Below, one piece after another: positions 1 through 34,023 of a DNA stretch of 34,023 bases. The position numbers and the translations under genes are program-made. The stretch spans positions 1-34,023 of the forward strand of contig JAGCXM010000024.1 in NCBI GenBank assembly GCA_017961325.1. The letters run 5' to 3'. Under the pieces are notes generated by a model that worked only from the letters and a program-made list of their open reading frames with translations, searched no databases and was not told where the DNA came from. The DNA comes from a bacterium. Its GTDB lineage: Bacteria; UBP6; UBA1177. Positions within the stretch are counted from its first letter, which is position 1; each line of letters starts with the position of its first letter.

Positions 1-1432
1 AAAGTCTGCCGATCGAATCGGTGATGTTCACATCTATCTTCGGACCGTAGAAAGCACCGTCGCCTTCCTGGATCTCCCACGGAAGACCGGAAGCATCGAG
101 AACTTTTTTCAAAGCGTCTTCGGCTTTATTCCAAACTTCCAGCTCGCCGACATACTCATTCGGACGGGTGCTGAGGAAAACTTTGAATTTCTCGAATCCG
201 AAACTTCTCAGCATGAAAAGCGCGAAATTAAGAACACGCTCAATTTCGGACTCAAGCTGGTCAAGCCTGCAGAAAAGGTGAGCATCGTCCTGTGTGAACC
301 CGCGGACACGCTTCAGACCGTTGAGAGTTCCAGATTTTTCATATCTGTAAACAGTGCCGAGTTCAGCCCATCTGAACGGGAATTCACGATAGCTCCATTT
401 TTTTCTTTTATAGAGCATGACATGGAACGGGCAGTTCATCGGTTTTACGTAATAATCTTCACCGTCTATATCCATCGGGTTGTACATTCCTTCTTTGTAG
501 AAACTCAGATGCCCGCTCGTTTCCCAGAGAAGGCTTCTGCCGATATGCGGGGTGAAAACTATGTTGTATCCGTTTCTTACATGCTGTTTTCTCCAGAAAT
601 TCTCGATAACCGTTCTGACTATGCCGCCGTTCGGAGTCCAGAGAACAAGACCGCCGCCGACATTTTCAGAAAATGCGAACAAATCCAAGTCAGCACCAAG
701 TTTTCTGTGGTCTCTCTCTTTCGCTTCTTCAAGCATTTTGAGGTATTCGTCAAGAGATTCCTTGTTCGGGAACGCCGTAGCATAGATTCTCTGGAGCATG
801 CTTTTGTTCTCGTCCCCTCTCCAGTACGCACCTGCAACTGACATGAGTTTGAAAGCCTTGACCCAGCCGGTGTGAGGAACATGAGGACCGCGGCAGAGAT
901 CAACGAAATCGCCGTGGTAATAGAGAGAAACGAACGGTTCGCCCAAATCTTCAATGATTTCGACCTTATAATTTTCACCCATTTTGGTGAAAAGCTCAAT
1001 TGCCGCCTCTTTCGTGACAACCTTTCTCATGAAAGGGAATCTGCCTTTTACGATCTCGGACATCTTCTTTTCGATAGCTTCGAAATCATCGACTGAAAAA
1101 CGGTGGGGAGAATCGAAATCGTAATAAAAACCGTTATCTATCGACGGACCGATAGTAACTTTCGTGCCTGGGAAGAGTTTCTGGACCGCGTCAGCCATGA
1201 TGTGAGATGCGGAGTGGCGCATGATTGCAACGCCTTCCGGCATCTTCATCGTGATGACCGACATATTGCCTGATTCGACATCCGCCGTAACATCGACAAG
1301 TTTGTCGTTTATGGAAACGGCAACAGCCGCTTTTGCAAGCCCTTCGCCTATTTCACGCTTGATGAAAGAAAGCCAGTTCTCAGAAATTTCGGATTCGATT
1401 TTATTTCCGTCAGGAAGTATTACTTCAAACAT
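1..1432 (-). CDS. thrS: threonyl-tRNA synthetase (3' end outside window)
   Basis: This is a class II aminoacyl-tRNA synthetase that charges tRNA-Thr with threonine in the cytosol. About 477 residues are visible of roughly 640 usual for the family; the C-terminal anticodon-binding part lies beyond the left edge. In order I read an N-terminal TGS-like domain (about residues 1-60), an editing domain with the HSASH zinc motif near residue 75, and the catalytic core with RGPHVP, MNCPFH, YRYEKSG and the motif GAFYGPKID near the edge. The start is the ATG complementing 1430-1432, preceded by an AGGTTGAG ribosome site. It lies 19 bases after the CCA end of tRNA-Val on the same strand, so the two are probably cotranscribed from the promoter at 1553-1581. 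Identification is secure. Confidence 0.97.
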   Translation of the reverse strand, partial: MFEVILPDGNKIESEISENWLSFIKREIGEGLAKAAVAVSINDKLVDVTADVESGNMSVITMKMPEGVAIMRHSASHIMADAVQKLFPGTKVTIGPSIDNGFYYDFDSPHRFSVDDFEAIEKKMSEIVKGRFPFMRKVVTKEAAIELFTKMGENYKVEIIEDLGEPFVSLYYHGDFVDLCRGPHVPHTGWVKAFKLMSVAGAYWRGDENKSMLQRIYATAFPNKESLDEYLKMLEEAKERDHRKLGADLDLFAFSENVGGGLVLWTPNGGIVRTVIENFWRKQHVRNGYNIVFTPHIGRSLLWETSGHLSFYKEGMYNPMDIDGEDYYVKPMNCPFHVMLYKRKKWSYREFPFRWAELGTVYRYEKSGTLNGLKRVRGFTQDDAHLFCRLDQLESEIERVLNFALFMLRSFGFEKFKVFLSTRPNEYVGELEVWNKAEDALKKVLDASGLPWEIQEGDGAFYGPKIDVNITDSIGRL

Positions 1433-1451
1433 CTCAACCTCAAAAGAAACA

Positions 1452-1526
1452 TGGTAGGCCCGACTGGGATTGAACCAGTGACCCCTGCTACGTCAAAGCA
1501 GTGCTCTCCCGCTGAGCTACGAGCCC
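1452..1526 (-). tRNA. tRNA-Val (anticodon GAC)
   Basis: The reverse complement folds into a full cloverleaf. The acceptor stem is GGGCTCG with CGGGCCT, the anticodon stem CTGCT with AGCAG encloses the loop TTGACGT (anticodon GAC, valine), and the T arm is ACTGG-TTCAATC-CCAGT. Discriminator A and a genomically encoded CCA end the molecule. A strong promoter lies about 27 bases upstream. The gene is the first unit of a probable tRNA-thrS transcript. Confidence 0.95.
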
Positions 1527-1552
1527 ACACATGAACAAGAAAATTGCCGCGC

Positions 1553-1581
1553 TTTATAATCAAATCTCACCCTGATGTCAA
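1553..1581 (-). promoter_or_regulatory. sigma-70-type promoter of tRNA-Val and thrS
   Basis: On the minus strand there is a perfect -35 TTGACA (1576-1581), a 17-base spacer and a -10 TATAAA (1553-1558). Transcription would start near 1546, leaving a leader of about 20 bases before the tRNA 5' end at 1526. Confidence 0.8.
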
Positions 1582-1615
1582 CATTTTTTCCACAAACTGA
1601 TACAAATATTTGATT

Positions 1616-2152
1616 TCATTTGCATTTTTTCGTTTTTCCGAAGCCTTTGAAGAACTCGAACATTCTCAAAACGGAGACAACATACCGTTTTGTTTCGGGA
1701 TTTTCGTAAATTTTTCCGGCAAGTCCGCCGTTTTTTTCGGTAGGTCTGCTCTCGGTCGAGTAAGTTCCGCCGTTGTAGCCTGAAAGTGTTTTCACCAAGT
1801 CTCCTTTGTTATAGGTAAGGAGAGCCGCCAGAAACTTCGCTGAACACTCAACTGCATTCCGAGGAACATTCAGCGTACCGTAGTCACATCCCAGAAGCCG
1901 CGCCGTTGCAGGCATTATCTGCGTAAGCCCGTAAGCCCCGGCTTTGCTTTTCGCGTCTGATTTTCCGCGTGATTCGACATATATCACGGCCTTTATCAGC
2001 GCCGGATCAATGATTTTTTTATCACCGGCTGCCGAAAAGTAGGGATATTTCCGCACTGTATCTTCGACAATGCAGGAATATTCCGCATCAATCAGCTTCG
2101 CGGCTGACATGTCAACGTCCGTAAAAAGCATGAAAAGCGCAGCAAAAAGCAA
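1616..2152 (-). CDS. lytic transglycosylase, SLT (Slt70/MltE-like) domain
   Basis: The predicted enzyme cleaves peptidoglycan glycan strands non-hydrolytically in the periplasm. It has 178 residues: a hydrophobic N-terminal export segment (about 1-18), then an SLT domain. The domain has the catalytic Glu in YVESRGKSDA, the GAYGLTQIMP motif and a SGYNGG motif in place of the common AYNAG. The start is TTG at 2152 with GGTGGA just upstream. The segment before it lacks the usual positive charge, and an ATT or ATA codon a little further up is in frame, so the exact start is uncertain. It follows the secreted helical protein by 14 bases on the same strand, which suggests one operon. The small size, without the superhelical U-domain of Slt70, fits a specialised VirB1-like or MltE-like enzyme. 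Confidence 0.88.
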   Translation of the reverse strand: MLFAALFMLFTDVDMSAAKLIDAEYSCIVEDTVRKYPYFSAAGDKKIIDPALIKAVIYVESRGKSDAKSKAGAYGLTQIMPATARLLGCDYGTLNVPRNAVECSAKFLAALLTYNKGDLVKTLSGYNGGTYSTESRPTEKNGGLAGKIYENPETKRYVVSVLRMFEFFKGFGKTKKCK

Positions 2153-2166
2153 AATCCACCCGAATA

Positions 2167-3033
2167 TTAAAGTCCGAAAATACTCTTTTTCTTGCTGCTT
2201 TTCTGAGAGTTTCCTTCCTTGTTTTCGTCACTCAGAAATCGGAGATACGACTCTGAGGAATCACGGTCAAACTGCTCTTTCATCACTTTCAGATCAAGGT
2301 TTTTGCGGATATGTTCAAGAGTTTCGGCCGAAATATAACCAGCCTGCATAAGGTTTGCCAGCCCCAAAGCTTCGATGTTGTCGTTTTCCCGCGCATCCTT
2401 CAAATATTCCTCGTAGTATCTTCTGAACATTTCGCCGCGCACCGCATCGTTTTTCATTTCGTATTCCATTCCGGACTCAAGCCACGCCTTGTGGACGATT
2501 TTCTGCGCACTTTCGGCATGAATGAAATCTTTTCCCGACTGTGCCGCGGCAGGAAAAAGCTCCGGAAAAACAGTGTGATTCCCGTAATTTTCCAACAGCT
2601 CGTCGTGGTAAGCACCCAGCCTTGCACTCCAATTCGATACATATTCTGCATATTTTCCGGCAAACACTGCTGATTTTCCAGCTTCATCTCCAACCGGAGA
2701 GAGAAAATCCGACATTTCCGGAAATGTTTCCTTCAACCCGTTTTCGACATCGCTCAACCACTCTTCAGCGCTCTTATTTTTAAGCTCATTCCCTATTTTC
2801 AGCACTTTCGCCGCCGCCTCCTGCCCCTTTTTAATCGTTCCAATCACATTGGCGAACTGCGCTAGATACTCGATGAAACGCTCCGTTTCTGATGCCCGGC
2901 TGCCGGCCGCAAGTTCGTTTATGAGCAGCATCTGCGCCGTAAGCAGGGCATCGGTCTCGGGACTTTCAACAACAACCTGAGCAGACAGAAAAAATGTCGC
3001 GACCAGACATAAAATAAAAGCAAAAATCTTCAT
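2167..3033 (-). CDS. secreted alpha-helical protein of unknown function (weak VirB5/TrbJ resemblance)
   Basis: The product has 288 residues and I do not recognise it with certainty. It starts with a clear signal peptide (MKIFAFILCLVATFFLSAQ) and is otherwise predicted mostly helical, with a Lys-rich C-terminus (SSKKKSIFGL). I chose the ATG at 3033 because AAGGAGGTCTCT precedes it; an upstream in-frame ATG at 3087 would overlap the promoter. The mature N-terminus is followed by a long amphipathic helical region. That, and a lytic transglycosylase immediately downstream, recalls the VirB5/TrbJ plus VirB1 pairing of type IV secretion. No other secretion genes are present, so this is only a suggestion. 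It is expressed from the promoter at 3059-3087. Confidence 0.75.
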   Translation of the reverse strand: MKIFAFILCLVATFFLSAQVVVESPETDALLTAQMLLINELAAGSRASETERFIEYLAQFANVIGTIKKGQEAAAKVLKIGNELKNKSAEEWLSDVENGLKETFPEMSDFLSPVGDEAGKSAVFAGKYAEYVSNWSARLGAYHDELLENYGNHTVFPELFPAAAQSGKDFIHAESAQKIVHKAWLESGMEYEMKNDAVRGEMFRRYYEEYLKDARENDNIEALGLANLMQAGYISAETLEHIRKNLDLKVMKEQFDRDSSESYLRFLSDENKEGNSQKSSKKKSIFGL

Positions 3034-3058
3034 AGAGACCTCCTTAAAAAAGCATCTC

Positions 3059-3087
3059 ATCATATCAGCAATAAAAACAAATTTCAA
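3059..3087 (-). promoter_or_regulatory. sigma-70-type promoter for the secreted helical protein and lytic transglycosylase
   Basis: On the minus strand there is -35 TTGAAA (3082-3087), a 17-base spacer and -10 TATGAT (3059-3064), giving a leader of about 20 bases with an AAGGAGG site in front of the ATG at 3033. Confidence 0.65.
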
Positions 3088-3117
3088 TATTTTTTAAATT
3101 AATTTAACGTCAATTTA

Positions 3118-3146
3118 AAAAAGCAAAAACCTTCAGCCTTGGTTTT
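3118..3146 (-). terminator. possible terminator of the coiled-coil gene
   Basis: A stem AAAACC/GGTTTT (3126-3131 with 3141-3146) is followed on the minus strand by a T-rich run. It sits about 60 bases after the stop of the coiled-coil gene. The stem is AT-rich and short, so termination would be weak; the plus strand is also T-rich after the stem. Confidence 0.35.
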
Positions 3147-3206
3147 ATTTACGAGAAAGTCGCAGATATTAAAAAGAAAAGTTAGGATCGATTAGAGATA
3201 GAAAGG

Positions 3207-6200
3207 TTAATCTTCAGAATCGCTGCCGCCTTCTTTGGCGTCTTCGATAAGAGCAAGAACTCTGAGATAATAAGCGCTCTTGGGAGAGAGTTCCTTTTTG
3301 AGTTTGCGGAGAATTTTGTTTGCGGAACTTGCATTTCCTGCCTGAATTTCGGCATAAGCCCTGTCATACATCGCACCGGCCGTCTTTTCAATCTCTTTGA
3401 GACCGTTTAAAGCCGGCTTGCTGTCGGAACTGATATAAAGCGCTTCGAAGAAATATTTCCTTGCTTCGGCAATATTTTCGTCTTTAAGCTGCTCCATCCC
3501 CTGCGCTGCAAGAGATTCAGCCTTAATCGAATTAATCTGCTTCGTGTAAGCGCTGTACTCAAAAGTCCTGTCTCTTTCTTCCTTGAATTCCCTTCCGACC
3601 GAAGAAGAAACCGATTTTGCCTTGAGAAGGGCGTCGACTTTAGCTTTGTACTGGTTGTCGATATTGTTTTTAGCCTGTTCGTATTTGACTTTTGCTGCTT
3701 CTTCCCTCTTTTCCGCCGCTCTCAGATTCGCTTCGAGCACAGCTCTTCTCTTTGCTGCCTCTTTTTCACGTATATCCTGAAGACTGTCCACCTTATTTTC
3801 CGTCGCTTCAAGATTTGCTCTGAGTTTCGCCTCTTCCTTACCACGCTGAGCGACAAAGGTTTTCGAACTCTTTTCAAGCTGGGCTATTTTTGCATTTATC
3901 TCTTTTTTGTCGGTCTCAGCCTTTTTCTCGTATTTTGCATAAACAGCCTGTTTTTCCTTTTCTATTGCATTTTCGTTGGCCTCTTTCTTGTTTTCGTTGG
4001 CCTGTTCGAGATCGCTTACTTTCTTTTCAGCTGCCACCTTTTTGTTTTCAAGCTGCGTTGCAAGGTTGTCTTTCGCCTTGTCGGAATTTGCGTTCGCCGC
4101 CTCAAGCTGTTTTTCAAGTGCGGCAAGCTGTTTCTTTTTATCGGCGGAAAGTTTGTTGTATTGAGCCTTTCTCTTCCTAGCCTTTGCGTTTCTATCGGCT
4201 TCCCGCTTTGCGGCACGGCTTTCAATTTCTTTAAGCTTTCTTGCCTTGCTTGCATTGATTGAAGCCTGTTTTTTCTTCATATCCTTTTCAAGAGCTGCCT
4301 TTTCCTGCTCGATTTTCTTCATTTCAGCGGTCAAAGTTCTCTTCTCAGAGTCCTTTTTAGCTTTGAAAGCAGCTGCTTCCTTTTTGACATCGGCGTCTGC
4401 CGCTTTCTGGTCGGCATCTATTTTTGCAAGATCAGCCTTGTATTTCTTTTCAAAAGAAGCTGTCTCTTTTGAGATGAATTTGTCGTGACCGTCTTCAAAT
4501 TTCGCAAGATCGGCCTCAGCCGCCTTTCTCTCTTTGTTGAGTCTTATCCATTGCGGATTTTTTTCATATTTTTCAATCTTGTCCTGAATTTCAAACATCT
4601 GCGATTCGAGCTTTTCAACTTTTTTAGCGCGCTCGGCCTGACCTTTGCTGTAGACGGATTCCGCCTTTTCCTCTGCCGCGCCTCTGTCGGATTCGAACTT
4701 GCGCTCGGCATCCTCTCTCTTTTTATCAGCAGATTCCTGATTTCTCGAGATTTTTTCTTCCTGTTTGTCATTGAAATCGCTTATTTCGCCGTCGATTTTG
4801 TCGATTTTGTCGGAATATGACGAAAGTTTAGCGTCAAAATCTTCGACCTTTTTGTTGAGAGCTTCTGTTTCCTCTTCAGCCTTCTTCTCAGCCGCTTCCT
4901 GATCCTTTGCATCCTGTTCCTCGGCTGCCGCTACGCTCTTCTCGAATTTTTCAGACTCTTTCTGTTCCTCAGCTTCGAATTCGCTTTCCATTTTTTCAAC
5001 TTCGTCAGTAAGTTTCTTTACCTGTTTTTCAAGGTCTGAATTCGATTTCTCAAGAGCCTGCAGTTTCGTCTCATACTCTTTTTCTGCAGCTTCAATATCT
5101 GCTTTTGCCTGTTTTTTAGCCTGATTAAGCTGTTTTTTGCGGTCTTTGTTACCCTGTTTGTACTTTTCTTCGATTGCAGCGATTTCGTCTTCAATCTCTT
5201 TTTTGTAAATTTCTTCAGCCGGACGCTCGTCTTCAAGCTGTTTGTTCAGACTTTCGATTTCGCGGTCGGTTTTATCAAGTTTTTGACGGTATGTCGCATC
5301 AAGATTTTCGATGCTGTCCTTCAAAGTTTCGATTTTTTTCTTGAGTTCCCTGTCCTGTTTCTTTTCGGCTTTACGCTGTTTTTCCTCGTTTTGCTCGAAC
5401 TTTTCATTGAGAACTCTCTGTTCGTCGAGTTTGCCGCTCATGGCATCTTCGAGTTTCCTCATCTCGCCGTCACGCCAAACGGAAATGTTCTTCATATCCT
5501 TTTTGACATTTTTGAAAGTACGTTTAGCCCTTGCGTAATCATCGCTTGTCGGCTCGTTGTACTTGCGTTTTTTATTGGTTTCCTTGATGAACTGAAGTTC
5601 TTTAGCACCTTTTTCCCGGAGTTCGAAATCTTTCTTTTCGACATTTTCAAGAGCTTTCGCAGCACCCGCGGAATCGCCGCTCTTCATCAGTGACTTCGCT
5701 TCATTAATAGCATCAACAATCTCGGTTGTCATATCGGCATACGCCAAATTATCCGATTTCTTGAAAAGAGCGACGGCCTCTTTGTCCTTACCTGCCTTGT
5801 ATGCTTTGAAAGCCGAGCGGAGGATCTCCCTCTTTTCGCGCTCTGTCATTTTCGGAGCTTCCTCTTCCTCCGCAATCTCATCTTCGCCGCCTTCCGAGGA
5901 AAGATCGCCGGTGACTTCGTTGAGTTTGGCAGCAACTTCCGAAGCCAGGTCCTCAGGATCGACGTCACTGTCGGCATTTACAACAGGTTTTGCAACGTTT
6001 TTGCCGTTATTAGCAAAGATATGAAGCGTTACCGAATAGCCGTCATCAGTGGTTTTTATGACCGGAAAAAGAACGAAATCGGCTTTTTTGTAGGATTTTG
6101 TCTCCTTTCTTGCACAGACAAGTTTTGTGCCGCACTTTTTGAACTTGGCCGCTGCCGCATGATTAATATCGGAAAGTGTTACATTTTTTACGACATCATA

Positions 6201-6350
6201 GACATTTTTAAACTCTTTTGAGAGGTTTTTCGCCAATCTGGTTGAACCACTGTCACCAGCTGCCGGAACAACCGCCATTTTAGGCTCGGCAACCAAAATA
6301 AGCGAGGATGCCAAAAGCATAAAAACAATAAGTAACGATTTTTTCAACAT
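3207..6350 (-). CDS. giant exported coiled-coil protein with N-terminal globular domain and C-terminal TPR-like repeats
   Basis: The product has 1047 residues. It starts with a signal peptide (LIVFMLLASSLILVAEP), then a globular domain to about residue 150 with a CGTKLVC cysteine pair. An acidic linker EDEIAEEEEAP, a short helical repeat region (about 175-265) and some 650 residues of Lys/Glu/Ala-rich heptad sequence follow. The last 110 residues resemble a tetratricopeptide pair (EARKYFFEALYISSDSKPAL). It is likely a long periplasmic or envelope fibre; the function is unknown. The ATG at 6350 is preferred over an upstream in-frame start because AGGAAGGTG lies 6 bases before it and a signal peptide follows directly. 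It is a clear paralogue, in architecture and end domains, of the protein at 10736-13882. It sits downstream of rodA, so a role in envelope shape is possible but unproven. Confidence 0.85.
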   Translation of the reverse strand: MLKKSLLIVFMLLASSLILVAEPKMAVVPAAGDSGSTRLAKNLSKEFKNVYDVVKNVTLSDINHAAAAKFKKCGTKLVCARKETKSYKKADFVLFPVIKTTDDGYSVTLHIFANNGKNVAKPVVNADSDVDPEDLASEVAAKLNEVTGDLSSEGGEDEIAEEEEAPKMTEREKREILRSAFKAYKAGKDKEAVALFKKSDNLAYADMTTEIVDAINEAKSLMKSGDSAGAAKALENVEKKDFELREKGAKELQFIKETNKKRKYNEPTSDDYARAKRTFKNVKKDMKNISVWRDGEMRKLEDAMSGKLDEQRVLNEKFEQNEEKQRKAEKKQDRELKKKIETLKDSIENLDATYRQKLDKTDREIESLNKQLEDERPAEEIYKKEIEDEIAAIEEKYKQGNKDRKKQLNQAKKQAKADIEAAEKEYETKLQALEKSNSDLEKQVKKLTDEVEKMESEFEAEEQKESEKFEKSVAAAEEQDAKDQEAAEKKAEEETEALNKKVEDFDAKLSSYSDKIDKIDGEISDFNDKQEEKISRNQESADKKREDAERKFESDRGAAEEKAESVYSKGQAERAKKVEKLESQMFEIQDKIEKYEKNPQWIRLNKERKAAEADLAKFEDGHDKFISKETASFEKKYKADLAKIDADQKAADADVKKEAAAFKAKKDSEKRTLTAEMKKIEQEKAALEKDMKKKQASINASKARKLKEIESRAAKREADRNAKARKRKAQYNKLSADKKKQLAALEKQLEAANANSDKAKDNLATQLENKKVAAEKKVSDLEQANENKKEANENAIEKEKQAVYAKYEKKAETDKKEINAKIAQLEKSSKTFVAQRGKEEAKLRANLEATENKVDSLQDIREKEAAKRRAVLEANLRAAEKREEAAKVKYEQAKNNIDNQYKAKVDALLKAKSVSSSVGREFKEERDRTFEYSAYTKQINSIKAESLAAQGMEQLKDENIAEARKYFFEALYISSDSKPALNGLKEIEKTAGAMYDRAYAEIQAGNASSANKILRKLKKELSPKSAYYLRVLALIEDAKEGGSDSED

Positions 6351-6373
6351 TTTTTTCACCTTCCTATTAGTAA

Positions 6374-6444
6374 ATAATACCAAAAAACATTCACATCCAA
6401 CAAAAAAACGCGCGAAAGTTTATTGAAAGACCTTCTTTTGTCAA
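6374..6444 (-). promoter_or_regulatory. candidate promoter(s) of the first coiled-coil gene
   Basis: The minus strand between the rodA stop and this gene holds -35 TTGACA (6439-6444) with -10 TAAACT (6417-6422) at 16 bases. A second -10 TATTAT (6374-6379) has TTGTTG at 18 bases. Either could serve; the first has the better -35 and leaves a leader of about 60 bases. Confidence 0.5.
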
Positions 6445-6450
6445 AAAAAA

Positions 6451-7542
6451 TCAAACATAACTCCGGTGCAGGCTGACGTTATGGACCAAACCCATCAGCA
6501 GCATATTGAAAATCAAAGAACTTCCGCCGTATGAAAACCAGGGAAGCGGAATGCCGACTACAGGCAGAATACCAGTGACCATTCCGATGTTTACAAGAAC
6601 CTGAAGCCATATGTGAGCGCATGATCCGACCAGAATCAGTGCCGAAAACTTGTCCTTCACCTTGTTCACAAGTGCTAAAATCCTGAAAAGAAGCCAGAAA
6701 TAAAGCAGCAGCAGAAGAAGAACTCCTAAAAATCCGAATTCTTCGGCATAAACCGAAAAAATAAAGTCGGTATGGTGTTCCGGAATGAAACGGAGCATGT
6801 TCTGCGTGCCGCGCATGTAGCCTTTGCCGCGCAGTCTGCCGCTTCCGACCGCGATAATCGACTGTTTTATGTGATACTGCGAAGTCTGGCTGAGTTCGGA
6901 AGACTCTTCCCCCATGAGCATATAAACCAGCGAAAGGACACGCATTTTTTGATAATCGTGCAGTCCCCAGGTCCAGAGCACCGGTACCGTTACCAAAACA
7001 AAAACCGTGACTCCGAGAAGCCATTTACGGTTGATTTTCGTCGAAAGAATCATTATGCCGGCAACCGCACCGACGAGAATAGCCGTTCCCAAATCGGGTT
7101 CCTTGTAAATCAGAAAAACCGGAACGAATATTCCGAAAGCCTCAGGCAGAATATCAGGCAGATTGTAGCCGTCTTCGAGAGTCGGCTTCAAATTAAACTG
7201 ATAAGCTATGAATAATATTATTGAAATTTTCGTTAATTCGCTGACCTGGAAGTTCATGAAACCGATATCGAGCCACCTCTGAGCACCACCGCTTGTCTTT
7301 CCGATAAGAAGAACCAGCACGAGCAGAATTATGTTTGCAAAGTAAAGCGGAATCGCCATTCTTTCAAAAAAACGCAGATCGGAATACGATGCGAAAACAA
7401 AAAGCACTGACGCCAGAACAGCCCAGACGAGCTGGACATAAAATTTTGAAATAAGGGCACTGCTGAGTGAAACAAGCCCCAGAAAAAGTATTGCGGCAAT
7501 CGGAAGAATCAAAAGAATGTCTATTTTTCTCTTCGGAAGCAA
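6451..7542 (-). CDS. rodA: rod shape-determining SEDS peptidoglycan glycosyltransferase RodA
   Basis: This integral membrane SEDS protein polymerises glycan strands from lipid II together with a class B PBP during lateral wall growth. About ten hydrophobic helices are visible. Family motifs in order are GAQRWLDIG, SELTK, KEPDLGTA (catalytic Asp), QYHIKQSIIAVGSGRLRGKG, IPEHHTDFIFSVYAEEFGF and PLPWFSYGGSS near the end. At about 363 residues it has the usual length. No ATG is available. I prefer the TTG at 7542 because GGAG lies six bases upstream of it; another in-frame TTG at 7554 has only weak complementarity. It follows the MtaB-type gene by 60 bases and may share its transcript. RodA rather than FtsW is favoured by length and motif spelling. 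Confidence 0.93.
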   Translation of the reverse strand: MLPKRKIDILLILPIAAILFLGLVSLSSALISKFYVQLVWAVLASVLFVFASYSDLRFFERMAIPLYFANIILLVLVLLIGKTSGGAQRWLDIGFMNFQVSELTKISIILFIAYQFNLKPTLEDGYNLPDILPEAFGIFVPVFLIYKEPDLGTAILVGAVAGIMILSTKINRKWLLGVTVFVLVTVPVLWTWGLHDYQKMRVLSLVYMLMGEESSELSQTSQYHIKQSIIAVGSGRLRGKGYMRGTQNMLRFIPEHHTDFIFSVYAEEFGFLGVLLLLLLYFWLLFRILALVNKVKDKFSALILVGSCAHIWLQVLVNIGMVTGILPVVGIPLPWFSYGGSSLIFNMLLMGLVHNVSLHRSYV

Positions 7543-7602
7543 GGCAAACTCCAAGCAAAACCAACCGGATATATAATTTTTACGCCGCCGACTTGCAAGA
7601 AA

Positions 7603-8826
7603 TCAGGGACATTTTCTGCCGCAAAGCCTCCCCTTTTCAAACGAAAGCACAACCCTGACGAGTTCGCGGGGCCTGAAAGAACCCGAAACATTGACCGTCT
7701 GATATTTTGAAGAGGTCGACGAAAAAAGGTTTTCGGAGATCTCCTCTTCGATTATCACATCGTCCGTCGTACCGTCAAGCGATTTTTGGAAAAGTTCCTT
7801 TTTTGCCTGAAAAATATCGCGCAGAATCTTCGCACGCTCCTTTTTAATCTGTTTCGGAACGGGATTTTCCTTCTCCATAAGCTCTGCCGGAGTGCCGGAA
7901 CGCGCCGAAAAGGGAAAAACATGACCGTAGGCGAAAGGAAGCGACTCTATAAATTTCACGGTTCTGGCGAAATTTTCGTCCGTTTCGCCCGGGAAACCCG
8001 TTATCACATCTGTGCCGAAAGCAGGCAGTTCATTGTAATCACTAATTATTTTATCAACAGAACGCTTAAAGTCGTCAGTTTTGTAAGGTCTTCGCATATC
8101 AAACAGGGTTTTGTCGCATCCGCTCTGCAGCGGAATGTGCCAATGCGGCAGAATCATTCCGTTTTTTGCATAATCGTGAAGCAGTTCGTCAATTTCCGGC
8201 GATTCGAGCGAACCCATCCGAACTCTGCCGACGATTTCGTAAGCCGTCCTGACGACATCGGCAAGAGTCGAGCCGTCGTTCAGATCCTTGCCGTATTTTC
8301 CGATGTGGATTCCGGTAAGAACGACTTCTTTGAAACCCTCTTCAGCAATTTTTTGCAGCAAACCCTTGATTTCACCGAGCGGAACGCTTTTCAGAGGACC
8401 TCTGAGATACGGGATTATGCAGTATGCGCAGAACTGATTGCAGCCGCTCTGGATCTTGATGAAAGGGCGGCTCCGCGTAAAAAAGGCGTCATACCGCAGG
8501 TTAGAACCGAGTATTTCGGCGACTTCCGCAATATCCGGCACGATTTCGGTATTTTCAAAACAGATCTCACCCTTTATCTTCCGTGCATAACATCCGGTGA
8601 GAATCACTTTTCCCCTTTTTTCAAGGCGCCGGATCATGTTTCTCGCCTGACTTTCGGCGGTCGCAGTGACGGCACAGCTGTTTATCACGAAGATGTCGGC
8701 ATCCTCATCAACGGAAACAATCCGCACGTTTCCCAGCGATTTTTTCAGCTGATCGGTCTCGAAAAGGTTCACTTTGCAGCCGAAAGTGTAAAAAGCGACT
8801 TTCAACGGTTCTGAAAAACTCTCCAT
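7603..8826 (-). CDS. mtaB: tRNA t6A37 2-methylthiotransferase, MtaB type (radical SAM)
   Basis: The predicted enzyme adds a methylthio group to t6A at position 37 of tRNAs reading ANN codons. It needs two iron-sulfur clusters and SAM. The 407 residues show the UPF0004 domain first with its three cysteines (TFGCKVN, NSCAVT, TGCYA). The radical-SAM domain follows with the CxxxCxxC cluster (GCNQFCAYCIIPYLRG near residue 145), the IPLQSGCD and DVITGFPGE motifs, and a C-terminal TRAM-like segment. TFGCKVN points to the MtaB group rather than MiaB or RimO. The ATG at 8826 follows CGGGG; an upstream in-frame TTG at 8844 lies in the rpsA terminator and is rejected. Transcription must come by read-through of that terminator or from an unseen promoter. 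Confidence 0.92.
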   Translation of the reverse strand: MESFSEPLKVAFYTFGCKVNLFETDQLKKSLGNVRIVSVDEDADIFVINSCAVTATAESQARNMIRRLEKRGKVILTGCYARKIKGEICFENTEIVPDIAEVAEILGSNLRYDAFFTRSRPFIKIQSGCNQFCAYCIIPYLRGPLKSVPLGEIKGLLQKIAEEGFKEVVLTGIHIGKYGKDLNDGSTLADVVRTAYEIVGRVRMGSLESPEIDELLHDYAKNGMILPHWHIPLQSGCDKTLFDMRRPYKTDDFKRSVDKIISDYNELPAFGTDVITGFPGETDENFARTVKFIESLPFAYGHVFPFSARSGTPAELMEKENPVPKQIKKERAKILRDIFQAKKELFQKSLDGTTDDVIIEEEISENLFSSTSSKYQTVNVSGSFRPRELVRVVLSFEKGRLCGRKCP

Positions 8827-8842
8827 TTTAAACCCCGAATAC

Positions 8843-8867
8843 AAAAAAAGGGCACCGAAGTGCCCTT
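8843..8867 (-). terminator. intrinsic terminator after rpsA
   Basis: On the minus strand GGGCAC-TTCG-GTGCCC (8850-8865) forms a GC-rich stem with a stable TTCG tetraloop, followed at once by seven T residues (8843-8849). It ends 22 bases after the rpsA stop and 17 bases before the mtaB start codon. Confidence 0.9.
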
Positions 8868-8889
8868 CAAAAAATAAACTCTGAATCGC

Positions 8890-10566
8890 TTATTCAGCAG
8901 GTTTTTCCTCTGTTTTTCCCTCAGCAGCCTTGAAAGCGTCTGCAAGAGAAACAAGTTTTTCCGGAGCTTTTTCGATAACCGTCTCGGCTTCTTCGACGAT
9001 CTTCTGATTTTCTTCGTCGCTGACAGCTTTGATGCTGAGAGAAACCTTTCTGTCGGTATCGGAAATCGATTTGATGATGACTTCGAGTTTGTCGCCAGGC
9101 TTGTATTCCTTGTTGTCTTCGAACTCGGTTTTGTGAACAAGACCTTCGATCGTGTCGAAAACTTTTACGAAAACGCCGAATTCAGCAACTTTTACGACTT
9201 CGACTTCGATTTTGTCGCCGACATTGTGCTGATCTTTGAAAATCTTCCACGGATCTTCGGTCAGCTGTTTGATGCCGAGCGAGAATCTTTGTTTCTCAGA
9301 GTCGATGTTGAGAACGACAGCTTCGATTTCATCGCCTTTCTTGTAGTATTCCGACGGGTGTTTCAGTTTTCTGTCCCAGGTGATGTCGCTGGTTCTTACC
9401 AAACCGTCGATACCCTCTTCAACACCTACGAAAAGACCGAAATCGGTAATGTTGCGGATGGTTCCCTTTACAACCGTGCCGACCGGATATTTGTCTTTGA
9501 GAAGTTCCCACGGATTCGGCTCGATCTGCTTCATACCGAGAGAAATTCTTCTGTTCTCGACATCGATTTCAAGGATCTTGACTTCGACTTCGTCACCGAT
9601 TGCAACCATTTTGCCGGGGTGTTTGATTCTTCTCGTCCATGACATTTCGGAAATGTGGATGAGACCTTCAACGCCTTTTTCGAGCTCAACAAAAGCGCCG
9701 TAATCTTCAAGAGAAACGACAACGCCTTTAACCGTTTTGCCTGCTGCATATTTTTCGGTCGCGTGAATCCACGGATCGTCGGTGATCTGTTTTACGCCGA
9801 GGCTGACTCTTTCGGACTCTTTGTCGTATTTGAGGACTTTGACATCAACTTCGTCGCCGATTTTGAACATTTCGGACGGATGATTTACTCTGCCCCAGGA
9901 CATATCGGTGATGTGAAGAAGACCGTCTATGCCGCCGAGGTCGACGAAAACGCCGTAGTAGGTGATGTTCTTGACAAGACCTTTGACTATCGCGCCTTCC
10001 TGAAGTTTTTCGAGAGTCGTGTTTTTGAGAGCTTCCCTTTCTTTCTCAAGAAGGTCTCTTCTCGAAATAACGATGTTGCCTTTCTTCTTGTCGAATTTGA
10101 TGACTTTGAAATCGTAGGTTTTGCCGATAAGGTCGTCAACATTTTTAATCGGTCTCAAAGCAACCTGCGAGTTCGGAAGGAACGCCTTTACGCCGATATC
10201 AACTGCAAGACCGCCGTTGACTTTCGCAATGATCGTACCGTTGACAAGAGTTCCGTCCTGGAACGCCTTTTCAACAACTTCCCAGACTTTGAGCTTGGAA
10301 GCCTTCTCTTTGGAAAGCGACATGCCTCTGTCACCGTCCCAGTTCTCGACAACGACTTCGATTTCGTCGTTTACTTTGAGATTTGCAAGCTCTTCCGGCG
10401 TGAATTCGCTTGCCGAGATAACGCCGTCGCTCTTCAGACCGACATCAACGATGATGACATCCTTTCTGATTGCGCGGACGATACCTTTGCGGATTTCTTC
10501 GCTCGAGATCTCTTCTTTCTTCGGAAGATAACCTTCAAGCAGTTCTTCAAAATTTTCCTGTGACAT
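8890..10566 (-). CDS. rpsA: 30S ribosomal protein S1
   Basis: S1 binds mRNA on the small ribosomal subunit and helps initiation. The product has 558 residues with six consecutive S1 (OB-fold) domains. The last four are the typical strong RNA-binding copies (for example YYGVFVDLGGIDGLLHITDM, DYGAFVELEKGVEGLIHISE, DFGLFVGVEEGIDGLV), and domains 1-2 are the divergent ribosome-binding pair. This matches the size and layout of the proteobacterial-type protein. The C-terminal tail is acidic and Lys-rich. The ATG at 10566 is preceded by AGGAGG nine bases away. It has its own promoter (10628-10655) and a strong terminator, so it looks monocistronic. Confidence 0.97.
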   Translation of the reverse strand: MSQENFEELLEGYLPKKEEISSEEIRKGIVRAIRKDVIIVDVGLKSDGVISASEFTPEELANLKVNDEIEVVVENWDGDRGMSLSKEKASKLKVWEVVEKAFQDGTLVNGTIIAKVNGGLAVDIGVKAFLPNSQVALRPIKNVDDLIGKTYDFKVIKFDKKKGNIVISRRDLLEKEREALKNTTLEKLQEGAIVKGLVKNITYYGVFVDLGGIDGLLHITDMSWGRVNHPSEMFKIGDEVDVKVLKYDKESERVSLGVKQITDDPWIHATEKYAAGKTVKGVVVSLEDYGAFVELEKGVEGLIHISEMSWTRRIKHPGKMVAIGDEVEVKILEIDVENRRISLGMKQIEPNPWELLKDKYPVGTVVKGTIRNITDFGLFVGVEEGIDGLVRTSDITWDRKLKHPSEYYKKGDEIEAVVLNIDSEKQRFSLGIKQLTEDPWKIFKDQHNVGDKIEVEVVKVAEFGVFVKVFDTIEGLVHKTEFEDNKEYKPGDKLEVIIKSISDTDRKVSLSIKAVSDEENQKIVEEAETVIEKAPEKLVSLADAFKAAEGKTEEKPAE

Positions 10567-10627
10567 ACTAAAAAACCTCCTGTTGTTTTTTCACTGCCAA
10601 AAAAAATTTTTGAGCAAGTGTGGCGGG

Positions 10628-10655
10628 ATTATAAAAAAAGGTTAAAAGTTGTCAA
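10628..10655 (-). promoter_or_regulatory. sigma-70-type promoter of rpsA
   Basis: On the minus strand there is -35 TTGACA (10650-10655), a 16-base spacer and a consensus -10 TATAAT (10628-10633). The leader to the rpsA ATG is about 55 bases and T-rich. Confidence 0.8.
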
Positions 10656-10671
10656 TAAAAAAATTATTGAC
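10651..10671. promoter_or_regulatory. 8-base perfect inverted repeat over the divergent -35 region
   Basis: GTCAATAA (10651-10658) and TTATTGAC (10664-10671) are exact inverse copies separated by AAAAA. The arms carry the -35 of the rpsA promoter and the candidate -35 TTGACT (10667-10672) of the divergent coiled-coil gene. A -10-like TTAGAT at 10690-10695 for the plus strand is weak. The symmetry may be an operator or merely the result of two facing -35 boxes. Confidence 0.4.
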
Positions 10672-10735
10672 TTAGACGAAGATTTTTAGTTAGATGACGT
10701 GCTTTTTTGTTGAATGTTCTTAATTGGAGGAAATT

Positions 10736-13700
10736 TTGAGAAGTCTGAAAGTTGTTTTATCACTTTTTATCGTTTTTATGACCTTTATCGCGGCTGCTGC
10801 CCAGAGCGCAGCGGTATTTCCGATTGTCACGAAGGAAGACGACCGCCTGGCTGCGGAAGAAATCTATACTGCGGTAAAGGATGTTCTTGGAGAAATCAAG
10901 GGTGCCGAAGCGAAGGCATTCACAGACCTGATCGGCACGAAGGCTAAAAAAGAGCTTGCAAAATGCGGAGATCCGGCCTGCCAGAAGAAACTGGTTTCAA
11001 AGGCTAACAAAAAATCCGATTTCTACATTTTTTCAAAGATGAAATTAGTTAAGAACTCCGGAAAAACCATTATTGAGACTTATCTCTTCGACGGAAGCGG
11101 CAGCAGTCTTGACAAACAGAAAGTTGATTTTCCCAAAGGTGCTTCTGCTGAAAAAATAGCGGGCAAGCTTGCGAAAGTCTGGACGAAAATGCTCTCTTCG
11201 CAAAAAGCACAACCTGACGAAGAGGAAGAAGAGGAAGAACCCGTAAAACCCGAGAAACAGTTCAAACCTGCCAGCAAGGATACCGATGCAGCAATAAAAG
11301 CCGCTCTCTCCGCTTACGGCGAAGGTGATCTTAAAGGTGCCGAAAAGGCTCTGGATGATGCTGCGACGAAAGACGTTCAGGCGAAGGAACTTAAAGCAAA
11401 TATCGCTGAAATCGCAAAGTTCACCCAGCGCGCAAACGCCGCAATCAAGGCGAAGAACTATGACGAAGCCATTCCTATCATAGCAAAAGCGGAAAAACTT
11501 GACGCCGACATTCTTGAAATGGGTGCAAGTTCGAGATACCGCGTCTACAAAAAGGATTCCGTAGAAAGAGTCATCTATGCCGACCCGACCGAAAGGGATC
11601 TTCAGATCGTAGACACTGTTCATTCTAAATTTGAAAAACAGCGTGAAAAGCTGAGAAAAGAAAAAGCCAACGCTGTCAGCGAATCGGAATTATGGCTTAA
11701 CACGAGAATCCGCGAACGTGAAGAAAAGGTTAAAAAATACGACGAAGATTCCAAGGCCGCAAAACAGCTTAAAGATGCCGAATACGCCGAACTCACCAAA
11801 AAAATCAAGGAAATGAAATATCAGTGGGAAAAGGATGACAGCGAAATCGAGCAGAAAATCGTCGAAATAGAAAACAAACTTACACTTTACGAGCAGAGGG
11901 AAAAAGGCGTTGTCAAGGTTTCCAACGTCAACAGATACGAAAAAGAGATGGAAAAAGAGATGGCCGACACCGATAAAAAATACGGTGACATGCTCAAAAA
12001 GATGAGAACCGAAAAGGAAGACCGCTACAAAAAGCAGAACGACGAACTTGAAGCCGGCAACAAAAAGACGGAAGCCGAAGTTCTGAAACTCGAAGAGAAG
12101 AAAAAATCGAATGATGAAAAAATCGCCGAACTCGACAAGAAAATGACCGCCGAGCAGGAACAGTTCGATGAGAACGAAAAGAAGATCATGGCGAAAAACG
12201 AAGAAATCAAGATGAAGAACGAAGACGAAGACCGTAAATACAAAGTCGAAGTCGAAAAAGAGTATCAGGCGAAGTTCGACGAACTCAACAAAAAACTTCA
12301 GGATTACGATGCTCAGGAATCCGAAGAGCGCGAAAAACTGAAAAAATATGACGCGGCTACCGAAGAATATATGTTCAAAAACGCCGAAGTCATGCAGAAG
12401 TATCAGGAAGATATCGAAAAGGAACGTGCTGCAGCCGAAGCTGAATGTGCAAAGAACAAAGAGGCAGCTTTCGCAGATGCCGAAAAGGCTTTCACCGAAG
12501 AACTTGAAAAACTGAATAAGGAAAAAGCCGGCATCGAAGCGAAAATCGCCGAAAAAGAGACTCCTGCCCTTAAAAAACAGCTTGATGCAGCTGAAAAGAA
12601 AATCTCAAAACACGAAAGCGGAAAAGAAAATTTCGTCGTCAAGAAAATGGCTGCAGTCGAACAGGCATGCGAAAACAAGAGCATGGAAATCGACATGAAA
12701 CTCGCCAAGAAGAGCGACGAACTTAACAAGGACAACACGAAATATCAGAAAAACCAGCAGGCTGAAAAGAAAAAGGCTGAAGCGAACTTCAAGGCTTTCC
12801 AGCAGAGAAAGGACGCTTTCAGAAAGAATATCGACAGCCAGATTGCTCAGGCCCAGAAAGAGAGAGACCGCAAGATAGAAGCCCGCGAAAAAGAGCGCAG
12901 CAGACTGTCTGAAACATGGAATGCAGAAGCAGCGAAAAGGCAAAGAGACCTTGAAAACAAGCAGAGAACTGACAAAAACACGAAAGAGCGTCTCGTAAAA
13001 GACAACGAAAAGAACGACTCCCAGATTGCAATAATCAACGCAAAATGGGCTGACAAAAGCGACGACATCAAGATAAGAAATCAGGAAAGCAACCAGAAAT
13101 ACGAAAAAACCTGGCAGGAAAAATACGACAAGACCGAGACCGAATACAAGGAAAAGAAAGAAGAAATAGAAAACAGATACGCCGCTAAACAGGTTGCCGA
13201 CAAAGACGCCCAGAAAATGCAGAAGGAAAAATGGGAAGAGGAAGTTCAGAAACTGAACGACGAAAAACAGAAAAGAAAAGAGGAACGTCAGGCTATCCTT
13301 GCGGACGAACAGGCAAAATGGAAAGAAAAAACTGAAAAATGGGAGGAGGAGGAAGCTCGCAGAAAAGAGGAAAAAGAGCAGTTCTCCAAAGATCTGAAGA
13401 AACTTGCAGCTGAAGACAAGAAAGAGGCTCAGGCTAAAAAGAAAGAAGCCAATCAGAAATATGAAGAAGGGATGAAAGCAATCGACGAAAAGGAACTCGA
13501 ACAGGTAAAAGCTAAATTCAAACAGGAATACAAAGTCGCAAAATCGAGAGAAGTCGTTGATGTCAGAGCTTCGCAGAACATTTACAAAACCAAGGCTCAG
13601 GCTTATGCGCAGAGCGGACTTCAGAAGCTCAATGAAAAGGATCTCATCGGCGCACGCCGTTCGTTTGCGGAAGCTCTGAGAATCGACCGCGACAACCAGA

Positions 13701-13882
13701 TCGCCCTCAACGGCATGAATTCGATCAACGACACGGCAAAATCGATGTACTGGGAAGCTTACGGCAAGAGAGAAACGGACAAGGCAAAGGCTAGAGAGAT
13801 TTTCACCCTTCTCACCAAAACCCTGATGCCGTCTAACGAATTCTTCCTTAAAGCAAAAACCGCTCTCGAAGAACTTGAATAA
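10736..13882 (+). CDS. giant exported coiled-coil protein, paralogue of the 3207-6350 protein
   Basis: The product has 1048 residues. A signal peptide (VVLSLFIVFMTFIAAAAQS) is followed by a globular domain with a CGDPAC cysteine pair and the strand-like SDFYIFSKMKLV. A very acidic linker (DEEEEEEEP) follows, then helical repeats (about 180-270), about 660 residues of Lys/Glu-rich heptads, and a C-terminal TPR-like region (GARRSFAEALRIDRDNQIAL). Domain order, cysteine pair and end repeats match the other giant protein, although the coil sequence has diverged. The start is TTG at 10736 because GGAGG lies five bases before it; the in-frame TTG at 10724 would include that site. It is followed 11 bases later by the OsmC-like gene, probably cotranscribed. 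Function unknown. Confidence 0.85.
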   Translation: MRSLKVVLSLFIVFMTFIAAAAQSAAVFPIVTKEDDRLAAEEIYTAVKDVLGEIKGAEAKAFTDLIGTKAKKELAKCGDPACQKKLVSKANKKSDFYIFSKMKLVKNSGKTIIETYLFDGSGSSLDKQKVDFPKGASAEKIAGKLAKVWTKMLSSQKAQPDEEEEEEEPVKPEKQFKPASKDTDAAIKAALSAYGEGDLKGAEKALDDAATKDVQAKELKANIAEIAKFTQRANAAIKAKNYDEAIPIIAKAEKLDADILEMGASSRYRVYKKDSVERVIYADPTERDLQIVDTVHSKFEKQREKLRKEKANAVSESELWLNTRIREREEKVKKYDEDSKAAKQLKDAEYAELTKKIKEMKYQWEKDDSEIEQKIVEIENKLTLYEQREKGVVKVSNVNRYEKEMEKEMADTDKKYGDMLKKMRTEKEDRYKKQNDELEAGNKKTEAEVLKLEEKKKSNDEKIAELDKKMTAEQEQFDENEKKIMAKNEEIKMKNEDEDRKYKVEVEKEYQAKFDELNKKLQDYDAQESEEREKLKKYDAATEEYMFKNAEVMQKYQEDIEKERAAAEAECAKNKEAAFADAEKAFTEELEKLNKEKAGIEAKIAEKETPALKKQLDAAEKKISKHESGKENFVVKKMAAVEQACENKSMEIDMKLAKKSDELNKDNTKYQKNQQAEKKKAEANFKAFQQRKDAFRKNIDSQIAQAQKERDRKIEAREKERSRLSETWNAEAAKRQRDLENKQRTDKNTKERLVKDNEKNDSQIAIINAKWADKSDDIKIRNQESNQKYEKTWQEKYDKTETEYKEKKEEIENRYAAKQVADKDAQKMQKEKWEEEVQKLNDEKQKRKEERQAILADEQAKWKEKTEKWEEEEARRKEEKEQFSKDLKKLAAEDKKEAQAKKKEANQKYEEGMKAIDEKELEQVKAKFKQEYKVAKSREVVDVRASQNIYKTKAQAYAQSGLQKLNEKDLIGARRSFAEALRIDRDNQIALNGMNSINDTAKSMYWEAYGKRETDKAKAREIFTLLTKTLMPSNEFFLKAKTALEELE

Positions 13883-13893
13883 AGGGGTAGAAA

Positions 13894-14316
13894 ATGGAAA
13901 ATTCTGTTGCACCGGTAATCATCAAAGGTCAGTATAAAGGCTGTTTGCGCAATGAAATGACCCACCTTAAATCGCAGAACACCATTATGACCGACGCTCC
14001 GACAGACAACCACGGCAAAGGTGAAGCTTTTTCACCCACCGACCTTGTCTGCGGTGCCTTGGCGGCATGCATGATGACGATTATGGGCATCACTGCCCAG
14101 ACTCACGAATTCGATATTGAAGGTGCCGCATACGAAGTAAAAAAGACTATGGCTGCCGATCCGCGCCGCATCGGGCGTATCGATATCGTCTTTAATTTCC
14201 CGCGTCACGACTACACAGACAAACAGAAGGCTATGCTCAAAGCTGCGGCAGACACCTGTCCGGTAGCAAAGACGCTGAGCAGCGAAGTACTCGTAAACAT
14301 CACAATGAATTTCTAA
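13894..14316 (+). CDS. OsmC/Ohr family protein
   Basis: The product has 140 residues and belongs to the OsmC superfamily, whose studied members reduce organic hydroperoxides with a cysteine pair; other members have unknown roles. Both expected cysteines are present: Cys59 in GALAACMMT and Cys122 in ADTCPVAKTL. The length fits a stand-alone domain. The ATG follows AAGGGGTAG and lies 11 bases after the coiled-coil stop, so the gene is probably translated from the same mRNA. A specific Ohr or OsmC assignment is not possible from motifs alone. Confidence 0.9.
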   Translation: MENSVAPVIIKGQYKGCLRNEMTHLKSQNTIMTDAPTDNHGKGEAFSPTDLVCGALAACMMTIMGITAQTHEFDIEGAAYEVKKTMAADPRRIGRIDIVFNFPRHDYTDKQKAMLKAAADTCPVAKTLSSEVLVNITMNF

Positions 14317-14394
14317 TCTTCAAGTCTCAACTTTTTATCTGTTCCGATAAATAAATCTGAAAAATTCTGACAAACGAATTGATTTTAATGTTAA

Positions 14395-14982
14395 CTACTT
14401 ATTTTTACTGCCCAGATTACCTTCAGCCCAGTGTTTCCGGCAAAGGGCAACGTAACTTTCGTTGCCGCCGAGCATAACCTGTTCGCCCTCTTTTACGACT
14501 TTGCCGTCAACGACTCTGGCGTTCATGATAGCTTTTTTCGAACACCAGCAGACGGTTTTGATTTCTTCGATAGTGTCGGCCATTGCAAGAAGGCGTTCGC
14601 TTCCAGGGAAAAGATTGCCAGCGAAATCGGCGCGAAGACCGTATGCGATGACTGGAATGTTGAGTTCGTCGACAACGCGGCACAGCTGCATGACCTGACC
14701 GGAAGCGAGGAACTGCGCTTCGTCGATTATCACGCAGTCGATTTTCTGAGCTTCGTTCATTCTGCATATTATTTCGAAAGCGTCGTCGTCAGGACGGAAA
14801 AGATAAGCCTTTTTCGCAAGTCCTACCCGGCTTCTGACTATGTCGATGCCGTCGCGCGTATCGACCGAAGGCTTGAAAATGACGGCGTTCTGCCCGCGTT
14901 CGAAGTAATTGTATTCGACCATGAGGGCGTTTGAAGTCTTGCTTGCCCCCATTGCGCCGTATCTGAAGTAAAGTTTAGCCAT
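14395..14982 (-). CDS. tdk: thymidine kinase (type II, TK1-like)
   Basis: This enzyme phosphorylates thymidine with ATP in the pyrimidine salvage pathway. The 195-residue length is typical. It shows the P-loop GAMGASKT at residue 9, the Walker-B-like IIDEAQFL near residue 88, and a zinc site with CWCSKKA and a later LCRKH. The TK1 lasso region lies between the two zinc-ligand clusters. It follows the lipoprotein gene on the same strand by 14 bases and may be its second cistron. It converges with the OsmC-like gene; the 78-base gap contains only a weak AT-rich hairpin. Confidence 0.96.
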   Translation of the reverse strand: MAKLYFRYGAMGASKTSNALMVEYNYFERGQNAVIFKPSVDTRDGIDIVRSRVGLAKKAYLFRPDDDAFEIICRMNEAQKIDCVIIDEAQFLASGQVMQLCRVVDELNIPVIAYGLRADFAGNLFPGSERLLAMADTIEEIKTVCWCSKKAIMNARVVDGKVVKEGEQVMLGGNESYVALCRKHWAEGNLGSKNK

Positions 14983-14996
14983 AAATCATTCTTCGG

Positions 14997-15767
14997 TTAG
15001 TCGATGCTGTTCCATTCCAAAGGCTCGAGTTTATAGCATTTCCCGTTTTCGACTTCGTTGTATATGCCGTTTTCTTCATCGATTGCGAGTTCATAAAAAA
15101 GAACTGCCGTCGTATTGATTTTCAATTTCGTATAGTCGTTTGCGTCAATGTCTTCAATGTGGAAAGAGCCGCTTTTTGCGATATAGTTCTTTTTAAACCA
15201 CCACATGCTTGCATCGAAATCCGTGTAGAAGAAAACACGTGTGCCGTTTTCAGCATTAGGATCGAGATCTTGCAGGGAAATAGTTTCGCCCTTGAGTTCG
15301 GTAACGTTTTTGGTGAAATAAGCCTCGATGAAAAACAGAGGCGGTGTATCGTCTTCATAAGTTTCCGAATCGTAAAACCAGATATCGATTTCATTGACAT
15401 CCGTATTCCGGACGTCCGTCGATTTGTAAACAATCGTTTCGCAGCTGCCGTCGTCTGTGACTTCATTGTTATCGCCGGTACCGGTGCCGTCTTCATCGTT
15501 TGTCTGTTCTTCTGTATCGGTTGCTTCCTCATCATCGGGTAAATCCGGCGTGCTGTTTTCTTCATCCGTTGCGGAACCGGTGCCGGTGTTTTCTTCATCC
15601 GTTGCGGAATCGGTGTCGGTGTTGCCTTCATCCGTTGCGGAATCACCGGTATCGCTGTCCGAATTGTTGACGGTATCGCCCGTGTCGGTTTCGTCGCCGC
15701 TGTCACCGCATGCAACAAAAACCATCATTGACAGGACAAGAAGCGTGATTGTTAAAAACTTTTTCAT
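14997..15767 (-). CDS. lipoprotein with acidic Thr/Asp/Gly repeat linker
   Basis: The product has 256 residues. The N-terminus is a lipoprotein signal peptide with lipobox FVAC (Cys20). A low-complexity stretch to about residue 100, rich in Asp, Thr, Glu, Ser and Gly, includes three tandem 11-residue units of the type ATDEENTGTGS. The C-terminal 150 residues look like a compact beta-rich domain (NEIDIWFYDSETYEDDTPPL and LFYELAIDEENGIY) that I do not recognise. GGGGAGG lies five bases before the ATG. The layout, membrane anchor then flexible linker then globular domain, suggests a surface or periplasmic binding lipoprotein. No function is assigned. Confidence 0.85.
   Translation of the reverse strand: MKKFLTITLLVLSMMVFVACGDSGDETDTGDTVNNSDSDTGDSATDEGNTDTDSATDEENTGTGSATDEENSTPDLPDDEEATDTEEQTNDEDGTGTGDNNEVTDDGSCETIVYKSTDVRNTDVNEIDIWFYDSETYEDDTPPLFFIEAYFTKNVTELKGETISLQDLDPNAENGTRVFFYTDFDASMWWFKKNYIAKSGSFHIEDIDANDYTKLKINTTAVLFYELAIDEENGIYNEVENGKCYKLEPLEWNSID
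15561..15659. repeat. 33-base tandem repeat, three copies
   Basis: The core TTCATCCGTTGCGGAA starts at 15561, 15594 and 15627, giving an exact 33-base period. It encodes the 11-residue units in the lipoprotein linker and preserves the reading frame, so copy number could vary without breaking the gene. Confidence 0.8.
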
Positions 15768-15865
15768 GATAGCCTCCCCGAAAGTTGAACAAAATAAAAA
15801 CGGGCAATCTTACCGACAAATCAAAAAAATTGAAGTTTTCAGCGTTCAGACGGTAACGAATTCTG

Positions 15866-17194
15866 TCAAACCTTTTCTATCGTGATTTTGACCGTCGCGT
15901 GATAGATGAAAAAAGCGACTATGCTTGTAGTCGAAATCGCCGTAAAAATGCCGTTCACACCGGCAATCATGCCGCCGATCCAGACTGCAGGGATCAGGAT
16001 GACTATCGTTCTGATGAAGTTCAGCATCGTCGATCTGACAGGTTTCTGGAGGCCGTTGATGACGTTTATGCACATAATCGAAGCTCCTATTGCGGGGAAA
16101 GAAAGCCCGATTATCAGCATATAATTCATTATGTACTTGAGAACTACCGGATCTTCGGTGAACATCGCCGCGATATTTCTGCGGAAAAAGAGAAAAACTA
16201 TGAGCATGAACGTTCCCCAGAAAAGAGCGAAAAGTTCAGAAATTTTAAGTGCAGATCTGACCCTGTCGATTTTAGCTGCGCCGTAATTCTGACCGGTAAA
16301 CGGGAGAAGAACGCTTGAAAGCGAGAAAATCCCCATCAGAACGAGTGAGTCTATTTTTATTCCGGCACCCAATGATGCGACCGCTTCGTCGCCGTAACCG
16401 GCAGTGATTCTCGTTACAATCGCATTCGAAATCGGCATAAGCATAAGAGAAAGAGAAGTCGGAATACCCAGAATCAGCACTTTTTTCCACGAATTGAGAA
16501 TAACAGGCAGCCTGAGTTCCGAAAAGTCAAACATTTTCATCCGGAAGTGCATGAAACTTACGACCAGCGCCGCACTTGCGAATTTTGCGATCATAGTGGC
16601 GAGAGCGGCTCCTTCTATCCCCATCCTCGGGAAAATCCACAGTCCGAAAATAAGGAGCGGATCGAGAATTATGTTGATAACGACGACCGTAAGCATGATA
16701 AGCCCGGGGGTTTTAGTGTCGCCGGTCGCACGGATCGCGTTGTCGATAACCATCGGAACAGCTCCCACGGGCATTCCGCAGCAGCATATCCGCATATAGC
16801 GGAGAACGAGTTCAAGTGTTTCGCCTTTCGCACCGAGAGCGCTGAAAATCGGCCTTATCGTAAGAAGTCCCGCAACGCCGAAAAAAGTTCCAAGGCAGAT
16901 GATGAGAATGAGACTGTCCGTAGATATCCTTGTGACCTCGTGGTGGTTTTTCTGACCGATCGCACGAGAAATCACGGCGCTGGTACCGAGTCCGATCCCG
17001 AAAAGAAAGTTGTTGACGAGCATAACTACCGGAAAAGTGTAGCTCATAGCCGCAAGTTCGAGCGTTCCCAATTTTGAAACGAAGTAGGTATCAGTCAGAT
17101 TGAAAGCGGTCATCGCGATATGACCGATGAGCATCCCCATAGCCATATAAAAAAGAATTTTCGGAATGGAACCTTCGGTGATGTTTTTCTTCAT
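15866..17194 (-). CDS. MATE family multidrug/toxin efflux transporter
   Basis: The product has 442 residues with about 12 hydrophobic helices arranged as two similar halves, the usual MATE size and layout. Such transporters export drugs or metabolites in exchange for Na+ or H+ across the inner membrane. Recognisable features are the first helix region with FNLTDTYFVSKLG, the GIGLGTSAVISRAIGQ loop, and the matching second-half segment GAGIKIDSLVLMGIFSLSSV. The substrate cannot be inferred. The ATG follows CGGAGAG. A candidate promoter lies at 17245-17272 and the gene looks monocistronic. Confidence 0.93.
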   Translation of the reverse strand: MKKNITEGSIPKILFYMAMGMLIGHIAMTAFNLTDTYFVSKLGTLELAAMSYTFPVVMLVNNFLFGIGLGTSAVISRAIGQKNHHEVTRISTDSLILIICLGTFFGVAGLLTIRPIFSALGAKGETLELVLRYMRICCCGMPVGAVPMVIDNAIRATGDTKTPGLIMLTVVVINIILDPLLIFGLWIFPRMGIEGAALATMIAKFASAALVVSFMHFRMKMFDFSELRLPVILNSWKKVLILGIPTSLSLMLMPISNAIVTRITAGYGDEAVASLGAGIKIDSLVLMGIFSLSSVLLPFTGQNYGAAKIDRVRSALKISELFALFWGTFMLIVFLFFRRNIAAMFTEDPVVLKYIMNYMLIIGLSFPAIGASIMCINVINGLQKPVRSTMLNFIRTIVILIPAVWIGGMIAGVNGIFTAISTTSIVAFFIYHATVKITIEKV

Positions 17195-17244
17195 ATCTCT
17201 CCGTTTTCAAACTTTTTCAGCGTTTATTCCGCAAAAAGCGGATA

Positions 17245-17272
17245 ATTTTAGGGATAAATTAAAAAAAGGCAA
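17245..17272 (-). promoter_or_regulatory. candidate promoter of the MATE gene
   Basis: On the minus strand there is TTGCCT (17267-17272), a 16-base spacer and TAAAAT (17245-17250). A small hairpin CCGC-AAAAA-GCGG follows in the leader (17229-17241). Confidence 0.4.
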
Positions 17273-17331
17273 ATTTTGGAAGTTCCTTGTCACTATAAAG
17301 CGGAATGTGTCCTTTTTGTGAGAAGTTTCAT

Positions 17332-17359
17332 TTGCAAAAACCGCCGAAATTCATAACAT
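17332..17359 (+). promoter_or_regulatory. weak candidate promoter of the EGF-repeat gene
   Basis: There is TTGCAA (17332-17337), a 16-base spacer and TAACAT (17354-17359), about 37 bases before the ATG. Both boxes are poor matches. Confidence 0.3.
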
Positions 17360-17395
17360 AGCCTGTTTGTTTAGCAACTTCCTGCGGAGGCGGTC

Positions 17396-17809
17396 ATGCG
17401 GAAAATCTTCTCGTTTTTAGCGTTATTATTCTCTTTTACCTTTCTTTTTGCCGGCTGGGGTCCGGAACTCTGTGAAGACAAGACCTGTTCAGGTCACGGA
17501 AAATGCAAGGAGGACGGAAAAGACGAATGGTGCGTCTGTTATGAAGGCTATATTGCAAAAGGAATGAAGTGCGTTCAAGGCTGCAGCGGCGTTACGTGCA
17601 GCGGTCACGGAACCTGCTCAGTCGTCAGCGGTTCGGAAGCGTGCAGCTGCGAAGCCGGATTTCATGCTTCCGGATTGAATTGTATCCTGAATGAAGCTTC
17701 GACGTCGGACACTCTTGCGATACTCAACGAAAATGAGTGCTACGGCACCGGAAACTGTCATTACAGGTTTATTTTCGCGACGGATGCCTTGCTCGTTGTT
17801 TTAATTTAA
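17396..17809 (+). CDS. short secreted EGF-like repeat protein, probably 3'-truncated
   Basis: The product has 137 residues: a signal peptide (FLALLFSFTFLFAGW) and two EGF-like modules with paired Cys and the core CSGHGKC / CSGHGTC followed by CVC..G / CSC..G. The start has GGAGG five bases upstream. After the second module comes a fragment with NECYGTGNC, then a hydrophobic end (ATDALLVVLI) that does not look like family sequence. The stop lies inside the spacer of the restriction-gene promoter. I therefore infer that the original 3' part was lost or frameshifted when the restriction-modification block arrived. Such modules usually form the N-terminal stalk of larger surface proteins. Whether it once joined the RHS gene beyond the block cannot be decided here. 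Confidence 0.7.
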   Translation: MRKIFSFLALLFSFTFLFAGWGPELCEDKTCSGHGKCKEDGKDEWCVCYEGYIAKGMKCVQGCSGVTCSGHGTCSVVSGSEACSCEAGFHASGLNCILNEASTSDTLAILNENECYGTGNCHYRFIFATDALLVVLI

Positions 17810-17823
17810 ATTATCTTTATAAT
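17796..17823 (+). promoter_or_regulatory. promoter of the restriction endonuclease gene
   Basis: There is TTGTTT (17796-17801), a 16-base spacer and a perfect -10 TATAAT (17818-17823). The expected start near 17830 leaves a leader of about 64 bases before the ATG at 17894, which argues against the in-frame start at 17822. Confidence 0.6.
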
Positions 17824-17893
17824 GACGATGTGTTCGGTTCGATGGCGGCAAGAGATGAAAAAAAATAATGAGAAATATGAAAGGAGTTTTTTT

Positions 17894-18775
17894 ATGCAAA
17901 CGAAAACGCAATGGTTGGAAAACTTTCGTTGTTATGCTGAAAAAATGGAAAGATCTTTATTCACATCACAGAAAAGCAAGAAAGATAAGACAAGTGAAAT
18001 AAACAAACTTATCAAGTCTTACAGTGATGAAAAAATATTACTTGTTCAAAAACAAGCGATCTCTGAAAAATGGGATAATGAACGCTTGCTTAACGAAATA
18101 CTCAAAATAACCTATGTTTCATATGTTGTAATGCTTGAATGCAGAAATAAATTGAGAGCTTACGAGTATATGGATTTTTCTCGTCGTATAGGTGAATTTT
18201 GGGAACCTTTTTGTAAACTTGCTTTTAAATATCCTCTCAAGAAATTGCAGATTATAGAACCTCGTAATTTTGAACAGGTTAAGCAGAATATCAAAAGAAA
18301 TGCAACGGAATATATAGATTCGTTGGAACTTTCATATGAAATAAAAGAAGAACTCAAAAAACTTTATGCAATTCCTTGGACACTAGTTAATAGCGGCGGA
18401 ATAGACCTAGCTTTGGATTTGCATTTTAAGCAAGGTGGAATTTGTTATAATTGCGATTTCAAAAGCGGTTTTCATTCAAATGAAAAAGGTAACACGAACA
18501 GATTGTTGCTTGTCGCCAGTATATACAAATATCTGGGTGAAAAAACATTGTTGTTCGTTAGAGAAGAAAACAATAATAATTATTTTCAAACATTGAAAAA
18601 TTCAAATTATTGGGAAGTTTATTGTGCTGCTGATTGTTATTCGGCAATAAAATCCTTTACAGGATTTGATATTAGAGCATGGCTGAACAACAATGTCAAT
18701 TGGGAACAAGATATTAGTCAAGAATTGAAAACTCATCTCCAAGCAAATGGTTTGCTAAAGTACTTGACATGGTGA
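17894..18775 (+). CDS. probable type II restriction endonuclease, PD-(D/E)xK fold
   Basis: The product has 293 residues and is predicted to cut unmethylated DNA as partner of the methyltransferase that follows. The evidence is a PD-(D/E)xK-like site: an acidic residue in GGIDLALD near residue 167, then CDFKSG near residue 187 with Asp-x-Lys. A conserved-looking GFHSNEKGN loop follows, as in other type II enzymes. The N-terminal 150 residues are helical. The ATG at 17894 has AAGGAG seven bases upstream. Base composition is clearly more AT-rich than the core genes to the left, consistent with transfer. I cannot name the specificity from the sequence; the CTTAAG motifs downstream are only a hint. 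Position next to a methylase is the strongest support. Confidence 0.75.
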   Translation: MQTKTQWLENFRCYAEKMERSLFTSQKSKKDKTSEINKLIKSYSDEKILLVQKQAISEKWDNERLLNEILKITYVSYVVMLECRNKLRAYEYMDFSRRIGEFWEPFCKLAFKYPLKKLQIIEPRNFEQVKQNIKRNATEYIDSLELSYEIKEELKKLYAIPWTLVNSGGIDLALDLHFKQGGICYNCDFKSGFHSNEKGNTNRLLLVASIYKYLGEKTLLFVREENNNNYFQTLKNSNYWEVYCAADCYSAIKSFTGFDIRAWLNNNVNWEQDISQELKTHLQANGLLKYLTW

Positions 18776-18793
18776 TTGATAAAGAGTATGTTG

Positions 18794-18824
18794 TCTTAAG
18801 GTTTGTCTTAAGCTGAATCTTAAG
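18794..18824. promoter_or_regulatory. three TCTTAAG motifs at an exact 12-base period before the methyltransferase
   Basis: TCTTAAG occurs at 18794, 18806 and 18818. Each contains the palindrome CTTAAG, and the last runs into the AAGGAGGG ribosome site of the methyltransferase gene. The remaining bases of the 12-base units differ (GTTTG, CTGAA, GAGGG), so the spacing rather than the whole unit is conserved. This fits an operator or a self-methylated control site. Confidence 0.5.
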
Positions 18825-18835
18825 GAGGGACACCC

Positions 18836-20410
18836 ATGAAAGATATTTTTTGTTCTTATTATACAAATTCAGATGAAATAACCTCATATATGGTTAATCG
18901 TCTTATGCTTTCAAACAATGATGTTGTTTTAGAACCTTCGGCAGGTGAAGGTATTTTTATTGACGAAATCTTAAAGAACGATATTCCTGTACAGATTGAT
19001 GCATTAGACATTGATAAAAAGGCTATTTCTACTCTTAAAAGAAAATATCAAGGAAACAGCTCAGTCACTGTCAGAGAAACCGACACTCTTCTTGATGAAC
19101 ATCTTGATGCTTTTGGCATTCCAGAAATATGGCTAAAAAAAACAGATACATTGGTGGATACCCAACTTGACTGTTTTGAAATTATTGGCGGTCATTACGA
19201 TAAAGTTATCGGGAATCCCCCCTACGGCGCTTGGCAGGATTACGAAAAAAGGGATTTGCTTAAAAAGAAGTATCCCGGACAATATGTGAAAGAAACTTAT
19301 TCATTATTTTTGCTTCGCTGTGTGTCCGTTCTTAAAACCGGTGGACGTTTATCTTTTATTATTCCTGATACTTATATGTTTTTAAATTTGCATTCAAAAT
19401 TAAGGAAACTGTTACTGACATCAACAAAAATAGAGGAAATAATAATATTCCCGTCAAAATTCTTCCCAGGTATAAGTTTCGGTTATTCCAATTTGTCAAT
19501 TATAACACTTGAAAGGACGGAAAAAGAAGTTGCTCTTGACAATACTATTAGAATTGTTAAGGGTTTTCGCTCTGTGACAGAATTCCAGTCGCTATGCCTT
19601 AAAGAAAAGTTACCCGCGCATTTGTCTACATATATGCTAAAACAATCAGATGTTTTAAATTGCGAGCAGCATAGGTTTATTCTTGCCGATACTAGTGTTA
19701 CTGACACAATAAATAAGGCCTCTACTTCCCTTGGAGATGTTGCAGATGTAGTAACGGGATTTTACACTGGAGACAATAAAAGATTTATTCGGGTGCTTGA
19801 CGATAATGTAAAAGGAAGTAAAGGGTATGATAAAATAGATCCGTCTTTGATATTTCCATGTACTTCTATTAGTGGAATTGAAGATGTTTCCGAAGGATAT
19901 GTTCCTTATGTTAAAAGTGCTTCAAGTAATCGATATTACAGGCCAAACGACGAATGGTTCGTTAGGTGGGACAAAGAATCAATAGATTTCTATAATGGTA
20001 ATAAAAAAACCCGTTTTCAAAATTCATCATTTTATTTTCACACTGGAGTAGCGATTCCTATGGTCAAATCAAGCAAAATAAGAGCTTTCTTGCTTGAAAA
20101 TCGTGTTTTTGACCAATCTATAGTTGGTATATTTCCTAAGGACTGTTCAAAACTTTATTATATTTTAGCCATTATGAACTCAGACATTATAAATAGTCTG
20201 ATTCACACTATTAATCCTACAGCTAATAATTCTGCAAACTATGTAAAGCAGATACCATATTTTGAACCATCACAAGAAATTATGGATGAAATTAGTGATA
20301 AAGTTAAAACAATCATTGACTATTATAGACAAGGCTCAATTTCTGACGGAGAAACCTTGCATCGTGAAATAAATATTTTTATCAAACAAATATATGATAA
20401 ATGTTTGTAG
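18836..20410 (+). CDS. type II N6-adenine DNA methyltransferase (gamma class, TaqI-like)
   Basis: The product has 524 residues and transfers a methyl group from SAM to adenine within a recognition site. Motif I is LEPSAGEGIF (about residue 32) and motif IV is NPPYG (about residue 126). The catalytic half is followed by a long C-terminal target-recognition region, the order typical of gamma-class enzymes such as M.TaqI. A stretch around residues 83-118 contains a near-duplicate (TDTLLDEHLDAF / TDTLVDTQLDCF), unusual for the family. The ATG has GGAGG seven bases upstream. It lies 60 bases after the endonuclease, same strand and same AT-rich composition, so the two form a restriction-modification unit. 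Its stop codon directly abuts the truncated RHS gene. Confidence 0.9.
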   Translation: MKDIFCSYYTNSDEITSYMVNRLMLSNNDVVLEPSAGEGIFIDEILKNDIPVQIDALDIDKKAISTLKRKYQGNSSVTVRETDTLLDEHLDAFGIPEIWLKKTDTLVDTQLDCFEIIGGHYDKVIGNPPYGAWQDYEKRDLLKKKYPGQYVKETYSLFLLRCVSVLKTGGRLSFIIPDTYMFLNLHSKLRKLLLTSTKIEEIIIFPSKFFPGISFGYSNLSIITLERTEKEVALDNTIRIVKGFRSVTEFQSLCLKEKLPAHLSTYMLKQSDVLNCEQHRFILADTSVTDTINKASTSLGDVADVVTGFYTGDNKRFIRVLDDNVKGSKGYDKIDPSLIFPCTSISGIEDVSEGYVPYVKSASSNRYYRPNDEWFVRWDKESIDFYNGNKKTRFQNSSFYFHTGVAIPMVKSSKIRAFLLENRVFDQSIVGIFPKDCSKLYYILAIMNSDIINSLIHTINPTANNSANYVKQIPYFEPSQEIMDEISDKVKTIIDYYRQGSISDGETLHREINIFIKQIYDKCL

Positions 20411-21248
20411 TTTTATACTAAATTCCACATTAAAAATCGCAACACTTTCAAAACAGACAACCGAATATGACAAAATCGGCCGCGCAGTCAGAAGCTGCCA
20501 GTTCGACGTTGCGCAGCCTTCAAACAAAAGGTGCATAGAGACTGAGCATGACGCATTTGGAAACATCGTGAAAAAAGAAGAAGCGGTTTATGATCAAAAC
20601 AATCAAAAACGAAATGATGTTCATGGCGAAACCCGTGAAATCACCTATGACCATAGAAACAGACCGCTGACAGTCACGGTTGACGGACTTAAGACCGAGG
20701 AATATTCATACAACAACGGTATTACGGGTGGTAATTATTTTGGTTACGACACAATCAAAAACAAATATAAGGATATCGTTCCACTCATAACCTACAAAGA
20801 CAAATGGGGCAGAGCCGCGAAAAGCGTTGATCCGTTCGGAAACGAGACGGAAACAACTTACGAAAGCAGCTATTCAGACAATATCACTTCACAAATTACG
20901 ACGACTTCATCAAGTGTAAAAACAGCTGAAACGACATGGACTTACGACGATCTGGACAGGAAATTAACAGAGACAAGAAAGCAGTTCATTCCCGGTTCGG
21001 AAAGTACGACAAATGTAAATCATGTGACCTACTGGGATTACGACAGCATCGGCAATGTCGTTTCAGTCGAATCGAGTGACGGCACGAAACAGACTTATTC
21101 CTACGACACCCTGAACAGGCCTGTAGAGACGGTAAATTATGAAAAAATCAATTCCGAAGATGTTAAACCTCGTCTTCCAAAAACTTCTACGACAACACAA
21201 CAGGCAGGCTTTTCCGCACGGAAACAACAAGAAACAGTCAGACTATAA
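20411..21248 (+). pseudogene. RHS/YD-repeat gene, 5'-truncated first fragment
   Basis: RHS-type YD-repeat sequence begins within about 15 bases of the methyltransferase stop, with no start codon or ribosome site, so the N-terminal part of the gene is missing. YD repeats are clear: TEYDKIGRAVRS, ETEHDAFGNIV, TWTYDDLDRKL, TYWDYDSIGNVVSVESSDG, QTYSYDTLNRPVETV. The frame runs into a stop at 21248. RHS sequence (FYDNTTGRLFRTETT, DYGFDTFGRVTAV) continues from about 21183 in the -1 frame, so a one-base deletion near the A-run at 21179-21183 separates this piece from the next. Intact RHS proteins form a hollow beta-barrel shell around a C-terminal toxin. This copy could only be expressed as a fragment. 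Confidence 0.8.
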
Positions 21249-21409
21249 CGGAAGACTACGGTTTCGACACTTTCGGGCGTGTCACAGCTGTCAGAACAAC
21301 CGATCCGGAAAATTCTTCACGTTACCGCGTCAAATTCTACAACACGGGAGGACAGGTCATCTGGGAAGCTGACGAGGAATCTGATGCCGATACCCGCGAC
21401 TACGGTGAC

Positions 21410-23674
21410 TTGGGCCTTTGGCATGTCGAAATCGGGAACCAGAAATATTACACCTACAATGCATTCGGCGATCTTGAAAAGACTGTTTACGTGATGACCA
21501 ACAGCGGCAGAGGACTCAGCTCTCCAGATCTCAATCCGTGGCTGAATGACAGTCAGATCACGACGAATTTCACTTATGATATTTTCGGCCGCATCACATC
21601 AAGGACAAACGACCGTTCGGGTGTTACGGAATACAGTTATTATGATAAAAACACTGGAACAAGCCACAGTCTCAACAAGCTAAAAAGCATTCAGATCTCT
21701 CCGGCACCTACAGACAATGATACAGGGTATCAGGATTCAGACAACAGCACTCAGACATACACTTACACCTATGATGACAAAGGCGATGAAGCGAGCGTTG
21801 AATACAAAGAGGCAAAAGCTAACGAGAAAGAAGAAGATTATTTAATGACTGTCAACTTCACCCGCGACGATTACGGCAGAATAATCAGCAAAACGTCTGA
21901 CGGCTCTGTTCCCGTAACGCAGACATTTACCTACAACATGAGGAACCTTCTTGAAACGGCGACAGACACAGTCGGCAACGCAGCCGCAACAAGTGTTACA
22001 AGGCTTTACGATTCCTTCGGCAATCCGTATTCGGAAGCGGTCACGGCAAACAATGTCACAAAAACCGTTTCCCGCCGGATGACAGATGCAAAAACCTATC
22101 AGTTCACCTATCCTGACGGCAAAACTCTCCGCAAAACTGCGACAGGAAACGATCTCGATTCAATCGAATACAACAATTCTGAAATCGCCGCATACAGCCG
22201 CGCAAACGGCGTTCTCACCGCAGTCACGAAAGGTCAGAACCTGACTGAAACCTTCAGCTACAACACTTGGAACCAGCTTGCAAACCACACGATAAGCAAT
22301 GCACCGAACAACGACATTTACAAGATGAACTACGGCTATTCCCGCGGCTGGCACTTAGTCGAAAAAGCGGACGGCATAAAGCATACTTCGGATAAGTACA
22401 CCTACGATTCATACTACCGCCTGAAAGAAGTCAAATACGATTTTGTCAACAATGCAGCGACCAGAACCGATAACTTTTATCAGGATGGCGTTCACAACAT
22501 CGAGCAGAGCACCGAAAACGGCGTAACCTACGCATGGGGCGTGGATAAACTCAATCGTTTGCGTGAAAAGGAAATCGGCGGAATTACTGCAGTCACATAC
22601 AAATATGACGAGCGGAACAACATGATAGGAGAAGACTTCGACGGAAGTGAACCCGCTGACATCAGCTACATTTACGACGACTTGAACCGCCTCATCGAAG
22701 TCAAAGACGGCAGCAATCAAACAATTGCAACTTACACCTACGACGCATTCAACCGCCGCATAACAAAAACCGTAGGAAACACGACAGAAAGATATTCCTA
22801 TGACGACTGGGACATTGTAGAAATCGCAACAAATTCAGGTAATTATGCAAACATCATCGATTCCGGCACTGACCGACACATTGCAATCGAAGTCACCTCA
22901 AACAACATCTCAACACTTTATTATTTCCTGACCGATGAACGCGGCAATGTGACGGCCCTCACCGATGCGAACGGCAACATCCTTGAACGCTACAGATACC
23001 GTGTTTACGGCGATTTTGAGATCCTTGATTCCCAGTTCACACCGAAAAACTGCAACAACCAGACCTGCTACGCAACCAACCTGCACAATTTCCTCTGGGG
23101 CGGCTCGCTCTATGAGCCCGAAACCAATCTCTACTGGATGCGCAACCGTTATTACCACATCGATATGCACCGCTTCATCAACCAAGACCCCATCGGTATC
23201 TGGGGAGATGCCAACAACTTGGGCAACGGTTTTGCTTATGTCGCAGGAATGGTCATCGAAGCGAGTGATCCGACGGGGTTAACAATAATGTATTTAAATA
23301 AAGAGAGTGAGAAGAATAATGATTCAGATTATCCATTTAAAGCATGCTCTCCAGAACAAAGAGCTCTAATCAAAGCGGTTGTAGATAATAATTCTGTAGC
23401 AGGAGAACTGTGGAATGAAGCAAACACTGATCCAGCTATAGTATATATTGGATGTGCTAATAATTCTGGTAGTTTTACAAAAAAATATGGAAAAGATTAT
23501 CGGATTAATATTGGTAATGAAGACCTGTCGTTGGTAGAAAGATTGGTTCATGAATTAACTCACCTTCTCAAGCATAAAAATATAATTAACGATAAAGACA
23601 TAAATTTATTAAAGAAAGAATTGGCAGAATTGGAAAAAGTTACAAAGGGAAAAGATAAAGAAAAAATAAAATAA
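21410..23674 (+). CDS. RHS core with C-terminal zincin metallopeptidase toxin 1 (displaced, frameshifted cassette)
   Basis: The 754 residues begin at a TTG, but the RHS frame is open from about 21183, so the start is arbitrary. About 600 residues are YD repeats, ending in the RHS-associated core (LYEPETNLYWMRNRYYH, DPIGIWGD) and DPTGL at 23267-23281. The variable domain follows: about 130 AT-rich-coded residues with HELTH, a zincin zinc site, so a peptidase toxin is likely. A TAA stops it at 23672-23674, but the same frame continues directly into the conserved tail at 23675. RHS toxins act on neighbouring cells after delivery and are neutralised by a downstream immunity protein, here probably the WG-repeat protein at 24213. 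The cassette core (22052-23281) is repeated twice more downstream. Confidence 0.8.
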   Translation: MGLWHVEIGNQKYYTYNAFGDLEKTVYVMTNSGRGLSSPDLNPWLNDSQITTNFTYDIFGRITSRTNDRSGVTEYSYYDKNTGTSHSLNKLKSIQISPAPTDNDTGYQDSDNSTQTYTYTYDDKGDEASVEYKEAKANEKEEDYLMTVNFTRDDYGRIISKTSDGSVPVTQTFTYNMRNLLETATDTVGNAAATSVTRLYDSFGNPYSEAVTANNVTKTVSRRMTDAKTYQFTYPDGKTLRKTATGNDLDSIEYNNSEIAAYSRANGVLTAVTKGQNLTETFSYNTWNQLANHTISNAPNNDIYKMNYGYSRGWHLVEKADGIKHTSDKYTYDSYYRLKEVKYDFVNNAATRTDNFYQDGVHNIEQSTENGVTYAWGVDKLNRLREKEIGGITAVTYKYDERNNMIGEDFDGSEPADISYIYDDLNRLIEVKDGSNQTIATYTYDAFNRRITKTVGNTTERYSYDDWDIVEIATNSGNYANIIDSGTDRHIAIEVTSNNISTLYYFLTDERGNVTALTDANGNILERYRYRVYGDFEILDSQFTPKNCNNQTCYATNLHNFLWGGSLYEPETNLYWMRNRYYHIDMHRFINQDPIGIWGDANNLGNGFAYVAGMVIEASDPTGLTIMYLNKESEKNNDSDYPFKACSPEQRALIKAVVDNNSVAGELWNEANTDPAIVYIGCANNSGSFTKKYGKDYRINIGNEDLSLVERLVHELTHLLKHKNIINDKDINLLKKELAELEKVTKGKDKEKIK
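22052..23281 (+). repeat. RHS core repeat, copy 1 (1230 bases)
   Basis: This is the stretch from VTKTVSRRMTDAKTYQF to DPTGL shared with 25530-26753 and 29096-30319. In this copy the RHS sequence continues upstream; in the other two it begins here. It is two codons longer than the others. Confidence 0.9.
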
Positions 23675-24199
23675 TTGAAAAAAAAGATAGCGGAACTTGA
23701 GCAGGAAGGAAAAAAAGCAGAAAAAGAAGCTGTGGAAAATCAAAATAAAGCAAAAGATGAAGAAGATGAAAAAAATAATGACGAGGAAAAGCAATATCCC
23801 AACGACCCAGATTCTTCAGAAGACAAAAATCAGTCATATTTTGCCAATCAGTTCATTAAAAAAATCCTTGAAATGCATGAAAAGAAAAATTTCTTTGAAA
23901 TTATGGATGAAGTTGGTCCTGTCATAAAATACAACGATGATGGAAGAAAAGTTTTTGTGTTTAACCCGTTCTACAGAGGTAAAGATCCAATGAAACAGAT
24001 ATTTTGGAATATACAGAATGCCGACGGAACAAATGGTTTTGTAAGAAACCCGTTCGCCCCAGGTGCTGAATATGGATATGATTCAACGACTCACGAAAAG
24101 TGGCAACAGTCTGGTTTTATTCAGCCGAATGTAGACCCTTATTCAAATTTGCAACAAAGTGGTTTTATACAAACAAATATTGATCCATATTTTAATTAG
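23675..24199 (+). CDS. conserved toxin tail 1, separated from toxin 1 by an in-frame stop
   Basis: The 174 residues continue in the same frame as the toxin after a single TAA. A charged coiled segment (KKKIAELEQEGKKAEKEAV) leads to the tail proper from about 23791: YPNDPDSSED, YFANQFIKKILEMHEKKN, VFVFNPFYRGKDPMK, ADGTNGFVRNPFAPGAEYG, then two units QQSGFIQPNVDPYSN and QQSGFIQTNIDPYFN. The same tail is fused in frame in cassettes 2 and 3, so this stop is probably a nonsense mutation. There is no ribosome site before the TTG at 23675. Stop read-through or reinitiation would be the only routes to product. The tail's role is unknown. Confidence 0.65.
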   Translation: MKKKIAELEQEGKKAEKEAVENQNKAKDEEDEKNNDEEKQYPNDPDSSEDKNQSYFANQFIKKILEMHEKKNFFEIMDEVGPVIKYNDDGRKVFVFNPFYRGKDPMKQIFWNIQNADGTNGFVRNPFAPGAEYGYDSTTHEKWQQSGFIQPNVDPYSNLQQSGFIQTNIDPYFN

Positions 24200-24212
24200 G
24201 GAGTAACACAAC

Positions 24213-25508
24213 ATGAAGAGATTGATATTTTTATGCCTCTTTGTTTGTTTTTCAGGCTTTGCTTGTGCAAAAAAAATAACAAGTGAGAATTTTCAAGAAA
24301 CCAATGTGAACATGTCAGAAGAAGCTATTCTTTTTGTTTTGGATGATGACTTAAATTATACGCTTCTTGATAAAAACGGGCAACCTGTATTGACTCCTAT
24401 TTTGAAGAGTAATTTTTTTGCTCAAGGAGAATTCACCATTCTTTGGAAAGACAAAAACTTTTTTATTGCTAAACAGTGGAAAAGCAATTCGATTTGCATG
24501 GATTTTGAAAATGATACGGGATTATACGCTTTTCGGGATAATCATAATAAAACCAAATATGGGTTTGAAAAATTTAATAAAACTGTAGTTATCCCTGCTT
24601 CTTTTGATTATGTTCTTCCGTTTTCTAATGGCATAGCCGCTGTAAAAAAGGGTGATAAATGGGGATATATTAACAGTTCTGGAAAAGCCATTAGTGATTT
24701 TTTATTCGACGACGCCAATTCATTCCATGGTTTTGTAGCCATAGTTGAAAAGAATGACAAGAGTTTTTTGATAGATTCATCATTTAGAAAGATAATGGAA
24801 ATACATTCGAAGTATAATATCAGAGAATTATCATCAGATGTTGTCGTTTTAGAAGGGTTTCTTCCAAACAAACCGTCAATTCTTATTTCAAAAAGTGGTT
24901 CTGTGTTAGTCGATGAATCACGGAATTATTATAAAATTTATAATGAATCAGACAGCGTGATTAGAGTTATGAAACATAAAAATGGAGAAAGTTTATTTGG
25001 ATTCATTAATATTAAAGGAGAAGAAATAATTCCAAGCATCTATGAAATTGCCAAAGATTTTGTTCATGGACTGGCTGCAGTAAAAACAACAAAAGGATGG
25101 TCTTTAATCAACAAAGAGGGAAAAGCACAATTTTTATTTCTTGAAGTAGAGAATATAGAAGTTGTTAATGACAAGACAGCACTGCTATCGAAACCGAATG
25201 GAAAATATTATATGTTGAAGATAGATACAATGAAGGAAAAGGAACTCTCATATAAAAAAATTGCAGTTCGTCACAATCCTGATTTGCTTGTCGGAGAAAA
25301 AGAAGACGGCAAAAAAGATTTACTGAACACAGAGGGCGAAACTATATTTGACCACACTTTCGATAAGATCTCTGCATTTCAGAAACAAAGAGCTATTGTT
25401 GTTTTTGAAAATAAACAGCAGATAATTGATGATAAAGGCAATGTTTTGAAAGAATTTCCTAAAGATACCAAAATTATTTTTATTAATAAATTGCCTATAT
25501 GTGAGTAA
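24213..25508 (+). CDS. exported WG-repeat protein, candidate immunity protein for toxin 1
   Basis: The product has 431 residues with a signal peptide (LIFLCLFVCFSGFACA). The body consists of WG-type beta repeats, for example KKGDKWGYINSSGKAISDF, LFGFINIKGEEIIPSIYE, GWSLINKEGK and LLNTEGETIFDHTF. WG repeats are found in exported proteins of uncertain role. Here the gene starts 13 bases after the toxin tail, with GGGAG upstream, the position of an immunity gene. The AT-rich composition matches the toxin domain and contrasts with the RHS core. Export suggests that neutralisation occurs outside the cytoplasm, which fits a peptidase toxin acting in the periplasm. Immunity is inferred from position only. 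Confidence 0.7.
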   Translation: MKRLIFLCLFVCFSGFACAKKITSENFQETNVNMSEEAILFVLDDDLNYTLLDKNGQPVLTPILKSNFFAQGEFTILWKDKNFFIAKQWKSNSICMDFENDTGLYAFRDNHNKTKYGFEKFNKTVVIPASFDYVLPFSNGIAAVKKGDKWGYINSSGKAISDFLFDDANSFHGFVAIVEKNDKSFLIDSSFRKIMEIHSKYNIRELSSDVVVLEGFLPNKPSILISKSGSVLVDESRNYYKIYNESDSVIRVMKHKNGESLFGFINIKGEEIIPSIYEIAKDFVHGLAAVKTTKGWSLINKEGKAQFLFLEVENIEVVNDKTALLSKPNGKYYMLKIDTMKEKELSYKKIAVRHNPDLLVGEKEDGKKDLLNTEGETIFDHTFDKISAFQKQRAIVVFENKQQIIDDKGNVLKEFPKDTKIIFINKLPICE

Positions 25509-25511
25509 TTG

Positions 25512-27680
25512 ATGAAGGCAAATACAGGCAACATCGCTAAGACCGTTTCACGCAGGATGACCGACGCAAAAACATATCAGTTCACCTATCCTGACGGCAA
25601 AACTCTCCGCAAGACAGCAACCGGAAACGACCTCGATTCAATAGAATACAACAATTCCGAAATCGCTTCATACAGCCGCGCAAACGGCGTTTTGACAGCT
25701 GTCACAAAAGGTCAGAACCTCATCGAAACATTCAGCTACAACAACTGGAACATGCTTGACAATCACACTGTCAGCAACGCAAACGCCGATGTTTACGACA
25801 TGAGCTATAACTATTCACGCGGCTGGCACCTGATCGAAAAAGCGGACGGCATAAAGAACACATCGGATAAATACAGCTATGATTCCTATTACCGTCTGAA
25901 AGAAGTCAAATACGATTTTGCCAACAACACAGCTGCACGCACCGACTCATTCTATCAAGACGGAGTTCACAACATTGAGCAGAGCACCGAAAACGGCACG
26001 ACATTCGCATGGGGCGTAGACAAACTCAACAGACTGCGTGACAAGAAAGTCGGAAATAATACGGAAGTCGCCTACGGATATGACCAAAGAAACAATATGA
26101 TTTCCGAAGACAGAAGCGGAACAACCAACGACAGAACTTACATCTACGACGATCTGAACCGCCTCATTGAAGTCAAAGACGGCAGCCAAAATACGATCGC
26201 GGAATACACTTATGATGCATTCAACCGCCGCATAACAAAGACAGTCGGAAATACGACAGAAAGATATTCCTATGATGATTGGAATATTGTTGAAATCTCA
26301 ACAAATTCAAATAATTACACCAACATCATTGATTCCGGCACAGACAGACACATCGCGATCGAAGTCACCGCAAACAACACATCAACGCTTTACTATTTCC
26401 TGACCGATGAACGCGGTAATGTGACAGCACTCACCGATGCAAGCGGCAATGTTCTGGAGCGTTACAGATACCGTGTTTACGGCGATTTTGAGATCCTTGA
26501 TTCACAGTTCTCACCGAAAAACTGCAACAACCAGACCTGCTACGCAACAAATCTGCACAACTTCCTCTGGGGCGGTTCACTATATGAGCCAGAAACTAAT
26601 CTTTATTGGATGCGCAACCGTTATTATCACATTGATATGCACCGCTTCATCAATCAGGATCCCATCGGAATCTGGGGCGATGCCAACAACCTCGGCAACG
26701 GCTTCGCTTATGTAGCAGGAATGGTTATTGAAGCGAGTGACCCGAGTGGGTTGGAGTATACATCCGATGATACCCTTGGCAAATCGATACTTTCTACAGG
26801 TAACGAAACCTCATCTTTTTTCCAAACTTTAAATTCTAGCGGCACTGGAAATTTAGTTATTGTTGATGATGGTAAACTTCCACAAATAAAGGATGCAGAA
26901 GGGAAAAACAGATCTGCATCTGGGGCTTGTTTTATAGATAATAATATCTATATGGAAAAAAATGTGGCAGAAAAAGGACGCAATGTTGATAGACCTGGAA
27001 ATATTGGAATATTAATGGTATCGTATCATGTTTCTCCAGAAGCAATTATGGCGCATGAAATGGCGGAAAAAGCAGAATTAGAAAAGAGGCAAAAAGAACG
27101 AGCCGCAGAAAAGGCTGCTGGTAAAGGTGACGGAAAATTAACAAAAGAAGACTATGAGGCTGCGCATAAAAAGGGTATCGAAGCTGAAAAACAAGTAATG
27201 AAAGAGCAGGAAGAAAATAAAAATAGTCAAAAACAGGAAGAAGAAGAAAAAAAGAACAAAGGTGGAGAACAATATCCGAGCGATCCAGACAATTCAAACG
27301 ATTCTTTCCAACAAAAACTTATGGGAAGCATGTTAGCAAAAATATTACGAAACAATGATTTTTCCATCTATGAGCGAGGACCTGTTGTCAAAATCCAAGT
27401 AGAAACTGCGTCAGGTCATCCAAAATGGGTTTTTGTTTTCAATCCGTTCTACAGAGGTAAAGATCCATTGAAAGAAATGATTTGGAAAAAGCGAAAAGCC
27501 GATGGCTCAAAAGGTTTTGTTAGAAATCCGTTTGCACCTGGTGCTGAATATGGATATGATTCAACGACTCATGAAAAATGGCAGCAATCAGGTTTTATCC
27601 AGCCAAATGTAGACCCGTATTCAAATTTGCAACAGGGCGGTGGTTTTATTCAAACTAATGTCGATCCATACTGGCAGTAG
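25512..27680 (+). CDS. RHS core with zincin-like toxin 2 and conserved tail (orphan cassette)
   Basis: The 722 residues start three bases after the previous gene's stop, without a clear ribosome site, so translation would depend on coupling. The RHS core (25530-26753) begins at AKTVSRRMTDAKTYQF and ends DPSGL. The toxin region follows: AIMAHEMAEKAE then DYEAAHKKGIEAE, a HExxE pattern with a distal His and Glu that resembles zincin peptidase toxins. A charged coil leads to the tail (from about 27269): QYPSDPDNSND, VFVFNPFYRGKDPLK, NPFAPGAEYGYDSTT, and two units with QQSGFIQPNVDPYSN and GGGFIQTNVDPYWQ. It lacks the N-terminal RHS shell and the export region, so it looks like a displaced silent tip able to recombine with a full RHS gene. 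Confidence 0.8.
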   Translation: MKANTGNIAKTVSRRMTDAKTYQFTYPDGKTLRKTATGNDLDSIEYNNSEIASYSRANGVLTAVTKGQNLIETFSYNNWNMLDNHTVSNANADVYDMSYNYSRGWHLIEKADGIKNTSDKYSYDSYYRLKEVKYDFANNTAARTDSFYQDGVHNIEQSTENGTTFAWGVDKLNRLRDKKVGNNTEVAYGYDQRNNMISEDRSGTTNDRTYIYDDLNRLIEVKDGSQNTIAEYTYDAFNRRITKTVGNTTERYSYDDWNIVEISTNSNNYTNIIDSGTDRHIAIEVTANNTSTLYYFLTDERGNVTALTDASGNVLERYRYRVYGDFEILDSQFSPKNCNNQTCYATNLHNFLWGGSLYEPETNLYWMRNRYYHIDMHRFINQDPIGIWGDANNLGNGFAYVAGMVIEASDPSGLEYTSDDTLGKSILSTGNETSSFFQTLNSSGTGNLVIVDDGKLPQIKDAEGKNRSASGACFIDNNIYMEKNVAEKGRNVDRPGNIGILMVSYHVSPEAIMAHEMAEKAELEKRQKERAAEKAAGKGDGKLTKEDYEAAHKKGIEAEKQVMKEQEENKNSQKQEEEEKKNKGGEQYPSDPDNSNDSFQQKLMGSMLAKILRNNDFSIYERGPVVKIQVETASGHPKWVFVFNPFYRGKDPLKEMIWKKRKADGSKGFVRNPFAPGAEYGYDSTTHEKWQQSGFIQPNVDPYSNLQQGGGFIQTNVDPYWQ
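25530..26753 (+). repeat. RHS core repeat, copy 2 (1224 bases)
   Basis: It is homologous over its full length to copies 1 and 3. The 5' edge coincides with the start of the cassette, immediately after the WG-repeat gene. Confidence 0.9.
27269..27680 (+). repeat. conserved toxin-tail coding repeat, copy 2
   Basis: It codes for the tail from QYPSDPDNSND to NVDPYWQ. It is strongly similar to the tail at 23791-24199 and to that at 30742-31144 in the second half, less so in the first 45 residues. Confidence 0.8.
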
Positions 27681-27691
27681 GAGGGTCGAAT

Positions 27692-29032
27692 ATGAAAAAC
27701 CTAATATTTTCAATATTTTTATTGCTTGTTGCCGCGTGTGCATCCGTTCCGGCTACAACTGTTACAAAAACTGAACCTCCGAAAGCCCGCTACATTTTTT
27801 CGGACAAAAACGGTCTTTACGGTTTGCTGGATGAGAACGGAAACGAGATTGTTCCTGCCCAGTATTTGTATATAGACATCGTTAAAGAGGGTATGATCCC
27901 TGCTTTTACAATCGAGAAAGAATTTGTTTTTCTTGATGAAACCGGCAGAAAGATAAAAGACATCAGTTTTCATGATATCAATCCTTCTTACAGAGAGGAT
28001 TTGCTCGCTGTTGCCGATCCTGAAACCGGAAAATGGGGCTTTGTCGATAGAAATTTGAATTACGTCATAAAGCCGCAATTCGAAGATGTCTGGAGTTTTA
28101 TTGATGGAATCGCTTTAGTAATAACGCAAAACGGATTGAGGGGGATAATAGACAAAACCGGAAAATATATTGTCGTTCCTCAATTCGATGACCCGAAAGG
28201 TTACCCCTGGTACTACGATTACTATCAGGGAACTTTTGTCGTTTTAAAAGACGGTAAAACCAGGATCGTTGATGTAAAAAATGCAAAGATTCTGGAAACG
28301 GAATATGATTGGTTTTACGGAATGACAGGAAACAAAGCCGTTGTCAGAAAAGATTCTTCCGTTTATCTCAATTCATGGGAAAACAATGAAATTTTTCTCA
28401 TGAAAGACCCAGACAGATCACTTCATCTTAGTAGCGAAAATAATTTGGGAAATAACCGCTTTTCTCTTGAATACATCGAAAAACGTGAAAATAAATATTA
28501 TAAGCATTTTATCGTTTTTGATTCTTCAAACGGTGAAAAAATCTGCGAAAAAATCTTGGGGGATGAAGAGCCTGAAGACTTGGATGAAAACTGCAATTTA
28601 AAAGAGAAAAAGCATGATTACCCAAGTGTTGTAAACAATGGTAAATATGAAGCAGTCTGGCGTGATACCTGCGCTGAAGAGAGCTCGATTTTATTCAAAC
28701 AGAACGGAAAAAAGGGGTTTCTTGATGAGAACGGAAAAGAAATTACTCCAGCAGAATATGACGAAGTTGAAGCATTCTGTCAGGGTTTGGCCTGGGTTCG
28801 GAAAGGTGAGCAACGTTTTATAATAGACAGAAGCGGTAAAACTGTTTTTGAAATAAAAACGGAATGGCGTTATGTCAAGGAGGTGAATTTTATCGATAGG
28901 GAATTTTACTACTGGGGACTTATGAGCTTTTATAAAACAAACGGATGGGAGAACAGACATTCGCTCGAAAAACGTTTTTTCCCCTATATAGAGATGTTTT
29001 TCAAGAATAATCCGCAAAGTTTATTTAAATAA
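27692..29032 (+). CDS. WG-repeat lipoprotein, candidate immunity protein for toxin 2
   Basis: The product has 446 residues. The signal peptide ends in a good lipobox (LLVAAC, Cys16), so the protein is predicted to be membrane-anchored in the periplasm. WG-type repeats include GLYGLLDENGNEIVPAQY, KWGFVDRNLNYVIKPQFED, LRGIIDKTGKYIVVPQFDD and KKGFLDENGKEITPAEYDE. It begins 11 bases after the tail with GGAGGG upstream. It is of the same type as the candidate immunity protein of cassette 1, and both are paired with zincin-like toxins. Function is inferred from position. Confidence 0.72.
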   Translation: MKNLIFSIFLLLVAACASVPATTVTKTEPPKARYIFSDKNGLYGLLDENGNEIVPAQYLYIDIVKEGMIPAFTIEKEFVFLDETGRKIKDISFHDINPSYREDLLAVADPETGKWGFVDRNLNYVIKPQFEDVWSFIDGIALVITQNGLRGIIDKTGKYIVVPQFDDPKGYPWYYDYYQGTFVVLKDGKTRIVDVKNAKILETEYDWFYGMTGNKAVVRKDSSVYLNSWENNEIFLMKDPDRSLHLSSENNLGNNRFSLEYIEKRENKYYKHFIVFDSSNGEKICEKILGDEEPEDLDENCNLKEKKHDYPSVVNNGKYEAVWRDTCAEESSILFKQNGKKGFLDENGKEITPAEYDEVEAFCQGLAWVRKGEQRFIIDRSGKTVFEIKTEWRYVKEVNFIDREFYYWGLMSFYKTNGWENRHSLEKRFFPYIEMFFKNNPQSLFK

Positions 29033-29071
29033 CTAATGAAAAAGGCAATGTAAACAGTACATGGATTACTA

Positions 29072-31144
29072 ATGATAAAAGTTGAAGCCGATGGCAACGT
29101 CACAAAGACCGTTTCACGCAGGATGACCGATGCAAAAACCTATCAGTTCACCTATCCTGACGGCAAGACAGTCCGCAAGACAGCTACCGGAAATGACCTT
29201 GATTCCATCGAATATAACAATTCCGAAGTTGCTTCATACAGCCGCGCAAACGGAGTCCTCACCGCAATCACAAAAGGTCAGAACCTGATCGAAACATTCA
29301 GCTACAACAACTGGAACCTGCTTGACAATCACACTGTCAGCAATGCAAACGCCGATGTTTATGACATGAGCTACAACTATTCACGCGGCTGGCACTTGGT
29401 CGAAAAAGCTGACGGCATAAAGCAGACTTCGGATAAGTACACCTACGATTCATACTACCGCCTGAAAGAAGTCAAATACGACTTCGCGAACAACACGGCA
29501 GCGCGCACCGACTCATTCTTTCAAGACGGCGTTCACAACATCGAACAGAGCACCGAGAACGGCACGACATTCGCATGGGGCGTTGACAAACTCAACAGAC
29601 TGCGTGAAAAGAAAGTCGGTTCAAACACCGATGCCGCATACGAATACGACGAGCGAAACAATATGATTTCCGAGGACAGAAGCGGAACAACCAACGACAA
29701 AACCTATATCTACGACGATTTGAACCGCCTCATTGAAGTCAAGGACGGCAGTAATCAAACAATTGCAGCTTACACTTATGACGCATTCAACCGCCGCATA
29801 ACGAAAACCGTCGGAAACACGACAGAAAGATACACTTACGACGATTGGAATATCGTTGAAATCTCAACAAATTCAAACCTTTATACAAACATCATCGATT
29901 CCGGCACAGACAGGCACATTGCAATTGAAGTCACCGCAAACAACACATCAACACTTTACTATTTCCTCACCGACGAGCGCGGAAATGTGACGGCCCTCAC
30001 CGATGCGAACGGCAACATCCTTGAACGCTACAGATACCGTGTTTACGGCGATTTTGAGATCCTTGATTCACAGTTCATCCAGAAAAACTGCAGCAACCAG
30101 ACCTGCTACGCAACGAACCAGCACAACTTCCTCTGGGGCGGCTCACTCTACGAGCCAGAAACCAATCTCTACTGGATGCGCAACCGTTATTACCACATCG
30201 ACATGCACCGCTTCATCAATCAAGACCCAATCGGCATTTGGGGAGATGCCAACAACCTCGGCAACGGCTTCGCTTATGTTGCAGGCATGGTCATTGAAGC
30301 AAGTGACCCGACGGGATTGGACGTACTTCTTTCTTCACCAAAAAAAATGCTCATGGATAAAACATATCAATACAGTATAGAACGAGGAGACACAAAAGAA
30401 GTTGCAACTATAAAATCTGAAATTACTGGTAATTTGGCATCTATGCGTACAGATGCTCCTGATAATATCTTAGATTTTGCAACAACAGCATCGGAGATGT
30501 TTGATCTAATTCAAGGATTGAAAACTGAAGATTCATATACTACAAAATGGGAAATATGGGAAAAAGATAAAGATATATATTTTTGGGAAACAAATAATAA
30601 TGAAGTACTATGGTCAACTAAATATACCAACACTCAAACAGGCGAAACAAAATATGAGTTTGCTGATGGAACAATAATATCTGTTTCAAAACAAGGCGAG
30701 ATCTCCTGTTCTGGACCTTCTTGTGGAGATTTAGGATTTCTTCATCCTTCAGAACCCGATTCAACAGATAGTGTTCAAACATATTTTGCGAATCAGTTCA
30801 TCAAAAAAATATTGGGAATGCACGAAAAGAAGAATTTTCTTGAAATGATGAGTGAAGAAGGACCTGTTATCAAATATGATGACAACGGAAGAAAAGTCTT
30901 TATCTTTAACCCTTATTACAAAGGTAAAGACCCTATGAAAGAAATTTTCTGGGGCACTAAAAATGCCGACGGAACAAATGGTTTTGTCAGAAATTATTTT
31001 GCACCGGGAGCTGAATACGGGCAGGATTCAACAACTTACGAAAAGTGGCAGCAGTCAGGATTTCCACAAACAAACGTTGATCCCTACGTGCAAATTCAGC
31101 AATCCGGATTCATACAAACGAATGTTGATCCGTATTTTGATTAG
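29072..31144 (+). CDS. RHS core with unrecognised toxin 3 and conserved tail (orphan cassette)
   Basis: The 690 residues begin with a short new leader (MIKVEADGN), then the RHS core from VTKTVSRRMTDAKTYQF (29096) to DPTGL (30319). No ribosome site is evident. The variable domain of about 140 residues (30320-30741) contains KWEIWEKDKDIYFWE, LWSTKYTNTQTGETKYEF and SCSGPSCGDLG. I recognise no family and see no HExxH or other catalytic motif. The tail follows: HPSEPDSTDS, YFANQFIKKILGMHEKKN, VFIFNPYYKGKDPMK, and two units QQSGFPQTNVDPYVQ and QQSGFIQTNVDPYFD. Here toxin and tail are fused without a stop. The likely immunity gene starts nine bases downstream. Confidence 0.78.
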   Translation: MIKVEADGNVTKTVSRRMTDAKTYQFTYPDGKTVRKTATGNDLDSIEYNNSEVASYSRANGVLTAITKGQNLIETFSYNNWNLLDNHTVSNANADVYDMSYNYSRGWHLVEKADGIKQTSDKYTYDSYYRLKEVKYDFANNTAARTDSFFQDGVHNIEQSTENGTTFAWGVDKLNRLREKKVGSNTDAAYEYDERNNMISEDRSGTTNDKTYIYDDLNRLIEVKDGSNQTIAAYTYDAFNRRITKTVGNTTERYTYDDWNIVEISTNSNLYTNIIDSGTDRHIAIEVTANNTSTLYYFLTDERGNVTALTDANGNILERYRYRVYGDFEILDSQFIQKNCSNQTCYATNQHNFLWGGSLYEPETNLYWMRNRYYHIDMHRFINQDPIGIWGDANNLGNGFAYVAGMVIEASDPTGLDVLLSSPKKMLMDKTYQYSIERGDTKEVATIKSEITGNLASMRTDAPDNILDFATTASEMFDLIQGLKTEDSYTTKWEIWEKDKDIYFWETNNNEVLWSTKYTNTQTGETKYEFADGTIISVSKQGEISCSGPSCGDLGFLHPSEPDSTDSVQTYFANQFIKKILGMHEKKNFLEMMSEEGPVIKYDDNGRKVFIFNPYYKGKDPMKEIFWGTKNADGTNGFVRNYFAPGAEYGQDSTTYEKWQQSGFPQTNVDPYVQIQQSGFIQTNVDPYFD
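29096..30319 (+). repeat. RHS core repeat, copy 3 (1224 bases)
   Basis: It has the same length as copy 2 and the same 5' edge. By eye it shares with copy 1 some segments not found in copy 2, for instance KDGSNQTIA and ASPTGL-side codons, so the copies look like mosaics. Confidence 0.85.
30742..31144 (+). repeat. conserved toxin-tail coding repeat, copy 3
   Basis: It runs from HPSEPDSTDS to NVDPYFD. It shares YFANQFIKKIL and MHEKKNF with copy 1, which copy 2 lacks. Confidence 0.8.
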
Positions 31145-31153
31145 GGGGCAGAC

Positions 31154-32803
31154 ATGATAAAAATTATTAAAAATGCTACATCCAATATTCTTATTGTTTT
31201 TGTTGCTGAATTTTTGGCATTAATCCTTTTGGCCGGTTTGGTATATGTAAATATTCTTTCTCCGAGTGAATTCCGAAAATATAATGTATTTTACATGTCA
31301 GGGATTTATTTTTTTACCGGTCTCTTTTTGATTAGAAAGAAATTACCTTTTAATGACATAAAAAGATACCTTGTCTTTTTATGTTCCTTTGTGGCAGGTC
31401 ATCTTACGAATATTTTGATTTTTAAAGAGAAATTCAACTTAAAAACTGTGTCGCTGCTTGTTTTCTTTGCTTTTTGCGGACTTGTCGGAATTTTTATCAG
31501 AGAAAAATCATTTCCTGCAAAAAAATATGCGGTAACGGTTCTTATTCTGATTTCCTCGCTTTTGGTTTTAACTCCGCTACTTCCTTTGTTGCAAAATGTG
31601 CGGCATGAAAAAACTCTTATTGAATACATAAAAAATGACGAAACAGAAAAGGTAAAAGCCGCAATAGAAAAAGGGGCTGATGTAAACCAGACTGACGAAA
31701 CAGGGGCTACCCCGGCAATGTGGGCAGCGTACAGCGGTAATATTGAACTTCTTGATTTGTTGGTGAAAAACGGTGCCGATGCAAATCACAGTGGAATTTT
31801 GAATGTAAATTCAGAAAGATTTGGTACAGTATACACCAATGCAATTAATGCAGCTGCCGGAGAAGGACAGCTCAATGCTCTCAAATATCTGATTGAAAAA
31901 GCCGATGTCTCCGCGAACACGATCGGAAGAGGAATAAGAGATTTTTTCTTGTCAGAAGAGGATATTTCAAATCCTGACGGTTTATGCAGATTCATGCAGA
32001 ATTCTGACGATCCGATTTCAAAAAATATTCGAAGAAATAATTCTCTTTCATCGTTAGGTTGCGACAATGGTAAGCTTACAGATAAAAATCGCCCGTTTTT
32101 CCGCAGTGCGATTGCTGTTCTTTTTTCTGAAATGATAAAGTCAGTAGTTATAGAAAAAACGAATAATCTCACAAAAGTTTCTGTTAGCAACATAATAGAT
32201 GTTGCCAACAACAGGTTTTTTGTAGATAAAATTTATGGTAATTACATAAAGACATTAAAGAATTATAAGTTTTTTGACGGGAACAAAAAAGGAGTTACAC
32301 CTTTAATGGAAGCTGTCTTAACCGGCAAAAAAGAGGTCGTGGTTTATCTTCTAGAAAAAAATGCGGATCCGAATTTTCAGAGCGAATACGGTATGACGGC
32401 TCTTCATAAAGCGTTATTCAACATGCGCTATGATATCGCGAAAATCCTTCTTGAAAACGGAGCAAAAGCCGATTTGTATGCTGAAGGAACAAACGGTTTC
32501 AGAGTTTATCCAAGTTTGGAAATCGTTCCCAAAGATTGCAAACCATCAAAAACAGAACAGACGGATTTTAATAGGCAAATTATAGAAATTGTTACTCTGA
32601 TGTTCAAGGCTGGAGCAAAAGCTGAGCAGTTTTCTCCGACGGTAATTGAATTGTGCCGATGCAAAAACCAGGAATTAGTTGCATTTTTGATTTCATACGG
32701 TGTCGATTCTGATTTCAAATTTGATGACGGACGGACTTTGAAAGAAATATGCGCGGAGCATGGTATCGAGATCAAAGATGAGTGGCTTAAGAAGAAAGAA
32801 TAA
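31154..32803 (+). CDS. membrane protein with ankyrin repeats, candidate immunity protein for toxin 3
   Basis: The product has 549 residues. About five transmembrane helices occupy residues 7-145 (for example FLALILLAGLVYVNIL and LILISSLLVLTPLLPLL). Ankyrin repeats follow: two near 155-220 (VKAAIEKGADVNQTDETG, LLDLLVKNGADANHSG) and further copies near 380-440 (GVTPLMEAVLTGKKEVVVYL, GMTALHKALFNMRYDIAKIL). GGGGG lies five bases before the ATG. It starts nine bases after the tail of cassette 3. Ankyrin proteins are known as immunity partners in polymorphic toxin systems. A fused inner-membrane domain suggests protection at the membrane, but this is inference. The frame continues after the stop with a 15-codon ankyrin-like remnant. 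Confidence 0.72.
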   Translation: MIKIIKNATSNILIVFVAEFLALILLAGLVYVNILSPSEFRKYNVFYMSGIYFFTGLFLIRKKLPFNDIKRYLVFLCSFVAGHLTNILIFKEKFNLKTVSLLVFFAFCGLVGIFIREKSFPAKKYAVTVLILISSLLVLTPLLPLLQNVRHEKTLIEYIKNDETEKVKAAIEKGADVNQTDETGATPAMWAAYSGNIELLDLLVKNGADANHSGILNVNSERFGTVYTNAINAAAGEGQLNALKYLIEKADVSANTIGRGIRDFFLSEEDISNPDGLCRFMQNSDDPISKNIRRNNSLSSLGCDNGKLTDKNRPFFRSAIAVLFSEMIKSVVIEKTNNLTKVSVSNIIDVANNRFFVDKIYGNYIKTLKNYKFFDGNKKGVTPLMEAVLTGKKEVVVYLLEKNADPNFQSEYGMTALHKALFNMRYDIAKILLENGAKADLYAEGTNGFRVYPSLEIVPKDCKPSKTEQTDFNRQIIEIVTLMFKAGAKAEQFSPTVIELCRCKNQELVAFLISYGVDSDFKFDDGRTLKEICAEHGIEIKDEWLKKKE

Positions 32804-32851
32804 TGTCAGGAATTGATTGAAATGCTAGTTGAAAATGGAGCTGTTGAATGA
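32804..32851 (+). pseudogene. remnant of an ankyrin-repeat gene 3' end
   Basis: Directly after the TAA of the ankyrin gene, in the same frame, 15 codons read CQELIEMLVENGAVE and end in TGA. This is typical ankyrin C-terminal sequence. It may be the end of a lost second ankyrin gene or the former end of the present one. Its TGA overlaps the ATG of the next tail fragment (ATGA). Confidence 0.5.
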
Positions 32852-33105
32852 AAATCTGCCGTAATTCATATTATGTGAACAAAGATCCTTTGAAAGCAAT
32901 CTTTTTTGATGGTAACGATGGCACGGGTAAACCCATGATTTATAGGAATCCTTTTGTTCCAACAAATGCTGAATACGGTTACGATTCAACAACTTACGAA
33001 AAGTGGCAAAAATCAGGTTTTCCACAAACAAATGTTGATCCATATTCAAATCTTCAACAGGGTGGTAGTTTTATCCAAACAAATGTAGACCCATATTTTG
33101 AATAA
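32848..33105 (+). CDS. orphan tail fragment 4 (no RHS core, no toxin)
   Basis: The 85 residues start MKICRNSYYVNKDPLK and continue as tail: NPFVPTNAEYGYDSTTYEKW, then two units KSGFPQTNVDPYSN and GSFIQTNVDPYFE. It corresponds only to the tail part after the YRGKDP position; the upstream tail, toxin and RHS core are absent. Start and preceding stop overlap as ATGA. No ribosome site is seen. It may be a deletion remnant or a recombination landing module. The next gene starts 14 bases downstream, as in complete cassettes. Confidence 0.6.
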   Translation: MKICRNSYYVNKDPLKAIFFDGNDGTGKPMIYRNPFVPTNAEYGYDSTTYEKWQKSGFPQTNVDPYSNLQQGGSFIQTNVDPYFE

Positions 33106-33119
33106 TAAGGGAGAAGAGA

Positions 33120-33737
33120 ATGAACGTTTTGAACAGAAGCGGAGCTATTGTTGTCTTTGAAATATGCTTTATGATTTCTTGTTTATTAAGGTCTTATGCA
33201 GGACTCTCCCTAATAACACATGATTTCCCATCGTTGCCGACATTGTTTCTGCTTTGTGAATATTTCAGATTTTACAAAAAGAATGACTGGTATGTTTATA
33301 AGTTTTACCCAGTTGATTTTTTTGACAGAAATGCACATGTTGTAATTGTTGTGTTGGACGCGGTTATCCTTGCAGGATTAAGGTCGTTCCTATGGATTGC
33401 AATATATTGCATGGCAGCAATCTTGAACGAATTGTTAATGAGAAAATATTACAAATATCGGATAAAAAAGGATCAATTGGTAAAAGAATTATTGGGACAA
33501 CAGGATTACGATGGAGAAAAAATTGTTCTTAAAACAATAAATAAAAATTTTTTCGTTAGGAACACTCCCTTTTTTCTGGTTTTGGTTTTTCTATGGTTTG
33601 CATTAGTGATGACTCATCAAGCGAAATTCTATTTTTTATCGATGATAGCGATTATTGTTTTCGCAATATATGAAGAATTTGTGCACAGAAAAAGAATAAA
33701 AAAAGAAATCGAAAAAATCTTGGAAAACATTGAATGA
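33120..33737 (+). CDS. small multi-pass membrane protein, candidate orphan immunity protein
   Basis: The product has 205 residues with about five hydrophobic helices (for example AIVVFEICFMISCLL, VVIVVLDAVILAGL, FFLVLVFLWFALVMT, FLSMIAIIVFAIYEEF) and a Lys/Glu-rich C-terminus. I do not recognise a family. It occupies the immunity position behind tail fragment 4 (GGGAG before the ATG), but its toxin is missing. Keeping an orphan immunity gene is common in polymorphic toxin loci because it still protects from kin carrying the toxin; this role is inferred. Confidence 0.65.
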   Translation: MNVLNRSGAIVVFEICFMISCLLRSYAGLSLITHDFPSLPTLFLLCEYFRFYKKNDWYVYKFYPVDFFDRNAHVVIVVLDAVILAGLRSFLWIAIYCMAAILNELLMRKYYKYRIKKDQLVKELLGQQDYDGEKIVLKTINKNFFVRNTPFFLVLVFLWFALVMTHQAKFYFLSMIAIIVFAIYEEFVHRKRIKKEIEKILENIE

Positions 33738-33859
33738 ATAGAGGCAAAGACCCTTTAAAAGAACTTTTTTGGAAAAAGCAAAAAGCCGATGGGAGGTTAA
33801 GTCAAGTTCTTTCTGTAAAATCCGAGCCTCCATTTCAGCAACGCTCTCCTAATTCGTAA
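33734..33859 (+). pseudogene. tail fragment 5, cut by the IS end
   Basis: The ATG overlaps the stop of the membrane protein (ATGA). The first 20 codons read MNRGKDPLKELFWKKQKADG, matching the tail from the RGKDP position on. From about 33793 the sequence is the end of an insertion element and the frame closes at 33859. As with fragment 4, the copy begins directly at the stop of the preceding gene. Confidence 0.6.
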
Positions 33860-34023
33860 AAGTCACATATTTTTTACCGGTTAGCCATTCTTCATCCATT
33901 TCAATGAGCAATGCTCCTACAAGTCTGGCGACTGAAGCCTCGTTCGGAAAAATGCTCACGACATCGGTTCTGCGGCGCAGTTCCCTGTTGATCCGCTCTA
34001 TATGGTTTGATGTCGATAATTTG
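33793..34023 (-). mobile_element. IS256 (Mutator) family insertion sequence, one end
   Basis: The junction where tail homology stops (33791-33794) is followed by AGGTTAAGTCAAGTTCTTTC, a plausible terminal inverted repeat. The 3' end of an IS256-type transposase follows on the minus strand. The other end lies outside the window, so target duplication and terminal repeat cannot be verified. Confidence 0.7.
33849..34023 (-). CDS. IS256 family transposase, C-terminal end (5' part outside window)
   Basis: The minus strand reads about 57 residues ending at a TAG (33849-33851). They include SNHIERINRELRRRTDVV, IFPNEASVARLVGALLIEMD and EEWLTGKKYVTF. These are the characteristic C-terminal motifs of IS256/Mutator DDE transposases (NRELRRRT and FPN followed by LVGALL). 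The catalytic residues lie in the part beyond the right edge. Nothing in the visible part is broken. Confidence 0.9.
   Translation of the reverse strand, partial: KLSTSNHIERINRELRRRTDVVSIFPNEASVARLVGALLIEMDEEWLTGKKYVTFTN

Follow-up and report, generated by a model that had tools for sequence, protein, structure and literature searches.

Three copies of the palindrome CTTAAG are arranged with an exact period of 12 bp in the 60 bp gap between the stop codon of a restriction endonuclease gene (R) and the ATG of a DNA methyltransferase gene (M). The locus raises two questions: whether CTTAAG is the recognition site of this restriction-modification (R-M) pair, and whether its clustering in front of M has a function. 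Both were addressed in the window, i.e. the whole stretch of 34,023 nt of DNA that was analysed, and in homologous loci and related genomes. On balance, the locus is read here as a compact Type IIP cassette of AflII specificity, the sites in the M leader being most likely autoregulatory.

Gene content and origin of the cassette

The longest open reading frame of R begins at 17822; the coordinates of the gene itself and of all other features are collected in the table. R matched the PADLOC model REase_II PDLC03405 (E 6.8e-66) and gave no match to Pfam and NCBIfam. The residues D175...D188-x-K190 were invariant across six homologues, and the AlphaFold model of R (pLDDT 88) had EcoO109I as its best, though weak, match in the PDB (E 0.004). 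R is a PD-(D/E)xK nuclease, and its catalytic motif (D175, D188, K190) is as found in orthodox Type II systems. M matched the Pfam family Eco57I (1e-21) and the PADLOC model MTase_II, and its closest solved relatives in the profile alignment were BrxX/PglX (PDB 9ewz, 8c45) and M.TaqI. M is a stand-alone m6A methylase of the PglX/TaqI class with CTTA(m6A)G as its predicted product. The organization of nuclease and methylase as separate adjoining genes is likewise that of orthodox Type II systems, and the pair is retained in four homologous loci (L002, L186, L187 and L165).

Regulatory methylases of the SsoII and EcoRII type carry an N-terminal helix-turn-helix (HTH) on M. No HTH domain match was obtained for M, the conserved LEPSAGEG motif of which begins at residue 32, and no small HTH gene of the kind that encodes a controller (C) protein was found in the cassette, where 123 bp precede R, 60 bp separate the genes and about 50 bp follow M. 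Since a C gene would find no space in the cassette and M is without an HTH, control by a C protein and control by an HTH on M were both excluded. M does not belong to a BREX cluster either, being of half length and located beside a Type II nuclease and RHS genes.

The same cassette was found in one further species of the genus (G003) at the same junctions (L057). The flanks, which diverge exactly at the cassette edges, are about 85% identical to those of G003, and flanks and genomes overall are 77-85% identical. Judging from these sequence identities, the transfer of the cassette between the two members of the genus is recent. The cassette interrupts an EGF/RHS (YD-repeat) gene, with flanks at 17396-17770 and from 20462 onward; in G003 the two flanks correspond to the two ends of an uninterrupted open reading frame of >1,338 aa (L044 3-4016), and about 3.7 kb of the gene are replaced.

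Features of the R-M cassette and of the leader of M (positions in the window)
Feature	Position	Strand	Remarks
Mobile R-M cassette	17771..20461	+	3 mismatches in 2,691 bp vs G003; inside EGF-RHS gene
TATAAT, possible -10 of R promoter	17818..17823	+	by eye
R, restriction endonuclease gene	17894..18775	+	293 aa from ATG behind Shine-Dalgarno AAAGGAG
Possible sigma-70 promoter of M	18764..18792	+	TTGACA, 17 bp, TATGTT (10/12)
CTTAAG copy 1	18795..18800	.	sequence and word search
CTTAAG copy 2	18807..18812	.	sequence and word search
CTTAAG copy 3	18819..18824	.	sequence and word search; overlaps Shine-Dalgarno of M
Shine-Dalgarno AAGGAGG of M	18822..18828	+	7 nt before ATG
M, N6-adenine DNA methyltransferase gene	18836..20410	+	524 aa, NPPY motif, TaqI/PglX-like target recognition domain

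Each of the three copies is preceded by a T, and the sequence-only reading had correctly placed the resulting TCTTAAG at 18794, 18806 and 18818, with a spacing of 12 bases between R and M. The last copy, which it had described as touching the ribosome site, in fact shares AAG with AAGGAGG, and an exact search returned only the two further CTTAAG that it had noticed in the window by eye (20688 and 32786). The total of five in the window is ordinary (mean of 7.8 in shuffles); the clustering is the unusual part.

The recognition site of the R-M pair

R and M are carried by 2 of the 15 genomes of the genus (G000 and G003). These two genomes have the lowest CTTAAG densities of the 15, with 47/Mb in G000 and 26/Mb in G003 compared to 51-118/Mb in the 13 non-carriers, for which the chance under exchangeability is 1/105. 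With GAATTC as control word, the CTTAAG/GAATTC density ratio separated the carriers (0.090 and 0.063) fully from the non-carriers (0.178-0.357). Stretches sampled from both carriers and five non-carriers, partly consisting of N and with rates recomputed using ACGT only, were used for a ranking of hexamers, in which CTTAAG came first for carrier-specific depletion both among the 64 palindromes (observed/expected 0.28 and 0.16 vs 0.64-0.91) and among the full set of 2,080 hexamers (strands merged). One-base variants (CTTAAA, TTTAAG, GTTAAG and others) occurred at normal frequency. The rank of CTTAAG is not a selected one, because CTTAAG had been picked out in the R-M gap prior to the ranking. 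Avoidance of the own site in the host genome, a criterion for orthodox Type II R-M systems (PMC4687349), was thus found for CTTAAG. Since the cassette transfer is recent, a long-standing avoidance in both carriers cannot date from it unless this system or a different one with the same specificity was present earlier, and the simplest reading is that CTTAAG specificity in these lineages would be older than the present copy of the cassette.

A diverged pair (R 49% and M 42% identical to the pair in the window) is carried by a Bacteroidales genome (G386) whose 2.9 Mb contain only 7 CTTAAG, which places it lowest among 41 related genomes; the scope of counting in this genome was CTTAAG and the control word. 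When the 41 relatives were searched for R, after the CTTAAG counts had been seen, homologues were detected in three, namely in G386 (rank 1), G425 (rank 3, 4.4/Mb) and G406 (rank 8, 46/Mb), and R carriers differed from the rest with p 0.002 in a Mann-Whitney test (p 0.02 leaving out G386). The genome at rank 2 (G411, a relative of the genome harboring L002) contains only 8 CTTAAG in 2.5 Mb, and no R homologue was detectable in it despite this avoidance. Perhaps a system was lost there, since a lost system can leave its site avoided (PMC4687349); alternatively, an unrelated nuclease might share the specificity. In G365 and G406 an R homologue is present and CTTAAG is not strongly avoided, which for G365 is as expected for some recent acquisitions. 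CTTAAG is not depleted on a Klebsiella plasmid with a homologous pair (22 in 110 kb; 21 observed vs 25 expected in 108 kb).

Moreover, base-reading residues of M could be compared with those of BrxX from E. coli, which recognizes GGTAAG, methylates the fifth A, and reads A3' by Q784 and A4 by N823 (PMC11842806). In the profile alignment, which is distant, Q427 and N464 of M align with these two residues and are invariant in four family members, and R751 of BrxX, which reads G1, falls on Q395 of M. The residues of M would fit a site of the form xxTA(m6A)x in which position 1 is not G, and CTTAAG is of this form.

The sequence-only reading had proposed that CTTAAG could be the recognition site of the system, serving feedback by methylation, or a repressor operator. 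An operator of another repressor, with a recognition site elsewhere, would suit the even spacing and the placement downstream of a promoter-like sequence. It is nevertheless very improbable in view of the carrier-specific avoidance throughout the genome, the near-absence of the word in the second, diverged carrier, the lack of room in the cassette for the gene of such a controller, and an M without HTH match. Because of the carrier-specific avoidance, the near-absence in an independent carrier and the homology of base-reading residues to BrxX, a role as the site of the system is strongly supported, and CTTAAG is with high confidence the recognition site of the R-M pair. In the literature searched, no methylome with CTTAAG was recognised that could be tied to this R-M family. 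The assignment gives a specificity to a nuclease family lacking a Pfam or NCBIfam model, and the route taken, carrier-specific word depletion, is applicable to further uncharacterised R-M pairs.

The leader of M and its possible role

The possible promoter of M, matches of which quality were equally frequent in shuffled sequence, overlaps with its -35 the codons for the last residues of R and ends 2 bp before copy 1. If it is used, transcription would start at about 18799-18800, inside copy 1, and the three CTTAAG would span about -5 to +25 in addition to the ribosome site. No CTTAAG is located near the possible -10 of R. An autoregulatory circuit can be proposed from this layout. On arrival of the cassette, the leader sites would be unmethylated and M would be made freely; M would then accumulate, and would occupy and methylate the sites at about -5 to +25 and beside the Shine-Dalgarno sequence; the output of M would drop relative to R, the promoter region of which carries no such site. 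The promoter of M, the occupancy by M and the repression at the leader, as derived from position and precedent, are about equally balanced between being right and wrong. Precedents are CfrBI, LlaDII and AhdI; in CfrBI, the cognate site lies in the M promoter and its methylation lowers M transcription (PMC12707154, PMC3874152). For the three CTTAAG of the present leader to be cognate sites in a promoter, CTTAAG has to be the recognition word and the sequence at 18764-18792 a real promoter. If the array regulates M, it would form a minimal feedback circuit free of a controller. It is conceivable, though rather unlikely, that the array acts as a multi-step counter, in which M has to methylate or occupy several sites before its own synthesis is slowed at the level of transcription and possibly also at translation initiation. 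Such a counter would make the switch sharper and later than in the CfrBI arrangement without a controller protein.

CTTAAG may also be the recognition site while its cluster has no function. Copy 3 would then have come from a strong Shine-Dalgarno sequence, as TAAGGAGG within it is at the same time a near-perfect to optimal one, and copies 1 and 2 from a duplication of 12 bp, since TGTCTTAAG is common to both and either copy could have been generated from the other in this way; the sites would be tolerated because they are methylated by M. The absence of the cluster from diverged homologues agrees with this, as does the recent arrival of the cassette in the two hosts, which would have had no time for loss or retention of the sites. 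Chance statistics speak against it. Palindromic-hexamer triplets within 30 bp are rare, with 5 for all 64 words pooled in a 2.23-Mb sample of seven genomes of the genus; in the same sample, excluding the cassette, there was no further triplet of CTTAAG, and about 7e-5 such triplets are expected in the whole genome at its own CTTAAG density. The one triplet in question is formed by the cognate site itself, a word that this genome avoids, and no CTTAAG occurs in the 2.7-kb cassette beyond the three leader copies. A functionless cluster is consequently a serious possibility of lower probability than regulation. The leader was also considered as a tandem-repeat array, which was dropped as TRF found none.

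Conservation of the cluster, which the sequence-only reading had suggested to check, was looked at in the homologous loci. The cluster is identical in G003 (= L001), which is alone in sharing the cassette; as the transfer was recent, this identity is uninformative. Most of the diverged homologues are without the cluster, namely L002, L186, L187, L166/L170, L165/L169 and phage BSP10. R and M abut without a leader in L002 (3 bp) and L187 (0 bp) and overlap in L186, the M leaders of L168 and L170 contain no CTTAAG, and a Klebsiella phage-plasmid homologue (NZ_CP028544.1) has one CTTAAG 15 bp before the M start, the sole copy in its 7.8-kb locus. Since R and M abut without a leader in some homologues and other M leaders hold one CTTAAG, different dyads or none, the array is a feature of this cassette and not of the R-M family. 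In two Bacillus homologues, phage BSP10 (L005 5957-6060) and a viral contig (L169, about 3900-3990), an operator-like dyad, CTTATGATGAACATAAG, without CTTAAG lies beside the M Shine-Dalgarno sequence. R is truncated and M intact in phage BSP10.

Such dyads beside the M Shine-Dalgarno sequence (CTTATGATGAACATAAG and similar) would be in line with an action at the RNA level, where CUUAAG is self-complementary and base pairing of copy 1 with copy 3 could cover part of the Shine-Dalgarno sequence and tune translation of M. In the predicted fold, copies 1 and 3 do form a 10-bp duplex that takes in AAG of the Shine-Dalgarno sequence, but GGAGG is left free, the folding energy is no better than that of shuffles (z -0.3 and -0.8), and tuning of this kind does not need a cognate site. 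It is improbable, and an RNA hairpin as the main function of the leader was rejected on the z values. Among these readings, autoregulation of M through its own sites is the most likely.

Comparison with known systems

The system is a Type II R-M system of predicted AflII specificity with an unusual leader of three cognate sites, the specificity being derived from avoidance and residue homology. AflII is a Type IIP R-M system cutting C^TTAAG, and the likeness is that of the inferred recognition sequence. With BrxX/PglX of BREX, M shares the residues reading T3 and A4 of GGTAAG; M differs in its length of 524 aa, in standing alone and being paired with a Type II nuclease with no other BREX genes adjoining, and in the residue at position 1 (R751 in BrxX, Q395 in M). 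The phage-plasmid R-M system of Klebsiella/E. coli (R about 30%, M about 32%) has the single CTTAAG upstream of M in common with the cassette, whereas its R and M are convergent and its plasmid is without avoidance. A 70-aa HTH controller-like gene lies directly before its R (L004 3786-3998).

With regard to regulation, the genes of CfrBI diverge and their promoters overlap, whereas the genes are in tandem here and three sites are present. In LlaDII and AhdI, methylation of the promoter regulates expression, and only the M gene is affected (review PMC12707154); the same is proposed for M of the window. Unlike these two systems, the cassette has R and M in tandem in this order, three sites at 12-bp spacing and no controller gene, and its sites lie downstream of the possible -10 and reach the Shine-Dalgarno sequence.

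Follow-up and report, generated by a model that had tools for sequence, protein, structure and literature searches.

Organisation of the RHS locus

The window, that is the whole stretch of DNA analysed here, is an entire contig of 34,023 nt (G000:C4) whose source genome has relatives among rumen UBP6/UBA1177-type and 'Spirochaetales' MAGs. It contains three RHS fragments, each ending in a conserved tail that is followed by a candidate immunity gene, with two short stubs of the tail (fragments 4 and 5) further downstream (Table 1). RHS/YD repeats and an Rhs-associated core (PF05593 and TIGR03696 matches) are followed by a variable C-terminal domain, which starts after DP[TS]GL in the RHS toxins, and the locus is probably best explained as an RHS polymorphic-toxin array of a rumen UBP6/UBA1177-type bacterium. 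The Rhs-associated core ends of these three fragments are the only three in genome G000, and, as the first RHS copy is split and the other two are displaced fragments, the genome shows no RHS toxin that is intact over its full length. By Pfam, two of the candidate immunity genes behind the RHS fragments encode WG repeats and one encodes ankyrin repeats; the protein encoded after fragment 4 has no match in Pfam or NCBIfam. The two longer RHS fragments have a toxin domain and an immunity gene, while fragments 4 and 5, like most other stubs, are without a toxin domain.

Table 1. Features of the array in the window (positions in nt)
Feature	Position	Strand	Basis
Tail copy 1, end of broken RHS toxin fragment	23930..24199	+	tail HMM
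Candidate immunity gene, WG repeats, 431 aa	24213..25508	+	Pfam PF14903
Displaced RHS fragment, toxin domain and tail copy 2 (tail ~27417-27680)	25509..27680	+	
Candidate immunity gene, WG repeats, 446 aa, cluster C0	27692..29032	+	
Displaced RHS fragment, toxin domain and tail copy 3 (tail ~30875-31144)	29072..31144	+	
Candidate immunity gene, cluster C3, ankyrin repeats plus hydrophobic segments at the N-terminus, 549 aa	31154..32803	+	
3'-end remnant of second ankyrin gene (..ELIEMLVENGAVE*)	32804..32851	+	read from sequence; also in G007
Fragment 4, subtype-B stub of the tail, HMM position 8 onwards	32848..33105	+	
Candidate orphan immunity gene, membrane-protein-like, 205 aa, cluster C35	33120..33737	+	
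Fragment 5, subtype-A stub of the tail, HMM position 16 onwards, IS-truncated	33734..33794	+	
Multicopy insertion sequence, left end, transposase C-terminus; contig ends inside	33795..34023	-	

Several further features of the locus were recorded. The first RHS copy (20394-24199) is split into three ORFs (20394-21248, 21410-23674 and 23675-24199) and lies directly behind an Eco57I-type methylase gene. Within the RHS core, KTVSRRMTDAK is the start of both long RHS fragments (25509 and 29072); G004 has the 29072 join as well (L058, ~14060), again with the same left WG gene. HExxH-like motifs (GHELGH, HELTHFL, AHEMAE) occur in the toxin domains of window copies 1-2 and of L053, L063, L066, L072 and L076, which suggests that several of these domains may be metallopeptidase toxins; domains with such motifs often precede WG-repeat proteins. 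Two ORFs of ~1050 aa (3207-6383 on the minus strand and 10724-13882 on the plus strand) have no Pfam match. A second, isolated piece of array lies in the same genome at G000:C43 ~223,870-228,411 (L023), downstream of a long ORF, and consists of a 3' tail stub from HMM position 54 and an ankyrin-type candidate immunity gene. Its contig, too, breaks off within the insertion sequence that is present at 33795 in the window.

Tail stubs and their junctions

The tail was found in 20 of the 41 genomes searched, from which 34 regions were collected and each tail copy tabulated with its left and right gene. A profile HMM of the tail was built from ~100 copies, and the flanking genes, with mechanical gene calls between tails, were clustered at 50% identity (C numbers); most or all of the genomes are MAGs, and the independence of junctions was judged by eye. 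Around half of the ~100 tail copies in the relatives (~50) are short stubs between genes, nearly all of them in 14 genomes of the same genus. In the toxin genes the order is RHS core, variable toxin domain and conserved tail (~70-120 aa), with the immunity gene usually starting 9-14 nt after the tail. The tail has no match in Pfam or NCBIfam, and AlphaFold2 gave no confident fold for the tail alone (33 sequences, mean pLDDT 50, pTM 0.24).

Fragments 4 and 5 are genuine 3' stubs of this RHS-toxin tail, and both short ORFs lie where an earlier note on this DNA had placed them, as does the candidate immunity gene after fragment 4. Fragment 4 (85 aa, from the ATG at 32848) opens with MKICRNSYYVNKDPLKAIFF.. 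of the subtype-B tail, and its sequence MKICRNSYYVNKDP aligns with [M/K]IYRNPYYVNKDP of that subtype, which is marked by KICRNSYYVNKDP where the other subtype has RGKDP. Fragment 5 opens with MNRGKDPLKELFWKKQKADG.. of the subtype-A tail and has ~20 tail codons before it is broken. The ATGA overlap with a preceding stop that the note had described is present at both, at 33734-33737 for fragment 5 (with the preceding TGA) and at 32848-32851 for fragment 4 (stop at 32849-32851, exact base ±1); at fragment 4, however, the overlapped gene is a ~45-nt 3' remnant of a different ankyrin gene, and not the 549-aa ankyrin gene, which has already stopped at 32803.

What does not hold is the proposal that both fragments begin at (Y)RGKDP and so reveal a second common breakpoint. 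Their cuts lie 8 codons apart in two different tail subtypes, that of fragment 4 being upstream, and only fragment 5 starts at RGKDP. The two junctions therefore go back to different deletions at different positions, the outcome that the note itself had named as refuting its proposal; a common cut at RGKDP was rejected, and no conserved crossover or cleavage sequence is seen there. Across the related genomes stub starts spread over HMM positions 1-61.

The start of a stub instead goes with the family of its left gene. Family C1 keeps one join in G001, G007 and G010, followed by three different right genes, and C6, C11 and C19 each retain a stub join of their own; in same-left stub pairs the right genes always differ where both can be assigned. 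C3, the ankyrin gene of the window, likewise has different right genes in the window and in G007. Its junction with fragment 4 (549 aa in the window, 548 aa in the relative) recurs in contig G007:C11, including the ankyrin remnant, within a tract of 96% identity that ends at ~32894 inside fragment 4, beyond which G007 leads to a different right gene. For the junction of fragment 5 no second copy was found in the related genomes: G012 has an 84% homologue of the left gene, which continues into a WG gene through an ATGA overlap, without a tail, and G005 holds only the 3' end of the left gene. On its right, fragment 5 is truncated at ~33795 by a multicopy insertion sequence that looks like Mutator/IS256 type, other genomic copies of which begin matching at the same base; because of this element and the contig end at 34023, its right neighbour is not visible.

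The identity of the downstream genes was considered through their toxins. Toxin domains are homologous across genomes within the downstream families C1, C3, C4 and C18, so that toxin domain and immunity family co-vary, and members of families C0, C2, C3, C4, C10, C15 and C16 follow full toxins in some places and stubs in others. Orphan immunity candidates have, by a criterion of the Kirchberger type, a cognate toxin in related genomes. Pairing is imperfect, the toxin domains of C0 and C15 in G002, G007 and G009 being related to each other. Read from sequence, these patterns support the downstream genes as probable retained orphan immunity genes, whose products would presumably neutralise the toxins.

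Probable exchange of immunity genes by crossovers in the tails

Exchange in the tails was tested by comparing tail copies in pairs. Tail pairs with the same left gene are alike in their 5' block (0.726 versus 0.605 with shuffled labels, p 0.0005) but not significantly so in their 3' block (p 0.09), and the contrast between the blocks has p 0.003. Tails that share a right gene resemble each other more in the 3' block (p<0.0005), and in the 5' block too; this half of the comparison shows linkage only, since whole tails travelling with full toxins predict both blocks to be alike.

High-identity tracts between species (at least 95% identity over at least 250 nt, covering an immunity gene) have ends in tails 3 times more often than expected, with 23 of 65 ends there against 7.4 expected by random placement and a maximum of 17 in 2000 placements. 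The remaining ends lie inside immunity genes (28/65) or elsewhere (14/65), so tails are not the sole crossover sites. Raw BLAST match ends over all sequence had been dropped as they were dominated by RHS-core fragments, and the analysis was redone on the immunity-gene tracts.

Three tracts have both ends in or beside tails and enclose only one or two immunity genes. The cleanest is that of C19 (G003 versus G013), in which every 30-nt window across the 504-nt gene has an identity of 0.97-1.00. Identity falls to 0.6-0.9 in the tails on either side, where the tract ends, and the sequence beyond them is unrelated (~0.5); thrS is 88% identical between the two genomes. For C12+C6 and C7+C5, identity drops already near the start of the first gene. 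In a further case, C1 together with the start of its stub is 99-100% identical over 300 nt in G001, G007 and G010, and the tracts fall to 62-71% inside the stub; thrS is 79% identical between G001 and G007/G010. Crossovers lie 9-71 nt past the left stop and 15-98 nt ahead of the right start, varying positions that fit homologous recombination and not a fixed site. A separate match of 3.4 kb, 100% identical between the distant genomes G001 and G005 (L052 368-3758 and L061 477-3867; thrS 75%), begins in a tail and reflects either recent transfer or misbinning. Assembly switching or misbinning of MAGs at identical genes could fake single junctions, and despite such possible artefacts the junction pattern recurs in independent data sets.

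We propose, with a probability of roughly three in four, that displaced toxins leave behind a tail and an immunity gene, and that the tail then acts as a homology arm through which immunity genes are exchanged by themselves. On the displacement or deletion of a toxin, its immunity gene would be kept together with a 3' stub of the toxin tail, and fragments 4 and 5 would be two such stubs, from different joins. Because the tail repeat sits between toxin and immunity gene, every immunity gene of the array is flanked by tail sequence. Ordinary homologous recombination between tails, probably of RecA type, could then bring in, replace or rearrange immunity genes independently of their toxins, and do so across species as well. 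A new toxin-immunity module would enter by a pair of crossovers, one of them within the RHS core and the other joining its trailing stub to the resident tail, replacing the toxin while the resident immunity gene stays, and two crossovers in tails would swap single immunity genes. The left end of a stub would accordingly be an old illegitimate join inherited with the left immunity gene, and its right part would derive from the recipient's neighbour. Retention of the immunity genes would presumably be selected for protection. The earlier suggestion that the exchangeable unit is a short one, other than the long RHS cassettes, is supported in another form: the unit is not a tail plus immunity gene cut at RGKDP, and the data support an immunity gene preceded by the 3' part of a tail and trailed by the 5' part of a stub, with crossovers at varying sites in the tail.

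Among other explanations, the stubs could be functional translational bridges or small peptides, with a frame that starts on the stop of the left gene and passes ribosomes between immunity genes. At ~10 of 23 distinct junctions in the genus the stub start and the left stop share 4 nt (ATGA/GTGA) or 1 nt (TAATG/TAGTG), against 12-19% of simulated random joins; the excess is moderate (p ~0.001-0.01 depending on the null) and may reflect selection for translational coupling. Nearly all stubs are also open in the tail frame, and the closest stub pairs have a dN/dS of ~0.06, the same as full-length tails. Overlaps of 4 and 1 nt are, however, common in operons, and synonymous divergence is 0.58 within 14 codons of the join compared to 0.20 in the adjacent gene. 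Since recombination refreshes the stub DNA, the low dN/dS is not interpretable as selection on stubs, and as proof of a peptide function it was rejected as confounded. A bridging role is compatible with exchange through the tails, and we regard it as possible without favouring it. More tentative still is the combined view that tails are kept as recombination arms, that immunity genes are recombinase-free interspecies cassettes and that stubs double as bridges in one long immunity operon.

Plain decay, in which stubs are mere scars of successive illegitimate deletions that removed toxins and tails have no further role in recombination, would account for stub starts being scattered along the tail and for the different positions of fragments 4 and 5, and Kirchberger et al. 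invoke homology-facilitated illegitimate recombination for Vibrio arrays (PMC5361080). Decay alone does not give the same left junction followed by different right genes, as seen in several families, and it is partly refuted by the enrichment of tract ends in tails and by the C19 tract; we consider it improbable as a full account, while it does account for the first origin of each stub, which in the exchange model would itself need an illegitimate join as proposed for Vibrio (PMC5361080). Least probable by far is a precise site, with a fixed tail sequence cut by a recombinase or nuclease in the manner of integrons or rAID arrays: fragments 4 and 5 do start near KDP codons, some stubs cluster at HMM positions 2-4 and 11-13, and several left genes join tails at AACGGAGC, but this sequence codes for NGA in both ankyrin repeats and tails, so that short shared homology explains the joins, stub starts and crossover distances are variable, RGKDP opens fragment 5 only, and a Pfam scan of 18 window proteins revealed no recombinase.

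Relation to known immunity arrays

The closest precedent is the orphan CDI modules, which are bounded by VENN, a short stretch of conserved coding sequence. Poole et al. (2011) described orphan cdiA-CT/cdiI and rhs-CT/rhsI modules, near-identical between strains, in which toxin-gene fragments and immunity genes stand in tandem behind toxin loci, as they do here (PMC3150448). Those modules have the repeat 5' of the toxin domain and carry toxin and immunity gene (PMC3150448), whereas here the tail repeat is 3' of the toxin domain and the unit between repeats carries the immunity gene alone. The two longer RHS fragments of the window do match the Poole-type make-up of toxin domain plus immunity gene, and fragments 4 and 5 do not. 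The placement of the repeat behind the toxin domain, giving immunity-only units, is the new element.

Other systems share some of these features. In the T6SS of Vibrio cholerae, effectors are replaced and old immunity genes kept (Kirchberger et al., 2017); 3' effector pieces can remain, the arrays are mosaic and an integrase is unneeded, as in the present locus, but breakpoints are unconfined and insertion is proposed to be illegitimate (PMC5361080), while here it is the repeated coding tail that offers homology on the 3' side, and it holds an excess of tract ends. The rAID arrays of Bacteroidales are likewise co-oriented orphan immunity genes with recurring sequence between them, and have a tyrosine recombinase and intergenic motifs (described in PMC12247911); in our array what recurs is the 3' end of the toxin's coding sequence, and none of the 18 window proteins scanned with Pfam is a linked tyrosine recombinase. 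Integrons have an intI integrase, and their cassettes have fixed boundaries with attC sites; the boundaries of the present units are not fixed. Polyimmunity loci (Zhang et al., 2012) are rows of immunity genes downstream of toxins that have been interpreted as what toxin replacement left behind, and are described as never interrupted by toxin genes or cassettes (PMC3482391); here, in contrast, a toxin-tail stub precedes the orphans.

Poole et al. asked why bacteria that collect immunity genes retain toxin fragments, and noted that the old immunity gene would be lost if recombination took place at a repeat 5' of the toxin domain (PMC3150448). With a repeat 3' of the toxin domain that loss would be avoided: replacing the toxin would leave the old immunity gene where it is, and immunity genes could move by themselves. 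If our reading holds, such arrays are marked by the tail family, which has no entry in Pfam or NCBIfam. The leftovers of toxin tails across these related rumen bacteria are, on the sequence comparisons made here, probably sites at which immunity genes are swapped between species, which, if true, would provide a simple integrase-free route to broad orphan immunity in gut communities.
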